Shown here one piece after another: positions 1 to 64,000 of a stretch of 64,000 nucleotides of DNA (positions are counted from its first letter, which is position 1; each line of letters opens with the position of its first letter). The position numbers and the translations under genes are program-made. The DNA lies in NCBI GenBank assembly GCA_913046365.1, contig CAJWRM010000004.1, positions 1 to 64,000 on the forward strand, written 5' to 3'. The stretch comes from an uncultured Flavobacteriales bacterium. GTDB taxonomy: Bacteria; Bacteroidota; Bacteroidia; Flavobacteriales_D; Crocinitomicaceae. The notes under the pieces are model-generated. The model saw nothing but the letters and a program-made list of their open reading frames with translations, was not told where the DNA came from and searched no databases.

Positions 1-127
1 ACACCAGATGTTACGCCGACGCCAACACCAGATGTTACGCCGACGCCAACACCAGATGTTACGCCGACGCCAACACCAGATGTTACGCCGACGCCAACAC
101 CAGATGTTACGCCGACGCCAACACCAG
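1..127 (+). repeat. 24-bp perfect minisatellite coding (TPDVTPTP)n
   Basis: Five identical 24-bp units lie head to tail at 1-24, 25-48, 49-72, 73-96 and 97-120, followed by a 7-base partial copy. Each unit encodes T-P-D-V-T-P-T-P in the frame of the OmpA-like gene. The array starts at the window edge, so the true copy number is unknown. The units are G/C-rich compared with the AT-rich flanks, and I see no mismatch between copies, which suggests recent expansion or homogenisation. A Thr/Pro-rich stretch of this kind is usually an extended linker between domains of an envelope protein. Confidence 0.95.
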
Positions 128-477
128 TAATGGATAAAACAGGACTTACTTCAATAGGAGATATTAACTTCACAATAAATCAATCGGCGATCCAGTCTAG
201 ATTCTATCCAGTATTGAATGAGACAGCTAACCTACTTGAGTCAATGCCGGAGTCATCAATTGTTATTGCAGGACATGCAGATATAACTGGTGATGATTTA
301 TTTAATGATAAATTGGCTTTAGCACGTGCTAATTCAATTAAGACTTACTTAATACGTAGGGGTGTTAATTCAAATCGAATCAAGGTTGTATCATTTGGAG
401 AAACTAAACCAAAATTCTTAAATATTACTGCTGCGGGAAGAGCATTGAATAGAAGGGTAGAGGTTTATATTAAATAA
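1..477 (+). CDS. OmpA-family C-terminal domain protein (5'-truncated)
   Basis: The reading frame is open from base 1 and ends at TAA 475-477, so this is the C-terminal 158 residues of a larger protein. The first 42 residues are the Thr/Pro repeat linker. The rest is an OmpA-like peptidoglycan-binding domain: an I-x-F strand, then GHAD, the N-x-x-L-A-x-x-RA-x-x-x-x-x-Y-L helix, and a terminal NRRVEVYI strand. Such domains bind peptidoglycan and tether outer-membrane proteins or lipoproteins. The upstream part (beta-barrel, PD40 or thrombospondin repeats in related proteins) is outside the window. An ATG at 130 is internal and is probably not the start, because the repeat frame continues upstream of it. 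Confidence 0.85.
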   Translation, partial: TPDVTPTPTPDVTPTPTPDVTPTPTPDVTPTPTPDVTPTPTPVMDKTGLTSIGDINFTINQSAIQSRFYPVLNETANLLESMPESSIVIAGHADITGDDLFNDKLALARANSIKTYLIRRGVNSNRIKVVSFGETKPKFLNITAAGRALNRRVEVYIK

Positions 478-485
478 TATCTTAT

Positions 486-791
486 TTAAAGAAATCCAAG
501 CTCGAGTTTAGCCTCTTCGCTCATCATATCTTTATCCCAGGGTGGGTCGAAAACGATTTCGACTTTGGAGCTTTTCACACCTTGAATTTCACCTACCTTA
601 TCCTCAACCTCTTTTGGCATACTTTCGGCGACAGGACAATTTGGAGAGGTGAGGGTCATGTCGATCGCGACATTATTGTCCTTATCTATTTTCACCTCGT
701 AAATTAGCCCAAGTTCGTATATATCGACGGGTATTTCAGGGTCAAATATTGACTTTAATACTTCTATAATCGTGTTTTCTAATTCTTCCAT
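486..791 (-). CDS. DUF59/MIP18-family Fe-S assembly protein (SufT-like)
   Basis: A 101-residue single-domain DUF59 protein. It shows the family signature DPEIPVDIYELGLIY, followed by TLTSPNCPVAE with the conserved Cys52 and the C-terminal VFDPPW and MMSEEAKLELGF blocks. Members act in maturation or delivery of Fe-S clusters, and some are called SufT. It is the last gene of sufS-sufE-DUF59: its ATG overlaps the sufE stop by one base (TAATG), which indicates translational coupling. Related single-domain proteins sit in phenylacetate (PaaD) clusters, but the suf neighbours favour the Fe-S role here. Confidence 0.9.
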   Translation of the reverse strand: MEELENTIIEVLKSIFDPEIPVDIYELGLIYEVKIDKDNNVAIDMTLTSPNCPVAESMPKEVEDKVGEIQGVKSSKVEIVFDPPWDKDMMSEEAKLELGFL

Positions 792-1207
792 TAAACGTAT
801 TTTAACGCCTCTATTTTCATTCTTTTAACCATCTCTAGTAATCCATTTGCTCTAGTGGGTGAAAGATGTTCTTGAAGTCCTATTTGGTTAATAAAGTACA
901 AGTTTTCTTTAACAATCGTTTCCGGTTTTTCTCCATTGTATACATTGATTAATAATGCAATGATTCCTTTTGTAATTATTGCATCTGAATCGGCCGAAAA
1001 ATGCATTCTAGTATTATTGATTTCTGCTTTGAGCCAGACCCTGGATTGGCACCCATCAATGAGCTGTTCGTCCTTTCTTTTTTCAACTGAAATACCTTGA
1101 ATATCTTTACCTAGATCAATGATCATTTCATATTTATCCATCCAATCGTCAAAAACCTGAAAATCTTCGATTATCGAGTCTTGTTTCTCTTTAAACGAAG
1201 CACTCAT
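791..1207 (-). CDS. sufE: SufE family sulfur acceptor
   Basis: 138 residues with the SufE fold. The sulfur-accepting cysteine is Cys53 in the motif DGCQSRVW, and the typical C-terminal helix follows (GL-x-x-HLSPTRANG-x-x-x-MV). SufE takes the persulfide from SufS and passes it to the Fe-S scaffold, stimulating the desulfurase. Its ATG overlaps the sufS stop by four bases (ATGA), so the two are coupled and probably made in equal amounts. The scaffold genes sufBCD are not in the window. Confidence 0.95.
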   Translation of the reverse strand: MSASFKEKQDSIIEDFQVFDDWMDKYEMIIDLGKDIQGISVEKRKDEQLIDGCQSRVWLKAEINNTRMHFSADSDAIITKGIIALLINVYNGEKPETIVKENLYFINQIGLQEHLSPTRANGLLEMVKRMKIEALKYV

Positions 1208-2430
1208 GATAGTACGTTTATGGCTCTTTTAAGGGCATGAATGAATTTATTAACTTCTTCTTTTGAATTATATATGGAAAAAGAGGCCCTTATTGTACCT
1301 GGTATTCCATAGAAATCCATTAAAGGCTGTGTACAATGATGTCCTGTGCGAACGGCTATACCTTGCTTATCTAGAAGTGTTCCAATATCAAAAGGGTGAA
1401 TGTTTCCTACATTAAAAGAAACAAGACTCGTTTTAAGTGCAGAAGTGCCGTATATTTTTAGATTTGCTATCTGCAAAAGTGCTTCTTCGGCGTATTTTAA
1501 TAACTCTTTTTCATAGGCAAAGGCTTGATTAGTATCAATCGATTCTAAGAATTCTAATGCACTGCCTAATGCTATACCACCAATAATATTAGGTGTTCCT
1601 GCCTCAAATTTAAAAGGGATTTCATTGAAACTTGTCTTTTCAAAACTAACCCGCTTAATCATATCACCACCACCTTGATAGGGAGGCATAGTTTCTAATA
1701 TGGACTCTTTTCCGTATAGGATGCCAATACCCGTCGGGCCAAATATTTTATGACCTGAGAAAACGAAAAAGTCACAATTCAATTTGGTCACATTTATCTG
1801 GCCGTGTTGAATACTTTGTGCTCCGTCTATGAGGACCTTTGCACCGACTTTATGAGCTCGATCGATAATGGTTTCAATAGGATTTATAGTCCCTAATGTA
1901 TTTGATATGTGAGTAATTGAAACTAGCTTGGTTTTATCGTTGAGCATCTCCTCAAAACTCAACATATCAAGTGTTCCATCTTGGTGTATTGGAATGATTT
2001 TTAAGACGATGCCTTTTCTTTCTGCCAAAAGTTGCCAAGGCACAATATTTGAATGATGCTCCATAGCACTGATGAGTACTTCATCACCCTTCGTCATGAG
2101 CTCACCAAGAGAGGAAGCAATTAAATTTATCCCATCTGTTGTGCCTTTCGTGAAAACAATTTCATTTTCCTTAGAGGCACCAATATAGTTTTTAATTCGA
2201 ATGCGCGCGTCCTCATAATCTTTCGTCGCAATTTGACTTAAATGATGTACGCCTCTATGGATATTTGAATTTTCCGTACTGTAATAGGCATTTATTCGAT
2301 CAATAACCTTTTGGGGTTTTTGTGTTGTTGCCGCGTTGTCAAAATAAACCAAAGGCTTATCATGTACTTTTGTCTTTAAAAGTGGAAAATGGGAGCGAAT
2401 CCCTTCTATATAATCGGGTGTTTGATTCAT
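1204..2430 (-). CDS. sufS: Cysteine desulfurase SufS
   Basis: A 408-residue group II cysteine desulfurase (fold-type I PLP enzyme) that converts L-cysteine to alanine and an enzyme-bound persulfide. Visible motifs are the N-terminal YFDNAATTQKP, the PLP-binding His/Asp blocks (ISAMEHHSN, IDGAQS), the Schiff-base Lys228 in FSGHK, and the catalytic Cys366 in RTGHHC. Length matches SufS proteins (about 405-410). It is the first gene of the suf operon, with a TAATTTTG promoter box 16 bases ahead of the ATG. Confidence 0.97.
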   Translation of the reverse strand: MNQTPDYIEGIRSHFPLLKTKVHDKPLVYFDNAATTQKPQKVIDRINAYYSTENSNIHRGVHHLSQIATKDYEDARIRIKNYIGASKENEIVFTKGTTDGINLIASSLGELMTKGDEVLISAMEHHSNIVPWQLLAERKGIVLKIIPIHQDGTLDMLSFEEMLNDKTKLVSITHISNTLGTINPIETIIDRAHKVGAKVLIDGAQSIQHGQINVTKLNCDFFVFSGHKIFGPTGIGILYGKESILETMPPYQGGGDMIKRVSFEKTSFNEIPFKFEAGTPNIIGGIALGSALEFLESIDTNQAFAYEKELLKYAEEALLQIANLKIYGTSALKTSLVSFNVGNIHPFDIGTLLDKQGIAVRTGHHCTQPLMDFYGIPGTIRASFSIYNSKEEVNKFIHALKRAINVLS

Positions 2431-2446
2431 TTCATTTCAACTATTA

Positions 2447-2454
2447 CAAAATTA
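2447..2454 (-). promoter_or_regulatory. Probable -7 box of the suf operon
   Basis: On the minus strand 2454-2447 reads TAATTTTG, matching the Bacteroidota TAnnTTTG element, with the sufS ATG 16 bases downstream. No clear TTG -33 box is visible at the expected distance, so only the -7 element supports this. Confidence 0.45.
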
Positions 2455-2489
2455 CGCAAAGCAAACAGATTCATGCTGAATCAAGGTGT

Positions 2490-4043
2490 TTATTTTGCCT
2501 TCATTTCTATATATGGAATCATTATTTCTTCCATGGAAATTCCACCGTGCTGAAAAGTATTACCGTAATAATTGACGAAATGATTGTAATTATTCGGGTA
2601 AACAAAAAAATCTTGTTCTTTCGCAAAAACAAATTCACTAGACATTTTTTGTTTGGGTAAAAACCCATCCTCAGGGTCGCGAACGACAAAAACGTCTTTT
2701 TCTTTGTATCCTAGACCACGACCTACTTTATACCTCAAATTTGTATTTGTGTTTCTTTGTCCCGCAATTTTAACAGGTTGATTCACTTTTATCGTTCCAT
2801 GATCCGTAGTTAGAATTAAATCCATTCGCTCTTCAGCAGCTTTTTTTATAACATCTAATAAAGGTGAATGTTCTAACCAAGATATCGTAAGGGATCGATA
2901 GGCCGACTCGTCATCTGCAAGTTCCCGAATAACCTCCATTTCTGTGCGTGCATGCGAGAGCATATCTACAAAATTGTAAACAAGAAAATTCATATCATTT
3001 TCCTTGAGTTCATGAAATTGTTCAACCAATTTTTTTCCTGCATTTACATTTGTGATCTTATTATAAGAGTAGCGGAGAGAAGATTTTCCTAGTCTTTTCA
3101 AATTCAAATCTAATAGTTCCTTTTCAAAGAGGTTTTTACTTCCTTCGTCCTCCTCATTTTTCCAATATTGTGGATGTTTTTTGGCGATTTCGGATGGCAT
3201 TAAGCCAGCAAAAAATGCATTTCTAGCGTATTGGGTAGCTGTAGGTAAGATTGAGAAGATAACTTCCTCTTTTTCTTTAACAAAATACTTATTGAAAACA
3301 GGCTCAAGAACCTTCCATTGGTCATATCTTAGGTTGTCAATAACCAAAACTAGTGTTTTGGCTTTGGATTGCCGTTTAAAAATCTTTTCCTTGATTAAGT
3401 TGTGAATAAAAATAGGTCCTTCTTCAACACCATTTAGCCAATTGAGATAATTATCTTCAATAAATCCAGAAAACTGCTGATTTGCTTCTTTTTTTTGCAT
3501 TTCGAATATTTCACGCATGCCCGAATCCTCAATCTTATCGAGCTGTAACTCCCAGTATACAAGTTTTGCATATAGCTCTTTCCATTCATTTACATCCAAT
3601 CTGTTGTTTAGTAGCATTCCTAGCTGTCTAAATTCCTGTTGGTAATTTAGGCTTGTTTTATCACTGACCAGTTGATTGGCCTGTAGATTCTTTTTGAGAC
3701 TAATTAGAATTTGGTTTTGATTTACAGGCTTAATCAGGTAATCTGCAATTTTAGAGCCAATAGCATCTTCCATAATATGTTCTTCTTCACTCTTAGTGAT
3801 CATAACAACCGGGAGATTTGGTTTAATTTCCTTAATACGCGTCAATGTATCAAGACCAGATAACCCTGGCATATTTTCATCTAAAAAGACCATATCGTAG
3901 TATGATTCTTGAACTTTTTCCAAGGCATCCAAGCCATTCGTAACTGCCTGAACCAAATAACCCTTCGATTCTAGAAAAAGAATGTGAGGTTTTAGTAGGT
4001 CGATTTCATCATCTGCCCATAAGATATTTCCTGAATTAGTCAT
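2490..4043 (-). CDS. porX: T9SS regulator PorX (receiver + PglZ domain)
   Basis: 517 residues. Residues 1-125 form a receiver domain with acidic pocket Asp11/Asp12, phospho-acceptor Asp55 (FLDENMPG) and Lys105 (LIKPV). After a helical linker comes a PglZ/alkaline-phosphatase-like domain with the metal-site blocks DNLRYDQW (from Asp236) and TTDHGT. This architecture is diagnostic of PorX, which with the sensor PorY and an ECF sigma factor controls type IX secretion in Porphyromonas and Flavobacterium. The PglZ domain of PorX homologues is known to hydrolyse oligonucleotides. It is divergent from the HD gene, with 42 bp between starts. It gives context for the T9SS cargos encoded elsewhere in the window. 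Confidence 0.95.
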   Translation of the reverse strand: MTNSGNILWADDEIDLLKPHILFLESKGYLVQAVTNGLDALEKVQESYYDMVFLDENMPGLSGLDTLTRIKEIKPNLPVVMITKSEEEHIMEDAIGSKIADYLIKPVNQNQILISLKKNLQANQLVSDKTSLNYQQEFRQLGMLLNNRLDVNEWKELYAKLVYWELQLDKIEDSGMREIFEMQKKEANQQFSGFIEDNYLNWLNGVEEGPIFIHNLIKEKIFKRQSKAKTLVLVIDNLRYDQWKVLEPVFNKYFVKEKEEVIFSILPTATQYARNAFFAGLMPSEIAKKHPQYWKNEEDEGSKNLFEKELLDLNLKRLGKSSLRYSYNKITNVNAGKKLVEQFHELKENDMNFLVYNFVDMLSHARTEMEVIRELADDESAYRSLTISWLEHSPLLDVIKKAAEERMDLILTTDHGTIKVNQPVKIAGQRNTNTNLRYKVGRGLGYKEKDVFVVRDPEDGFLPKQKMSSEFVFAKEQDFFVYPNNYNHFVNYYGNTFQHGGISMEEIMIPYIEMKAK

Positions 4044-4053
4044 TCTTTTACGT

Positions 4054-4061
4054 TATTTTTG
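4054..4061 (+). promoter_or_regulatory. Probable -7 box for the HD-domain gene
   Basis: TATTTTTG fits TAnnTTTG and lies 24 bases before the TTG start at 4086. It supports that start, because no ATG occurs between the box and the conserved region of the protein. Confidence 0.4.
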
Positions 4062-4085
4062 AGGTAATTAATTAAAAGTAAACAT

Positions 4086-5327
4086 TTGCAAGCGAATCGA
4101 AATCGAAACAACAAGAAGAAAATTATAAACGACCCAATCTATGGTTTTATTTCGATTCCTGATGAATTTATTTTTGATGTTATCGAACATCCTTACGTAC
4201 AACGCCTCAGAAGAATCTCTCAATTGGGGTTGAGTCATTTGGTTTATCCTGGAGCTGTTCATACAAGGTTTCAGCATGTCATAGGCGCGATGCACCTCAT
4301 GGGAAAGTCCATTTCTGTTTTAAGAAAAAAGGGACATGATATATCAGATGAAGAGAAGCGAGCTGTTCTTTTAGCGATATTACTCCATGACATCGGTCAT
4401 GGTCCCTTTAGCCATGCTTTGGAATTTGATATTGTCAAGTCTGTTACGCATGAAAATATTTCTGCATACTTTATTGAGCGTTTGGAAAAATATTTTGGTT
4501 CTGATTTGCGGTTAGCCCTTACTATCTTTGAGGATAATTATCACAAACCCTTTTTACATCAATTGGTCTCTAGTCAGTTGGATATGGATAGACTTGATTA
4601 TTTGAATCGTGATAGTTTTTTCTCTGGAGTTAGCGAAGGGATTATTGGCAGCGACCGTTTGATCGAAATGCTTGCGGTACATGATGGAAATTTGGTTCTT
4701 GAGGAAAAAGGAATTTACTCTGTAGAAAAATTCATTGTCGCCAGGAGATTAATGTATTGGCAGGTATATCTTCACAAAACGGTCGTGGCTGCAGAATATA
4801 TGCTCATTTATGCTTTAAGAAGGGCAAAAGCCCTGGCTAGAAATGGGGTAGCTGTATTTTCAAGTCCTGCTTTGTCTTTCTTCCTCGAAAAAGATGTTTT
4901 AAAAGCTGATTTCGAACAAAATGAGGCAGTTCTCGAAAAGTTTGCAGCATTGGATGACTATGATATACTTCAAAGCTTGAAGGTTTGGTCAACACATTCT
5001 GACCCGACATTGAGTTTTTTATCTGCGTCAATTGTAGATCGCCGCTTATTTAAAATTGAGATTTCCAAAAACCCATTTACTGAAAATGATATTGTGAAAG
5101 TAAAGTCGCGCTTAAGAACAGACCCTAAATTTAAAGATCAAGATTTAAGCTACGTGGTCTTTTCGGATAAGCTAACGAATAAGGCCTACAATCAGGAATT
5201 TCAAAATATAAACCTTCTTTTAAAATCAGGAGCTATTATTGATTTATCCGAAGCATCAGACAATCTAAATATATCAGCTTTGGCGAGACCCGTTGAAAAG
5301 TACTTTTTGTGCTATCCTCGGCACTAG
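4086..5327 (+). CDS. HD-domain phosphohydrolase (dNTPase-like)
   Basis: 413 residues starting at TTG. No ATG or GTG lies between the in-frame stop at 4065 and the conserved IINDPIYGFI block, so TTG is the only usual start available. Metal-binding HD motifs are visible: RFQHVIGAMHLM (first His) and LLHDIGHGPFSHALE (the HD pair), followed by SQLDMDRLDYL-x-RDS with a late conserved Asp. The family includes dGTP triphosphohydrolase-like enzymes; exact substrates of the Bacteroidota branch are not settled. It is commonly found next to porX, as here, though on the opposite strand. Confidence 0.88.
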   Translation: MQANRNRNNKKKIINDPIYGFISIPDEFIFDVIEHPYVQRLRRISQLGLSHLVYPGAVHTRFQHVIGAMHLMGKSISVLRKKGHDISDEEKRAVLLAILLHDIGHGPFSHALEFDIVKSVTHENISAYFIERLEKYFGSDLRLALTIFEDNYHKPFLHQLVSSQLDMDRLDYLNRDSFFSGVSEGIIGSDRLIEMLAVHDGNLVLEEKGIYSVEKFIVARRLMYWQVYLHKTVVAAEYMLIYALRRAKALARNGVAVFSSPALSFFLEKDVLKADFEQNEAVLEKFAALDDYDILQSLKVWSTHSDPTLSFLSASIVDRRLFKIEISKNPFTENDIVKVKSRLRTDPKFKDQDLSYVVFSDKLTNKAYNQEFQNINLLLKSGAIIDLSEASDNLNISALARPVEKYFLCYPRH

Positions 5328-5330
5328 TGG

Positions 5331-5975
5331 TCATTCTCTTTTGAGTTTCCCCTCCTTCCAATCCTTAATCAGTTTGGCCCAAGAATAAGGGTTTAGCAAG
5401 TTATTTACAGGCAACTGTCCGTTCGTGTAAAGCTTTGTATATGCTTGATTTTGAATAAGTCCACTGGCTAAGGAAGCGTCAGCATCTAATCGCGCTGCAA
5501 CAAATGCTAAAGATTCTCCCGATAATTCTCTTTGTGCTCTCCGAATAGCGTCATCATAGGGCTTCATTTCAACAAAGAATTTTGCAAAATCTTCCTTTGA
5601 AGGCCAGGGATAAACCGTCACCTCTGGTAAATTAATCGTGTCTTGTTGAAGCATGTGTATGATGCTGTACCTGTTTTCTTCGAGTGTGTCAGGAACAATA
5701 TAGGTGGATGTTTTATAGCCATAATATGAAAAAAAGAGTGTATCTCCTGGAAAGGAGACCATAGAAAAATAACCATAAAAATCAGCGATAACTCCTCTTC
5801 CTATAGACTTGTCATAAACCGTAATGTATGGCATTGGTGTCAAGTCTTGTTCAGAAACAACAACACCCGATAGTTGAAGTATTTTACTGGTATCTATATC
5901 GCTTCTTTGTGCGTTTACACATAAAGAAATCCCAATAAAAATCAAGATAATTAAGAAATTAAAATTCTTTTTCAC
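5331..5975 (-). CDS. Secreted CarbopepD-regulatory-like protein
   Basis: 214 residues with a signal peptide (hydrophobic segment ending CVNAQ, about residue 23). Residues 34-110 form a carboxypeptidase-regulatory-like beta-sandwich (LSGVVVS, MPYITVYDKSIGRGVIADFYG, FSYYGYKT), the fold also found at the N-terminus of SusC proteins. A mainly helical C-terminal part follows with no domain I recognise. It is probably periplasmic or cell-surface. It is convergent with the HD gene with only three bases between stops. No function can be assigned from sequence alone. Confidence 0.75.
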   Translation of the reverse strand: MKKNFNFLIILIFIGISLCVNAQRSDIDTSKILQLSGVVVSEQDLTPMPYITVYDKSIGRGVIADFYGYFSMVSFPGDTLFFSYYGYKTSTYIVPDTLEENRYSIIHMLQQDTINLPEVTVYPWPSKEDFAKFFVEMKPYDDAIRRAQRELSGESLAFVAARLDADASLASGLIQNQAYTKLYTNGQLPVNNLLNPYSWAKLIKDWKEGKLKRE

Positions 5976-6072
5976 AGAACAAGTTTACGTATTTAAAACT
6001 AGTCAATGTGAATTTTGCAGAATATTAACAATACTAATCTTTCGTTAATTCTGATGTGACGTCTTTTTTTCA

Positions 6073-6080
6073 TAAATTTG
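6073..6080 (+). promoter_or_regulatory. Probable -7 box of the guaB operon
   Basis: TAAATTTG matches TAnnTTTG, 30 bases before the guaB ATG at 6111. It overlaps the alternative TTG start at 6078, so that longer start is unlikely to be inside the mRNA coding region. Confidence 0.5.
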
Positions 6081-6110
6081 CAAGAATTTATTTTTAAAAA
6101 TAGGTTCATT

Positions 6111-7583
6111 ATGTCTCTAAAAAATTTAACTCAAATTCAGGAAGGTTTAACTTATGACGACGTGCTACTCGTACCGGCATATTCAGAGGTTCTTCCCCGT
6201 GATGTACGTTTAAAGAGCGCTTTTACACGAAACATAGAGCTAAACACTCCCATTGTAACAGCGGCTATGGATACTGTTACTGAGGCGAATATGGCGATTG
6301 CTATTGCACAGCAAGGTGGAATAGGGGTAGTTCATAAAAATATGACTATTGAGGAACAAGCTAAAAATGTTAGAAAGGTAAAACGTTCGGAAAGTGGAAT
6401 GATCATCGATCCAATTACCTTGCATAAAGGAGCAGTTGTAAGCGATGCACTTTTACTTATGAAGGAGAACAGTATCGGGGGCATTCCTGTTGTTGATGAT
6501 GCTAAAAAACTAATTGGTATTGTTACAAATAGAGACCTTCGTTTTGAGAAAAATATTCAGAGACCGATTATGGAGGTGATGACCTCCGAAAATTTAATTA
6601 CAACGTTAGAGTCAATTTCTTTAAGTAAGGCGGAGGTGATTCTCCAAGAAAATAGAATTGAAAAGCTACCTGTTATTGATTCAGAAAACAGATTAATTGG
6701 ACTCATTACTTACCGGGATATTATTAAAGTAAAAGAACATCCGATTTCATGTAAGGATAGCCTAGGTCGACTCAGAGTAGCGGCGGCGGTGGGTGTTACA
6801 GATGATACTGTAGCTCGTGTAGAAAAACTCGTTGATGCAGGCGTTGACGCAATTGTAATTGATACTGCTCATGGTCATACCAAAGGCGTGGTTATGAAAC
6901 TAAAAGAAGTCAAAACAAAATTCCCAAAACTTGATGTAGTCGTTGGTAATATTGCCTCAGCAGAGGCGGCGAAATATTTGGTTGAGGCAGGAGCAGATGC
7001 TGTCAAAGTTGGTATTGGACCTGGGTCCATTTGTACTACAAGAATTATTGCTGGTGTAGGTGTGCCTCAGCTTACCGCAGTAAATGAAGTCGCAAATGCG
7101 ATTTCAGGTTCTGGTGTTCCAGTTATTGCTGATGGCGGAATAAGGTATACGGGTGACATCGTAAAGGCATTGGCCGCAGGTGCTGACTCTGTGATGCTAG
7201 GGTCTATGTTTGCTGGAGTTGAAGAATCACCGGGAGAAACAATCATATATGAAGGTCGAAAATTCAAATCTTATAGAGGTATGGGTTCTATTGAAGCCAT
7301 GCAACAAGGTTCGAAGGATAGGTATTTCCAGGATGCGGAGGATGATGTGAAAAAACTTGTTCCTGAGGGGATATCTGGTCGTGTACCGTTTAAAGGTAAA
7401 CTCGCAGAAGTAATGTATCAGGTTATTGGGGGTATCAGAGCAGGAATGGGGTATTGTGGAGCTCCTACCGTAAATGAATTAAAAGGCGCGAAGTTTGTTA
7501 GAATTACTTCAGCAGGTGTGAGAGAGTCTCACCCTCACGATGTTTCGATAACTAGAGAAGCGCCAAATTACAGTATCAAATAA
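6111..7583 (+). CDS. guaB: IMP dehydrogenase
   Basis: 490 residues from ATG 6111, converting IMP to XMP with NAD+, the committed step of GMP synthesis. The barrel domain is interrupted by two CBS domains at about residues 95-205 ([17 protein letters not shown]). Catalytic Cys308 lies in [11 protein letters not shown], and the mobile flap [11 protein letters not shown] is present. A TTG start at 6078 would add 11 residues but overlaps the promoter box, so I prefer the ATG. It is the first gene of an apparent operon with the two parvulin genes and moxR (gap to the next gene 13 bp). Confidence 0.97.
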
Positions 7584-7596
7584 AATTTTTAAACAA

Positions 7597-9570
7597 ATGC
7601 TAAAACAATCCTTTCTTCTAATTTCTATCTTGTTTTTATCGTTATCACATGCATACGCTCAAGATGAGGTCGTCATGGAGATTAATGGTGATAAAGTTAC
7701 CAAGAGTGAATTTCTTCAGATCTACCTTAAAAATAACGATGATCCGAAATTTGATAAAGTCTCCTTGGATGAATATATGGAACTCTTCAAGAAGTTTAAA
7801 TTAAAGGTTGCTGAAGCAGAGGCATTAGGTTATGACACTGTTCCTAAGCTGAAAAGAGAGCTTGAAGGTTATAGAAAGCAACTTGCACTGCCATACTTGA
7901 TAGATAGCACTGAAAATAGATTTATGGTGACTCAATCCTATGAGCGATTAAAAACTGAAGTTAGGGCTTCTCATATTTTAATGAGGTTAAAACCAAATGC
8001 ATCTGCCGAGGATACGTCAAAAGCGTATTTTCGATTAATGGAGTTGCGTGAAAGAATTGTGAACGGGGAGGACTTTGCTTTAATAGCTAGGTCAAAAAAC
8101 AGCTCTGAAGATCCTTCTGTTGTTTCCAATGGTGGTGACCTAGGTTTTTTTACAGCATTTCAAATGTTGTATCCATTTGAAGAAGTCGCCTATACTACAG
8201 AAGTCGGGGAAACTTCGTTGCCTTTTAGAACAAAATATGGTTACCACATTCTCAAAGTCACAGACAAACGTCCTGCACGTGGAACTATAAAGTGTGCGCA
8301 CCTTATGGTTTCGTCTCCTGCGGAGTCTAGTCCTGAAGAAACTGCTAGCGCTGAAAAGAAAATAGCCGAGATTTATGACCTTATATCGGATTCTATTACA
8401 GATGAAACATGGAAAAATTATGTAGCCAAATACTCTGATGACCCTTCTTCCAATAGAAAGAGCGGTGAGCTGCCAATTTTTGGCTCAGGGACATCACAAA
8501 GAATGGTTCCTGTGTTTGAGGATGCTGCATTTTCAATCAAGGAGGATGGTGCGATTTCAAAACCGATAAAAACTGACTATGGCTATCATATCATTCGCAG
8601 AATAGAATGGAATGATTTGAAGCCCTTTGATAAAATGGAAAAAGAGCTTCAAAAGAGAGTGAATAAAGACGAGCGATCGAAGAAAACTCAGGATGTTTTT
8701 GTCGCAAAGCTTAAAAAGAGATATGGTTTTTTGGAAGGGGACGCACGATACAAATCATGGTTTGTAGAAAATTTAGATTCCACTTTTTTTATTGGAAATT
8801 GGACAGCTGATAAACTGAAAGTAGATCAGGTGATGTTCTCGATAGGTGAAAGAAAATATCGTCAAATGGAATTTGCTAAATTTTTGAGAAAATCATTTAG
8901 AACTGGACGTGGAAAGGATTTTCAAACTATTGTTGATATGCAATATAAGAAATGGGTTAAGCAAGGTGTTTTGGCTTATGAAGAATCCATGTTGGATTCA
9001 AAGTATCCTGAGTATAAAGCTTTGGTTCAGGAATACCACGATGGTATTATACTCTATGAAATCATGTCTGATAAGGTTTGGAATAAGGCTGTAAAGGATA
9101 CAACGGGTCTTAAAGCATATTATGACATTCAAAAGACAAAATACATGTGGCCTGAACGGATAGAGGCGACTGTTTACATTTGTGGGACTGCTGAAGTTTC
9201 GGAGACGGTATTCAAAATGCTGAAAAAGAAAAAGAACAATAGTAGGGTGATTTTGGAAAAAATCAATAGAGATTCTGAGCTCAATTTAGATGTTAAAATG
9301 AACAAATATGTTCAGTCATCTAATGGGTTTCTAAAAGGAAAATCATTTGTAGAAGGTAGAAATGAAGGCTATGAATTTGAAGATAAATATTATGTTATTG
9401 ATGTAGATAAAATGCTACCTGAAATGCCTAAGGAGCTTTCTGAGATTAAAGGTGCGGTTATTTCTGATTATCAAAACCACTTAGAATCTTATTGGATGAA
9501 AGAGTTGGTTGAGAAATACCCCATAACGATATATGACGACGTGCTTTACAACCTAGGTGCTGATGAATAG
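7597..9570 (+). CDS. Periplasmic peptidyl-prolyl isomerase, tandem parvulin domains
   Basis: 657 residues with a signal peptide (cleavage near AYA-QDE). An N-terminal SurA-like helical chaperone segment is followed by two PpiC/rotamase domains, about residues 124-222 (RASHILMR, GGDLGFF, YGYHILKV) and 229-335 (CAHLMV, GELPIFG, YGYHIIRR). The C-terminal 300 residues are lysine-rich and look like a third, degenerate unit or a chaperone domain. It probably folds outer-membrane proteins in the periplasm. The next gene begins inside its last codons, so the two isomerases are translationally coupled. Confidence 0.9.
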   Translation: MLKQSFLLISILFLSLSHAYAQDEVVMEINGDKVTKSEFLQIYLKNNDDPKFDKVSLDEYMELFKKFKLKVAEAEALGYDTVPKLKRELEGYRKQLALPYLIDSTENRFMVTQSYERLKTEVRASHILMRLKPNASAEDTSKAYFRLMELRERIVNGEDFALIARSKNSSEDPSVVSNGGDLGFFTAFQMLYPFEEVAYTTEVGETSLPFRTKYGYHILKVTDKRPARGTIKCAHLMVSSPAESSPEETASAEKKIAEIYDLISDSITDETWKNYVAKYSDDPSSNRKSGELPIFGSGTSQRMVPVFEDAAFSIKEDGAISKPIKTDYGYHIIRRIEWNDLKPFDKMEKELQKRVNKDERSKKTQDVFVAKLKKRYGFLEGDARYKSWFVENLDSTFFIGNWTADKLKVDQVMFSIGERKYRQMEFAKFLRKSFRTGRGKDFQTIVDMQYKKWVKQGVLAYEESMLDSKYPEYKALVQEYHDGIILYEIMSDKVWNKAVKDTTGLKAYYDIQKTKYMWPERIEATVYICGTAEVSETVFKMLKKKKNNSRVILEKINRDSELNLDVKMNKYVQSSNGFLKGKSFVEGRNEGYEFEDKYYVIDVDKMLPEMPKELSEIKGAVISDYQNHLESYWMKELVEKYPITIYDDVLYNLGADE

Positions 9571-10921
9571 AATTATATTTTTTATTTTTCTTTTTATTAA
9601 CCTGTCGCTTTTGGGACAGATGGGTAAATTGGTCAATAAAGTAGTTGCTCAGGTGGGGGACAATATTATTCTTCTTTCTGATCTCCAACAACAGCAAATT
9701 CAAGCGAAACAGTCAGATATAGAAGTGGGTCATACCTTTTCATGTTCTGTATTGGAAAAGCTCATGGTTCAGGAACTTTTGGTGAATCAGGCCAAGTTGG
9801 ACAGCATAATTGTTAGCGATGAACAAGTAGATGCTGAGATGGAAAACCGTCTACGTGTCCTAGAAAAGCAAATGGGTGGTCGTGAAAAGCTAGAGGCTTT
9901 TTATGAAAAAACAACTACACAAATAAAAAATGAATTCCGTACAATTATAAAGGAAAAAATTTTGGCGCAAGAAATGGAACGGACAATTACCACTGCCGTA
10001 TCTGTTACTCCAAAGGAGGTTACAAATTTTTTTAATACACTCCCAAAGGATAGTATACCATTCATTAATATGAAGCTCAGTTTTCAACAAATTGTCATGT
10101 ATCCTGAAATAACAAAGCAAGATAAGAAACGCGCTATGAATGAGCTGGAAGATGTTTTAAGTCAAATATTGGTTGAGGGAAAATCTTTTGAAACGATGGC
10201 TAGAATTCATTCTGATGATCCAGGAAGTGGTGCTCAGGGTGGAAAAATTCAAGCTTCAAAAGGGATGATGGTACCTCAGTTTGAGGCTACTGTTTTTAGG
10301 CTTGCAATAGGGGAGGTTTCAGAAATTATAGAAACTCAATATGGTTTTCATATTATCAAACTTATTTCTCGAAAAGGTGAAGATTATGAATGTCTTCATA
10401 TTTTGAATATGCCAGAATTTAGCAATGATGCCATCAATGATGCTGCCATCAAAATGGAGGAATGTTACCAAAAGCTGAATCAAAATGAAATAACATGGTC
10501 AGAAGCGGTATTGAAATATTCCAATGATGAACGTACAAAGCAGAATCGTGGTGTGATTACAAATCCAATTACAGGTGATCAGACCTGGGATATGGAGGAT
10601 TTGAATCAGGTTGATCAGCAAATTTATTTATTGACAGATGCTATGGAAAAAGGAGACGTGACTACGCCGAATTTGTATGTTGATATTTATGAGAGAAAAC
10701 AAGGTATGCGTATTGTTCGCCTCAAGGATCGATTTGACCCTCATGAAGCCAATCTAAAGGATGATTATACTTTAATTAAAGCTGCGGCTGAAAATGATAA
10801 GAAGCAGAGAACCACAGCTAAATGGGTAGATGCCAAGATTTCCAATGCTTTCATTAGAATAGATGAAAGCTATATGGATTGTAATTACAACCACAAATGG
10901 CTACCAACGCTAAACAAATAA
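9563..10921 (+). CDS. SurA-like peptidyl-prolyl isomerase
   Basis: 452 residues from ATG 9563, overlapping the previous gene by 8 bases; a GTG at 9557 is an alternative. A hydrophobic signal segment (IIFFIFLFINLSLLG) is followed by the SurA N-terminal motif (VNKVVAQVGDNIILLSDL). One clear parvulin domain spans about residues 170-270 (SFQQIVM, SDDPGSGAQGGKI, YGFHIIKLI), and a second, degraded one follows. Its likely role is periplasmic chaperoning of outer-membrane beta-barrels, together with its upstream neighbour. Confidence 0.9.
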   Translation: MNRIIFFIFLFINLSLLGQMGKLVNKVVAQVGDNIILLSDLQQQQIQAKQSDIEVGHTFSCSVLEKLMVQELLVNQAKLDSIIVSDEQVDAEMENRLRVLEKQMGGREKLEAFYEKTTTQIKNEFRTIIKEKILAQEMERTITTAVSVTPKEVTNFFNTLPKDSIPFINMKLSFQQIVMYPEITKQDKKRAMNELEDVLSQILVEGKSFETMARIHSDDPGSGAQGGKIQASKGMMVPQFEATVFRLAIGEVSEIIETQYGFHIIKLISRKGEDYECLHILNMPEFSNDAINDAAIKMEECYQKLNQNEITWSEAVLKYSNDERTKQNRGVITNPITGDQTWDMEDLNQVDQQIYLLTDAMEKGDVTTPNLYVDIYERKQGMRIVRLKDRFDPHEANLKDDYTLIKAAAENDKKQRTTAKWVDAKISNAFIRIDESYMDCNYNHKWLPTLNK

Positions 10922-10933
10922 ACCTAAAATCAA

Positions 10934-11887
10934 ATGTCGGATAAGGATAAAATAGATGAACTCGTAAATCACTACAATCAATTGAAATCCGAGATTGCCA
11001 AAGTCGTTGTCGGTCAAGATGATGTAATTGAACAGGTATGTATAAGTGTACTTTCTCGTGCACATTGCCTTTTGGTTGGTGTTCCTGGTTTGGCCAAAAC
11101 CCTTTTGGTGAATACAATAGCGCAAACATTAGGGTTGAGTTTCAATAGAATCCAATTCACTCCTGATCTAATGCCCTCAGATATTATTGGTTCTGAAATA
11201 TTAGATGAGAAAAAGGCATTTAAATTTATTCATGGCCCCGTTTTTTCAAATGTAATTTTAGCTGATGAAATCAATAGGACTCCTCCTAAGACTCAGTCGG
11301 CTTTATTGGAAGCTATGCAGGAAGGTAGTGTTACCGCTTCAGGCAATACCTATCGCTTACCAAATCCTTTTTTCGTTTTGGCTACGCAAAATCCAATAGA
11401 ACAAGAGGGGACTTATCCGCTTCCTGAAGCACAATTAGACCGTTTTATGTTTAATGTTTGGGTGGACTATCCAAGCTATGAGGAAGAGTTAGAAATTGTG
11501 AAGAAAACGACTTCGGATGAAGCGACTAAGCTAGATGTTATTCTCACGGCTGATCAGATTATTGCTTATCAAGATTTGATTAGACGTATACCGGTAGCAG
11601 ATAACGTTCTCGAATATGCAGTTTCTTTAGTGAATAAAACAAGAGTTAAGAATGAAAAAGCAACGGAGCTTACCCAGAAATATATTACCTGGGGCGCTGG
11701 GCCTCGTGCTTCGCAATACTTAATCATAGGAGCTAAATGTTTCGCTGCGCTTCGCGGAAAGTATTCTCCAGATATTGAAGATGTAAAAGCAATAGCAAAA
11801 CCTATACTACGTCACAGGCTTGTAAGGAATTATAGAGCTGATGCGGAGGGGTATTCTATGGATCGAATCATTGAGGAGCTCTTATAG
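10934..11887 (+). CDS. MoxR-family AAA+ ATPase
   Basis: 317 residues with Walker A GVPGLAKT (49-56), Walker B ILADEIN (Asp111-Glu112), the sensor 1 region ATQNPIEQEGTYPLPEAQLDRFM, and a C-terminal lid. MoxR ATPases act as chaperones, usually for von Willebrand factor A (VWA) proteins. Here the usual DUF58 and VWA partner genes are not downstream: the next gene, mazG, is on the other strand and a terminator follows at once. It therefore ends the guaB-parvulin operon. Confidence 0.93.
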   Translation: MSDKDKIDELVNHYNQLKSEIAKVVVGQDDVIEQVCISVLSRAHCLLVGVPGLAKTLLVNTIAQTLGLSFNRIQFTPDLMPSDIIGSEILDEKKAFKFIHGPVFSNVILADEINRTPPKTQSALLEAMQEGSVTASGNTYRLPNPFFVLATQNPIEQEGTYPLPEAQLDRFMFNVWVDYPSYEEELEIVKKTTSDEATKLDVILTADQIIAYQDLIRRIPVADNVLEYAVSLVNKTRVKNEKATELTQKYITWGAGPRASQYLIIGAKCFAALRGKYSPDIEDVKAIAKPILRHRLVRNYRADAEGYSMDRIIEELL

Positions 11888-11898
11888 CCCTCTTTTTT
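11873..11898 (+). terminator. Intrinsic terminator at the end of moxR
   Basis: GAGG-A-GCT-cttat-AGC-CCTC forms a 7-bp stem with one bulged A and a 5-base loop (11873-11892), directly followed by six T (11893-11898). It spans the moxR stop codon. The minus strand lacks a T-run, so it serves only the rightward operon. Confidence 0.7.
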
Positions 11899-12673
11899 AA
11901 CTATTATTTTTTAGGCTTGCTTTTGCTTTGTCCCAAAATTTATCCATTTCTTCTAAAGACATTCCTTCTATTTTTAGTCCCTCTTTCGTAATAAGCTTTT
12001 CCATCAATTGAAATCTTGAGATAAACTTTATGTTTGTCTTGGATAATGCGGATTCGGGAGAAATATTTATAAAGCGGGCATAATTGACTAATGAAAAAAT
12101 GAGGTCACCAAATTCTTCTTCTTTAGCTGCTGAATTTAATGCTACCTCATGCTCAAATTCTGCAAGTTCCTCTTTAACTTTTTCCCAAACATCTTTCGCT
12201 GTTTCCCATTCAAAACCAATTCCTTTCACTTTTTCTTGAATTCTCGTAGCTTTTACTAGTGCAGGTAATGCTTTAGGAACTCCCGATAAGACGGATGTTT
12301 TTCCTTCTTTCAACTTGAGTTTTTCCCAATTTCTCTTAACATCCTCCTCATTAGCAACTTCAACATCTCCGTAAATATGGGGATGTCGGTGAATAAGCTT
12401 TTCGCAAACTGAATTCAATGAATCTGTAATATTAAAAGCCTGTTTTTCATCTGCAATCTTACAGTAAAAAACCATATGCAGCAGAAGGTCTCCAATTTCA
12501 CCTTTTAATTCTTCAAGATTATTTTCACTAATTGCATCAGCCAGTTCATATGTTTCCTCAATGGTCAAATTTCTCAGTGATTCAAAAGTTTGTTTTTTGT
12601 CCCATGGACATTTTTCACGGAGCTCATCCATGATATTTAATAAGCGCTCGAAGGCTTGTAGTCTTAAATCCAT
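11897..12673 (-). CDS. mazG: Nucleoside triphosphate pyrophosphohydrolase MazG
   Basis: 258 residues with the two-domain MazG pattern: KCPWDKKQTFESLRNLTIEETYEL and GEIGDLLLHMVFYCKIA in the first, VKEELAEFEHE and EEFGDLIFSLVNYARF in the second, giving the EExxE and ExxD metal ligands. It hydrolyses NTPs to NMPs and pyrophosphate, clearing non-canonical nucleotides. It is divergent from the PagL-like gene (51 bp between starts) and convergent with moxR. Confidence 0.95.
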   Translation of the reverse strand: MDLRLQAFERLLNIMDELREKCPWDKKQTFESLRNLTIEETYELADAISENNLEELKGEIGDLLLHMVFYCKIADEKQAFNITDSLNSVCEKLIHRHPHIYGDVEVANEEDVKRNWEKLKLKEGKTSVLSGVPKALPALVKATRIQEKVKGIGFEWETAKDVWEKVKEELAEFEHEVALNSAAKEEEFGDLIFSLVNYARFINISPESALSKTNIKFISRFQLMEKLITKEGLKIEGMSLEEMDKFWDKAKASLKNNS

Positions 12674-12711
12674 AATCGCTAGTAAAAGTAAGATTTATCC
12701 CTTTCATTCCT

Positions 12712-12719
12712 TAACTTTG
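12712..12719 (+). promoter_or_regulatory. Probable -7 box, 5 bases before the PagL-like ATG
   Basis: TAACTTTG fits TAnnTTTG and ends only five bases before ATG 12725. If used, transcription would start at or almost at the start codon, giving a leaderless or near-leaderless mRNA. Confidence 0.5.
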
Positions 12720-12724
12720 AGAGA

Positions 12725-13801
12725 ATGAAAACCCTGTTCTTATACTGTATAATTTCGTTAATCCCGTTAGGAGCTTGGACGCAATCGGAATGGGGGTACT
12801 CATATCAGCTTAAATTAGGAACACTTGCTGCGCACAGGGGATCTATGGCTGATCTTCCACAGCAATTGGCTTGGGCAAGCGAATTTTCTTTTTTCAAGCA
12901 CTTGCATCAGCCAGATTCTTGGATTGAGGATTATAAAGATCCAACAGTTGGCGCTACACTATTTATTGGTTCTGTTGGTAATAATGATGTTTTAGGTCGA
13001 TTTGTGGCGTTATATGGATTCTCTGAGTTGCCGTTTGTCGCTTTAGAACATTTTGAGCTTTCTTGGAAGCTTGGTACCGGACTCGCTGTTACAAATAGAA
13101 AGTTTGACACTGACTTTAATCCAGAAAATATCGCAATAGGTTCTCACCTGAATATGATGATTGTAATGGCTTTAAAAGCCCAATATCGTCTCAACAAAAG
13201 CAGCTATTCACTAGGTCTAGATATTACTCATTTTAGTAACTCTGCATTCAAAGTACCGAATTTAGGTTTGAATGTACCTTATCTTTCTTTTGGCTACAGT
13301 AGGAAAATTGGTAATGTTAGAAACGCCACGATTGACAGAAAGGCTCCCTTTATTCGAAAAAAAATCTATTTTGGAGGTTCTGCAATAGCTTCCATGAAAG
13401 AGCTTATGCCAGAAGGGGGACCTAAATACGCGATTTATGCCGGAAACCTCTTTGCACGTTCTATCATCGGACCAAAGGCTGGTTTTGAAGTAGGACTAGA
13501 TGTTTTTTCTAACCAGGCTCATACTAATTTTGAGCCATTAGTTACCAAAACTCAATGGACTTTGCTTCAGCTTGGTTTCTATTCCGCTTATTTCGTTCCC
13601 ATGAATCATATTCATTTTGTTTTTGGAATGGGCGCATACATTCGCGATTGGTATAAGCCTAACGGTCCTATTTACCATCGTATTGGGGTGCGTTATCAGT
13701 GGTTTAATGGATTGTTTGGTCATATGGCTATCAAAAGCCACTGGGCAAAGGCGGATTATTTGGAATTGGGCATCGGTTTTGTATTTAAACGGACTAATTA
13801 A
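12725..13801 (+). CDS. PagL-like acyloxyacyl hydrolase / lipid A deacylase
   Basis: 358 residues with a signal peptide (cleavage near AWTQ) and alternating aromatic beta-strands typical of an outer-membrane barrel. The block ITHFSNSAFKVPNLGLN carries the His169 and Ser171 pair that matches the catalytic HxS of PagL lipid A 3-O-deacylases. The protein is longer than Pseudomonas PagL (about 170 residues); extended versions are common in Bacteroidota. It would remove an ester-linked acyl chain from lipid A in the outer membrane. The deacylase assignment rests on this motif and on the predicted barrel. Confidence 0.78.
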   Translation: MKTLFLYCIISLIPLGAWTQSEWGYSYQLKLGTLAAHRGSMADLPQQLAWASEFSFFKHLHQPDSWIEDYKDPTVGATLFIGSVGNNDVLGRFVALYGFSELPFVALEHFELSWKLGTGLAVTNRKFDTDFNPENIAIGSHLNMMIVMALKAQYRLNKSSYSLGLDITHFSNSAFKVPNLGLNVPYLSFGYSRKIGNVRNATIDRKAPFIRKKIYFGGSAIASMKELMPEGGPKYAIYAGNLFARSIIGPKAGFEVGLDVFSNQAHTNFEPLVTKTQWTLLQLGFYSAYFVPMNHIHFVFGMGAYIRDWYKPNGPIYHRIGVRYQWFNGLFGHMAIKSHWAKADYLELGIGFVFKRTN

Positions 13802-13833
13802 TAAGAAACATAGGTTTAATCGATAAAATCTAA

Positions 13834-13841
13834 TAATTTTG
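13834..13841 (+). promoter_or_regulatory. Probable -7 box before the small Cys-rich gene
   Basis: TAATTTTG ends six bases before ATG 13848, again predicting a near-leaderless transcript. It could drive the small membrane gene and the exonuclease III gene. Confidence 0.4.
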
Positions 13842-13847
13842 TAATAA

Positions 13848-14033
13848 ATGACATACTTAGTTCCTATTTTATTGATTTTTTTAGCTTTTGCAGGTATTGC
13901 TGTAAAGATTTTGCTTAAAAAGAACGGGGAATTTGCTGGTACTTGTGCTAGCAACAATCCTATGTTTCAAAATGAAGAGGGTTCCTGTAGCTTCTGTGGT
14001 GCGAAACCTGAGGAGCAATGTAAATCGGAATAA
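13848..14033 (+). CDS. Small membrane-anchored Cys-rich protein
   Basis: 61 residues: one N-terminal membrane helix (about 3-22), then a short soluble tail with Cys residues in GTCAS, CSFCG and EEQC. The CxxC-x7-C pattern could bind a metal or form disulfides. Similar short proteins annotated only as membrane or secreted proteins occur widely in Bacteroidota. Its stop is followed two bases later by the exonuclease III ATG, so the two are co-transcribed. Function unknown. Confidence 0.75.
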   Translation: MTYLVPILLIFLAFAGIAVKILLKKNGEFAGTCASNNPMFQNEEGSCSFCGAKPEEQCKSE

Positions 14034-14035
14034 TC

Positions 14036-14797
14036 ATGAGAATATTTTCTTTTAATGTAAATGGTATTCGCGCTATTGTAGGTAAATCTTTCATTGCCGA
14101 TATGGAGCGGGAAGATGCAGATATTATTTGTCTTCAGGAAACGAAAGCTACTGTAGCCCAAGTAAAAACGGCAGTTGCTCCATTGAGCGATTATACCGTT
14201 TTTGCGAATGAAGCAGAAAAAAAAGGATATTCGGGAACTGCAATTCTTACTAAAGAAAAACCTATTTCAGCATCTTTTGGTATAGGTCTAGAAGAACATG
14301 ATAATGAAGGTAGAGTTGTTTGTTTGGAGTTCACCGATTTTTATTTAGTGAATGTTTATGTCCCGAATTCTGGGAATGCGCTTTTGAGGTTGCCGTATCG
14401 ACAGCAGTGGGATACTGATTTTTGTAACTACCTCAAAGGTCTAGAAAAGACTAAGAATGTAGTGGTTTGTGGAGATTTTAATGTTGCACATAAGTCCATT
14501 GATTTAGCTCGTCCCAAGGCGAACTATAATAAATCAGCTGGTCACATGCAAGAGGAAATAGATGGTATGGACCGTTATTTAAATGCTGGTTTTGTTGATA
14601 CCTTCCGTTATCTAAATTCTTCGAAAGATCATCAGTACTCTTGGTGGAGCTATAGGGCAGGAGCGAGGAAAAGAAATATCGGTTGGAGGATTGATTATTT
14701 TTTGATTTCTAACTTGCTTCTTGATGGATTAAAATCAGCAAAGATTCATCAAGACATCATGGGCTCTGACCATTGCCCTGTGTCTATTTCTTTTTGA
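14036..14797 (+). CDS. xth: Exodeoxyribonuclease III
   Basis: 253 residues of the exonuclease III/AP endonuclease family, cutting DNA at abasic sites in base-excision repair. The conserved blocks are in order: FNVNGIRAI, LQETKA (metal-binding Glu), GDFNVAHKSIDLA, WRIDYFLIS and the catalytic SDHCP near the C-terminus. Its last 14 bases overlap the end of the convergent tyrosine kinase gene, so the two 3' ends share sequence. Confidence 0.96.
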   Translation: MRIFSFNVNGIRAIVGKSFIADMEREDADIICLQETKATVAQVKTAVAPLSDYTVFANEAEKKGYSGTAILTKEKPISASFGIGLEEHDNEGRVVCLEFTDFYLVNVYVPNSGNALLRLPYRQQWDTDFCNYLKGLEKTKNVVVCGDFNVAHKSIDLARPKANYNKSAGHMQEEIDGMDRYLNAGFVDTFRYLNSSKDHQYSWWSYRAGARKRNIGWRIDYFLISNLLLDGLKSAKIHQDIMGSDHCPVSISF

Positions 14798-17165
14798 ACC
14801 AATTAAGTGGGTTTAATTTTTTAACCTTTGAATCGTTATCTACATAATAATCACCTGTGTAGCCATACCCATATCCGTAACCATATCCATAGCCATAACC
14901 TTTATTTCCATAAGTACCATTAAGTAGTATGGCCATATTTGGTAGTCTCTGGTCGTTTTTTAAATCTAGTGCAATATGGAGCATTTTTTTAGGTAGTTGA
15001 TGTGCTCGAACAACATAAACTACAGCATCGGCGTATTTTGCAATGAGTAGTGTATCACTAACTATGCCAACTGGAGCAGTATCTACAATGATATAATCGT
15101 ATTTTGATTTTAACTCCTGAAAAAGGACTTCTATCTTTGGAGACATTAATAACTCTGAAGGGTTTGGTGGGATGTCGCCTGAAGGAAGAACATCAATATT
15201 TGAATTTATTTCAGAGGTGTAAATGTATTTTTGAATGTCATCTCCAGCGTTAATAATATGATTTGTAATCCCTTTTGACCTAATGTTTCCTAAGTAGTCT
15301 TCTAGTTTCGGAGCACGCAAATCCATACCTAAAATCAATACTTTCTTTCCTGACAAAGCTAGTGAAAGGGAAAAGTTAATTGCTGTAAATGACTTACCTT
15401 CTTTTGCCACTGTTGAGGTAATGAATATCGTTTTACATTTCATCTCTTCATTTGTCATCATAAAGTCGATGTTCGTCCTGAGCGTCCTAAATGCCTCTGA
15501 TATTGCTGTTTTGCTGCCTTTGGATATTACTATATTGGAGTTTTTTTCTCCTAAGGGTATATTTCCTATGTATGGAAGGTTTAATTTGTCGGTATCCGTT
15601 TTACTGTATACTTTATCCTTGAAAAAGTCCAGAAAATAAACAATTACAATACCTAGCACGAATGATATTAAAAGTGCCAAACTGAAGGTAAACATTCTTT
15701 TCGGTGAAACAATTGCATTGTTGGAATAAGCTTCATCAATTATTTTTGCGTTACCCATTCCCACAGCAGATGAAATTAACGCCTCTTCTCTTTTCTCTAA
15801 AAGATATAAATAAAGCTTTTCTTTTATTTCTTGTTGTCTTTTGATAGATCTTAACTTTTTTTCAAAAGAAGGAATCGATTTTAGACTGGAATCAATTTTT
15901 TCTATTTCACCCTTTATAGACTCTACTATATCCTTATTATTCTCTAATAGATTTTCTATACTCAGTTTAATGTTGTTTTTTAATTCAATTATTTGATTTG
16001 TCAGCTCGACTACGTTGGGATTTTTGTCCGTTGATTTTCTTAATAATTCCAATCTTTTTAAGACTAATTTATTATGCTCTTTTATTGATTGTTCTATATA
16101 AGGGTCTGTAATACCCAAATTAACTGGTGCTAAATCCTCTATGCCTTTATTTTTTGTAATGTGGTCTTTTATATTTTGAGCAAGGACCAATTGCATGTTG
16201 GCATTAATATATTTATCATGAACTTCCCGGTTTTGTGCTAGCTTGTTCTGTGACTCAAATTTGTAATCAATTAAATGATTGGCAATTTTTATGGACTCGA
16301 GACTATCTTCAATTATTTTAAGTTCTGATGTTAATATTTTTATTCGATCATTTATGAAATTTGTCGTACCGATGGAGATTTGATTTTTATCTAGTTTCGC
16401 GTCTTTATTATAATTTATGATTAAGGTATTTAGAATATCCACTGCCTTTGGGCTTGAACTGTAGGTTAGCGATAGATCAATAATTGTCGAGTTTAATTTT
16501 ACGGACTCAATTTTCAAACGATTCCTATATTTATCGATTGTTATTTTCTGCGGTAGTAATTGAAACTTATAATTATTATTTAAAGACGAATTTTTGAAGA
16601 AAGCGGTCTTTTTAACCTTGTAAGAAACGTGTTCATTGAGTTTGTAGAACTTATTGTATTTTAATCTGTCTACTTCTTCATTGTCTTCATTTCTAACAGA
16701 TATTTCATTATTCAAAAACTCAAAGTATTTATTTACTGAATAATCTGCGAATATTGAGCTATCGGTATATTTAAATTCAATTTCAAAGGGTGATTGTTGA
16801 TATACCTCTGATTTTTTAAACCCCGTGTAATTGCCGATTCTGTAGTATTCGCATCGAAGATTTAAGTCATGAACAACTAGGTTCATGAGTCTTCTAGATT
16901 TTAAATTTGATATTTCGTTATCAATAAATAGTCCTTCATTGAATATGGTTAGGTCTTCAAATGCCGAAGTTTCAGATATCCCAGTTCCTCCTTTTTGATT
17001 ATTCTTAATCATTACTGTTATTGCAGCCTCATATTTCGGAATTGAATAGTGTAAATAGGAATAGGCAACAATTAAGGCAGTTATAATAAGAAACAAATAG
17101 AGCTTCCAATATGAAAAATGTTTAATTAAAATTGCCTTGTAATTAGACTTTAAAATTTCATCCAA
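14784..17165 (-). CDS. Wzc-like polysaccharide co-polymerase / tyrosine autokinase
   Basis: 793 residues. An N-terminal membrane helix (about 20-40), a long Wzz-type periplasmic coiled-coil region and a second helix near 490-510 precede a cytoplasmic BY-kinase domain. That domain has Walker A STVAKEGKS (about 584-592), Walker A' LILGMDLRAP and Walker B YIIVDTAP. The tail has a tyrosine cluster of about eight Gly-Tyr repeats (752-775), the autophosphorylation site. With Wza it controls chain length and export. The start is TTG (17165); the only other in-frame candidate before the upstream stop is CTG. It is the last gene of the 22-gene operon. Confidence 0.92.
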   Translation of the reverse strand: MDEILKSNYKAILIKHFSYWKLYLFLIITALIVAYSYLHYSIPKYEAAITVMIKNNQKGGTGISETSAFEDLTIFNEGLFIDNEISNLKSRRLMNLVVHDLNLRCEYYRIGNYTGFKKSEVYQQSPFEIEFKYTDSSIFADYSVNKYFEFLNNEISVRNEDNEEVDRLKYNKFYKLNEHVSYKVKKTAFFKNSSLNNNYKFQLLPQKITIDKYRNRLKIESVKLNSTIIDLSLTYSSSPKAVDILNTLIINYNKDAKLDKNQISIGTTNFINDRIKILTSELKIIEDSLESIKIANHLIDYKFESQNKLAQNREVHDKYINANMQLVLAQNIKDHITKNKGIEDLAPVNLGITDPYIEQSIKEHNKLVLKRLELLRKSTDKNPNVVELTNQIIELKNNIKLSIENLLENNKDIVESIKGEIEKIDSSLKSIPSFEKKLRSIKRQQEIKEKLYLYLLEKREEALISSAVGMGNAKIIDEAYSNNAIVSPKRMFTFSLALLISFVLGIVIVYFLDFFKDKVYSKTDTDKLNLPYIGNIPLGEKNSNIVISKGSKTAISEAFRTLRTNIDFMMTNEEMKCKTIFITSTVAKEGKSFTAINFSLSLALSGKKVLILGMDLRAPKLEDYLGNIRSKGITNHIINAGDDIQKYIYTSEINSNIDVLPSGDIPPNPSELLMSPKIEVLFQELKSKYDYIIVDTAPVGIVSDTLLIAKYADAVVYVVRAHQLPKKMLHIALDLKNDQRLPNMAILLNGTYGNKGYGYGYGYGYGYGYTGDYYVDNDSKVKKLNPLNWFKKK

Positions 17166-17195
17166 ATCGATATTTGAGTTATGCTTTTCCAGTGT

Positions 17196-17966
17196 TTAAT
17201 TTATTATAAGATTAATTGCGGTAAGGATCAGAGAAGTAACTGATACAAAAGGAAGAACGAATTGGTTAAATGTTAAAACCGATTTTGATTTTTTTTGCGG
17301 TACATATATGATGTCGTTTTGTTTTAAAAAGAAAACTTCAGAGTTGAATATATTTTTACTCGTCATATCTAGTATATATTCCTTACGTTCTTGATTTATT
17401 TCCCTCACTAGATGAACTTTATTTCTATCGCTGAAGTTGGTAAGGTCACCCGCTAGCGATAATGCTTGAAATATGTTAATTCTCTCATTTGGTATATTAA
17501 AAGTACCGGCATTATTGACCTCGCCAACTACTGTGATTTTAAAATTTAATAGATTGACTTGGACATATGGATCTTTAACATATTCTTTTAATTTCTCCTG
17601 AATTATTTGCACTACTTCCTGCCTGTAGAGACTTTCAACTTTTATTTCTCCAATAAATGGTATGGAAATATTTCCCTTTTCATCTACTAAGAAACCACCT
17701 TTTGAGGGTACTCCTGAACTATATGTTACCAAGCCCTGTGAGTTTTCAAATTTCGTAGTAAATAATTCATTTGCCTCTTTATCTTTAGATATTAACAGAA
17801 TTTGGAGGTAATCATTTTTTTCGATTTTAATATCGAAATTTTCATGTAGGTTTACATTTTTCTCCATAAAACCATGGTTAAGCAGAAGAGCTTCTTTATG
17901 ATTGGTACATGACAAACCAAAGAGCACGAATAATAGATAAAACAAATTTTTGGCATTTACAATCAT
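17196..17966 (-). CDS. Wza-like polysaccharide export lipoprotein
   Basis: 256 residues with a lipoprotein signal peptide (LFGLSC, lipidated Cys20). The poly-export domain (YLQILLISKDKEANELF, GFLVDEKGNISIPFIGEIK) is followed by an SLBB domain (VVGEVNNAGTFNIPNERINI). A C-terminal hydrophobic helix (about 233-255) probably spans the outer membrane, as in Wza. It forms the outer-membrane channel for the polysaccharide and partners the kinase downstream. Its start overlaps the sugar transferase stop by four bases (ATGA). Confidence 0.93.
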   Translation of the reverse strand: MIVNAKNLFYLLFVLFGLSCTNHKEALLLNHGFMEKNVNLHENFDIKIEKNDYLQILLISKDKEANELFTTKFENSQGLVTYSSGVPSKGGFLVDEKGNISIPFIGEIKVESLYRQEVVQIIQEKLKEYVKDPYVQVNLLNFKITVVGEVNNAGTFNIPNERINIFQALSLAGDLTNFSDRNKVHLVREINQERKEYILDMTSKNIFNSEVFFLKQNDIIYVPQKKSKSVLTFNQFVLPFVSVTSLILTAINLIIN

Positions 17967-18958
17967 GAGCTCCTTACTTTATATATCAATAAGTTTTTCA
18001 GTGCGTTAAAAAATAACGTTAAATCTGTCGTATATGGTCGCTTAGATTTCAATTCAATATATTTTTTTTCCGCTTTTATGACTTCTTCTTTTGAGGATTT
18101 ATAGTTTAAAGCTACATATGGTGGAATACATCCAGGTTTATACTGAATTCTTTCATTTTGATATTCTTTCGACAAACCTTTAAAATACGACTCGCTTAGT
18201 GGGCGTAAACCTAATATTTTCATTTCTCCTCTGAGTACATTAATTATTTGGGGTAGCTCGTCTAGATAATATTTCCTGATCCACTTCCCCCATATTGTTA
18301 CGCGAAAATCATTGTTAAGTTTCCCTTTTTGACTATAACCACTATTTTTTATCATAAAATCCTGGAGATACTCAGAATATGGATGCATAGTTCTAATTTT
18401 GTAAACACCGATTACACGTCCATTCTTACCGAGTCTACTCATCTTAAATAGAGGTCCATAGCTGGGTTTAGAATGGTTTTTAGGTTGCGTTGATTTATTT
18501 AATTCCACATATAAAATTGAATTAATAGCCTTCATCTGCTTTATTTCAAATCCTGCGAAAGCCATTCTCCCTAAACCCTCTGCTTTTGAAAGTATTTTCA
18601 ATTTACCTCTAAAAAGTACAGTATATACCCATTTGAATAAATATAAACGAGGTAGTAGTCTTAATAGAATGAATTCGTTAATGACTATTAGCGTTGCTAG
18701 AAATTTAAAGGTGTTTTTTTCTATTCTATTTACTCTTGATTTTAATGTTTCAAAACATAATATTATACTTTGTTCTGCTGTAGAGTATCGGTGTAATTTT
18801 GTTAGTTTTTTTTGAAGCTGAATAACATCGTTGCACTGTGTATTAACGAAAATATAAGGTTCTGAGGTGTTTTTAGGAAATTCTTTATTTAGATGTATGA
18901 ATAGGATCTCGTTCTCAACAACTTCATACCCTGACAAGGCATGCACGATTTCTAACAT
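17963..18958 (-). CDS. Initiating undecaprenyl-phosphate sugar transferase
   Basis: 331 residues. The C-terminal half is a bacterial sugar-transferase (PglC/WbaP-like) domain with KIRTM, DELPQIINVLRGEM and GLRPLS. It transfers the first sugar-1-phosphate to undecaprenyl phosphate and so starts the repeat unit. The N-terminal 130 residues are unusual: instead of a multi-helix membrane domain there is a soluble-looking stretch and one hydrophobic segment (about 84-112). The usual KR-x-x-D motif before the catalytic core is not obvious. It sits upstream of and overlaps wza. Confidence 0.88.
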   Translation of the reverse strand: MLEIVHALSGYEVVENEILFIHLNKEFPKNTSEPYIFVNTQCNDVIQLQKKLTKLHRYSTAEQSIILCFETLKSRVNRIEKNTFKFLATLIVINEFILLRLLPRLYLFKWVYTVLFRGKLKILSKAEGLGRMAFAGFEIKQMKAINSILYVELNKSTQPKNHSKPSYGPLFKMSRLGKNGRVIGVYKIRTMHPYSEYLQDFMIKNSGYSQKGKLNNDFRVTIWGKWIRKYYLDELPQIINVLRGEMKILGLRPLSESYFKGLSKEYQNERIQYKPGCIPPYVALNYKSSKEEVIKAEKKYIELKSKRPYTTDLTLFFNALKNLLIYKVRSS

Positions 18959-18973
18959 AACAGTATTCAGTTG

Positions 18974-21007
18974 TTATTGATTCAACTTTACAAGTCTCGT
19001 TTGAGTTCTATGCCCATTCTTATTGGCGATATTGATCAAGTATACCCCATTATTAAGTCCGCGAATACAATCACTCCCTACAAAGTCCGCTATGCTACTT
19101 TCGATTATAACAATTTCCTTTCCGGATAAGTCAATTAATTGAATTGTATTTATTCCGGAGAATTCTTCAGAGACTCTTACGTTTAATGAGCTAGAAAATG
19201 GATTGGGAAAAAACGTTACGGCATCCGATAAATTCAATTCATCTAGACTTGCAGAGTTTTCTTCGGGAGTATCATCAATATTTTGGTTGATTGTTGAAGA
19301 ATTATCCAACGCCATTGCCGATGGTGTTCTCACGTAACAAGGAGTTCCATAATCACCAAGGTTTGTTTTCACCCGAACTCTGAATGTTGTATTAAAGGCA
19401 TTTGCCCACGATCCATCAATACCCGTCGAGGTCGATGCTCCAAACATATTAAGACGCATACCTCTTGCCATTGTTCCGTATGTGGCTCTGTCTCTTGTTA
19501 TCGTTCGTGTTTCAACATCGCCACCACTTCCATCCAGTTCCGTAACTTCATAAGTGTACGATGAAAATCCGTAGAGATTATATGCCAATAAAATCGTTGA
19601 AACATTAGCCATATTGTATGGTGATCCTGAACTACCGCACTGAGAGCTACCCGCTGCAGGAAATACTCCGTCCCTTATGTTTACTGTTGGACTTGAATTT
19701 ACTGAAACAACACGTTCAATTCCAAAAGGACTCCAAACACCTCCTGATTTAACCCTTACTGAGATTCTATAAGTCTGTCCATAGGGGTTGCCTCCCGGAA
19801 AATTAGATATAGGTCCAAAATCAGACATAAATAATGTTCTATCCGTCGGACTTCCTGTGGATTCATTTCCCCCCGTGGCCGTTAAGTAAATTTCCGATGA
19901 TCCACCTATTCTATATCTGAATTGATAATCTTCTACTGCACATGCCGCGGTTTCTGCAAGAATTGGGTCGTAATAGACATAATTAACTATTTTACCATCT
20001 TCTGCTGCTTCAAGTTTTGATCCACAAGGTGTAGTTATTTGACAAGTTGGACCATAATCGCCCCAAGCTCCGTCAATAAATGCAGCAACTCTCACATCTA
20101 AAGTCATTCCATAGCTTACCCAGGAAATAGAGGCTGGAGATCCACTATAAGTCGACCATGCTACGGGCATCAGAACTAAACAATGACTAGTAGACAAATC
20201 AGGTGTTACGACTGTTGTGTTTGTTCCGTCTGTAACTTCATATCGATATCCCGTTGCCGATGCAACAGTTTCTGCACATAATGAGGTATTCAAAAAGGGA
20301 ATAGATGTATTACAATAGTTATCGAGTTGGGTTAAAGGTGCACTTGGCGTTGTGATATCACAACTTGTACCATAATCACCATATGTTCCATTAACTTTAG
20401 CTTTTACTCGAACTGAGTAGGTTGTTGAATAATCAGCAAAGGAAACAGGAAAATCGTTCATTGAAAAAGCCCTAATTAACCCTGAACTTTTTTCAAATTC
20501 TTCAACAGCTAGTGTTGTTTGATTTGTAAGTTCGAATGTAAACGCTTCAGCTCCTGGAACACTGTTCGCATAAACAGGTGTATTCAACTGAGCTAATGAA
20601 GAATTACATTGGGCCGATTGAACTTGCGTGACTGGCAAAGGGCTTATGACAAAGCAATCCACACTACTAGGCACACTATAATTGGTTGTAACTCCGGTCC
20701 ACGTTCTGACTGTGACTTTATAGGTCGTCGCATAGTTAATACCCGCAAGCGGAAAGTCCGATAGGTTCGCAAAACGACCAGCGGTTCTTCCAAAGGTTAT
20801 TAAAGAATCAGTTTGAAAAGTTGTTTGATTTTCAACATCAAAAATATATCCATCAATTCCTCCTTTTTTAATGGCAAAAAAGTTCGAATTTAACGCAGGT
20901 AAGTTATAGTTGAAGCAGTAGGTGTCATTCAATCTCGTTACCGGAGACTGCGCAAATAGAGCATACGACGTGAAAAAAAAGAAAAATAAATAAAGTTTAC
21001 TCTTCAT
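18974..21007 (-). CDS. T9SS cargo with about five tandem repeats and type-A sorting domain
   Basis: 677 residues from ATG 21007; an upstream in-frame start would add 14 residues ahead of the signal peptide (MKSKLYLF...LFAQ). The mature part has about five divergent repeats of 100-110 residues, each ending in a block like TYSVRVKAKVNGTYGDYG followed by C-x-I-TTP, with paired cysteines. The last 80 residues are a type-A T9SS sorting domain (FFPNPFSSSLNVR, GLNNGVYLINI, TRLVKLNQ). It should be exported by the type IX system and possibly attached to the surface. Its place inside a polysaccharide operon is unusual. No enzyme domain is visible, so an adhesin or structural role is an inference. Confidence 0.85.
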   Translation of the reverse strand: MKSKLYLFFFFFTSYALFAQSPVTRLNDTYCFNYNLPALNSNFFAIKKGGIDGYIFDVENQTTFQTDSLITFGRTAGRFANLSDFPLAGINYATTYKVTVRTWTGVTTNYSVPSSVDCFVISPLPVTQVQSAQCNSSLAQLNTPVYANSVPGAEAFTFELTNQTTLAVEEFEKSSGLIRAFSMNDFPVSFADYSTTYSVRVKAKVNGTYGDYGTSCDITTPSAPLTQLDNYCNTSIPFLNTSLCAETVASATGYRYEVTDGTNTTVVTPDLSTSHCLVLMPVAWSTYSGSPASISWVSYGMTLDVRVAAFIDGAWGDYGPTCQITTPCGSKLEAAEDGKIVNYVYYDPILAETAACAVEDYQFRYRIGGSSEIYLTATGGNESTGSPTDRTLFMSDFGPISNFPGGNPYGQTYRISVRVKSGGVWSPFGIERVVSVNSSPTVNIRDGVFPAAGSSQCGSSGSPYNMANVSTILLAYNLYGFSSYTYEVTELDGSGGDVETRTITRDRATYGTMARGMRLNMFGASTSTGIDGSWANAFNTTFRVRVKTNLGDYGTPCYVRTPSAMALDNSSTINQNIDDTPEENSASLDELNLSDAVTFFPNPFSSSLNVRVSEEFSGINTIQLIDLSGKEIVIIESSIADFVGSDCIRGLNNGVYLINIANKNGHRTQTRLVKLNQ

Positions 21008-21092
21008 AATGAAACTAATTTTGTAATAAAGATAGGACATTCTATCCAATTATCCGTATTATCTAATGAGAAAAGGGCTTAGTAGATTTAAG

Positions 21093-21866
21093 TTAATGAT
21101 GGCTTGCAAACTTTGATTTATAGATAATTATCTTTTTAATCATGTTTTTAAGGTTTTGAAAAATCAATTCTTGCAACCACAAAATTGGATTATTCGTCCA
21201 CCTTTGAGGATGAAAATTAATCATTATTTGATTTGGTAAATTTCCATTAGTTGCAGCGCGAATAATATCATTAGTATGTCTGATATTAATATCATAAGGT
21301 GTCATAACTTTATCCCTGATGCTAATTTTTTTGTTATACCAAGAACGTCCCGTGTCAGTGAGATACATTACTTGATTAAAATCTATATCAAAATATGGTT
21401 CGCCTATTATATCAAAATCCAAGTAATTATACTTTTTCCATAGATCTTTGCTGTCATGCTTTGACATTGGACTGCCGTGCATGCAAATGGTCTCAATTGG
21501 AGATATTTCTCTGAACTTAAGTAAATCTGTCTCGAATTTTTGAATTGCAGCAGCAAGCATCCCTTTTTTTAATGCCAAACACTCATAATGGTATCCAATT
21601 TCATGATTTAGGTTATTAATCTTTCTCATTATACTAGGCTTGAAACTTTCTTTAACAGATCGAAAATAATAAACACCTTTAATATTTCTCTTTGATTGAA
21701 TTTCCGCAAAGATCAATGAGTTTTGTGGTTTTAAATCCACATCATGACGAAGTATAATTGTTTTTTCTTTAGGTGACTTGATGAATTCAGCAAAGGTTTG
21801 AAATGTATAACCTGCTTGTATTAATGCGTCTATTAATTCTTTATATTTCTTTATCGTAAAGTCCAT
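21093..21866 (-). CDS. NodB-like polysaccharide deacetylase-fold protein
   Basis: 257 residues with polysaccharide-deacetylase-like landmarks: IILRHDVDLKP (the Asp/His metal motif), HEIGYHYE (second motif) and ICMHGSPMSKHD. Proteins of this type in O-antigen and capsule loci are thought to act on N-acetyl groups or related amides of nucleotide-linked or polymerised sugars. I see no signal peptide, so it probably acts in the cytoplasm on a precursor. The 86-bp gap to the T9SS gene is one of the larger gaps in the operon. The substrate is unknown. Confidence 0.7.
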   Translation of the reverse strand: MDFTIKKYKELIDALIQAGYTFQTFAEFIKSPKEKTIILRHDVDLKPQNSLIFAEIQSKRNIKGVYYFRSVKESFKPSIMRKINNLNHEIGYHYECLALKKGMLAAAIQKFETDLLKFREISPIETICMHGSPMSKHDSKDLWKKYNYLDFDIIGEPYFDIDFNQVMYLTDTGRSWYNKKISIRDKVMTPYDINIRHTNDIIRAATNGNLPNQIMINFHPQRWTNNPILWLQELIFQNLKNMIKKIIIYKSKFASHH

Positions 21867-21914
21867 TTACTTTATAATTCAGTCCAGAATATTATTAAAA
21901 TCATTTCAATAATC

Positions 21915-23000
21915 CTATTGAAATGTGTATTGAAACTGGGGTTGTTCAGAATGTATTTTTTTACTTTCTGGATAGCTTTTAATATACCAAACAAAAAAGT
22001 CACAAACATTTATTTTATCCTGCAGTAATGTTTTTAATTTTTCATGTTGACGGATTTTTAAATCTTCCATTTCAAGCATTTCTTTTACAACCTTGTACAA
22101 TTTTTCTTCATCCATTATGGCTATACTTTTGGTCAATCCATATTTCTCTTCTAGTTCGTTTAACACACCAATTTCATTGGTAAAGTCATTAAATCTTATT
22201 CCAGGTGTTCCAAGTAGCGCAGATTCTACGGCCATAGACTGACTGTCTCCAATGTAAATCTTGGCATTACTTAGGACTGTATGTATGTCATTAGGATTTG
22301 TTTTTAGCAGATGTTTATGAAATTTATTGCTAACTGCTTTTTCTGAGGTAATATAAACCGCACCATGTGGCTGCAGTATAGTAATGAGCTTTTCTAATAT
22401 GTCTTCGGATATTCCCTTTTTATTTGTGTCATGATACGCACTTAAATTCGTTGTTCTTATGATGAAGTAATCTTTTGGCAAACTATCAATTACATTTTGG
22501 TTCGGTTGAAATTGTGATGGATGTAGATATGTAAGTTTATGAAATCCATCATAGGCAGTTTTTTTGAAATCCCATTTCCCAGTATCGCAGGAAATAGGTG
22601 ATATTATTTCCGTGACAAAAGGGTAGGCTATTTTAGCGAACTGCGGAATAATATGGGTATCATCTTCACTAAAGACAAAAGACGGGATTCTAAACAACTT
22701 TCCGAGATGTGGTAAGGTGGGTTCAGAACCAATGAGTATATCAGGTCGAAATCTTCTAATATTTTTGCTTATTCCAATGTATTTGTACAAAAAGCTTATT
22801 AAAATACCGAGGGTTGATTTACCTCTTTGCTTTTTATAAACATTTTTGAACTTTATCCCCTCATTCAGACATAGTTCCTCTAGTATATCTTTGGATTTAA
22901 TGAGTACAAGGGTTTCATTACCATTTTCTTCAAGTTTTTTGATTATGTTTTTGAAAAGATGAAAATGAGCTGGATGCCCTAAAAAGAATAGACATTTCAT
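21915..23000 (-). CDS. DUF354-like glycosyltransferase-fold protein
   Basis: 361 residues with a GT-B-like layout. The N-terminus CLFFLGHPAHFHLFKNII matches the start of DUF354 proteins (related to UDP-GlcNAc 2-epimerase and MurG-like folds), and the C-terminal half has YIGDSQSMAVESALLGTPGIRF. DUF354 members occur in archaeal and bacterial surface-glycan loci. Its activity is probably glycosyl transfer or epimerisation, but it is not proven for the family. The start overlaps the stop of the upstream acyltransferase by four bases. Confidence 0.75.
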   Translation of the reverse strand: MKCLFFLGHPAHFHLFKNIIKKLEENGNETLVLIKSKDILEELCLNEGIKFKNVYKKQRGKSTLGILISFLYKYIGISKNIRRFRPDILIGSEPTLPHLGKLFRIPSFVFSEDDTHIIPQFAKIAYPFVTEIISPISCDTGKWDFKKTAYDGFHKLTYLHPSQFQPNQNVIDSLPKDYFIIRTTNLSAYHDTNKKGISEDILEKLITILQPHGAVYITSEKAVSNKFHKHLLKTNPNDIHTVLSNAKIYIGDSQSMAVESALLGTPGIRFNDFTNEIGVLNELEEKYGLTKSIAIMDEEKLYKVVKEMLEMEDLKIRQHEKLKTLLQDKINVCDFFVWYIKSYPESKKIHSEQPQFQYTFQ

Positions 23001-23530
23001 TGTTCAGTCCGAGGGATTTTCTTTAATATTTTCGCAGGTGTACCGCCTGCCACAGTATATGCAGGGATATCATTCATAACAACAGAGTTTGTGGCGATGA
23101 TAGAATTTTCCCCTATTGTGACACCCGGCAATATTACTACATTGAGTGCAATCCATGCTCCTCTCTTTATAGTGACTGGTTTTACGATGTGCGATTCTGG
23201 ACCGAGAATTTCTCTCAAAGGTAATGTTGGATTGCTGTGCGTCAAAATATTGACGCCACCTGCAAGTGAAACATATTCTTCAATAGTAATTAAATCTGGA
23301 CGGACTCTGTCAAGTATATTTCCTCCTCCAAGAAATACATTTTTTCCGATTTTAACTCCTCTAAGTCTTTCTAATCTACATCTATTTTTCGCACCTATTG
23401 GAAGCCTAGTCATTGCAATACTCTGAATAAATTTTCCGAAAAAAGACTTAAATAGTTGCCTGATGCTTTTTGACTCTAAACTTGCGCTTCCGAGCTGGCT
23501 TTGTGCCCATTTGAGGATTGGGTTTTTCAT
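22997..23530 (-). CDS. Hexapeptide-repeat acyltransferase
   Basis: 177 residues. The C-terminal 110 residues are a left-handed beta-helix with hexapeptide repeats (VKIGKNVFLGGG, WIALNVVILPGVTIGENSIIA) and the closing AGGTPAKILKK common to O-acetyltransferases of the maltose/serine transferase group. Residues GVNILTHSN fit the active-site His region. It probably acetylates a sugar of the repeat unit. The G/A/T-rich N-terminal part is poorly conserved. Confidence 0.82.
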   Translation of the reverse strand: MKNPILKWAQSQLGSASLESKSIRQLFKSFFGKFIQSIAMTRLPIGAKNRCRLERLRGVKIGKNVFLGGGNILDRVRPDLITIEEYVSLAGGVNILTHSNPTLPLREILGPESHIVKPVTIKRGAWIALNVVILPGVTIGENSIIATNSVVMNDIPAYTVAGGTPAKILKKIPRTEQ

Positions 23531-23540
23531 AATCTAATGA

Positions 23541-23963
23541 TTAGTCTGAGTAATTTATATTACTGGGGGGAATAACAATAGCTTCCCCATCGATGACAAT
23601 ATTATTATCTTGGTTCATGCATAGCGTTTTCAGATTCATTCTATTGACATTTGAACCACCTAAAACTTCAATTAATATTGTTATTGTATCGTTTATGAAA
23701 ACAGGAGATTTGAAGTTTAAACTTTGAGATATGTAAATGGTTCCATGACCTGGGAATTCATTGCCTAATACGGCAGATATAAAGCTTCCAATGAGTAAAC
23801 CGTGAGCAATTTTATTTTTAAATTTTGACGCTTTGGCATAATTCTCATTTAAATGAACAGGGTTATTGTCTCCCGTACATGATGCGAAATCTTGAACCAT
23901 TTTTTCAGTAACTACTACTGACTTTTTATATGTAAAGCCCGATGTTATATTTTTTTCTATCAT
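23541..23963 (-). CDS. MaoC-like (R)-enoyl-CoA hydratase
   Basis: 140 residues with the hydratase-2 signature: FASCTGDNNPVHLNENYAKA followed by AHGLLIGSFISAVLG, containing the catalytic Asp and His, and GHGTIYISQSLNFKSPV. PhaJ-type members hydrate trans-2-enoyl-CoA to (R)-3-hydroxyacyl-CoA. Its place between two sugar-modification genes suggests supply of a hydroxyacyl donor, for example a 3-hydroxybutyryl group, for decorating an amino sugar; that link is inferred. Coding-strand C6 near the 3' end (23565-23570) is noted. Confidence 0.85.
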   Translation of the reverse strand: MIEKNITSGFTYKKSVVVTEKMVQDFASCTGDNNPVHLNENYAKASKFKNKIAHGLLIGSFISAVLGNEFPGHGTIYISQSLNFKSPVFINDTITILIEVLGGSNVNRMNLKTLCMNQDNNIVIDGEAIVIPPSNINYSD

Positions 23964-24012
23964 TTAAAATAATTTTCAGGAGAAAATGGATTTCACTTCA
24001 TGTTTACGAATT

Positions 24013-24957
24013 CTAAACCTTTGATTTTTCTTTCCATAATTTTTGATACAGATTAATTATTTTTCTCGCCACATCAGTGCTTTGTAAAGATAACTGAATA
24101 AGTCTTTGCCTACCTTCATTGCTGTCTTTTTTTACAATTAACGATTGGTTAATTGCCGAGCTTATTATTCCCGGATCAAATGGACAAACATGGTTGTACT
24201 TTTCTTTGCCAAATAGATAATTAACATCTCCGACATTTGTAGATACAATATTGGTATTACACGCCATTGCTTCTTTAATTGTGTTTGGTGATCCTTCCCA
24301 ATGGCTGGTTGAAAGAAACAAATCGCAAGCATTATAATACAAGTTTAATTCTTCCTGATTTAAGTTTTTTATTTCGACTATTTTAATTTTTTGATCACAA
24401 AGGTTTCTTGCATTGTAAGCCAATTTATAGTTTTTGATTGGGTTGGATTTACTCCCATTAAAAAGAATGATTTTTTCGTTCAAATCCCAATTTAAAATTA
24501 AACGAGCTTTCTTCTTATTAATTGGGTAAAATGTATTAAAATCAACTCCATTTGGCACCACCTCTATCTTGTTAATTTTTAATAAGTTTTTCATTTCATC
24601 CGACTTAACAATTATATGTTTCCAATGGAATATGTTCGATATAATTCTTAGAATTAATCTAGAAAAAGAACTTTGAATAACATCTGTACCTAAAAGCGAC
24701 ACGATAAGCGGTTTTTTTCGAGCAAAACTTGCAACATATCCACTGAAACTGTAGTGGGCGTGGTAAATGTCATAATCTTTTTTCTTTGTGAAACTATTCA
24801 ATTCAAATATGCTTCTCAAATATCCAAAAACCCCACTTTTTTTAATCAAAAAAAAATCAACTGTTAAGCCTTCATTTTGTAATGATAGTGCCTGTGATTT
24901 CACAAATGGAGAAATATTTGTTTTTGTTTTTTGCCTACATATAAATAAAACTTTCAC
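24013..24957 (-). CDS. Glycosyltransferase family 4-like
   Basis: 314 residues with GT-B fold. The N-terminal domain contains YDIYHAHYSFSGYVAS; the C-terminal nucleotide-sugar domain has PNGVDFNTFYP and the GT4 motif EGSPNTIKEAMAC (E-x7-E) followed by STNVGDVNYLF. It transfers a sugar in repeat-unit assembly at the cytoplasmic face. The donor cannot be read from sequence. Its ATG overlaps the ATP-grasp stop (ATGA). Confidence 0.88.
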   Translation of the reverse strand: MKVLFICRQKTKTNISPFVKSQALSLQNEGLTVDFFLIKKSGVFGYLRSIFELNSFTKKKDYDIYHAHYSFSGYVASFARKKPLIVSLLGTDVIQSSFSRLILRIISNIFHWKHIIVKSDEMKNLLKINKIEVVPNGVDFNTFYPINKKKARLILNWDLNEKIILFNGSKSNPIKNYKLAYNARNLCDQKIKIVEIKNLNQEELNLYYNACDLFLSTSHWEGSPNTIKEAMACNTNIVSTNVGDVNYLFGKEKYNHVCPFDPGIISSAINQSLIVKKDSNEGRQRLIQLSLQSTDVARKIINLYQKLWKEKSKV

Positions 24958-25979
24958 AGCTTACTCTTAATTTGCCTGACAATACTTTTAGTATAAAATT
25001 CTTCGAGAATTATATTATTCGCATCATGTCTTTCCCATTTATTACTTTTCGAAATTTTGAAATAAAATGGAGCATTTTCTATTGTTTTTGTCCCGAAATA
25101 AAGGGCTTGAAATTCAAATGTAATCGGCTTGTTATTATGGAGGGCAATGTCCAAAGATAACTGAGGCAGGTCCATATGTTTTCTTAAAAAAATGGCGTGG
25201 TTAAGTATTGAATCTGGAATATCTTTTGGGTACTCAAATAATCCACTTCCGCTAGCTCGAAAGTCATTTTTTCGATTGTTTCGTTTTAGCACAAAAATTT
25301 TATCAAAATAGACTAAGACTTTATAATCATAACTCATGTTGGGAACAAAATTTTGCACGATTGACTTTCCCCTTCTTACTGCTTCTTTTTTATAATTAGA
25401 ATTATGCCTAATTCTTCTAATAAGTTGATGTATTAGTAGTCGAAAAGAATCTTTTTTGTTGATTTTACGGAAACTTTCTAGTAATTCTATCCTGTTTTCA
25501 GCTTTTAATACTGTTTTTGATAATGCTCCGGTAGCGCCCTTAATAATTACGGGATACTTTATTTTTGAGTTCTCTAATTCCTCTTCTGTTGCTGCATAAT
25601 TTGTTTGAAAAACTAAGTTGTCAGAGAGCTGTAATGATGTCCTCAATAGTTCCATATATACCTTGTTGTTATGAGCTCGAAGGTACTTATATGAAGGCAT
25701 GCAGAAATGTCCGATATCTTCTAAAAATAAAATTATATCCTCTATAAAGCTTTTGTATTTGTCATTATGATCTTCAGAAGATGTATAAATTATGTAGCTG
25801 GGTTCTTTAGCTTTGAGTCGCACAATACATTCTGCAATGTTGAGTACCTCAACTTGAAAATTTTCTTGTTCAAAATAAGTTTTAATCTTATCTATATCCA
25901 TACCGGAACGATAAGTTTTCGATTTTTGTTTTGATCCAAATCGATTGAGATAATCAGTTAGTATTATTATACTATTCAT
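24954..25979 (-). CDS. ATP-grasp ligase in the polysaccharide operon
   Basis: 341 residues with a RimK/D-Ala-ligase-like ATP-grasp core. [16 protein letters not shown] contains the ATP-binding Lys and the flexible loop. [17 protein letters not shown] supplies the adenine pocket, and [17 protein letters not shown] carries acidic metal ligands near the end. Such enzymes join a carboxylate to an amine through an acyl-phosphate. In this operon it could amidate a uronic acid or attach an amino acid to a sugar, but the substrates are unknown. It overlaps its upstream acetyltransferase by 8 bases and its downstream glycosyltransferase by 4. Confidence 0.8.
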
Positions 25980-26568
25980 CGATCCTTTTAATTAATTTTG
26001 CTGGATTACCTCCTGCAATGTGTTCCGACGGAACAGATTTATTTACAACACTTCCTGCTGCTATTATTGAATTTGAACCGATTGAAACACCCGGTAAAAT
26101 AATTGAATTGGCTCCAATCCAGACATTATCTCCAATTTTTATTTCTTTTGCGGTGCCATTATTTGTCTTTCTTTCATCCGGCAATGAATTATGTCCATTC
26201 GAATCAAATATTTGACAATTTGCAGCAATAAGACAATCACGTCCAATATCTATTCTTTTGAAAGCATGAATACAGCTACCATGAATACGCGTGTTTTTAC
26301 CAATATTAATTTGAGCACCTTCCACGTCGCACATTATCTTCACCTTTGAATGCATATTGATATGATATGAATAATTAGACGAGTTGAATAAAACACCGTC
26401 GGATATCACAAGTAAAGCCTTTTTATGAACTTTAATTAATGGCCACTTATTAATTCGAAAGCCAGCATTAAGTTTTACATTTTTACAAAATGCATATGAC
26501 AAGCGAAAAATAATAGTATTTATTATATTTCTGATCTTCATCATGACGAAAGCTATCTTTTTGATCAT
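25972..26568 (-). CDS. Hexapeptide-repeat O-acetyltransferase
   Basis: 198 residues. A beta-helix region runs from about residue 75 ([20 protein letters not shown]) to [19 protein letters not shown] and the closing [21 protein letters not shown] supplies a likely catalytic His. It resembles galactoside/maltose acetyltransferase-type enzymes in capsule loci and probably acetylates a repeat-unit sugar. The start lies two bases after the polymerase stop. Confidence 0.85.
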
Positions 26569-26569
26569 C

Positions 26570-27793
26570 TTATGTTTGTTTATGATTCAATGTCGTTTTA
26601 CAAGCGTATTCATAAAGGATACGCAATATAGATCCCATTAGCGCAACCCTTATTGAATTAAAAAGAATAGCATTGATACCTCCTGAAAGACTAATCAGAT
26701 AACCCATTATTAATAAATTTAAAAACAAAACTGTCATAATATCAAAAAGCCGTTTGTCTTCAAAAGAATGATTTGCTAAAATCTTCATTTTTCTGTAGAA
26801 CACATATAACGGAATCGGCCAACAAATAAATAACAATAATCCAATAACACCCGAACCATGAAGAATCATATTGTAGTCGTTATGTATCATTCTTGGACCA
26901 AATCTACCATTGGCATAATTACCTGGTGAATTAAAAACTTCCTTACCAAACAAAAATAGTTTTAAATCATTAGAAAATATAGTTTCATTAAAGGCATGAA
27001 ATGTTTCTTGATATCTACCTTCCTCCTCAATATTAACAGTGGTTAACCTTCTTTCTCTTACCTTATATTGCACGCTTAAAATATTTTCATATAAAGGGAA
27101 AGCTACCAACATAATTATGACACTTGCAATAAGACCGAATGCAATTGATATACGATTTTTACTATAAATAATTTGAATCATTAATCCGGTTAGAATAGCG
27201 AGAATTGAAATTCTTTTCAGCTGCACAAAAACTAGAACAAAAATTATAATTGCTAGTATAAATATGACACGTTTGTTTTTCGGCCTAAAGTGAATAATAA
27301 GAGGCGTTGCAACTAGAATATAAGCCATTGAGTTCAGACCTTCAGTAAATAGGTTACCAACTTGGAATATTTCACGCGAGTAGGATTTGCCTGTAATACC
27401 AAATACTGTTGAAATTATAATGTTTATAATATATAAAACACCAATAAGTGCTATTGAGTTTAATAACTTCTTGAACCGGCTTATATTATTTATTAGAAAA
27501 AATGAAATAGGTAATACTAACATCCAAATGGCAGCAGAAGCTATGTTGGATAAACTGTACAGAAATTTTGACGAAAATATGGATAGAAATGATATGTAGA
27601 GTAAAAAAGCTAAAAGAATATTGAAGAGGTTAGTTGAAATATAATGTCTTATAAAGTAATAAATGGTGGTGAGTAGTATTAGTGTACCAATGAGTTGCGT
27701 TGCAATTGAACCCTTAGGTATAATAACACCGACACTTGCAATGTAGATGAAGATAAATGGGAAAAATCGATATAGAAAATGCGTTGATTTCAC
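26570..27793 (-). CDS. Wzy-like O-antigen/polysaccharide polymerase
   Basis: 407 residues, almost wholly hydrophobic, with about 10-12 membrane helices and a larger external loop near residues 225-300 ([19 protein letters not shown]...[12 protein letters not shown]). The topology and the M-I-H-N-D-Y block are typical of the O-antigen ligase/polymerase superfamily. In a Wzx/Wzy locus it should join repeat units on the periplasmic side. Ligase (WaaL-like) activity cannot be excluded from sequence. Confidence 0.85.
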
Positions 27794-27794
27794 T

Positions 27795-29045
27795 TTATTG
27801 ATTAATTATTTTTTCTAGTTTTTTAAATTGATTTTCTTTAGAAATTTCTGATGTTTTATTGTCCGCTAATTTTATTTTCATTTCAGTTTCGTAGGTCTTT
27901 TTCATGTAGTTTACTATTTCGCTCTTTTTTTGAAGCATTTTTCCATTATATGGAGAAATTAATTCTGCCAACTCCTGGTCAAAACCGATACTTAAAATAG
28001 GTCTTTGTGCTGAGATATACTCAAATATTTTTCCACTCAGGATTCCTTTTTGGCTAGGATCTGTCCATGCAAGGTGAAGGAGTAAAGAAGCACTTTTTTG
28101 TATTTTTTTTACTTCTACATTAGGCATTTTTTTTAGGAAAACACAATAGTTTTCAAGCTCATAATGTTTTATTTTATTTAAAATTAAATTGTTTTCTGGG
28201 GTTCCAACAAATATTATTTTTATAGGACGTGCAGCATTTTTATGGGTTGATATAAATTCTTTTGTTGATTTGAAAAATAAATCTAAATCATTGAATTTTT
28301 TTGAATAATACCCCGTGTAAACAATAGAAAATCCGTTATTTATTTCAGATAAATTTCTATACGAATCAAAATCGCATCCGTTGTAAAGTATATGAACGTT
28401 GCGCCTTAGTCTTTTTTGCATAATTGCTTGTTGACCTTTTGATACGGTTAGAATAAGATCAGACTCATTTACAATTCTTTTTTCTATTTCAAAATGTAAA
28501 TTTTTTAATAATTTTTTTATCGAGTTGTTCGATGCTGAAAATGACCACAAGTCTCTATACTCGGCAATCCAATATATATTTTTGTGCTTGGATTTTAATT
28601 TTTGGCCAATCAAATGTGGGCTGGGGGGGGAGAACGTTGTATAAATATGTGATATTTCTTGTTTCGATATTAATTCATTAGCACATTTTATTGCGTTTTT
28701 TTTCCATGATCTAAATCTCATATCAGGTAACCATATAGGAAGCTGCGGAATGATATAACCCATTGATTTTACTATCACTTTTTTGAGTAGTTTGTTTTTA
28801 ATCCTCTGTATCTTAAAGTACGGATCTTTCCATGGTATATCTATGATATTAAATCGATCAAGATCAAACTCATCTGATATATTTTGTCCTTCTTGAGTAC
28901 ATGTTATAACACTTACTCGCCAGCCATTTTGATGAAATAATTTAGCGTAATTATAGAGCCTTAAACTTGCTACCGATAACCTTGGTGGAAATGTGACAGT
29001 TATAAATAGGATAGACTTTTTATCGGTCATTTCTTGATTTATCAT
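27795..29045 (-). CDS. Glycosyltransferase (GT4-like) with internal C8 tract
   Basis: 416 residues of GT-B type. The N-terminus LFITVTFPPRLSVASLRLYNYAKLF is followed by WIAEYRDLWS and ILYNGCDFDSY, with the C-terminal LLLHLAWTDPSQKGILSGKIFEY in place of the usual E-x7-E block. It is related to the GT4 enzymes that share an RDLW motif. An in-frame Met6 is an alternative start. A run of eight C (coding strand) at residues 139-142 (codons TCC-CCC-CCC) keeps the frame open as sequenced. The stop of the flippase gene is one base upstream. Confidence 0.85.
   Translation of the reverse strand: MINQEMTDKKSILFITVTFPPRLSVASLRLYNYAKLFHQNGWRVSVITCTQEGQNISDEFDLDRFNIIDIPWKDPYFKIQRIKNKLLKKVIVKSMGYIIPQLPIWLPDMRFRSWKKNAIKCANELISKQEISHIYTTFSPPSPHLIGQKLKSKHKNIYWIAEYRDLWSFSASNNSIKKLLKNLHFEIEKRIVNESDLILTVSKGQQAIMQKRLRRNVHILYNGCDFDSYRNLSEINNGFSIVYTGYYSKKFNDLDLFFKSTKEFISTHKNAARPIKIIFVGTPENNLILNKIKHYELENYCVFLKKMPNVEVKKIQKSASLLLHLAWTDPSQKGILSGKIFEYISAQRPILSIGFDQELAELISPYNGKMLQKKSEIVNYMKKTYETEMKIKLADNKTSEISKENQFKKLEKIINQ
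28623..28630 (-). repeat. Homopolymeric C8 tract inside a glycosyltransferase gene
   Basis: Eight consecutive G on the plus strand (C on the coding strand) lie within the N-terminal third of the glycosyltransferase. G/C runs of this length are rare in such AT-rich DNA; I otherwise see runs of at most six. Slippage by one base would truncate the protein. Confidence 0.8.
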
Positions 29046-29046
29046 T

Positions 29047-30519
29047 TTACAGTTTTCTTCTTAAAAGCGCTCTTATTTTACTTGTAAATCCCATTTTTTT
29101 CATTTGCCAATATGAAAAAACAAATGAGAGCAATGTTATAATGATGCAAAATCCTATGTTCTTTAAAATTACAATTGAATAGAATGCAAATAAGAGTATG
29201 ATTGCACCGATAAAAATTACGGTTTTTGATTCTTTGTTAAAATCAATTTTATACCAGTATCTACATAAAAAATATGTTTGTAAACTATAATAAAAGTAAC
29301 CAGTTGTAAATCCCATACCTAGACCATGAAGGCCATATTTGTTATAAAGTAGGACCGTGATAATTGTTGTTATAATAATAGAGGTCGTTTCGTGTAGAGC
29401 GAATCTTTTGTTGTCTCCTTTACTAAGAATAATAAAGGATTGTGTCCAACTTATAAGTTTGAAAAACATTCCTATGACAGACCATGCAATCAATAACTCA
29501 GCACCCTTGAATTTTGAATTAAACAAAAGAACAATGATCCATTGATTGAATAATAAAAAGGCACTAACTAACGGTATAATAAGCATCATTCCGAATATTA
29601 GTTGTTTGTTGAATAAATCCGTGTATAATTTTTTATCATGAATTTTCGTGCTTAAATCTGGCAAATAATCCGTACTCATGATGGTGAAAATTATTCCCAA
29701 ATAGGAGTTGACGATAATGAAACTTGAGTGATATAGGCCAACCTCTTCAATACCTCCAATATCCTCAACATAAATCCTGAGAAAAAAAACCTTTGATAAC
29801 GTCAATACAGATGTAATACTTAATACTATACCCATTGCTAGCATAGGTCTAGAGGCGTTAAAAGTCTCTCTTGCCCCAATAGGCATCCAATCTATCTTAA
29901 TTTTATTTGCGAAATAAGCACTTCGTAAATAGGCTGCGAGCGAACTTAAAATAATCGCCGGAACGATAGCATTTATTCCCCATATGTAGTAAAGAGTAAC
30001 CGATATAATTAAACCAATTATAGCTCCTGTAGCGTTAGAATTTGCTAAGCTCTTATGTTTTCGAAGACCCCTTAATAAAATTGTATTTCCTTGTGTCAAT
30101 TGATTAAGTATGATTGCAATAGAAAGCCACATGATTGCATATGTGAAATCAGGGTTATTGAATATTATTTCGCTTAAAAAAGGAGACAACAATAGACAAA
30201 TTGTACCACCCATTAGGCCTGTAAACCAAACAATTTTACGAACTATAGTTAATGTCTTGATTACATTTTGACTTTCCTCATTATTATAATTTTCTGCAAT
30301 CGTTTTAGTTGCAGAGGTATTTAATCCTAAATTTGAAAATGTTCCTATGAGATTGACAGCAGCAGTATATAGAGAAAATATTCCATAACCTTGGGTTCCA
30401 AGAAAGTAAGCTACAAATTTGGTTTTGATGATTTTGGTAATTACGATTACAACCTGAGAGCTTCCGAATAAAACTGAAGTTCTTGCGATATCTTTATATG
30501 AAGTCTTCTTGTTTAACAT
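29047..30519 (-). CDS. Wzx-like lipid-linked repeat-unit flippase
   Basis: 490 residues with 12-14 predicted helices, of the polysaccharide-transport/MOP superfamily. The N-terminal VVIVITKIIKTKFVAYFLGTQGYGIFSLYTA is the typical RFVA-x-x-LG-x-x-x-YG-like start. It should flip undecaprenyl-linked units to the periplasm for the polymerase. It overlaps nothing; 52 bp separate it from the upstream glycosyltransferase. Confidence 0.9.
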   Translation of the reverse strand: MLNKKTSYKDIARTSVLFGSSQVVIVITKIIKTKFVAYFLGTQGYGIFSLYTAAVNLIGTFSNLGLNTSATKTIAENYNNEESQNVIKTLTIVRKIVWFTGLMGGTICLLLSPFLSEIIFNNPDFTYAIMWLSIAIILNQLTQGNTILLRGLRKHKSLANSNATGAIIGLIISVTLYYIWGINAIVPAIILSSLAAYLRSAYFANKIKIDWMPIGARETFNASRPMLAMGIVLSITSVLTLSKVFFLRIYVEDIGGIEEVGLYHSSFIIVNSYLGIIFTIMSTDYLPDLSTKIHDKKLYTDLFNKQLIFGMMLIIPLVSAFLLFNQWIIVLLFNSKFKGAELLIAWSVIGMFFKLISWTQSFIILSKGDNKRFALHETTSIIITTIITVLLYNKYGLHGLGMGFTTGYFYYSLQTYFLCRYWYKIDFNKESKTVIFIGAIILLFAFYSIVILKNIGFCIIITLLSFVFSYWQMKKMGFTSKIRALLRRKL

Positions 30520-30571
30520 CTTATAATTAATCCCTAGTATTGGTGGGAAGTATTTATTGAACAGGACACGA

Positions 30572-31600
30572 CTATTTCCATAGTTGATTTTGGTATAATT
30601 TGAGTAGATTTCTTGACGTTACATTAATGTCATGATGTTCTTCTACGAACTTTCGGGATTGTAAGCTAATGAAATCTAAATCTTCCGGTTTATTAATTAA
30701 ATCTTCTAGAACATCTTTAAAATTCTGTTTATTAATATTAATAATTGGTATTTTTTTATCGTAATCTATATATCTAAAATAAGATTCGTCGATAAAGGCA
30801 AGAGTAGGCCTACCAATGGCCATTGACTCTAATGCCGCTGCGCCATACCACCCAAATGATATTTGGTCTATATAGATGTGACAATTTTCAATTTCTTCAA
30901 TTAGCTTAGCATGAGTTATATCTTCTACGATTTTAAAATTTATGGGGTATCCTTTTTTAATCAACGATTCCATTGATTCTTGAATAAATGAAGTTCCCTT
31001 CCATTTTCTATTTGTGGTACCGTGAATTATTCTTATTTCTTCTATTATTTTTGGTTGCTTTTGGAAAGTAAGAGATTCTAAATTCAATGATAACGGGATT
31101 ATGTTTTTTACATTTAATCCGTATTCTTTCGCAAAATCGACATGTGTGGGCAGACTGGCTATGAATAAGTCAACATATTTTATTTCTCTTTTTATTCTTT
31201 TACTTACAATTCCGTCATGACTTTTTTCATTTTTGACGTAAAGATGATCTTTGGGTAATTTATATCTTGAGATTAACAGTTTATAATTTCTTATATCGTC
31301 TCCTAGATAATGCATAATAACTTTTTTTCCAAAAAATCTGTACAATGGAAGATCCCATTTTTTTTGTGTTAAAGTTCTTCCAAAGTAAAAATGAAAAGTT
31401 TGGAAATAAATAAATACATATAGCTTGACTACTGGGTAAATGAAATAGTAATAGACTAATTTACTGGGTAAACTATTTCTTTTTTTAAATTCGAAGTCCG
31501 TATCTCTTTGATATTGATCACCAATCGTATATGTTTTTGCGTTGATGTTAATATTCCTCAGCCCTTTAGCTAAAAGAGAAGCTTGTGAACCGTAATTCAC
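30572..31600 (-). CDS. Glycosyltransferase (GT-B), atypical start
   Basis: 342 residues from GTG 31600, but the frame stays open upstream to the stop at 31643-31645. That extension encodes a stretch ending QRVFHGIVNYGSQAS, which looks like the first beta-strand and glycine loop of a GT-B enzyme. No ATG, GTG or TTG precedes that block; an ATT at 31637-31639 would give (M)KNIKKQRVFHG. So the protein either starts at a rare ATT/ATC codon, has lost its ATG by mutation, or lacks its first strand. The C-terminal domain has FGWYGAAALESMAIGRPTLAF, fitting the nucleotide-sugar site. Confidence 0.8.
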   Translation of the reverse strand: MNYGSQASLLAKGLRNININAKTYTIGDQYQRDTDFEFKKRNSLPSKLVYYYFIYPVVKLYVFIYFQTFHFYFGRTLTQKKWDLPLYRFFGKKVIMHYLGDDIRNYKLLISRYKLPKDHLYVKNEKSHDGIVSKRIKREIKYVDLFIASLPTHVDFAKEYGLNVKNIIPLSLNLESLTFQKQPKIIEEIRIIHGTTNRKWKGTSFIQESMESLIKKGYPINFKIVEDITHAKLIEEIENCHIYIDQISFGWYGAAALESMAIGRPTLAFIDESYFRYIDYDKKIPIININKQNFKDVLEDLINKPEDLDFISLQSRKFVEEHHDINVTSRNLLKLYQNQLWK

Positions 31601-31660
31601 AATACCATGGAAAACACGTTGCTTTTTGATGTTTTTAATTTTTCAAATGCCTTTTAGTTT

Positions 31661-32764
31661 CTATGCTGTTTTAGCAAAAAACTTTTTTATTTCTAAACAT
31701 ACATTTTTAATATCTTCCTTACCTAAAATAGGAGACATAGGTAGGCTAAGAACTTCCTTATGGATTTTTTCCGTAATTGGAAACGATAGTTTTCTAAAAT
31801 CCTTGTATGCTTCTTGCTTATGGGGTGGGATAGGGTAATGAATTAATGTTTGGATGCCTCTTTTTAGTAAAAAGGATTGTAGGTCATCCCTTTGTTTTGT
31901 TCGAATCACGTATAAATGGTATACATGATCATTGTTAAAAAGTGGCTTAATTATTGGCAAATCATTTAACTCATCGTTATAAATTGAGGCTAAGTATCTT
32001 CGGTGATTATTGTCCTCATCTAATTTCTTGAGCTTGATTTTTAAGAAAGCAGCTTGAATTTCATCCAATCTACTATTCATGCCTTGAAATTGGTTGAGAT
32101 ATTTTTTGTGACTACCATAATTCCCTAAGGCTCTTACTGTATTCGCTAAATCCGAATTATTTGTGGCTATAGCCCCTCCATCTCCTAATGCACCTAGGTT
32201 TTTTCCAGGATAAAAACTGAACCCCGCAGCATCTCCCAAATTTCCTGATTGTATACCTTCATGAACACATCCAATACTCTGTGCACAATCCTCAATAATC
32301 AGAATCCCTTTTTGCTGAAGATTTTTGTATAGCTCATTGTTCCAAGTAGCTAATCCATACAAATGGACATGTAATATAGCTCTTGTTTTTTCTGTGATAT
32401 TTTCGGCGATTAAATCTAGATTGAAAGTGTTTGGGTTTGGATCTATTAGTCTAGGCTTCAGTCCATTTTCTGTGATTGCTAAAATACTCGCAATATATGT
32501 GTTTGCAGGTACTATGATTTCATCACCTTCTTTTAACAAACCAAGTTCTTTATATCCTCTAAAAATCAATGTTAATGCATCCAATCCATTAGCAACACCA
32601 ATTAAATATTTACAACCGATATACTTGGCTAAATCAGCTTCAAAAGAATTTACTTCGTCACCCAATACAAAGTACCCTTTTCGAATTATGCGCTGAGATG
32701 CTTGAAGAAATTGTTTTTCAAACCTAGAATTTATTTTATTTAAATCTAAAAATGGAATATGCAT
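31661..32764 (-). CDS. DegT/DnrJ/EryC1-family sugar aminotransferase (FdtB-like)
   Basis: 367 residues, PLP-dependent. Motifs are GVANGLDALTLIFRGY (cofactor phosphate), VHLYGLATW, IEDCAQSIGC (Asp contacting PLP nitrogen), the Schiff-base Lys in FYPGKNLGALGDGGAI, and MNSRLDEIQAAFL. With the two FdtA-type cupins and the acyltransferases upstream it fits the third step of dTDP-Fuc3N/Qui3N synthesis, transamination of a 3-keto-6-deoxyhexose. FdtB is the best match by context; other nucleotide-sugar aminotransferases remain possible. Confidence 0.9.
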   Translation of the reverse strand: MHIPFLDLNKINSRFEKQFLQASQRIIRKGYFVLGDEVNSFEADLAKYIGCKYLIGVANGLDALTLIFRGYKELGLLKEGDEIIVPANTYIASILAITENGLKPRLIDPNPNTFNLDLIAENITEKTRAILHVHLYGLATWNNELYKNLQQKGILIIEDCAQSIGCVHEGIQSGNLGDAAGFSFYPGKNLGALGDGGAIATNNSDLANTVRALGNYGSHKKYLNQFQGMNSRLDEIQAAFLKIKLKKLDEDNNHRRYLASIYNDELNDLPIIKPLFNNDHVYHLYVIRTKQRDDLQSFLLKRGIQTLIHYPIPPHKQEAYKDFRKLSFPITEKIHKEVLSLPMSPILGKEDIKNVCLEIKKFFAKTA

Positions 32765-32776
32765 AAAAACGTTTTG

Positions 32777-33484
32777 TTACATTTTTTTATGAAATTTTGC
32801 TGGAGAGCCGTACCATATTTCATTATCCGGAATGTTGGACCTAACCTGCGAGCAGGCGCCAATTATACAATTTTGACCAATTTTAAAACCAGGCATCAGC
32901 GTGACATTAGCACCAATAAAAGTTCCATCTTGAATCCCTTCAACTTCTTTATGCTCACCCTTAAGAAGATTTGGCGTGTCTGTCAGTACGAATCCGTATT
33001 TAATTGTAACATTTGATCCAATCACAGCATTTGCGGAAATTGTGCAACGGCTTCCAAACGAGGTTTTGTCCCCAATAATAACATTGTCCCTTAGTTCACA
33101 ATAAGCGGTGAATTTACATGATTCTCCAATTGTTACGTGATCTCTCAAAATACAATGAACGCCTATTTTATTTGATTTTTTGATGGTTACGTTACTTCCA
33201 ATTATTGTATGCGAACCAATTTTTGTAGAGTCGTTAAATATATTATTATCCTTAATCGAACAATAAGCATCAATGCGACAATTGGAGTTGATTATATTGT
33301 TAGATCCGATTGAAACATTGTTTTCGATGATGCTATTTTTTCGAATAATACTTCCTGATCTAATGTGGCAATAATTACCTATCTCTACACCCTCTTCAAT
33401 GGTTACATTTGTATCAATAATACTGAACTTACCAATTCTGGAACTTTCATGTATGTAAGATTGGGTAAGTATTTTATTTTTCAT
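32777..33484 (-). CDS. Left-handed beta-helix acyltransferase (second of pair)
   Basis: 235 residues from ATG 33484 (a further in-frame Met at 33511 lies inside the preceding gene). Almost the whole protein is hexapeptide repeats (ITIEEGVEIGNYCHI, SNVTIKKSNKIGVHCILRDHVTIG, closing IWYGSPAKFHKKM). The fold and locus suggest an N-acyltransferase for a 3-amino-3,6-dideoxyhexose, as in FdtC/QdtC, but it lacks a recognisable extra domain. It overlaps the preceding beta-helix gene by 11 bases. Confidence 0.82.
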   Translation of the reverse strand: MKNKILTQSYIHESSRIGKFSIIDTNVTIEEGVEIGNYCHIRSGSIIRKNSIIENNVSIGSNNIINSNCRIDAYCSIKDNNIFNDSTKIGSHTIIGSNVTIKKSNKIGVHCILRDHVTIGESCKFTAYCELRDNVIIGDKTSFGSRCTISANAVIGSNVTIKYGFVLTDTPNLLKGEHKEVEGIQDGTFIGANVTLMPGFKIGQNCIIGACSQVRSNIPDNEIWYGSPAKFHKKM

Positions 33485-34163
33485 GCTTTCTATTTTTTGC
33501 TGGTGAGCCAATGTAGAGTGTGTTTTTATTTTTCAGGTCCTTTGTAACTGTTGAATTTGCCGCTACTTGAATGCCTTCTTCTATTATTAAATCGGGCAAG
33601 ATGGTAGTATTAGCTCCTATAAATACATTGTTTTTAATTTCAGCACTAATTTGTTGGTTGCGCTGTTTTAAATCAAAGGGATTATTATCATTTACGGCAC
33701 ATACATGAGCACCTATAAAACACCCTTTTCCAATTCTCATATTACCGGCAATATTTGTTCTAGTCATAATTTTGCTCTTGTCACCAACCTGAGCGTTAAA
33801 ACTAATAACTACGTATGTTCCTATCACAACATTTTCTCCTATAACAACTTCCTCCCTTATTAAAGAACCGTCTGCTAGATATGAATTTGAACCAATTTCA
33901 GCTCCATGATAGATGATTACTTTATCACAAATAATTGTACTTTCTCGTATAACAGTTGCTGCTTCAATAGTTGATAATTTGGTTTGATTTTTACCAATTT
34001 TTGGTTTTTTTCCAATAATACACGAAGAACCAATTTGAACATTTGCTTCAATTTCCACCCCGGGATAAATAATTGAGAATGGTCCAATATCACATGATGA
34101 ATGTACTTTAGCTCCATCATAGATAATAATATTTTCACCGAAAGAGTGCTCTGTTTTATTCAT
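33474..34163 (-). CDS. Left-handed beta-helix acyltransferase (first of pair)
   Basis: 229 residues built of hexapeptide repeats (AKVHSSCDIGPFSIIYPGV, EIGSNSYLADGSLI, IGKGCFIGAHV, VFIGANTTILPDL, closing YIGSPAKNRKHEK). Members of this group N- or O-acylate nucleotide-linked sugars. It starts 8 bases inside the end of the FdtA gene. Two such genes in series beside FdtA and a DegT aminotransferase imply two different acylations, or one enzyme and one paralogue with a changed substrate. Confidence 0.83.
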   Translation of the reverse strand: MNKTEHSFGENIIIYDGAKVHSSCDIGPFSIIYPGVEIEANVQIGSSCIIGKKPKIGKNQTKLSTIEAATVIRESTIICDKVIIYHGAEIGSNSYLADGSLIREEVVIGENVVIGTYVVISFNAQVGDKSKIMTRTNIAGNMRIGKGCFIGAHVCAVNDNNPFDLKQRNQQISAEIKNNVFIGANTTILPDLIIEEGIQVAANSTVTKDLKNKNTLYIGSPAKNRKHEK

Positions 34164-34569
34164 TTTTCCTATACTTTATAAAGTTATCATAATCATGAAT
34201 ATAGTCTGAGTAATCATATTTATGTGATGCGATAACCATACAAATGGCTCCTGACGTAAAATTTCTTGTTTCTCTCCAAATTCCTTTTTTAATATGGAGC
34301 GCTAGGTAAGGACGGTCAAGCCTTACAGTTTTTTTGTTTTTACCGTCATCGAGTTGTATGTCAAATGCTCCACTTACAGCAATAACGTATTGCTCTAATT
34401 CTTTATGAGCGTGTCCACCTCTATCAGAACCCCCTGGAACATCATAGATATAGTATACCCGCTTTATATCGAAAGGCATGGATCCTGAATTTTCCACTAC
34501 ACTTAAATTCCCTGCGCGATTTTTAATTTTTTGCAGTTCTACAAGGTTACAATTGAAAATATTTTCCAT
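34156..34569 (-). CDS. fdtA: FdtA-like dTDP-4-keto-6-deoxyhexose 3,4-ketoisomerase
   Basis: 137 residues, a cupin with the FdtA/QdtA pattern: IKRVYYIYDVPGGSDRGGHAH, where the HAH pair corresponds to the two catalytic histidines of FdtA, then EQYVIAVSG and a C-terminal IASHKYDYSDYI-x-DYD. It moves the keto group of dTDP-4-keto-6-deoxyglucose from C4 to C3 ahead of transamination. The rmlA and rmlB genes that would make the substrate are not in the window. The ATG shares one base with the upstream cupin's stop. Confidence 0.85.
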   Translation of the reverse strand: MENIFNCNLVELQKIKNRAGNLSVVENSGSMPFDIKRVYYIYDVPGGSDRGGHAHKELEQYVIAVSGAFDIQLDDGKNKKTVRLDRPYLALHIKKGIWRETRNFTSGAICMVIASHKYDYSDYIHDYDNFIKYRKNE

Positions 34570-34970
34570 TATTTGAATGTTGAAAATTTTGAATAATCAA
34601 ATAAATAATCTTCTGAGTCATAAAGATTCGAATTAATGATTAAAACAACGGCATTCGAGCTAAAATTTCTAATTTGTCTCCACGTCATTTTAGGAATGAA
34701 GTAGCCTGTTGAAGGCCTATTGAGTAGTATTGAACTTTCGTACTCTCCATCGGAACTATAAACCTCAACACTTCCAGAAAGTGCAATTATGATTTCATTT
34801 TGGGTTTTAAATGCATGCCCACCTCTGGTTTGACCACTTGGTATGTCATAAATCCAATATGCACGTTTTATTTCAAAAGGGATATTTTCGTGATTCTCTA
34901 TAAACGTCAAGTTTCCCCGTTCATCTACAATTTTCGGAAGATTAATTAAATAGGGCCTTAATATTTTCAT
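34569..34970 (-). CDS. FdtA/WxcM-type cupin paralogue with HAF in place of HAH
   Basis: 133 residues, clearly paralogous to the next gene: IKRAYWIYDIPSGQTRGGHAF and a C-terminal SNLYDSEDYLFDYSKF. The second histidine of the catalytic HAH pair is Phe here. The paralogue may catalyse a different isomerisation, act as a partner subunit, or be inactive. Keeping the gene translationally coupled to a complete copy argues for a role. The 27-bp gap to the epimerase gene suggests a continuous operon. Confidence 0.8.
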   Translation of the reverse strand: MKILRPYLINLPKIVDERGNLTFIENHENIPFEIKRAYWIYDIPSGQTRGGHAFKTQNEIIIALSGSVEVYSSDGEYESSILLNRPSTGYFIPKMTWRQIRNFSSNAVVLIINSNLYDSEDYLFDYSKFSTFK

Positions 34971-34997
34971 TTATAAATTTACTTTTACTCTTCTTAT

Positions 34998-35975
34998 TTA
35001 TACTTCTAGCGAAGATTTGTGCTCCCAGTACCATTTCATAGCCTCTTTTAGTCCATCCTTCAAGGAATATTCCGGAGCATAATTCAATAATCGTTTTGCC
35101 TTATCAATAGAGGCTAAAGAATGAGGGATATCTCCTGTTCGATTTGGTCCGTGTATTGAATTAATAGCATTGATTGTGTCATCATAATTTCTCAAATTGG
35201 CTTTGATTTCATCAAAAAGCTCATTGAGTGTTGAACTTTCACCATAAGCTACATTGTATACCTGATTAAGCGCCTCCTCATTTTTAGTAAATAGTGCTAA
35301 TTTATTAATCTGAATAACATTATCAATGTAGGTAAAGTCTCTTGAAAAAGATCCGTCACCATTTATAATAGGACCCTCATGATTCAGAAGTAGTGCTGTA
35401 AATTTTGGGATTACCGCGGCATAGGCTCCTTTTGGATCTTGTCTTCTTCCGAAAACATTAAAATACCTTAGTCCTATACATTCCATTTCGTAGGTTTTGG
35501 AAAACACGTCAGCATAAAGTTCACTGACATATTTGGTAATTGCATAGGGCGACAATGGTTTGCCTATAATATGTTCAACCTTCGGAAGGCTTTCTGAATC
35601 CCCATAGGTAGATGAACTCGCTGCATAAACGAACCTTTTGATTCCTTCATCTCTTGTCGCAACCAACATATTTAATGACCCATTAATATTAATATCATTT
35701 GTGGTGACAGGATCTGCAATTGATCGAGGAACAGATCCGAGTGCGGCTAGATGAAGTACTAGGTCAGCACCTTTAACTGCTTCCCGGCAAGTTTCTATAT
35801 CTCTGATATCACCTTCCACAAGGTTGAATAGCTCTGAATCTAAAAAAGGTTCGATATTTTCACGTTTTCCTGTAAGAAAATTATCTAAGCAAGTCACATG
35901 ATGACCATTACTTATTAAATCCTCGCAAGTATTTGTTCCAATGAACCCTGCTCCTCCGGTAACAACTATTTTCAT
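34998..35975 (-). CDS. NAD-dependent UDP-sugar 4-epimerase (WbpP/TviC-like)
   Basis: 325 residues, extended SDR family. The Rossmann motif is GGAGFIGTN; the catalytic residues are the SSSTYGD serine and YAITK (Tyr-x-x-x-Lys). The stretch NVFGRRQDPKGAYAAVIP is characteristic of UDP-GlcNAc(A) 4-epimerases of the WbpP/TviC type, with FTYIDN downstream. It probably supplies UDP-GalNAc or its uronate for the repeat unit. It is the second gene of the operon, 68 bp after the UpxY-like gene. Confidence 0.88.
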   Translation of the reverse strand: MKIVVTGGAGFIGTNTCEDLISNGHHVTCLDNFLTGKRENIEPFLDSELFNLVEGDIRDIETCREAVKGADLVLHLAALGSVPRSIADPVTTNDININGSLNMLVATRDEGIKRFVYAASSSTYGDSESLPKVEHIIGKPLSPYAITKYVSELYADVFSKTYEMECIGLRYFNVFGRRQDPKGAYAAVIPKFTALLLNHEGPIINGDGSFSRDFTYIDNVIQINKLALFTKNEEALNQVYNVAYGESSTLNELFDEIKANLRNYDDTINAINSIHGPNRTGDIPHSLASIDKAKRLLNYAPEYSLKDGLKEAMKWYWEHKSSLEV

Positions 35976-36043
35976 TTTTATATGGCTTCGCCAATTGTGA
36001 GTCCCATGTCAAATCCTAGAGACCACATTTATATGATCAAAGA

Positions 36044-36568
36044 TTAGGCGATTTTATCTTTGATTTTTCTAACCTGAGACCTCGGAACATGCACTACGAA
36101 CTGTCGTCCGATGCTCTCAAATTGTATTATTATTTTATAATTACGTTGTTGCTCGATAGATGTTGCAATTATTCCTTGTAAAGGACCTTGGATAACCTCA
36201 ACCAATTCTCCTTCTAAAATTGTTTCAAAATCTTCCTCTGCTATTTCAATGCGGTCTTTTAATAGAAGCTGAAGGTTGTAAATTTCTTCTTCGCGCACAA
36301 TAGCAAATTTACCTGAAAGCCTCAAAATTGAATGCACTCCTTGAATATCGTAGATGCCAATCAGCTTAGATTCATTGCAGTTAACAAAAAGGACTCCTGG
36401 TATTAAAGGGACCTCTATTTTCTTTTTCCGATCACTCCACTGCTTGATGGTAGTTTGTAGGGGTAGGTAGTTTGTAAAACCCAAAGAATCAAGTCTTTCT
36501 GCAGTTTTTTTCTCTGCTCGACTCATTGTTTTAATTACATACCATTTCTCGGTAGGTGTTACGCTCAT
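36044..36568 (-). CDS. UpxY-like NusG-family transcription antiterminator
   Basis: 174 residues from ATG 36568 (a TTG at 36583 would add five). The NGN domain is at the N-terminus (KWYVIKTMSRAEKKTAERLDSLG...YLPLQTTIKQWSDRKKKIEVPLIPGVLFV), with a KOW-like C-terminal domain (EGELVEVIQGPLQGI). In Bacteroides the UpxY proteins encoded as first gene of capsule operons prevent premature termination in that operon's leader. First place in a 22-gene operon fits the same role here. Confidence 0.9.
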   Translation of the reverse strand: MSVTPTEKWYVIKTMSRAEKKTAERLDSLGFTNYLPLQTTIKQWSDRKKKIEVPLIPGVLFVNCNESKLIGIYDIQGVHSILRLSGKFAIVREEEIYNLQLLLKDRIEIAEEDFETILEGELVEVIQGPLQGIIATSIEQQRNYKIIIQFESIGRQFVVHVPRSQVRKIKDKIA

Positions 36569-36623
36569 TTTTACCCTATTCAAAATCTTGAGTAAAGTTA
36601 AGAATTTAAAGAGGTATCCTCCT

Positions 36624-36631
36624 CAAAACTA
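36624..36631 (-). promoter_or_regulatory. Probable -7 box of the polysaccharide operon
   Basis: The minus strand 36631-36624 reads TAGTTTTG, fitting TAnnTTTG. It predicts a leader of about 50 nt before the UpxY-like ATG, containing the small inverted repeat GAGG-ATA-CCTC. It lies only 12 bases from an opposing box for pcm. Confidence 0.4.
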
Positions 36632-36643
36632 TTAAATTCGGAT

Positions 36644-36651
36644 TAAATTTG
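36644..36651 (+). promoter_or_regulatory. Probable -7 box of the pcm operon
   Basis: TAAATTTG fits TAnnTTTG, 54 bases before the pcm ATG. It stands back to back with the polysaccharide-operon box, so the two -33 regions would overlap. Confidence 0.45.
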
Positions 36652-36705
36652 TTTTTCACTAAGATTGCGGATACATTATTTTCCATTTTTAAATTAATAT
36701 AATTA

Positions 36706-37359
36706 ATGAATCATCTTCAGGATTCTTATAAGCATAAAGGAAAAAGAAAGATTTTAATCGAGTCTTTAAACGAAATGGGTATTGTAGATGATCGCATACT
36801 GAAAGCATTCGATCAGATTCCTAGACATTATTTTTTAGACTTGGCTTTTGATGAACAGGCCTATACGAATATGGCTTTTCAGATTGGTTCGGGACAAACA
36901 ATATCTCATCCATTCACGGTCGCTTTTCAGACCCAACTTCTAGAGCTTTCCAAGGGTGATAAAGTTTTAGAAATCGGTTCAGGTTCGGGTTTTCAAACAT
37001 GTATATTGGCAGCGTTGGGTGCAAAAGTATATAGCATTGAACGCCACAAAGAACTCCATAGGAAAGCCAAATCAATGGTTGATTATTTTCGTTTCACAGC
37101 GAGGTTGTTTTTTGGTGACGGTTACCAAGGTAAAAAGGCCTATGCGCCGTACGATAGAATTTTGGTAACTTGCGGTGCTCCTGAACTGCCTAATGAACTT
37201 CTTAATCAGCTTAAAAACGGTGGAATTTTGGTGATTCCTGTCGGCGATGGAAAGGAACAAAAAATGCTCAAAATCAGTAAGGATTTTGAAGGAAAAATTT
37301 CTCAGAAAGAATTTGGAACTTTTAAATTCGTTCCTATGTTAGAGCGAAAAGTTAGATAG
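36706..37359 (+). CDS. pcm: Protein-L-isoaspartate O-methyltransferase
   Basis: 217 residues. GSGQTISHPFTVAFQTQLL is the PCMT-specific block and VLEIGSGSGFQTCILAALG is the S-adenosylmethionine site; YDRILVTCGAPELPNELLNQL follows. It methylates isoaspartyl residues to start their repair. It is the first gene of a tight rightward operon; the regulator ATG follows the stop by two bases. Confidence 0.94.
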   Translation: MNHLQDSYKHKGKRKILIESLNEMGIVDDRILKAFDQIPRHYFLDLAFDEQAYTNMAFQIGSGQTISHPFTVAFQTQLLELSKGDKVLEIGSGSGFQTCILAALGAKVYSIERHKELHRKAKSMVDYFRFTARLFFGDGYQGKKAYAPYDRILVTCGAPELPNELLNQLKNGGILVIPVGDGKEQKMLKISKDFEGKISQKEFGTFKFVPMLERKVR

Positions 37360-37361
37360 AT

Positions 37362-38528
37362 ATGAACGTATTGATTATTGATGATGAAAGAGCGATAAGA
37401 CGAGCTATGAGGGAGATTCTCGAGCACGAGGGATGTATAATAACCGAGGCAGAGGATGGTCAACGAGGTTTGGCTATAAGTCAACAAAAGGAGTTTGATC
37501 TTATTTTTTGTGACATTAAAATGCCCGCCATGGATGGGCTTGAATTTTTAGCTAAAGCAATTCAGTTAAATATAGAATCTCCAATAATAATGATGAGTGG
37601 ACATGGAACCATTGATATTGCAGTACAAGCAATAAAAGATGGTGCCTTTGATTTCATGGAAAAACCAATGGATCTTAATAGAATAATAGTAATACTTCGA
37701 AATGCTAGAGATCGAAATTCCCTAGTGGCAGAAAACAAGACCTTAAAAAAGACGGTCAAAAAGTTCAAAGGAAGTTCTATTATCGGCGAAACACCTGCCA
37801 TTCATGAAATCAAAGAGATGATTGAAAAAGTGGCGCCTTCTGATGCACGCGTGTTGATTACTGGGGGTAATGGTTCTGGAAAGGAGCTAGTAGCGAGGTC
37901 CTTACATGATTTTTCCAGCAGAAAAAAAATGCCGTTTATAGAGGTCAATTGTGCTGCCATTCCTGCTGAGTTAATTGAAAGCGAGCTCTTTGGTCATGAA
38001 AAAGGAGCCTTTACATCTGCTGTTAAGGATAAAAAAGGAAAGTTTCAGCTTGCCTCGGGAGGAACTTTATTCTTAGATGAAATAGGCGATATGTCTCTTA
38101 GTGCTCAAGCCAAAGTTTTGAGGGCTCTGCAAGAAAATGTCATTCAGCGTGTGGGGGGTGAAAAGGAAATTAAGGTTGATTGTCGAGTACTTGCAGCTAC
38201 AAATAAAGATTTACGAAGTGAAATTGCTGAAGGTAGATTCAGGGAAGATCTTTTCCATAGATTGGCAGTGATCATCATTCATGTTCCGTCTTTGAATGAG
38301 CGTCAAGACGATATTCCATTATTGGCGCATCACTTTCTTAAAATGGTTTGTTCGGATCAGGGAATCCCGTTAAAAAAGTTTGATGATGGGGCTCTTGAAG
38401 AACTAAAGAAGGTAGATTGGACAGGAAATATTAGAGAGCTGAGAAATATCATTGAACGTTTGGTAATTTTATGCGGACCCATTATTTCAGGTAATGACGT
38501 ACGTATGTATTCAAATTCTAAAAAATAA
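37362..38528 (+). CDS. NtrC-like response regulator lacking a DNA-binding domain
   Basis: 388 residues. The receiver domain has phospho-acceptor Asp51 (FCDIKMPAMDG) and KP at 101-102. The AAA+ sigma-54 activation domain has Walker A GGNGSGKE (168-175), a sigma-54 contact loop GAFTSA (215-220; canonical GAFTGA) and Walker B TLFLDEIGD. The protein ends just after the AAA lid, so the usual Fis-type helix-turn-helix is missing. It may activate RpoN promoters from solution or through a partner. No sensor kinase gene is adjacent. Confidence 0.9.
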   Translation: MNVLIIDDERAIRRAMREILEHEGCIITEAEDGQRGLAISQQKEFDLIFCDIKMPAMDGLEFLAKAIQLNIESPIIMMSGHGTIDIAVQAIKDGAFDFMEKPMDLNRIIVILRNARDRNSLVAENKTLKKTVKKFKGSSIIGETPAIHEIKEMIEKVAPSDARVLITGGNGSGKELVARSLHDFSSRKKMPFIEVNCAAIPAELIESELFGHEKGAFTSAVKDKKGKFQLASGGTLFLDEIGDMSLSAQAKVLRALQENVIQRVGGEKEIKVDCRVLAATNKDLRSEIAEGRFREDLFHRLAVIIIHVPSLNERQDDIPLLAHHFLKMVCSDQGIPLKKFDDGALEELKKVDWTGNIRELRNIIERLVILCGPIISGNDVRMYSNSKK

Positions 38529-38531
38529 CAC

Positions 38532-41309
38532 ATGAAGTCATACTTTAAATTAGCATTGCCTCATATGGTCGCGCTAAGCGTTTTTTTCCTTTTTTCTTTT
38601 ATGTTTTTTTCTCCCCTCTTTCAAGGTTACAGCCTTAAACAGCAGGATGTAAAGCAGTATAGAGGAATGTCAAAGGAAATCCTTGACCATCATGTGACAA
38701 ATGATACGGATCCTCTTTGGACCAATTCAATGTTTGGTGGCATGCCTGCATACCAGATTTTGGTGCATCACAAGAATAATTTTCTTATTTATGTGGATTC
38801 TGTATTAAAAATGGGTTTGCCTAAGATGGCCAATTTATCATTTTTAATGATGCTGGGGTTCTATATTTTTGCACTTTGTTTGCGCATAAATCCTTGGCTT
38901 TCTATGTTAGCTGCGGTTGCTTACGGTTTTTCAACAATAAATATATTGTATCTGGGGGCTGGGCATCTCACGAAGGTCAAGACCATAGCCTATATAGCAC
39001 CTGTATTAGGGGGCTTAATTTTATCGTTTAGAGGCAAGGTTTTATTGGGTGCAAGCATTTTTGCCTTGTTTCTTGGTTTAAATTTAATGGCCAATCATCC
39101 TCAAATGACCTACTACCTTGGCTTTTTATGCCTTTTTGTAGGTGTAGGAGAACTTATTCGATTAGTGTTTTTTGAAAAGCGTTCATTTAGCGCTATACTT
39201 TATCCTGTCTTGTCTCTTATCTTTGGTGCTGTTTTAGCATTACTTTCTAATGCCACAAGTCTAATGCCTACATTAGAATATGGTGAATTTACAACTCGGG
39301 GTCCGACAGAATTAAGCGTAGAAGCAGATGGGTCCCAAAAAGAATCAGCTCAACAAAGTGGCTTGAATTCTGATTATATCTTAGAGTACAATTACGGACC
39401 TGGAGAACTATTATCGATGCTTATACCTAACGCTCGAGGCGAAAAAGGTGGTGCTTTCGGCAATGATCAAGAATTAATGGATTATATCTCTGCTAGAGAT
39501 ATTGATAAAGAGACTGATTTTGCAGGTGATCAGACTTTTCAGCGTCAAAATAGGTATTGGGGTGGACAAAGGTTTAGTGGTGGTGCCTTCTATTTCGGTG
39601 TCGTTCTATTCGTATTGTTTGTCTTTGGGGTTGTTTTCTTGAAAGACAGTATAAAATGGCCAGTTCTTTTGTTGGCTATTTTAGCTATGCTATTGTCATC
39701 AAATGATCCGGAAGGTATCAACCATTATTTTATAAATCATTTTCCGCTATACAATAAATTTCGTGACTCGAAGATGATTTTGGTACTTCTTCAGTTTATC
39801 ATTCCAATGGTTGCTTTGCTCTTTGTTGATGGGTTATTGAAAAAGAAGTTCTCATTTAACGACTCTAAAAAGATTTTCTTTACCGGTGGTATTTTGCTGT
39901 TGTTTTTTGTTTTAATGTTTTTGATTCCAGGTTTAAGTGGAGATTTTATTTCAGAAACCGAGTCTAAAATGTTTGCTGACACCTTGAAAAATCAACCTGA
40001 AGCAAAAGAGTATTTATATGGCTTAAAATCAGCCATGAAAGATGCGCGTATTTTTCTGTTTGAACAGGATTCCTTCCGAGCCTTATTTTTATGTGTATTG
40101 ACCTTACTTTGTTTATTCTACTTTTTTAAGAGACAGTCTTCTATTATTTATGTTGGAGTATCATTGGCAGTACTGATGATCGCTGATAATTTGACTATTT
40201 CGAAAAGATACATGGACTTGTCTATTGATGAGACTGATATGGAGATTGATAATATCTCAAATTTAGTTTCTGCCGGTTTTATGGATGAAGATGAAGACAG
40301 AAAGGCATATCTGCAATTCGAGCCAAATGACTTTGCAGTGCTTCCGCCTCAAATGCCGAGTGCGACGGACCAATTTATTTTAGCTTCAGAAAGTGCGAAA
40401 ATCGTCGATTTTAAGGATAAAAAAGCTGCATTTCTTAAGGGTATGGAAAATCATTTCTATTATTCTTCTTTAGAAAATACGAAGCTAAAAAACCTTATTG
40501 CAGACTATGGTGTGCTCAATCAAAATTCGAATTATAGAGTATTTACGTTAAGCAATCCTTTTGCAGAATCCGTAACGAGTTATTATCATAAAAGCATTGG
40601 TGGATATCATGGTGCAAAGCTTAAGCGCTATCAGGAGCTCATTGATTTTAGAATTGCGAAGGAGACCGCTTTTATCCAGCAGAATATTAATCAATTTGGA
40701 TTGAGTGTATTTGAAAGCACCCCTACCTTAAATATGCTGAATACAAGGTATGTGATTTTAAATCCCGGCGGCCGTCCTGTGCAAAATCCCCTCGCAATGG
40801 AAAATGCTTGGTTCGTTACTGACTTAAAAAGGGTTAAAGATGCGAATAATGAAATCATTTCTCTTTCAGATAGTTCGCTAAATCTGAAAACAACGGCTGT
40901 AGTTCATGATGAATTTAAGAACCTTGTAAAGGTTGATCATCCTGATTTAACCGCTTCTATCCGCATGACAAGCTATCGTCCAAATCTAATTAAATATGTA
41001 TCGAGTTCTACCTCGACTCAGCATGCTATTTTTAGTGAGGTGTACTATCCAAAAGGATGGAATTGTTACATCAATGGGAAATTAACCCCATACTTCCGAG
41101 CCAATTACATTTTGAGGGGAGTGACGATTCCTGAGGGAGAAAACAAAATAGAATGGCGTTTTGAACCAGAAACATATTTTAATTCTAAAATCATTTCTTC
41201 ATTCTCCTCAATTTTTCTCTTGATCATCTGCGCATTTGTTTTCGCTAAGGAGCTATTGATTAAAATAAAACCAAGCTTATCAAAACCAAAAGGAGCAAAA
41301 AAGACGTAA
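38532..41309 (+). CDS. YfhO-family membrane protein (GT-C-like)
   Basis: 925 residues with about 12 membrane helices in the first 560 residues and a large C-terminal extracytoplasmic domain (about 560-895) before a last helix (897-915). FGGMPAYQI in the first loop and ASVYYPKGW-like SEVYYPKGWNCYING near the end are typical of YfhO proteins. Firmicute YfhO proteins are needed for glycosylating lipoteichoic acid, and the family has a GT-C membrane glycosyltransferase layout; the substrate in Bacteroidota is unknown. It is the third gene of the pcm operon, three bases after the regulator. Confidence 0.88.
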   Translation: MKSYFKLALPHMVALSVFFLFSFMFFSPLFQGYSLKQQDVKQYRGMSKEILDHHVTNDTDPLWTNSMFGGMPAYQILVHHKNNFLIYVDSVLKMGLPKMANLSFLMMLGFYIFALCLRINPWLSMLAAVAYGFSTINILYLGAGHLTKVKTIAYIAPVLGGLILSFRGKVLLGASIFALFLGLNLMANHPQMTYYLGFLCLFVGVGELIRLVFFEKRSFSAILYPVLSLIFGAVLALLSNATSLMPTLEYGEFTTRGPTELSVEADGSQKESAQQSGLNSDYILEYNYGPGELLSMLIPNARGEKGGAFGNDQELMDYISARDIDKETDFAGDQTFQRQNRYWGGQRFSGGAFYFGVVLFVLFVFGVVFLKDSIKWPVLLLAILAMLLSSNDPEGINHYFINHFPLYNKFRDSKMILVLLQFIIPMVALLFVDGLLKKKFSFNDSKKIFFTGGILLLFFVLMFLIPGLSGDFISETESKMFADTLKNQPEAKEYLYGLKSAMKDARIFLFEQDSFRALFLCVLTLLCLFYFFKRQSSIIYVGVSLAVLMIADNLTISKRYMDLSIDETDMEIDNISNLVSAGFMDEDEDRKAYLQFEPNDFAVLPPQMPSATDQFILASESAKIVDFKDKKAAFLKGMENHFYYSSLENTKLKNLIADYGVLNQNSNYRVFTLSNPFAESVTSYYHKSIGGYHGAKLKRYQELIDFRIAKETAFIQQNINQFGLSVFESTPTLNMLNTRYVILNPGGRPVQNPLAMENAWFVTDLKRVKDANNEIISLSDSSLNLKTTAVVHDEFKNLVKVDHPDLTASIRMTSYRPNLIKYVSSSTSTQHAIFSEVYYPKGWNCYINGKLTPYFRANYILRGVTIPEGENKIEWRFEPETYFNSKIISSFSSIFLLIICAFVFAKELLIKIKPSLSKPKGAKKT

Positions 41310-41366
41310 TAACAAGCTCGAATGAATAATCTATTCAGTTATATGCTATCAGTGATATAAAAGCAA

Positions 41367-41374
41367 TAACTTTG
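41367..41374 (+). promoter_or_regulatory. Probable -7 box for the methyltransferase gene
   Basis: TAACTTTG fits TAnnTTTG, 22 bases before ATG 41397. Confidence 0.45.
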
Positions 41375-41396
41375 TCATCAAAATTTTAAGTCAATC

Positions 41397-42014
41397 ATGA
41401 ATACCTATTTGAATTATTGGGAGGATTATTATAAGAATAATCAAGATCCAGGTGAAGAATCTCCTTTTGCTAGATTTGTATTGCCTTTTTTAAATAAGGC
41501 GGACAGTTTATATGAATTGGGTTGTGGAAATGGTAGAGACAGTATATTCTTTGAAAAATTTGGGTTAAATATTGTTGCATTTGATCAATGTAAGAATGAG
41601 GTTGATTATCTAAACGGCCATTATAAAACGGAAAACTTATCTTTTGAAGAAGCAGATTTCACCAATTTAGGAGAAAGACAATTGGTAGAGCATATATACT
41701 CACGTTTTACGCTACATTCTGTAAATCTAGAACAAGAGGTAAAAACTTTGAAGTGGGCTTATGAGTCCTTGAAAAGCGGAGGTTTGTTTTTTATCGAAAT
41801 TCGTAGTGTTCATGATGAGCTTTTTGGTCAAGGAGAGGCTTTAACCGATAATTCTTTTGTCACCGACCATTACCGTCGATTTGTAGAATTTGATTCATTC
41901 ATTTCAAGATTAGAGACAGCTGGATTTAAGACACTATATAAGCTTCAATCTAAGGGCTTGGCAGTCTATAAATCAGAGGACCCCATTGTTATCCGTGTCA
42001 TTGTTCAGAAGTAA
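41397..42014 (+). CDS. Class I SAM-dependent methyltransferase
   Basis: 205 residues. SLYELGCGNGRDSIFF is motif I of the Rossmann methyltransferase fold, with the acidic ribose-binding residue in IVAFDQ; ADFTNL and LKSGGLFFIEIRS correspond to later motifs. It resembles TehB/UbiG-type small-molecule methyltransferases. The neighbouring glycan genes suggest a sugar or lipid substrate, but this is only positional. It is convergent with the TagB-like gene. Confidence 0.85.
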   Translation: MNTYLNYWEDYYKNNQDPGEESPFARFVLPFLNKADSLYELGCGNGRDSIFFEKFGLNIVAFDQCKNEVDYLNGHYKTENLSFEEADFTNLGERQLVEHIYSRFTLHSVNLEQEVKTLKWAYESLKSGGLFFIEIRSVHDELFGQGEALTDNSFVTDHYRRFVEFDSFISRLETAGFKTLYKLQSKGLAVYKSEDPIVIRVIVQK

Positions 42015-42038
42015 TTTTAGTAAAAATTAAAAGAACAT

Positions 42039-43145
42039 TTAGCGGTTGGTCGCTATAAATAGCGATAGTTCATCTGCGAAAGTTTCAGTACTCGTTTTTT
42101 CTTTAGGTATTGTAAAAACCTCTTCTATGAGACGTTTTTGTTTTGTTTTGTACTGATCATCATATGAAGCATCTATTTGGTTTAATGCATTTGCTATATT
42201 GAAACCATTAGCATATACTTCACCAAGTCCCCACGAAATGTAACGCGAGCCCTTGTTTTGATTCACGTCTATGAAGATACATTTTCTTGGTTCAAGCAGG
42301 CAGAACTCTAGTGCTTGACTGCTCACATCCCCAAGATAAATAGCTGCGTCCTTTACATAAGAAAAATCATGGCTCCTATTTGATCCAAAATCCATGTGAA
42401 TATTGGCATATTTCTCATAACGTTTTAGTTTGAGTCGTAGTATAGGGTTACGTTTTGTGAGCAAAGCGTGTGGTGCAAATATTAAATTCATTGTTGGATG
42501 GTCCTTGAAGAAATCTAAAATATCAAAACCATATTTAAAAAAAGAGCTTAGCTTTTTATCCCAGTGCGGATTATATAAAACCACCTCACGATCATCATGG
42601 AACACATTTAATTTTTTTGGTTGAGCAGCATCAAGCTTTAAATAACCTCCAATACAATAGTTATTTGCTTTTATTTGCCCCATTTCCCTTCTGATTTCAG
42701 CTTCTTTTTCACTAGCACAGAAAAAGAAGTCAAACTGTTTTACGAGATCATTGAAGCAATAAGGACCATTTGCAGGTCCATGAGCCGTATAGACCATTGT
42801 TATTTTTTTTGGTGCAATAACTTCACGGATGATTAAGTCATTATAGAGACTTGATATGAATACATCTTGTTGACCCAAGACTTCTTTATATTTTTTGAAA
42901 ATCGATTTTCGATAATTTAATTTAATTTCGACGTACAAGGGGAGCTCAAAGAACCAAGGGGGAGTTACCCTTGTTAATTTGATAGAATGATTGCTGGGTA
43001 AAAATTGTTTTACATCCTTTTCATTTCTGGAATTAAATAAGATACTTACCTCGTTTTCTTTTCTTTTGGCAAGTTCAATGGCCAAGCCGATTGAATGAAA
43101 AATAAAGTAGGGCTCTTCTAGATATACAAATACTATTTTTGCCAT
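42039..43145 (-). CDS. Divergent CDP-glycerol glycerophosphotransferase-like protein
   Basis: 368 residues with a GT-B layout related to the TagB/TagF family: YTAHGPANGPYCFND stands where TagF proteins have WHG-x-x-x-K, and AAIYLGDVSSQALEFCLLEPRKCIFID matches the C-terminal SD-x-x-x-TDYSS-x-x-x-x block with GDVSS for TDYSS. Substitution in both blocks suggests a different donor or acceptor. Its start overlaps the next upstream gene by 13 bases, and the two act in one operon with a GT4 enzyme. Confidence 0.75.
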   Translation of the reverse strand: MAKIVFVYLEEPYFIFHSIGLAIELAKRKENEVSILFNSRNEKDVKQFLPSNHSIKLTRVTPPWFFELPLYVEIKLNYRKSIFKKYKEVLGQQDVFISSLYNDLIIREVIAPKKITMVYTAHGPANGPYCFNDLVKQFDFFFCASEKEAEIRREMGQIKANNYCIGGYLKLDAAQPKKLNVFHDDREVVLYNPHWDKKLSSFFKYGFDILDFFKDHPTMNLIFAPHALLTKRNPILRLKLKRYEKYANIHMDFGSNRSHDFSYVKDAAIYLGDVSSQALEFCLLEPRKCIFIDVNQNKGSRYISWGLGEVYANGFNIANALNQIDASYDDQYKTKQKRLIEEVFTIPKEKTSTETFADELSLFIATNR

Positions 43146-44320
43146 TTCTCAAACTTACAAAAAATCCTTTGAGCGCTATTTCCATCAAAGAATTCATAGG
43201 ATGTCTCTTTCAATTTCGTTCGACCCTCCTTGTAGGCATCATTGCCATAAATTAAGTGGTCTAATATTGCTTTTTCTAAACCTTCTTGTTCTCTTGCAAT
43301 AACCCCTGGAATTGTATCTAAGAATTTCGTTTGCAATTTTCTGTTTTTCTCTAAATATTTTTCGTAATCGTAGTTGAAAAAGGCAATTGGGCGATCAATT
43401 ATTAGGTAATCAATGTAAATGGAAGAGTAATCTGTAATCATCATATCTGACAATGATATCACGGGATAGATATCGAAATTTTTACCATAATTCAAGATAT
43501 TAGATAGGTCTTGATATGTATGTGCATTGAGTGGATGCATCTTTAATACAAATATGATATTGTGCTTGCTGAGAAAGGTATTTAGTTTTTCAAGATTTAA
43601 ATGTCCGCCCGAAAATGCATCACTTCCGTCATCCCTAAATGTAGGGGAATAGATCACTATTTTATGGCCCTTTTCTTTGGCTTTTTTCAGAAGTTTAAAC
43701 TTGTCTAAGTCTACTCCGATTAGGTCTAGCTGGTCCGGTGTTCTAAAAAGAACATCATTTCTTGGATATCCGTAATTCTCAACATCTTTGGCTAAAAAAT
43801 ATTTTTTATAAAGGTGCTCAGTCCAGAAATCGGAGGTTGAAACCATCAAATCATAGTTGACAATATGTCTAAAGAGGCGGGATTTGAGATAAGGAATGCC
43901 CTTTGCAATTAAACCCAGCTCCACAGGTTTAAAGGTAAGCCCGTGCCATAAGTGCACTTTTTTTGCTTTTAGGGAAAGAAAGAAGTAGAGCGGGTTTCGA
44001 TATGACCAATGAGAGTAGTCAACTACAATATGCGATGCTCTTAAAAGTGTGAGAACTCCTTTTAGACTACCAAATAAAACAATATGTTTTTTGATGTCGC
44101 CTTGTGCATTAAGTACCGTTTTACTTTTCGTTAGGAAACGGATATTTTTATTTTCCCGTATCCCATGAATGAATAAGTATTTCGTATTGTCAGCTATTTC
44201 TCCTGATAATTTTCCAATGATAACCGTTAATCCCCTTTCTCTTATTATAAAGATATTAAGCGGAGCAATGATAATCCAGCAGAACGCAATATGAATGTAT
44301 GACAATACTTTTTTAAGCAT
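43133..44320 (-). CDS. CDP-glycerol glycerophosphotransferase (TagB/TagF-like)
   Basis: 395 residues from ATG 44320; the longer frame to 44359 lies inside the upstream gene. One N-terminal membrane segment is followed by the family blocks HLWHGLTFKPVELG, YPRNDVLF, FVLKMHPL and SLSDMMITDYSSIYIDYLIIDRPIAFF. Gram-positive homologues polymerise or attach glycerol phosphate in teichoic acids; Gram-negative ones build phosphate-linked capsules and O-antigens. No tagD-like CDP-glycerol synthesis gene is visible. Confidence 0.88.
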   Translation of the reverse strand: MLKKVLSYIHIAFCWIIIAPLNIFIIRERGLTVIIGKLSGEIADNTKYLFIHGIRENKNIRFLTKSKTVLNAQGDIKKHIVLFGSLKGVLTLLRASHIVVDYSHWSYRNPLYFFLSLKAKKVHLWHGLTFKPVELGLIAKGIPYLKSRLFRHIVNYDLMVSTSDFWTEHLYKKYFLAKDVENYGYPRNDVLFRTPDQLDLIGVDLDKFKLLKKAKEKGHKIVIYSPTFRDDGSDAFSGGHLNLEKLNTFLSKHNIIFVLKMHPLNAHTYQDLSNILNYGKNFDIYPVISLSDMMITDYSSIYIDYLIIDRPIAFFNYDYEKYLEKNRKLQTKFLDTIPGVIAREQEGLEKAILDHLIYGNDAYKEGRTKLKETSYEFFDGNSAQRIFCKFEKWQK

Positions 44321-45620
44321 CTTTTGTATCGTAAATGATCTCATCGAGATATTTGGCAATCTTTCCTGTGATCAATTTATTCGAATATGCATCAATATTG
44401 CACGATAAATCAATGTTTTCAGCTTTATTTAAAAGTAAATCGTTCATATACGCAAACAGTAAATCCTTATTATCATATTCGAACGAACGTCCCCGTTTTT
44501 CCATTTCAACAATTGATTTAACATCTCCATCATTGGGGCCTAAGACTAAAATATTTTTACCAGTCCTCAATATCTCAAATAATTTTCCAGGAATTCTTCC
44601 CGCAGCATTATCTGCCTTATTGATAGGTAAAAGTAGGAGGGAGGCCTTTTCATATTCTTTAATTACTTGTTTTCGAGGAATCATGCCCATAAGCTCTGTG
44701 TACTCCAGAAGGTTATACTTTTTTAAACTATTTTTTACAGTCAAATCTACTTCACCTGCGAATTTCAATTTAATCTTATTTCCTAGGACTGGATGGAGAT
44801 TTATTAAATCGCTCAGTACTGAGAAAAAAGTTTCTGGATTCCTGTCCTGACCAAGTAAGCCTCCATGGAAAATTATAAATGAATCTTCTTCTTTTGCTGA
44901 AAATTCAACGAAATCTGTTTCGTCGAACCCATAATAAATGACATCTACATTTTTACCACCAATCGACTCAAGATCTTTTTTCCATGAGGGACTAGCTATG
45001 GTTATTTTCTTCGCGGTTTGGAATACTTCTTGCTCTAGTGCTCTGTGAATTCTATCTGCCCTTTTTCCAATATATAATTCGCTGTAGTAGTCCACCTGTG
45101 TCCAAGGGTCCTGGAAATCAGCGAGCCATGGAATGTTGTGCTTTTGAGATATCCGCATTCCAATAACAGTATTTGTATGGGGTGGCCCATCTGTCAAAAT
45201 AGCATCAATGTGATTGTTTTCAAGGTAATGATCTATGTATTTCACACATGGTTTGATCCAAGCACTTCTTGCATCTGGGATAAAGAAATTTCCCCGAACC
45301 CACATTCCAAACTTATCTATAAAAGATCTTTTCTGGGCGGAATTGTTCGTGATGTTTTGAAGTGGTGTATCCTTTTTTCTTCCTGTGATTTTTTTAAAGG
45401 CATTAATGGGCTCGAAAATAGGAACCTTATGGATTTCAATTCCCTCAGGAACATCATTTAAATTATCATAATCAAGAAATTGATAGGAGGGATTCTCTGC
45501 TGTTAATACAACAGGTTCCCATCCAAAATCGCGCAAGTATTTTACAAACTTTAAGCAACGTAGCACACCTATACCACCAGCAGGTGGCCAACTATATGTT
45601 ATGATTAAAACTTTTTTCAC
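44313..45620 (-). CDS. Glycosyltransferase family 4-like
   Basis: 435 residues. The N-terminus LIITYSWPPAGGIGVLRCLKFVKYL is typical of this GT4 subgroup, with WLADFQDPWTQVDYY (the acceptor-side DPW motif) and a C-terminal LLLPINKADNAAGRIPGKLFEILRTG containing the GKLFE nucleotide-sugar site. It is the first gene of the leftward three-gene unit and is divergent from the second flippase (about 157 bp between starts). Its stop overlaps the next start by eight bases. Confidence 0.9.
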   Translation of the reverse strand: MKKVLIITYSWPPAGGIGVLRCLKFVKYLRDFGWEPVVLTAENPSYQFLDYDNLNDVPEGIEIHKVPIFEPINAFKKITGRKKDTPLQNITNNSAQKRSFIDKFGMWVRGNFFIPDARSAWIKPCVKYIDHYLENNHIDAILTDGPPHTNTVIGMRISQKHNIPWLADFQDPWTQVDYYSELYIGKRADRIHRALEQEVFQTAKKITIASPSWKKDLESIGGKNVDVIYYGFDETDFVEFSAKEEDSFIIFHGGLLGQDRNPETFFSVLSDLINLHPVLGNKIKLKFAGEVDLTVKNSLKKYNLLEYTELMGMIPRKQVIKEYEKASLLLLPINKADNAAGRIPGKLFEILRTGKNILVLGPNDGDVKSIVEMEKRGRSFEYDNKDLLFAYMNDLLLNKAENIDLSCNIDAYSNKLITGKIAKYLDEIIYDTKDA

Positions 45621-45760
45621 TTTAAAATTGGACTAAATTTAGTGATAATAAGCGAAGCCAAAGGAAATTGATGCGGCAACGATCAAGCTATTTTTTTCCT
45701 GTTCTTGACTTTATATTTGCTTATCAAAGTTATTTATTCGATAGTTCTCATTTGAACGTT

Positions 45761-45768
45761 TATATTTG
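45761..45768 (+). promoter_or_regulatory. Probable -7 box just before the second flippase
   Basis: TATATTTG fits TAnnTTTG and ends nine bases before ATG 45778. An identical octamer lies at 45712-45719, so there may be two start sites 49 bp apart. Confidence 0.45.
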
Positions 45769-45777
45769 TCAATAGCT

Positions 45778-47259
45778 ATGGGTATAGTACAAAAAGATGC
45801 TTTAAGAACTACAATAATCTCTTCTTTTGGATTGATTTTAGGATATCTTAATAAAGGATTATTCTTCTTGTTAATTTTTTCTACTGAGCAGATTGGAGTT
45901 GTAAACTTAGTTTTTTCATTGGGTGTTTTATTTGCTCAGTTTTCAAATTTTGGCGCTATTTATAGTATTTGGAAATTCTTTCCATTTTTCAAAAACAAGG
46001 AAAATAAGCACCATGGGTTCCTTAGCTTTTCGCTGCTGATTGTTCTTTTAGGCGCAGGAATTGTTTCCCTTTTTTTTCTCCTATTTCGGTCAAATATTGA
46101 GCATATATACGAATCAAAATCTCCGATGTTCCTTGACTATTACCTTTGGGTAATTCCTCTAGGGATTGGTTATCTTATGTATTTGGTGTTCGAAGTCTAC
46201 TTACGCTCATTGTTTAAAAATGTGATTTCAGTTTTCGCGATGGATGTCGTTCTTCGCTTGGTCGTTAGCTTATTGCTTCTGTTATTTTGGTTAGAGCTGA
46301 TTGATTTTAACGATTTTGTCCTTGCACACAGTCTTGTATTCTTCATACCGCCATTGATTTTAATTTTTTATTTGAAGTATTTGGGCGAGTTGTTTATCGA
46401 CCCTCGTAAGATCAATATTTCCAAAAGGTTCAAAAAAATAATATTCAACTACTCTGCATTTAACTATATGAATACTTTGGGAAGAGTATTGGTGAATGCC
46501 TTAGATGTGATCATGATTGCTCAATTCATCGGCTTGAAAGCTACAGGAGTTTATACAACTGTAGTCTTTTTAACCAGTGCGATTCAGGTGCCTTATAAGT
46601 CTTTAATTCGTGTTAGCTCGCCTCTAATTTCGGAGCATTGGAAAAATAGGAATTTTTCCGGTATGAAATTGCTATATCGTCAAGTCAGCTCTGTGTCATT
46701 AGTGATTGGATTAGGCTTATTTATATGTGTTTGGGTGAATATTGATTTTTTATTTTCATTTTTAAAACCTGAATTTTCAGACGGTATTTGGGTGTTTTTC
46801 TTTTTAATGATGGGCCGCTTACTTGATATGTATTTCGGTCTGAACGGGCATATATTTACCTCCTCCAAAAAGTATAAGTATGATTTGATTTTTACCTTGA
46901 GTCTAATCGGTGTAGTATACTTTTTGAATCTTTATTTAATTCCAATATATGGAATTATAGGTGCAGCAATATCAACTGCTGTGGCTTTAATCCTTTATAA
47001 TTTGGGAAGGTTACTTTTTGTTTATTTCGCCTATTCCGTTCATCCCTTTAATTGGAAGCAATTTCTAATTATAATTCTGGGTATTCTTAGTATAATCCTT
47101 GTTATAAATATTCCAATGTTTGACTTGAATGTTTGGATTCAATTTATACTTAAAACGATTATCACTGCTTTTGTCTTTTTTGGAACGATTCTATTGTTTG
47201 ATTTAGAAGTAGAGACGAAGAACTATATCAGGAAAGCTTTACGATTCATAAAGTATTAA
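45778..47259 (+). CDS. Second Wzx-like polysaccharide flippase
   Basis: 493 residues from ATG 45778; a TTG at 45766 lies within the promoter box and is unlikely. It has about 12-14 helices with the MOP-superfamily start ALRTTIISSFGLILGYLNKGL and central GRVLVNALDVIMIAQFIGLKATGVYTT. It probably flips the product of the divergent glycosyltransferase/TagB-like genes. It is not closely similar to the flippase at 29-30.5 kb. The end is convergent with alaS (11 bp between stops). Confidence 0.88.
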   Translation: MGIVQKDALRTTIISSFGLILGYLNKGLFFLLIFSTEQIGVVNLVFSLGVLFAQFSNFGAIYSIWKFFPFFKNKENKHHGFLSFSLLIVLLGAGIVSLFFLLFRSNIEHIYESKSPMFLDYYLWVIPLGIGYLMYLVFEVYLRSLFKNVISVFAMDVVLRLVVSLLLLLFWLELIDFNDFVLAHSLVFFIPPLILIFYLKYLGELFIDPRKINISKRFKKIIFNYSAFNYMNTLGRVLVNALDVIMIAQFIGLKATGVYTTVVFLTSAIQVPYKSLIRVSSPLISEHWKNRNFSGMKLLYRQVSSVSLVIGLGLFICVWVNIDFLFSFLKPEFSDGIWVFFFLMMGRLLDMYFGLNGHIFTSSKKYKYDLIFTLSLIGVVYFLNLYLIPIYGIIGAAISTAVALILYNLGRLLFVYFAYSVHPFNWKQFLIIILGILSIILVINIPMFDLNVWIQFILKTIITAFVFFGTILLFDLEVETKNYIRKALRFIKY

Positions 47260-47270
47260 TCGAGAGGTAG

Positions 47271-49886
47271 CTAGATCAGTTCTTCTACATGCTGAATTGC
47301 TTCTTTTATGCCTGATGCATTTTTGCCTCCCGCCGCGGCATAAAAATCCTGTCCACCGCCACCACCTTGAATATAATGGCTGGTTTCTTTGATCCACTTT
47401 GATGCGTTGAATGCTTTCTCTTTAACTAAATTGTCCGAAAGGATAATGTGTAATCCACATTTCTCACCATCTCTATTTCCAATCACACCTACAAAGTTGT
47501 CTATTTCCCCTCTCAATTGAAATAAAATATCTTTAACACTAGAAGAGGGGAGCTCAACAATTGCGCTTAAGAAATTAACATCTTTGACGGATCTAATTTT
47601 TTCTTGGAGCTTTGCTTTTATTCTTTTGGCATTTCCCTTCTGTAGGTTCTCAATTTGCTTAGATAATTCCTGATTTTTGGTCATCAATTCTTGAATGGAC
47701 TGTTCAAGGTTTTTGGGTTTATTGAGTAATGCGGATGCTGCTTCATATTTGATGCTTCTTTCTCTAAAGTAGGTGTTTGCTGCATCTCCACAGATGGCCT
47801 CGATTCTTCTAATACCTGATGCAACTGCAGATTCAGCTGTGATTTTGAACATGCCAATCGCGTTTGTAGATGCGACATGTGTTCCACCGCAAAGCTCTAT
47901 GGAGTCATCGAATTTAATCACCCGAACTTCTTTTCCATATTTCTCCCCGAATAACGCTGTAGCACCCATCTCTTTTGCCTCGTCGATGGGCATATTTCTA
48001 TATTCTTCCAATGGAATGTTTGCTTCAATGCGCTGAAGAACTAAAGCTTCAATATTCTCAAGTTCCTTCGCATTTACTTTTGAAAAGTGCGAGAAATCAA
48101 ATCGGAGCGAATTGGCTTGTACCAATGAGCCTTTCTGTTCTACATGATTTCCTAAAACAGACTTGAGTGCATGGTGCAGCAGGTGCGTTGCCGAATGGTT
48201 TTTTGCTGAGTTATTTCTTTTTGAAACGTTCACGCTCGCCTTGAATTCTTGGCTTAGGTCTTTCGGCAATTCTTTAGTGAAATGAACAATTAGATTGTTT
48301 TCTTTTTTCGTATCAAAAATAGGTGTGCTATTGTCCTCAAAAATAAGCGATCCTTGGTCCCCAACCTGGCCGCCACCTTCAGGGTAGAATGGTGTTTTGT
48401 CAAGAACAAGTTGATAAAATATTTTTCCCTTCTGATTTATTTCTCGGTATTTTGAAATCTTGACATCAGCCTTAAGCTCATCATACCCTGTAAACAATGT
48501 AGTGGCTTTTGAATCATGAACATTCACCCAGTCTTGGACCTCCATACTTGATGCTTTACGGGATCTATCTTTCTGAGCTTTGAGAGCGCTATCAAATCCA
48601 TTTTCGTCTATTGAGAGTTTATTTTCTCTTGCGATAAGTGATGTCAGGTCTAATGGAAAACCATAAGTATCATAAAGCTCAAAGACATCTTCACCTTGAA
48701 TTAAGGATTCGTTTTTAGCTGAACATTTTTTGATTAGCTGGTCCATTCTTTTAATGCCTTGGGCTAAGGTCCTGTGGAAACTTTGCTCTTCTTCTGTAAC
48801 TACCTTTTTTATAATACCTGCTTGGTTTTTAAGCTCAGGGTAAGCCACGGACATTTGCTGCATTAAAACAGGGACAAGTTCACCCATGAAAGGTTCTTTT
48901 AAATCTAAGGTCTGGTAGGCGTACCTCACGGCTCTTCTTAAGATTCTTCTAACGACGTAACCGGCGCCAGTATTTGAAGGGAGTTGTCCGTCTGCAATAG
49001 AAAATGAAATTGCTCGAATATGATCTGCGATGACCCTTAATGCGATATCTGTCTCTTCAGATGTACCGTATTTCACATTAGAAAGTGATTCTATTTTTTT
49101 AATAATTGATTGAAATAAATCGATATCGTAATTTGATTGTTTCCCTTGAAGAGCCATCGCAAGCCTTTCTAGTCCCATTCCAGTATCGACATGTGTTTCA
49201 GGAAGGTTTACCAGAGATTTATCTGCGTTACGGTTGTATTGAATAAAAACGATATTCCATATTTCAATGACCTGCGGGTGATCTTCATTTATAAGTGCTT
49301 TTCCATCTTTTTTACTGCGGTCATCATCATTTCTGAGGTCTATATGAATTTCAGTACATGGTCCACATGGTCCAATATCTCCCATTTCCCAGAAGTTATC
49401 TTTTTTTGAAGCTTTGATAATTCTATCCGAATCAATGTGCTTTTTCCATAAATCAATGGATTCTTGATCAACTGAAACGCCATCCTTTTTATCTCCCTCG
49501 AAAACAGTAACATATAGACGGTCTTTTGGAAGCTCATAAACCTCAGTAAGAAGCTCCCAAGCCATCTCAATAGCTTCTGCTTTGAAGTAATCACCAAATG
49601 ACCAGTTCCCGAGCATTTCAAACATCGTATGGTGGTAGGTATCTACGCCTACTTCATCCAAGTCATTATGCTTACCTGACACCCTCAAGCACTTTTGGCT
49701 ATTGGCGACTTTTCTGTTTTCAGGAATTTCATTACCAAGAAAAAAGTCTTTGAATTGATTCATTCCTGCGTTTATAAACATTAGGGTTGGGTCGTCTTTG
49801 ACAACCATAGGTGCAGAAGGAACAATTTGATGACCCTTTTTTTCGAAGAAGTCAAAAAAGGATTTTCTTATTTCGGTAACTGTCAT
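47271..49886 (-). CDS. alaS: Alanyl-tRNA synthetase
   Basis: 871 residues, full length. The class II core starts with RKSFFDFFEKKGHQIVPSAP and has GMGLERLAM. The editing domain carries HSATHLLHHAL (HxxxH zinc motif) and CGGTHV. The C-terminal C-Ala domain ends with QGGGGGQDFYAAAGG. It charges tRNA-Ala. On the minus strand a TAACTTTA sequence just upstream is a one-mismatch -7 box. Confidence 0.98.
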   Translation of the reverse strand: MTVTEIRKSFFDFFEKKGHQIVPSAPMVVKDDPTLMFINAGMNQFKDFFLGNEIPENRKVANSQKCLRVSGKHNDLDEVGVDTYHHTMFEMLGNWSFGDYFKAEAIEMAWELLTEVYELPKDRLYVTVFEGDKKDGVSVDQESIDLWKKHIDSDRIIKASKKDNFWEMGDIGPCGPCTEIHIDLRNDDDRSKKDGKALINEDHPQVIEIWNIVFIQYNRNADKSLVNLPETHVDTGMGLERLAMALQGKQSNYDIDLFQSIIKKIESLSNVKYGTSEETDIALRVIADHIRAISFSIADGQLPSNTGAGYVVRRILRRAVRYAYQTLDLKEPFMGELVPVLMQQMSVAYPELKNQAGIIKKVVTEEEQSFHRTLAQGIKRMDQLIKKCSAKNESLIQGEDVFELYDTYGFPLDLTSLIARENKLSIDENGFDSALKAQKDRSRKASSMEVQDWVNVHDSKATTLFTGYDELKADVKISKYREINQKGKIFYQLVLDKTPFYPEGGGQVGDQGSLIFEDNSTPIFDTKKENNLIVHFTKELPKDLSQEFKASVNVSKRNNSAKNHSATHLLHHALKSVLGNHVEQKGSLVQANSLRFDFSHFSKVNAKELENIEALVLQRIEANIPLEEYRNMPIDEAKEMGATALFGEKYGKEVRVIKFDDSIELCGGTHVASTNAIGMFKITAESAVASGIRRIEAICGDAANTYFRERSIKYEAASALLNKPKNLEQSIQELMTKNQELSKQIENLQKGNAKRIKAKLQEKIRSVKDVNFLSAIVELPSSSVKDILFQLRGEIDNFVGVIGNRDGEKCGLHIILSDNLVKEKAFNASKWIKETSHYIQGGGGGQDFYAAAGGKNASGIKEAIQHVEELI

Positions 49887-49958
49887 AATTTATTTTAACG
49901 GGTATAAAGTTAGAATTTATCTTTCAATCCAATGTATTCCAAAGAGACGGACTTTCTT

Positions 49959-49966
49959 TATCTTTG
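49959..49966 (+). promoter_or_regulatory. Probable -7 box of the O-methyltransferase-mnmD pair
   Basis: TATCTTTG fits TAnnTTTG, 16 bases before ATG 49983. Confidence 0.5.
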
Positions 49967-49982
49967 AATCAAATTTAAGTAC

Positions 49983-50621
49983 ATGAATTTTTTGAATCCT
50001 GAAATTGAGGAATATGCTAGGGCTCATACGACCCCTGAGAGTCTTCTATTAGCACAAATCACTAGGGATACCTATTTAGAGGTATTACAACCTAGAATGC
50101 TCAGTGGTCACCTACAGGGGAGGGTTTTAAGTATGCTCTCTAAAATGATTCGTCCCAAATCTATATTGGAGATCGGAACATACACAGGCTATTCTGCTTT
50201 ATGTCTGGCTGAGGGTCTGACTGAAGATGGGATGCTTTTAACCGTTGATAAAAACATTGAGTTATATGAAAGGGCTAATGCTTATTTTTCTGAATCAGAA
50301 TTCGCATCAAAAATCAAGATGTTAAAGGGGAATGCATTGATGATTGTGCCCGAACTTGAGCAGAAATGGGATTTAATCTTTATTGATGCGGACAAAGGAA
50401 ATTATCAGAATTACTATGATTTGACGCTTCCAAACCTGAATAAAGGTGGTTTTATTATTGCCGATAATGTTTTGTGGTCAGGAAAAGTTATTGATGCTAA
50501 CGAGAATGATGTTGACACAACTGCCATTAGGTCATTTAACACCTCATTAATTGAAGACAATAGGGTTGAGGTGCTGATGCTTCCTGTCCGTGACGGATTG
50601 ACCGTCGTAAGAAAGAAATAA
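49983..50621 (+). CDS. Caffeoyl-CoA/catechol-type O-methyltransferase
   Basis: 212 residues, methyltransferase family 3. SILEIGTYTGYSALCLAEGL is the S-adenosylmethionine site; DLIFIDADKGNYQNYY and IIADNVLWSGKV give the metal ligands, and DGLTVVRK the end. Bacterial members methylate catechol-like substrates or tRNA hydroxyuridine (TrmR). Coupling to mnmD one base downstream makes a tRNA role attractive but unproven. Confidence 0.88.
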   Translation: MNFLNPEIEEYARAHTTPESLLLAQITRDTYLEVLQPRMLSGHLQGRVLSMLSKMIRPKSILEIGTYTGYSALCLAEGLTEDGMLLTVDKNIELYERANAYFSESEFASKIKMLKGNALMIVPELEQKWDLIFIDADKGNYQNYYDLTLPNLNKGGFIIADNVLWSGKVIDANENDVDTTAIRSFNTSLIEDNRVEVLMLPVRDGLTVVRKK

Positions 50622-50622
50622 C

Positions 50623-51288
50623 ATGAAACTGGAATTGCGAAAAACTTCTGATGGCTCGAATACATTATATGTACCAGCGTTAGATGAACATTATCATTCT
50701 TTTCATGGAGCATTTCAGGAAGCAAAGCATGTATTTATAAAAAATGGCCTACTCAACCAAAATAAAAAAGAACTTCATATCCTTGAGGTAGGATTTGGAA
50801 CAGGCTTAAATGCATTGATAACCGCCTGTGAGTCAACCCATTTAGATTATACAATAGATTATGTTGGTATTGAAGCTTACCCAGTGTCTTCTGAGCTCAT
50901 GGCAAAGATGAATTATGCTTCTTTATTTGACGATAGCAATGCAGTCTTATTTTTTGATGAAATTATACATTCAGAATGGGGAAAACGCAATGAAATTCAT
51001 TCAAAATTCAAGCTTACAAAATTGGAGAAACGTATTGAAGATACTGTATGCGATAAAAAATTCGACCTCATATATTTCGATGCTTTTGGTCCACGTGTAC
51101 AAGCTGAAATGTGGGATTTTTCAATGCTAAAAAAAATGTATTCATTTTTGAATTTTCACGGCGAATTGGTTACCTATTGCGCAAAAGGACAATTTAAGCG
51201 AGATTTAAAATCAGCTGGTTTTGAGGTAGTTAGTCTTCCTGGACCCCCTGGTAAACGAGAAATGGTTCGGGCTCGAAAAAATAAATAA
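50623..51288 (+). CDS. mnmD: tRNA (mnm5s2U34) methyltransferase MnmD
   Basis: 221 residues. ILEVGFGTGLNALITA is the methyl-donor site, and the block FDLIYFDAFGPRVQAEMWD followed by LVTYCAKGQFKRDLKSAGF and GPPGKREMVRA is diagnostic of the MnmC methyltransferase (MnmD) domain. The FAD-oxidase half of enterobacterial MnmC is absent, as in other stand-alone MnmD proteins. It completes the wobble uridine modification of tRNAs for Lys, Glu and Gln. Confidence 0.92.
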   Translation: MKLELRKTSDGSNTLYVPALDEHYHSFHGAFQEAKHVFIKNGLLNQNKKELHILEVGFGTGLNALITACESTHLDYTIDYVGIEAYPVSSELMAKMNYASLFDDSNAVLFFDEIIHSEWGKRNEIHSKFKLTKLEKRIEDTVCDKKFDLIYFDAFGPRVQAEMWDFSMLKKMYSFLNFHGELVTYCAKGQFKRDLKSAGFEVVSLPGPPGKREMVRARKNK

Positions 51289-51327
51289 GTTTTTTAAAAA
51301 AAATGTAACTGAATTAAAAACATGTGT

Positions 51328-51335
51328 TATCTTTG
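51328..51335 (+). promoter_or_regulatory. Probable -7 box of a small RNA
   Basis: TATCTTTG fits TAnnTTTG but no open reading frame follows; a hairpin begins five bases later and an intrinsic terminator ends at 51425. Confidence 0.45.
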
Positions 51336-51339
51336 CGCC

Positions 51340-51425
51340 AAAGTTACAGTTCTTGTAGCTTTGAGTTTTATAGTTTAGCATGGTTTAGCAGAAAGAGGAA
51401 CAAGTTAAGGTTTGTTCCTCTTTTT
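51340..51425 (+). ncRNA. Candidate small RNA, about 85 nt
   Basis: The segment between mnmD and the NUDIX gene has a promoter box, no reading frame longer than a few codons, and ends in a strong terminator. Its 5' end folds into an 8-bp hairpin with one U-G pair (AAAGTTAC-agttctt-GTAGCTTT, 51340-51362). A linker follows with the octamer GTTTAGCA twice (51373-51380 and 51383-51390), then the 12-bp terminator stem. It does not match an RNA family that I can recognise, and it could instead be the 3' untranslated end of mnmD mRNA. Confidence 0.4.
51392..51425 (+). terminator. Intrinsic terminator downstream of mnmD / candidate sRNA
   Basis: A perfect 12-bp stem (AAAGAGGAACAA at 51392-51403 with TTGTTCCTCTTT at 51412-51423) with an 8-base loop, and the T-run 51421-51425. 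The reverse strand has only a short T-run, so it may act weakly on the convergent NUDIX transcript as well. Confidence 0.8.
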
Positions 51426-51428
51426 GAT

Positions 51429-52037
51429 TTACAAAGTTTTCATGATACAATTTAGTTCATGAATCATGAGGGCCGTAGCTCCCCATATGAAATGTCCTTT
51501 ATAGTTGATTCCAGGTACGTTTTTAAGCATCAAACCAGCTTTCGCTTCAATATCTTGGAACATTTTTTTTGTATAGGTGTCAAGATCTGAAAGACGACAT
51601 TTTATGATCTCATCGACTTCTCTTTGATTTCCCATCAAATTAGGAAATACATCATGAGTGAATAGGTAAGGAGTTACTTTGAATTCTGATACAGGGATCA
51701 AAACGGGACTCAGTTTTCCTAGGCATATGCCATTGTCTATAGGTATTCCAATTTCCTCATAACTTTCTCTTCTTGCTGTATGTTCTAGGTTGACATCTGC
51801 TACTTCTGCTTTGCCTCCCGGAAATGCTATTTGTCCACTATGTGCACCGTTGTAAGAACTCCTTTTTATTAAAATTAATTCAATATCGTTTTGATAGAAT
51901 ATTATATGAATTGCAACTGCACTTTCTCTATATTTAGATGCGTCAACCTCATAACTCCTGAGTGGATAGAATTCCTGGTGAACGGATGTTCCGGGGAGTT
52001 CTTTTTTTAACCTTTTTATAAGCTCTTTTTGAAGCAA
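51429..52037 (-). CDS. NUDIX hydrolase, CoA pyrophosphatase type
   Basis: 202 residues. The NUDIX box reads FPGGKAEVADVNLEHTARRE followed by SYEEIGI, with the extra upstream element IKRSSYNGAHSGQIAFPGG typical of the CoA-diphosphatase subfamily (NudL/YeaB). It would split CoA or oxidised CoA into 4'-phosphopantetheine and adenosine diphosphate. Divergent from the glutamine synthetase gene. Confidence 0.88.
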   Translation of the reverse strand: MLQKELIKRLKKELPGTSVHQEFYPLRSYEVDASKYRESAVAIHIIFYQNDIELILIKRSSYNGAHSGQIAFPGGKAEVADVNLEHTARRESYEEIGIPIDNGICLGKLSPVLIPVSEFKVTPYLFTHDVFPNLMGNQREVDEIIKCRLSDLDTYTKKMFQDIEAKAGLMLKNVPGINYKGHFIWGATALMIHELNCIMKTL

Positions 52038-52161
52038 ATGAATAATTATTTTTTGTTTTAATGCTTTTGGATTATATCTAAAAGTATTTTGAATGTGAAA
52101 AAGTAACCACTTTTGTTGAAAAAATCGCTGTTTTTTAGGAATTGTCTGCTTGTATAACTTT

Positions 52162-52169
52162 TATATTTG
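52162..52169 (+). promoter_or_regulatory. Probable promoter of the glutamine synthetase gene
   Basis: TATATTTG (52162-52169) fits TAnnTTTG; ATTG at 52141-52144 stands 17 bases upstream as a possible -33 element. Confidence 0.5.
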
Positions 52170-52174
52170 TATTT

Positions 52175-52254
52175 GTTCCGCGTTGAACCGAACTAGAGTA
52201 TGCAGCGAAGTTCGTGGAGAAGTCTTTTTTTACGGTTAAATAAATAAAACGATT
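52175..52254 (+). other. Untranslated leader of the glutamine synthetase mRNA
   Basis: About 80 bases with no reading frame lie between the promoter box and the ATG. CGAAC (52189-52193) can pair with GTTCG (52210-52214), or alternatively AACC (52186-52189) with GGTT (52234-52237); the pairings share bases. A T7 run sits at 52225-52231. It does not match a riboswitch that I recognise. Confidence 0.35.
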
Positions 52255-53262
52255 ATGAGTAAGAGTAAATTAGAGTATATCTGGCTTGATGGATATGTTC
52301 CAACGCAAAATATGCGGAGTAAAACTAAAGTTGTAGAAGATTTTAGTGGTAAACTTGAAGATTGTCCGATGTGGTCATTTGATGGAAGTTCTACAAAGCA
52401 GGCAGAGGGTGGGAATTCAGACTGTTTATTGAAGCCAGTTGCTGTTTATCCCGATCCAGATAGAAGAAATGGTTTCTTGGTAATGACTGAGGTATTGAAT
52501 TCGGATGGATCTGCTCATGAATCAAACGGTCGTGCAACGATTGATGATGACGACAATGATTTTTGGTTTGGATTTGAGCAAGAATATTTCATTATGGACA
52601 GAAATACTCAGCTACCACTTGGGTTTCCATTGGGAGGTTATCCAGGGCCTCAGGGACTTTATTATTGTTCTGTCGGAGGAAGGAATACCCATGGAAGAGA
52701 TTTCGTAGAAGAGCATGCAAACCTATGTCTAGATGCAGGTTTGACTTTTGAGGGTATTAATCAAGAGGTGGCTAGTGGACAATGGGAATTTCAGCTTTTT
52801 GCTAAAGGTGCAAAAAAAGCAGGTGATGAAATTTGGATCGCTAGATACTTACTAGACCGTTTGACTGAAAAGTATGGCTATTACATAGAATATCACCCAA
52901 AACCTGTTAAAGGAGATTGGAACGGTTCTGGAATGCATGCGAACTTTTCAAATACAACGCTCAGAACTTGCGGCTCAAAAGAAGTATATGAGCAGATATG
53001 TGAAGCATTTAGACCAGTTACTAAAGAACATATCAGTGTATATGGAGCATATAATGATCAAAGACTTACAGGATTGCATGAAACTGCGTCAATTCACGAC
53101 TTTAGTTATGGTGTTTCAGATCGAGGTGCGTCAATCAGAATCCCAATAATGGTAGTTGAGAATGGTTGGAAAGGATGGCTAGAAGATCGCAGACCAGCAT
53201 CTAACGGCGATCCCTATAAGATTGCTGCAAGAATTGTTCAAACCGTAAAAGGAGTTGAATAA
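52255..53262 (+). CDS. glnII: Glutamine synthetase, type II (GSII)
   Basis: 335 residues, much shorter than bacterial GSI (about 470) and matching the eukaryote-like GSII. The beta-Grasp region is CPMWSFDGSSTKQAEGGNSD. The catalytic region has FGFEQEYF (metal Glu), VASGQWEFQ, NGSGMHANFS (ATP/Glu site), HETASIHDFSYGVSDRGASIRIP and a C-terminal LEDRRPASNGDPY. It makes glutamine from glutamate, ammonia and ATP. The GSI adenylylation Tyr motif is not expected in this class. It has its own promoter, leader and terminator. Confidence 0.95.
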   Translation: MSKSKLEYIWLDGYVPTQNMRSKTKVVEDFSGKLEDCPMWSFDGSSTKQAEGGNSDCLLKPVAVYPDPDRRNGFLVMTEVLNSDGSAHESNGRATIDDDDNDFWFGFEQEYFIMDRNTQLPLGFPLGGYPGPQGLYYCSVGGRNTHGRDFVEEHANLCLDAGLTFEGINQEVASGQWEFQLFAKGAKKAGDEIWIARYLLDRLTEKYGYYIEYHPKPVKGDWNGSGMHANFSNTTLRTCGSKEVYEQICEAFRPVTKEHISVYGAYNDQRLTGLHETASIHDFSYGVSDRGASIRIPIMVVENGWKGWLEDRRPASNGDPYKIAARIVQTVKGVE

Positions 53263-53286
53263 GATTGTTAATAGTATTATATGGAA

Positions 53287-53310
53287 GGGGCTGATAATTC
53301 AGCCTTTTTT
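53287..53310 (+). terminator. Intrinsic terminator of the glutamine synthetase gene
   Basis: GGCTGA-taat-TCAGCC is a perfect 6-bp stem (53289-53304) followed by six T (53305-53310), 25 bases after the stop codon. It also shows that the longer possible start of the next gene at 53281 is not real. Confidence 0.8.
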
Positions 53311-53352
53311 GTTTCTCGATGCTATTATATTCACGAACATATTTTTTTCACC

Positions 53353-54980
<1,628 letters not shown>

Positions 54981-54990
54981 AGGGAGTATC

Positions 54991-56001
54991 TTATTTAATT
55001 TTACCTCTTTTGTTTGATTTTTTATACAAATGAAGCGTTTTAAGATATATTTCAATTGCGCCTATACTATTTGTAGCTTGATTCAGTGCTGAAAGGTTTG
55101 CGTCAAAAGCAATTCCCATTTTGAAACCTTTGAATTTGAAACCGAACGTTGTAATTAAGGCGTCGAGATGTCTGTAATAAAAACCATAGTCAACAGTCAC
55201 AGTTTTGTTGATATTTGTTATTGAAGATCCTTCTTTCAATATATGTTCCAAAGAGACACCGGCAACAATATTTGAGCCGGGTCCTGTTTTAAAATACATC
55301 AATTGTGGGTTGACACGAAGATCTCTCTTTCTTGTCACAATATTTGCTCCAGCGTGAACAACCGTTTGCATGTATAAACGGTCACTACCAAATGAGAAGT
55401 TTAATTTTGGTCTGTTAATGTGATTAAGGGCAACACCTCCATATAAGAGGGTTCTATTTCTCATAGAATGCTGATAGTAAACACCAGTACTAATGTCAAT
55501 TGTCGAGAAACTTAAATTTAAGCCAGTTTCTGAGCTTGTTCCTGAAAACCCAGTTCCTTGCCACTGATCTTCCCAAGTATGATTGGGTGTATAACTCTGT
55601 TGAATAAAACCGGGAGAAACACCTACTGACAATTTATTTCTATTATCCAAGGCCATTGTATAGTTTATGGGAATTGAAATCATATTTGTCGTATAGGACA
55701 GGTTATCTATTCCTCCGGCAGTTACATCTTGCATTACATTCAGTCCAAGTCCAAAATTGTTGCTACCCATGAAGCCGTCTGGAATTTTGAAATTTGCATT
55801 GAGAACATTGGTTCTCATTTTAGTTAGCGGAAGCCATTGCATTCTGAAATTCGTAAAAAAACCAAAATCTTCTGCTCCAGTAGCTACTGATCCTGCGTTG
55901 TACATCATTGGCGACTGATACCACATGCTGATTGATTTGTCTTGTTGAGCGAAATTATTCACAGTCACAAGGGCAAAAAGGGCAAATAATATATTTTTCA
56001 T
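54991..56001 (-). CDS. PorP/SprF-family outer-membrane protein
   Basis: 336 residues with a signal peptide (cleavage near NNFAQ) and beta-barrel-like strands. The N-terminus DKSISMWYQSPMMYNAGSVATG is the family's NPA-x-x-G-like start, and LLYGGVALNHINRPKLNF plus GFKFKGFKMGIAFD near the end are typical of PorP/SprF. These proteins assist secretion and surface attachment of type-B T9SS cargos. It lies directly downstream of such a cargo gene (4-base gap) and is closed by a terminator, so they form a two-gene unit. Confidence 0.9.
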   Translation of the reverse strand: MKNILFALFALVTVNNFAQQDKSISMWYQSPMMYNAGSVATGAEDFGFFTNFRMQWLPLTKMRTNVLNANFKIPDGFMGSNNFGLGLNVMQDVTAGGIDNLSYTTNMISIPINYTMALDNRNKLSVGVSPGFIQQSYTPNHTWEDQWQGTGFSGTSSETGLNLSFSTIDISTGVYYQHSMRNRTLLYGGVALNHINRPKLNFSFGSDRLYMQTVVHAGANIVTRKRDLRVNPQLMYFKTGPGSNIVAGVSLEHILKEGSSITNINKTVTVDYGFYYRHLDALITTFGFKFKGFKMGIAFDANLSALNQATNSIGAIEIYLKTLHLYKKSNKRGKIK

Positions 56002-56005
56002 TTTT

Positions 56006-56950
56006 CTATCTAAATAAGGTTACGTCTCCTTCTAACGAGTCTGAAACTCCGTCAATGAGGCGGTATTCGAGCATATAATAGTAAGTTCCTGTATTTACGG
56101 GTTTTCCTTTGTAATTTCCATCCCAACCTTCGTGAGGGTCAGTTGTCCTAAAAATCATTTGTCCATATCGGTCATAAACTCGAAAGTCAACCTCTATAAT
56201 TGCGCCTCCTTCATAAAACCCATTATCAAAGTTTTGGTCTGCATCTACATTCGTCAATACTCGAAATTGATCATTTCGGTTGTCTCCATTTGGTGAGAAA
56301 GAATTAGGAAGTGCAATATTAATACCAACTGCAATAGTATCTGTATTCAATGTATCTTGAAACCAAACTGAAACCAAAATGGTATCGTATGATGTGCATC
56401 CCTCAGGAGTAGAGTAGGAGGCTACATAATATGTGTCGTAGAACGGTGTTACTACTAATGAGTCATTTGCATCAGGAATCAAACTGTCCGATTGCACCCC
56501 ACTAGGGTACCATACCATTGAACCACCAGGAGGTGTACCGCTCGCAAATAAATAAGCCTCTTGATACATTGCTATCGTTGTATCATCAATTTCAACATAG
56601 ACGCCATTTAAAGTATCTGATAGTGTTGCGTTTACAGTCGGTGTCTCACCTACATTAACTGTTTGCGCTGTTTGGTTGCTTCCAAATGTATTGGATACCT
56701 CTAGTGTAATCGCGAATGTTCCCGGTGTGTTAAAACATACAGGCCCTGGATTTGCACCATTGTAGGTCGCTGGCGTACCATCTTGAAATGTCCATTCGAA
56801 ATTGATTGGATTTCCAGTTGAGTTATTTGTTAAAGTAATGCATTCTCCTTGACAGAGCTGATTGTCGGACATACTAAAATTCGCTGTTGGAATTTGAGCA
56901 AACGAGTAGCTGCCGTAAGAGAATAATATTAGAAAGGCTAAAAACCTCAT
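56006..56950 (-). CDS. PKD-domain T9SS type-B cargo (gliding-motility C-terminal domain)
   Basis: 314 residues from ATG 56950; the frame extends upstream but the signal peptide begins here (MRFLAFLILF...SFAQ). A PKD domain at about residues 30-105 (CITLTNNSTGNPINFEWTF) is followed by a degenerate second Ig-like part. The C-terminal 90 residues are the type-B sorting domain (LPNSFSPNGDNRNDQFRV, FRVYDRYGQMIF, GWDGNYKGKPVNTGTYYY). It is small for such cargos, which often exceed 1,000 residues. The porP gene downstream is presumably its dedicated partner. Confidence 0.9.
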   Translation of the reverse strand: MRFLAFLILFSYGSYSFAQIPTANFSMSDNQLCQGECITLTNNSTGNPINFEWTFQDGTPATYNGANPGPVCFNTPGTFAITLEVSNTFGSNQTAQTVNVGETPTVNATLSDTLNGVYVEIDDTTIAMYQEAYLFASGTPPGGSMVWYPSGVQSDSLIPDANDSLVVTPFYDTYYVASYSTPEGCTSYDTILVSVWFQDTLNTDTIAVGINIALPNSFSPNGDNRNDQFRVLTNVDADQNFDNGFYEGGAIIEVDFRVYDRYGQMIFRTTDPHEGWDGNYKGKPVNTGTYYYMLEYRLIDGVSDSLEGDVTLFR

Positions 56951-57018
56951 AAGAGTTGAATTTTTCGTAATAATTATACGAAAGTAACTAAAAAAGTTGC
57001 AATTATACTTGCCTAACT

Positions 57019-57873
57019 TCAACAAAATGACAACTCCCAAAGCTTTTTAACCTCGTTCATTTCTTGTACGTCATGCACTCTGAAAAGGGAAGCGTTTTTT
57101 GAGAGAATGAATGCATGCATTGCTGTTGTTCCGTTTAAAGCATCTTTTGATTGAATTTCTAGAGGCTTGTAAATCATGGATTTCCTTGATATTCCAACAA
57201 GAATAGGGGTATTCAAAATGTGTAAAAGGTCAAAGTTTTTTATGATTTCGAAGTTTTGTTCTAAGCTCTTAGAGAACCCAAATCCAGGATCAATAATGAT
57301 ATCATGAATACCATTTGAGTTCAATTCAGAAATTTTCTTTGAGAAAAATTGAATCAGCTCTTTTATTGTATTTTTTGAGTCGTCCATAACGTTTTTGTTG
57401 ATGTCTCCCTTAATATTATGGGTAAGTATGTACGGGCATTTGAATTTTCTAATAACATCTAGCATTTTGGTATTATCATATCCCCCACTTACATCATTAA
57501 TGATATCCGCTCCTATTTCTAATGCTTGTTGAGCAACTTCTTTACGCACAGTATCAACCGAGAGAATAAGTTTTGGAAATTCTTTTCTTATCAGTTTTAA
57601 GGGCTCTACTACTCTGGAAAGTTCCTCTTTGGTAGAGGGTAATGAGGAATTAGGCTTAGTGGAACTTCCTCCAATATCTATAATATCAACTCCATTCGCA
57701 ATAAAGGATTCAATTTTCTTTAGAAGTGCAGTCTCTTTTTTTTTGGCATCATTTTCATAGAATGAATCGGGACTTAGATTAATAATTCCCATTATCTTTG
57801 GTGTATCAAATTGGAACAAATCGCCTTTGATATTAATTGTTTTAGGAAGCGGATTTAATAAGTCTGTATACAT
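57019..57873 (-). CDS. folP: Dihydropteroate synthase
   Basis: 284 residues from ATG 57873; the longer frame (57909) runs into the divergent gene. Motifs are IMGIINLSPDSFY (pterin-pABA loop 1), DIIDIGGSSTKPNSS (loop 2), LSVDTVRKEVAQQAL, INDVSGG, IIDPGFGFSKS and GISRKSMI. It joins pABA to dihydropterin diphosphate in folate synthesis and is the sulfonamide target. Only eight bases separate its start from that of DUF1599. Its 3' end is 68 bp upstream of the PKD cargo start. Confidence 0.94.
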   Translation of the reverse strand: MYTDLLNPLPKTINIKGDLFQFDTPKIMGIINLSPDSFYENDAKKKETALLKKIESFIANGVDIIDIGGSSTKPNSSLPSTKEELSRVVEPLKLIRKEFPKLILSVDTVRKEVAQQALEIGADIINDVSGGYDNTKMLDVIRKFKCPYILTHNIKGDINKNVMDDSKNTIKELIQFFSKKISELNSNGIHDIIIDPGFGFSKSLEQNFEIIKNFDLLHILNTPILVGISRKSMIYKPLEIQSKDALNGTTAMHAFILSKNASLFRVHDVQEMNEVKKLWELSFC

Positions 57874-57881
57874 AATTTTAA

Positions 57882-58427
57882 ATGGAAAAAACAACGCAGC
57901 AATACACAAAAGTAATGAATGTTTGTAGAGAAATTTTTACAAAGAAGACATTTGATTACGGAACTTCATGGAGAATTCTTCGGTCAAGCTCTCTCACAGA
58001 TCAGATTTTTATAAAGGCAAATCGAATTAGAACAATTCAGGATACTGGAGTAAATAAGGTTGGTGAGAGCTATGAGGACGCTTTTTCTTCAGTGGTTAAT
58101 TATTGTGTGATGGCAATTATTCAGGGTCGACATACATTTGATTTGCATGAGGAAGAACTATCTGCAGCTCAAGCAACAGATTGGTATGATGAAGTGCGTA
58201 ATGAGGCGTTTGATTTAATGAAAAGCAAAAATCATGATTATGGCGAGGCCTGGAGAGACATGCGTATCAGCTCTCTTACGGATTTAATCTTGGCTAAAGT
58301 TTTGCGCATTAAGAAAATAGAGGATAACGACGGCTTGACTCAAATTAGTGAGGGAGCTGAAGGGAATTACTTCGATATGCTGAATTACTCTGTTTTTGCC
58401 TTGATTCATCTTTCTGAGGAAGGTTAA
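57882..58427 (+). CDS. DUF1599 protein with internal duplication
   Basis: 181 residues made of two similar halves. Half 1 contains FTKKTFDYGTSWRILRSSSL and TDQIFIKANRIRTIQ; half 2 contains MKSKNHDYGEAWRDMRISSL and TDLILAKVLRIKKIE. Each ends in a Y-x-D/E-x-x-NY block. DUF1599 is proposed to be associated with nucleotide modification; the D-Y-G/W-R residues look like a conserved site. It is divergent from folP. The function is unproven. Confidence 0.88.
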   Translation: MEKTTQQYTKVMNVCREIFTKKTFDYGTSWRILRSSSLTDQIFIKANRIRTIQDTGVNKVGESYEDAFSSVVNYCVMAIIQGRHTFDLHEEELSAAQATDWYDEVRNEAFDLMKSKNHDYGEAWRDMRISSLTDLILAKVLRIKKIEDNDGLTQISEGAEGNYFDMLNYSVFALIHLSEEG

Positions 58428-58443
58428 AGTTCTGTTAACGTGA

Positions 58444-58451
58444 TATTTTTG
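58444..58451 (+). promoter_or_regulatory. Probable -7 box of the DoxX-like-tpiA-prmA operon
   Basis: TATTTTTG fits TAnnTTTG, 32 bases before ATG 58484. Confidence 0.45.
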
Positions 58452-58483
58452 ATTGAGAATTCAATTATTTTTAAACTAAAAAA

Positions 58484-59464
58484 ATGAAAAATTTAAATAG
58501 AAAATACATGGTGTGGGGAATAAGAATTATTATTTCCATACTTTTTATGGTCTCGGCAGTTGCCAAACTATATCCTTCCCCTCTAATGGGGATTTCCTCA
58601 TTTGAAACGAAGTATTTATCGGCAATTGGAATAGATGGTTCCTTTGCGGTGATTTTATCAAGACTGTTGATTGGATTTGAATTCACATTAGGTTTGTTAA
58701 TTCTACTGCCATATTATTTAAAAAGAATCGTTATTCCTTCAACCGTTGCTCTTTTAGGTGCGTTTTCTGTTCACTTATTCATTCAGGTAGTAGGTGGTGA
58801 TTCAAGTAATTGTGGTTGTTTTGGGGAGCTTATTCCAATGACACCCCTTCAAGCATTGGTGAAAAACATTCTTTCAATTGGTTTACTCTTATTATTGTTG
58901 ACGAGTTTTAAAAGTGAAATAAAAGATCAAAAAAACATACATCCTTTATTGTATAGTGGGCTGATCATTAGTCTGCTCATGTTTATCTTGCTTCCTCAAG
59001 GCTCTAACAATATTTCTCGTGCTCAGGTTGAATCAGGAGATTCAATTTATGCTCAATATTTCCCAAATGTAGCAGAGGGCAATAAGTTAGTGTGCTTTTT
59101 TGCTCCCACATGTCCCCATTGTATGGAGACAGCAAAGCAACTTGTTGAGCTGAAACAAAAATTCCCAGGATTAATTCCAGAGTTGAAAATTATTTTCATG
59201 GATGAATCATGGCCCATAGATGGATCGCCTCTCGAAATTGAAGCCTTCTTTAAAGAAATTGGTTCGAAGTTTGATTATGTTTCAATTGAACCTAATGCGT
59301 TTTGGACGATTTTTGAATCTCACCAGAAGGGTATGGAAGTACCAGGCGTATTCTATTTGCAAGGAGGCGTGCACAAGGCATTATATTCGGGTTCTGCTGA
59401 GTATGGTGCGGAGAACCCATTTACTGCATTGGGCTTAATTGATCAAATCAAAAAAGAATATTGA
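58484..59464 (+). CDS. DoxX/MauE-like membrane protein with thioredoxin-like tail (BT_3928-like)
   Basis: 326 residues. Four membrane helices in residues 1-145 (GIRIIISILFMVSAVAKL start, DSSNCGCFGE loop as in MauE/DoxX proteins) and a fifth near 155-175 precede a thioredoxin-like domain with the redox motif FFAPTCPHCMETA. It is likely to move reducing equivalents across the inner membrane or to handle periplasmic disulfides. Its stop overlaps the tpiA start by one base (TGATG). Confidence 0.85.
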   Translation: MKNLNRKYMVWGIRIIISILFMVSAVAKLYPSPLMGISSFETKYLSAIGIDGSFAVILSRLLIGFEFTLGLLILLPYYLKRIVIPSTVALLGAFSVHLFIQVVGGDSSNCGCFGELIPMTPLQALVKNILSIGLLLLLLTSFKSEIKDQKNIHPLLYSGLIISLLMFILLPQGSNNISRAQVESGDSIYAQYFPNVAEGNKLVCFFAPTCPHCMETAKQLVELKQKFPGLIPELKIIFMDESWPIDGSPLEIEAFFKEIGSKFDYVSIEPNAFWTIFESHQKGMEVPGVFYLQGGVHKALYSGSAEYGAENPFTALGLIDQIKKEY

Positions 59465-60216
59465 TGAGAAATAAAATTGTCGCTGGAAATTGGAAAATGA
59501 ACCTTGATGCTGATGCAGCTAAGCGTTTATATCTTGATCTTCTGAATAAATCAATTGACCAAAGTGATGGTAAAATGATTTTAATTTTCCCTCCTAACAT
59601 TTATTTGCAAGATTTTATAGAACGAAATAATGGCTCCTTTGAGATAGGAGCACAAAACTTTAATGCAAAATCTAATGGAGCTTATACTGGAGAGGTGAGC
59701 GCAAGTCAACTAAAATCGATTGGTTGCTCATGGGTTCTTGTGGGGCATAGTGAGCGGCGTATACTTTTTAAAGAGGATGATCAAGTTCTTGTAAATAAGA
59801 TAAAAACAGCTTTAAAGCATGGCTTAAATGTGATTTATTGTTGTGGAGAATCCTTAAATGAAAGGGAACAGCTTCAACATAAATCTAAAATTCAAAATCA
59901 ACTTGCTTTATTAAAATCATTTTCTTTAGACGAGGTTCAATTCATCTCCATAGCTTATGAGCCAATATGGGCAATTGGTACAGGTGAAACTGCATCCCCT
60001 GAACAAGCATCTGAGATGCATGACTTTATTCGCGAAGAACTTACATCCCTATTTGGCCTAGAAACTGCAGATAATACAAGCATTCTATACGGGGGGAGTT
60101 GTTCTCCAAGAAACGCTGAGACCTTATTTAAATGCGACAATATTGATGGCGGATTAATTGGTGGGGCAGCACTAGATGCGGATTCATTTAGTTCTATTAT
60201 AGAGGTCCTTTCATGA
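59464..60216 (+). CDS. tpiA: Triosephosphate isomerase
   Basis: 250 residues from ATG 59464 (the TTG at 59461 is less likely). GNWKMN (substrate Lys), WVLVGHSERR (catalytic His), YEPIWAIGTGETAS (catalytic Glu and flexible loop 6) and LYGGSCSPRNAETLF then GGLIGGAAL are all present. It interconverts dihydroxyacetone phosphate and glyceraldehyde-3-phosphate. Its stop overlaps the prmA start. Confidence 0.97.
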   Translation: MRNKIVAGNWKMNLDADAAKRLYLDLLNKSIDQSDGKMILIFPPNIYLQDFIERNNGSFEIGAQNFNAKSNGAYTGEVSASQLKSIGCSWVLVGHSERRILFKEDDQVLVNKIKTALKHGLNVIYCCGESLNEREQLQHKSKIQNQLALLKSFSLDEVQFISIAYEPIWAIGTGETASPEQASEMHDFIREELTSLFGLETADNTSILYGGSCSPRNAETLFKCDNIDGGLIGGAALDADSFSSIIEVLS

Positions 60217-61043
60217 CGTATTATCAATTTGAAATATCCCTTGATCCATTTGATCCTTGGTCAGAAATCCTTTCAGCCTATTTAGGTGAAATTGATTTTG
60301 AAGGTTTTTATGAAAAAGATAATTTGCTTCATGCTTTTATCTCCAAATCAAAATATTCAAAGGAGAAATTTGATCAGGCTTTAGAACTTGTAAAGTCAGA
60401 AACAAACGTTGATTTTTCCTTTAATGAGCTTCCTCATCAAAACTGGAATGCGTTATGGGAGTCAAATTTCGAACCTGTTTATATTGAAAATAGATTGGCA
60501 ATTATAGCTCCTTTTCATGAGCTTGAGTCAAATTTTGAGCGTACTATACTAATTGAACCTAAAATGTCTTTTGGCACAGGGCACCATCAGACCACCTATA
60601 TGATGTGTGAGTCTATATTAGATGCATCTCTTGCAGAAAAGACGATTTTGGATATGGGTTCTGGGACAGGTGTTTTGGCTATTCTTTGTGAAATGAAAGG
60701 TGCCAAGAAAATCCTTGCTATTGACATAGAGCCATGGTCCGTAGAAAATTGTAGAAAAAATGCTGTGGTTAATAATTGCAATCGAATAGAATCTGTATTA
60801 GGTGATATTGAGGCAATAATTGGCAACCGTTTTGATGTTATTTTCGCCAATATCAATAAGAACATTTTATTGAGTCATATGCCCAATTATATTCAAGCAT
60901 TAAGTCCAAATGGTTTCTTATATTTAAGTGGATTCTTCAGCTCCGATGCACAAGAAATTAAAGAAATTGCTGAAGGATTAGGACTGAGTTTCTTTTCAAA
61001 AAGGGAACGCGAAGGTTGGTGTATGATGGTTTTAAAAAAATAA
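60213..61043 (+). CDS. prmA: Ribosomal protein L11 methyltransferase
   Basis: 276 residues. An N-terminal substrate-binding domain (WNALWESNFEPVYIENRL) precedes the methyltransferase core with MSFGTGHHQTTYMM, ILDMGSGTGVLAIL and IFANINKNILL, the PrmA-specific blocks. It trimethylates ribosomal protein L11. It overlaps tpiA by four bases (ATGA). Confidence 0.95.
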   Translation: MTYYQFEISLDPFDPWSEILSAYLGEIDFEGFYEKDNLLHAFISKSKYSKEKFDQALELVKSETNVDFSFNELPHQNWNALWESNFEPVYIENRLAIIAPFHELESNFERTILIEPKMSFGTGHHQTTYMMCESILDASLAEKTILDMGSGTGVLAILCEMKGAKKILAIDIEPWSVENCRKNAVVNNCNRIESVLGDIEAIIGNRFDVIFANINKNILLSHMPNYIQALSPNGFLYLSGFFSSDAQEIKEIAEGLGLSFFSKREREGWCMMVLKK

Positions 61044-61048
61044 GCTTA

Positions 61049-64000
61049 ATGAAAATAGTTCTGCTTTGGTTTACAATTATTTTAACAACGTCGCTTAATG
61101 CTCAACGATTTTCGAATGACAAGGAAAAATTCATAAAAGAACTTGGGAAGTCTTTCCCTAGTGAATCTTTTCAGCGCTTCTTGAAAAAGGATTTTGCCCC
61201 ATTTTTATTCAAGTCGGGTTTGAATTCAAGTGAGTTTCAGCAGCTTACACAACGCTGTAATTATTTATATGACAATGATTTTTCAGCGGAGGATATTATG
61301 GCATTGGTGCATATTACTGTAGATCAAAAGAAGTCTATTTTTCCCTCCTCATTTGTTTCAGGATGGCATAGTTTATTTAATAGCAGAACTGATGAAAATG
61401 ATAAGGATGCACTTCATGAGTTCATTACCTTCTCTCTTTACTTTTTTGATGAATTTTCTTTTTATACTGAAGGAAATCACAAATGGGTATATCAAGGTAG
61501 TTCTCCACGTTGGGTTTTACATAAATCTGGGCCCCAAATTCATATTTCTAATACCGATCTAAAATGTTTTGTATACCAATCTGGTCCCGTCGATAGTATT
61601 GTTGTTATGAATACATCTGGTTATTATGATTTGAGAAAAAAGAGGTGGCACGGTCGAGGTGGCACAATCACTTGGGAAAAGGTGAATTTTCCAAAAGAGG
61701 AAACCTATGCCAAGATTCGTGGTTATACTTTGAATGCGAGAGAGTCAATCCTTAAGGTAGATACTGTTTCCTTGACGACTCCGTATTTTGATGAACCTAT
61801 CCTAGGTCGGCTAAAAGACAAGACCCTCTTTAATTTAAAACTAGGCGAATCGAGTCCTATTTTTAATTCCTTTGAAAAAAGGTTAAAAATTGAAGGTTTA
61901 AGAGATCAATTGGATTATGATGGCGGCTTCTCATTACAGGGCGCTGATTTCATTGGAAAAGGAGAACCAGGTAATCTGGCGAAAGTTGTGATCCATTATA
62001 AGGACCGTGAATTATTTGAAATTCGCGCATTGAAATTCTTAATGAATCCTAAACAAATTATCGCCCGAGATGCAGACGTTAGCATGCACTACGTCGATGG
62101 CGATTCGCTTTACGCTAAAAACACATTGTTTTATTGGGATGAAGAGAAGCATGAGCTACGCGTCACTGCAAATAAAAAGGGAAGCAATCTATTGCCGTTT
62201 AATGATAGTTATTTTAAATTGTTTATTAAGGCCCCTTTACTTTCTTGGACCTTGAATAGCCCTTTTCCAATGTTTACCTATGAGGTGGGAACAGCACAAG
62301 AGCAAAAATATGCATTTATTGACTCTTGGGATTATTTTGATCAACGTGCATTTCAAAGATTCGCAGGAATAGGAAATATTAATCCATTAACGGAGATAGC
62401 AAACTTGAGCATAGAGCAAGACACGCATATATTGCCAGTTGGTCAAGTGGCTAGTGCTTTAAGAAAATCAGTAAGCCAATGCAAATCTCAGCTTATTGAT
62501 ATTGCAAGTTCAGGTTTTATACGTTATACCTCCTCCTCAGCTGAAGTATTTGTTGAACAAAAGCTGTTAAATTATACCTTGTCATCAAGTGGAGATAAGG
62601 ATTATGATGAGCTTAGTTTTGTATGTGATTTGAGGCCAAAAGTGCTAAAGGCATCTCCTTCTCAGATTGCCAATGACCCATACTTGCAAAATTTGAAAAG
62701 GGAATTCTTGAGAACTTCCCAAAGGCGCAAGAGTCAGCCCTGTTATGCGTATATAGACGTTGATTTTCAAGAACTATACCTTAACGAGGTAGAACGAGTA
62801 AATCTATCCTCTAAGCAACGTACTTCTTTCTATCCAGATTCGTCCTATGTTAAAATGTACCGAAATAGGGATATGAAGGTCTCTGGATGGATTCAATCCG
62901 GAAAATTTTTGGCCCATTCGATTCATTCTTCTTTCGATTATGATTCCTTCAGTATATCTATTGATAGTGCCGATGAGGCATATTTGCGTGTAAACCCCTT
63001 AAGTAGAAGAGACGGAGATGAACCTATTGATATGGCGAGTTCATTTTCTGGTTTTCAAGGTACGCTTTATATTGATGATTCAACATTAAGGTCTGGCCGC
63101 AATCGATATAATGCAAACTTCCCTTATTTGGATGTTAAAAAAGCGCTGCGTGTATTGTATAGTTCAGAAAACATTGTAAACGGTTCCTATGATAGCACTC
63201 GCTTTTATTATGTTGTTGACCCGTTTATATTAGATAGCCTCGATGATTTCAATGAAAAAGAATTGAGGCTAGAAGGCCATCTTGTATCGGATGGAATTTT
63301 TCCTCCTTTATCAGAGCCTTTGCGCATTATGAATGATTACTCATTTGGTTTTATTACAGAAGCTCCAGAGGAAGGATATTCATTTTATCAAACAGCATCT
63401 AGGTATCAAAATAGAATTGTCCTTTCTAATAATGGTCTTCAAGGAGCCGGAACGATTAATTTTCTTCAAGCATCTGCGACATCAAAAAAACTTACTTTTT
63501 TACCTGATTCAACAATTGGTTTAGCAAACTTTTTTAGCAAGGAAATCGGAAATGGGATAGAATATCCCGAAGCGAGATGTGAATTGGCGAAAATGTCTTT
63601 TAAACCGAGATTAAAGATATTAAGTATAGAATCATACCGTGATTCATTTATTGACATGTTTAAAGGTGAGTGTTTGTTGGATGGTGCTATTTCAATTTCT
63701 GAGACGGGAATGGTGGGTTCAGGAAGAATTGATTTAATGGATGCCTTACTTGTTTCAGATTCATACAGCTTTAAGTCAAGTGATATTTTTTCTGATTCTG
63801 CCTCATTTACATTACGAAATCGATATGCAAAATATGGAGAGAATCCAATGGCAATTCAATCAGATGGACTTAAATCACACGTTTCTTTCAAAGATCGTCT
63901 GGGAACATTTAATTCTAGCGGTTCAAAACGTATTAAGTTCCCAAGCAACAATTTTTATTGTAAGATGGACAAATTTATTTGGCAAATGGATGGTGAGAGT
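61049..64000 (+). CDS. Large secreted protein of unknown family (3'-truncated)
   Basis: The frame opens at ATG 61049, five bases after prmA, and remains open to the last base: 984 residues with no stop in the window. A signal peptide (IVLLWFTIILTTSLNAQ) is clear. The body is rich in beta-strand-like patterns with many Ser, Asp and aromatic residues, lacks obvious membrane segments and has no motif that I recognise. Parts near the end (GSGRIDLMDALLVSDSYSFK) resemble the alternating strands of OstA-like or adhesin beta-solenoids, but this is only an impression. It is likely a periplasmic or exported protein; a T9SS sorting domain, if present, would lie beyond the window. Confidence 0.8.
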   Translation, partial: MKIVLLWFTIILTTSLNAQRFSNDKEKFIKELGKSFPSESFQRFLKKDFAPFLFKSGLNSSEFQQLTQRCNYLYDNDFSAEDIMALVHITVDQKKSIFPSSFVSGWHSLFNSRTDENDKDALHEFITFSLYFFDEFSFYTEGNHKWVYQGSSPRWVLHKSGPQIHISNTDLKCFVYQSGPVDSIVVMNTSGYYDLRKKRWHGRGGTITWEKVNFPKEETYAKIRGYTLNARESILKVDTVSLTTPYFDEPILGRLKDKTLFNLKLGESSPIFNSFEKRLKIEGLRDQLDYDGGFSLQGADFIGKGEPGNLAKVVIHYKDRELFEIRALKFLMNPKQIIARDADVSMHYVDGDSLYAKNTLFYWDEEKHELRVTANKKGSNLLPFNDSYFKLFIKAPLLSWTLNSPFPMFTYEVGTAQEQKYAFIDSWDYFDQRAFQRFAGIGNINPLTEIANLSIEQDTHILPVGQVASALRKSVSQCKSQLIDIASSGFIRYTSSSAEVFVEQKLLNYTLSSSGDKDYDELSFVCDLRPKVLKASPSQIANDPYLQNLKREFLRTSQRRKSQPCYAYIDVDFQELYLNEVERVNLSSKQRTSFYPDSSYVKMYRNRDMKVSGWIQSGKFLAHSIHSSFDYDSFSISIDSADEAYLRVNPLSRRDGDEPIDMASSFSGFQGTLYIDDSTLRSGRNRYNANFPYLDVKKALRVLYSSENIVNGSYDSTRFYYVVDPFILDSLDDFNEKELRLEGHLVSDGIFPPLSEPLRIMNDYSFGFITEAPEEGYSFYQTASRYQNRIVLSNNGLQGAGTINFLQASATSKKLTFLPDSTIGLANFFSKEIGNGIEYPEARCELAKMSFKPRLKILSIESYRDSFIDMFKGECLLDGAISISETGMVGSGRIDLMDALLVSDSYSFKSSDIFSDSASFTLRNRYAKYGENPMAIQSDGLKSHVSFKDRLGTFNSSGSKRIKFPSNNFYCKMDKFIWQMDGES

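Follow-up and report, generated by a model that had tools for sequence, protein, structure and literature searches.

Why should the gene for a T9SS cargo protein lie inside a polysaccharide operon, and does its product serve the polysaccharide that is made there? We examined this question in a locus of a marine bacterium, using the window (the whole 64,000-nucleotide stretch of DNA that was analysed) and the genomes of its relatives. The cargo is a 677-aa repeat protein, here called REP; the names SugTr and Deac are used for its two neighbours, a sugar transferase and a 257-aa deacetylase-like protein. The genes of the locus are as follows.

14784–17165, minus strand: Wzc-type co-polymerase/kinase (GNVR and AAA_31; weak Wzz)
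17196–17966, minus strand: Wza-type export protein (Poly_export, SLBB)
17963–18958, minus strand: SugTr, initiating sugar transferase (PF02397), starting 15 bp after REP
18974–21007, minus strand: REP, T9SS cargo with a signal-like N-terminus, five repeats of predicted FnIII-like fold (about residues 21–564) and a type A sorting domain (600–674)
21093–21866, minus strand: Deac, 257 aa, upstream neighbour of REP, no Pfam or NCBIfam match; taken by us to be deacetylase-like from resemblance
21915–23000, minus strand: DUF354 protein (Pfam)
22997–23530, minus strand: hexapeptide acyltransferase (Pfam)
23541–23963, minus strand: MaoC-like dehydratase (Pfam)
24013–24957, minus strand: glycosyltransferase (Pfam)
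24954–25979, minus strand: ATP-grasp-like protein (weak match, below cut-off)
25972–26568, minus strand: hexapeptide acyltransferase
26570–27793, minus strand: candidate Wzy polymerase, 407 aa, no family match; assigned by position and by hydrophobicity judged by eye
27795–29045, minus strand: glycosyltransferase
29047–30519, minus strand: Wzx-type flippase (Polysacc_synt)
30572–34970, minus strand: 342-aa protein of unknown kind, DegT aminotransferase, two hexapeptide acyltransferases and two FdtA-like proteins
34998–35975, minus strand: nucleotide-sugar epimerase (best match TviC, below its cut-off)
36044–36583, minus strand: NusG-family protein that opens the co-directional run; candidate antiterminator

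The co-directional run thus leads from the NusG-family gene through sugar-precursor genes, Wzx, the candidate Wzy, glycosyltransferases and acyltransferases to SugTr, Wza and Wzc, where it ends at 14784. REP is separated from its co-oriented neighbours by 85 bp after Deac and 15 bp before SugTr, and no terminator-like site was found on either strand within 17900–22100. UpxY antiterminators belong to Bacteroides capsule operons; the NusG-family first gene (36044–36583) recalls them and could let one transcript span the whole run, REP included. Two further features of the region were noted: the MaoC-like dehydratase (23541–23963, minus strand) is retained within the polysaccharide operon in both sister metagenome-assembled genomes (L007 and L008), and a PagL-like lipid A deacylase is encoded on the plus strand at 12725–13801, near the operon end.

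The REP frame (18974–21007, minus strand) is open over 677 residues from an ATG, and the mechanical reading frame could reach upstream to a TTG at 21049. The sorting domain was matched by Pfam PF18962 (residues 600–669, 33.6 bits against a cut-off of 27) and by the NCBIfam 'type A' model TIGR04183 (residues 600–674, 37.7 bits against a cut-off of 23). Between it and the N-terminus lie five repeats, at about residues 21–123, 124–222, 223–328, 329–439 and 440–564; their boundaries were placed by eye from recurring 'YG..C.ITTP' endings, and the repeats are 99–125 residues long. The frame and the Pfam and NCBIfam matches bear out the initial annotation, which had described a 677-residue protein with about five repeats and a type A sorting domain, co-oriented within a polysaccharide operon. 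Its signal peptide stands as a reading by eye of a hydrophobic, signal-peptide-like N-terminus. When the relatives described below were included, the sorting domain was borne by all 16 linked REP copies whose C-terminus lay on the contig, two further copies being cut off, and one relative (G012) had six repeats.

In REP of the window and in three of its relatives from the genus, the repeats matched no Pfam family at E ≤ 0.01, the FnIII model included; REP of the window also matched no PDB chain by sequence at E ≤ 1. Its genome gave no further copy of the repeats at E ≤ 1e-3, and the other five matches of whole REP to its own genome were confined to the sorting-domain end. Structure prediction of the repeats had been proposed with the initial annotation as a check. 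Repeat 2, modelled on an alignment of 15 repeats from three sister proteins, was predicted to be a beta sandwich of FnIII type (pLDDT 93.1) with five strands of at least 3 residues plus shorter ones. When this model was compared by VIA-align, the best match was an FnIII domain (Z 10.3, rmsd 2.2 over 89 residues), and almost all of the best 50 were FnIII domains (Z 9.2–10.3, rmsd 2.0–2.7 over 85–90 residues). Foldseek gave nothing at E ≤ 0.001, the chains that it listed being mostly of the same kind. RbmA, a matrix protein considered below, was not among the best 50 of either program, which excludes nothing. Repeat 2 is therefore FnIII-like by predicted fold, outside Pfam membership. A full-length model of REP (pLDDT 46) was too poor and was set aside.

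The place of one gene in one genome proves little. PF18962 matched 85 proteins of the window genome at E ≤ 0.001, and the chance that one of 85 such genes falls in a 19-gene operon is about 52% if 2,200 genes are assumed; because placement in the operon would thus be expected about half the time, relatives were compared. In both sister genomes (L007 and L008) REP occupied the same position, with 79% identity. We then surveyed 86 genomes of the genus, many of them incomplete. This form of the SugTr subfamily was found in 22 of the 86 (E ≤ 1e-54, by reading of the matches), and all 22 loci were examined; 20 were readable, and two at contig edges (G033 and G095) were left out. REP adjoined SugTr, or lay one gene away (G063 and G070), in 13 of the 20. 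It was on the SugTr strand in seven of these (G000, which is the window genome, G092, G019, G100, G090, G009 and G012) and on the opposite strand in six (G060, G088, G029, G014, G063 and G070). Deac adjoined the other side of REP in eight of the 13 and lay two genes further in G100, and the contig ended before Deac in the remaining four (G012, G090, G063 and G070). In G088 the SugTr gene (L054:9206–10229) is broken by a stop codon, and its REP is open over 700 aa.

REP was absent from the SugTr site in seven of the 20 readable loci (G026, G017, G032, G003, G093, G074 and G005), and only G005 among these had no REP anywhere in its genome. G017, G026 and G032 carry REP at another site, next to housekeeping genes in G017, and in five more genomes (G093, G067, G033, G095 and G030) REP adjoined Deac away from SugTr. 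A methyltransferase was seen in or beside the REP place in some genomes (L046:10872–11558 by Pfam match; L047:8453–9139 and L044:11177–11959 alike by eye), which suggests that genes may insert quite generally where the biosynthesis part of the locus meets the export part.

A profile of the repeats with the sorting domain removed (12 rows, all of them linked copies, so that it may favour such copies) detected 29 REP genes in 23 of the 86 genomes. Within two genes of SugTr or Deac, on either strand, lay 18 of the 29 genes, in 18 of the 23 genomes, as against about 0.1 expected from random placement with an assumed gene number and no phylogenetic correction. Three of the 29, whose neighbourhoods were not fetched (G095:C95, G014:C77 and G067:C241), were counted as unlinked. 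G074 carries two tandem REP genes, of 767 and 737 aa (L060:2945–7551), on a 7.6-kb contig that ends where Deac would be expected from the layout of G093. With the window REP as a single query, eight of the 12 genus genomes with repeat matches were linked.

We also found that the two genes co-occur across the genus. Both SugTr and REP were present in 21 of the 86 genomes, SugTr alone in one (G005), REP alone in two (G030, a weak match in a genome 68% complete, and G067, in 650 contigs) and neither in 62 (Fisher p 9e-17, with no kinship correction). Kinship was taken into account with an alaS tree built by FastTree from 75 genomes; the other 11 had no alaS of at least 450 aa (G030, G067, G088 and eight more). 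On this tree SugTr and REP each changed seven times. Among six independent pairs differing in SugTr on supported branches, REP changed with SugTr in a mean of 5.6 and against it in none (p 0.031), and when pairs were chosen by REP, five of six went the same way (p 0.0625). The clade of G017, G026 and G032 keeps both genes although REP lies elsewhere there. We regard the co-occurrence as supportive and not decisive, because many of the genomes have parts missing, and linked genes would then drop out together.

The sequences of near sisters gave a further view. The window genome and G060 shared 87% identity in alaS and 86% in xth, the gene flanking wzc, whereas within the locus identity was 38% for SugTr, 36% for Wza, 51% for Wzc, 55% for Deac, 24% for DUF354 and 22% for REP. 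In G060, which is listed with 5% contamination and carries a second alaS fragment, alaS and the locus are both on contig C13. A similar picture was obtained for G100 and G070, with 89% identity in alaS, 38% in SugTr, 41% in Wza and 24% in REP, both loci being on short contigs. By these comparisons the locus appears to have been replaced as a block between near sisters, REP included. Across the relatives, REP identity showed rank correlations of 0.78 with DUF354, 0.73 with Wza, 0.55 with SugTr, 0.47 with Wzc, 0.32 with alaS, 0.23 with xth and 0.18 with Deac. Partial correlation over 188 non-independent pairs gave 0.75 for REP and SugTr given alaS, and 0.27 for REP and alaS given SugTr. Since the divergence of REP tracks that of SugTr over that of alaS, and identity is low between near sisters, REP acts like one component of an exchangeable cassette of coat genes. 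In G093 one contig carries SugTr, Wza and Wzc and another carries Deac, with REP beside Deac, which hints that REP goes with the sugar-making genes of the locus; against such a tie, REP identity does not track Deac identity. Chance placement as a full explanation was rejected on the strength of the recurrent place, the tree and the exchange between sisters. Collectively, the usual joint travel and joint change of REP and the coat locus in these relatives suggest that they function together.

Beyond this genus, in which the tie is strong, it was seldom seen. In a sample of 399 genomes from the order, 66 had REP repeats (E ≤ 1e-15), 46 of them outside the genus and often in proteins of 900–3500 residues. 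Twenty of the 46 genomes supplied 27 loci for inspection; several of these end at contig edges near REP, among them L081, L086, L090, L091, L093 and L095. REP adjoined SugTr or Wzc in three of the 27: in G143, with the order SugTr-Wza-Wzc-REP-Deac, in G361 and in G330, which belongs to another family. The other 24 were not beside the locus; they include G109, where REP and a different sugar transferase/Wza cluster are four genes apart. SugTr was matched in 58 of the 399 genomes (E ≤ 1e-45), 38 of them outside the genus, and 35 further SugTr loci there showed no REP, several being on short contigs, among them L100, L103, L104 and L112. At these cut-offs, 15 of the 46 outside REP genomes had SugTr and 31 had no SugTr match, and 23 of the 38 outside SugTr genomes had no REP match. 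Recurrent linkage to polysaccharide loci, which the initial annotation had named as support for its proposal, was thus found within the genus (18 of the 23 REP genomes) and in three of the 27 loci outside it; the scattering of homologues that it had named as counter-evidence was seen in part, in the 24 unlinked loci and in the REP genes of G017, G026 and G032. Other T9SS cargo does occur near SugTr loci outside the genus, adjoining SugTr in G395 and two or more genes off in G249, G290, G201 and G181. By a rough estimate from 85 such genes in about 2,200, these cases come to about the number expected by chance; they were therefore not counted as support, and the idea that T9SS cargo is linked to such loci in general was rejected.

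What, then, would REP do for the coat? With about even odds, we propose that it serves the polysaccharide of its own locus as a dedicated matrix or tether protein, delivered by the T9SS and working in the manner of RbmA. The window genome encodes a PorU sortase (NF033707, 1227.6 bits), and PorX is encoded within the window. REP would be exported by Sec and then by the T9SS, and would probably be held at the cell surface, perhaps through attachment by PorU. Its FnIII-like string may bind the locus's own polysaccharide, and would either keep the coat on the cell or cross-link it, as RbmA does with Vibrio VPS. The basis in hand for this proposal is the sorting domain, the modelled FnIII-like fold of one repeat, the recurrent place, the co-occurrence in the genus and the joint replacement. 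The idea of the initial annotation that REP is a surface partner of the polysaccharide made by the same operon gains from the linkage, the tree and the joint exchange within the genus, and loses from the scatter outside it and on the matter of A-LPS anchoring, taken up below.

FnIII domains serve many roles, and strings of them are common parts of adhesins. This counts for another possible, though distinctly less probable, account: that REP serves as an all-purpose adhesin or antigen at the surface, rides in an exchangeable coat cassette, has no contact with the coat, and is swapped together with it since both face phages and grazers. The strand flips and the REP copies found elsewhere fit such an independent adhesin, and other genera have REP-like proteins off the locus or in genomes that lack it. 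Within the genus, however, REP is found almost only with the SugTr locus, even where the two are apart (G003, G017, G026 and G032), and hitch-hiking needs no such tie. We consider it unlikely that REP simply landed at a module boundary and has been carried there by shared ancestry and synteny, with no functional tie. One of 85 sorting-domain proteins would hit such an operon about half the time, and the place between the biosynthesis and export parts takes other genes, the methyltransferase in G017 and, by likeness, in G032; yet REP stays with the locus down to 22–25% identity, through strand inversion and block replacement, and three linked cases lie outside the genus.

A third account would carry the tether further, with PorU linking REP covalently to the locus polysaccharide in an A-LPS-like conjugate that has a dedicated glycan; we judge it improbable. 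REP bears a type A sorting domain and the genome has PorU, as in Porphyromonas gingivalis, where PorU attaches type A cargo to a glycolipid (PMC13086638, PMC7468200) and a linking sugar connects the cargo with an O-polysaccharide made by Wzy (PMC13086638). The linking-sugar pathway of that species is described as including a putative deacetylase, VimE (PMC7468200), which also speaks for this account. Against it, the locus has Wza and Wzc and no ligase is named among its genes, three of whose products are without a family match, and the 84 other sorting-domain proteins presumably share the sortase, which gives no ground for a dedicated pairing. The initial annotation had offered anchoring, by analogy with A-LPS, as one option, and as stated this is unsupported: the locus has Wza/Wzc export genes, whereas the cargo-receiving glycan of P. 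gingivalis is a Wzy polymer joined to the lipid A-core by WaaL (PMC13086638). That system is alike in sorting-domain type and in PorU and differs in having one glycan system for its cargo, the accessible text mentioning no cargo gene paired with glycan genes. With PorU in the genome, attachment of REP to some glycolipid is plausible, and nothing points to the locus polysaccharide as the acceptor.

Several known systems resemble parts of this arrangement. The rbmA gene belongs to the vps region of Vibrio cholerae, and its product is not known to carry a T9SS sorting domain. REP is likewise encoded in an exopolysaccharide locus, and both are FnIII-domain proteins, REP by prediction. RbmA is secreted, carries two FnIII domains and is reported to bind the Vibrio exopolysaccharide VPS directly (PMC5605196); of the known proteins it offers the closest functional model for REP. 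It differs from REP in having two such domains instead of five (six in G012), and no sequence relation between the two was detected in the PDB search at E ≤ 1. Sorted surface proteins are also associated with exopolysaccharide loci in the PEP-CTERM/exosortase system, which is reported to occur mostly in species with exopolysaccharide gene clusters (PMC10936215, PMC7468200). There the sorting signal and the sortase are different, and it is the sorting system that goes with the exopolysaccharide genes, in contrast to one cargo and one locus for REP. The Wzi protein of group 1 capsules is a surface protein from a capsule locus that keeps the capsule on the cell; it is an outer-membrane beta-barrel lectin, whereas REP is predicted to be an extracellular FnIII-like string. 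RemA of Flavobacterium is a T9SS lectin linked to polysaccharide secretion. Among the open-access papers listed on T9SS or gliding, none was seen to describe a T9SS cargo whose gene lies in a Wza/Wzc locus and is passed on with it, in agreement with the initial annotation, which knew of no system pairing such a cargo with its own polysaccharide operon. Matrix proteins encoded next to polysaccharide loci are a known kind, as are sorted proteins accompanying exopolysaccharide genes; a T9SS cargo in the role would be the new element.

Bacteroidota spend much of their secretion capacity on T9SS cargo, often of unknown role, as the 85 sorting-domain matches of the window genome illustrate. The tie of REP to its locus by place, co-occurrence and joint replacement gives a class of FnIII-repeat cargo a testable role, in which REP and its locus would be a Bacteroidota counterpart of the RbmA/VPS pairing. 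If so, a coat switch would replace both the sugar and a protein scaffold, a point relevant to recognition by phages and grazers. A bolder and rather doubtful extension is a strain-matched lock-and-key fit between the cargo and its coat polysaccharide, the FnIII string of each cassette being suited to its own sugar; a switch of coat type would then bring a new surface scaffold along, and PorU might even set REP on a glycolipid while the repeats hold the exported polymer. A possible second kind of cargo was observed in G395, where a different sorting-domain protein of 244 aa (L105:10729–11463), which had no NCBIfam match at E ≤ 1e-10, adjoins SugTr where REP would be.
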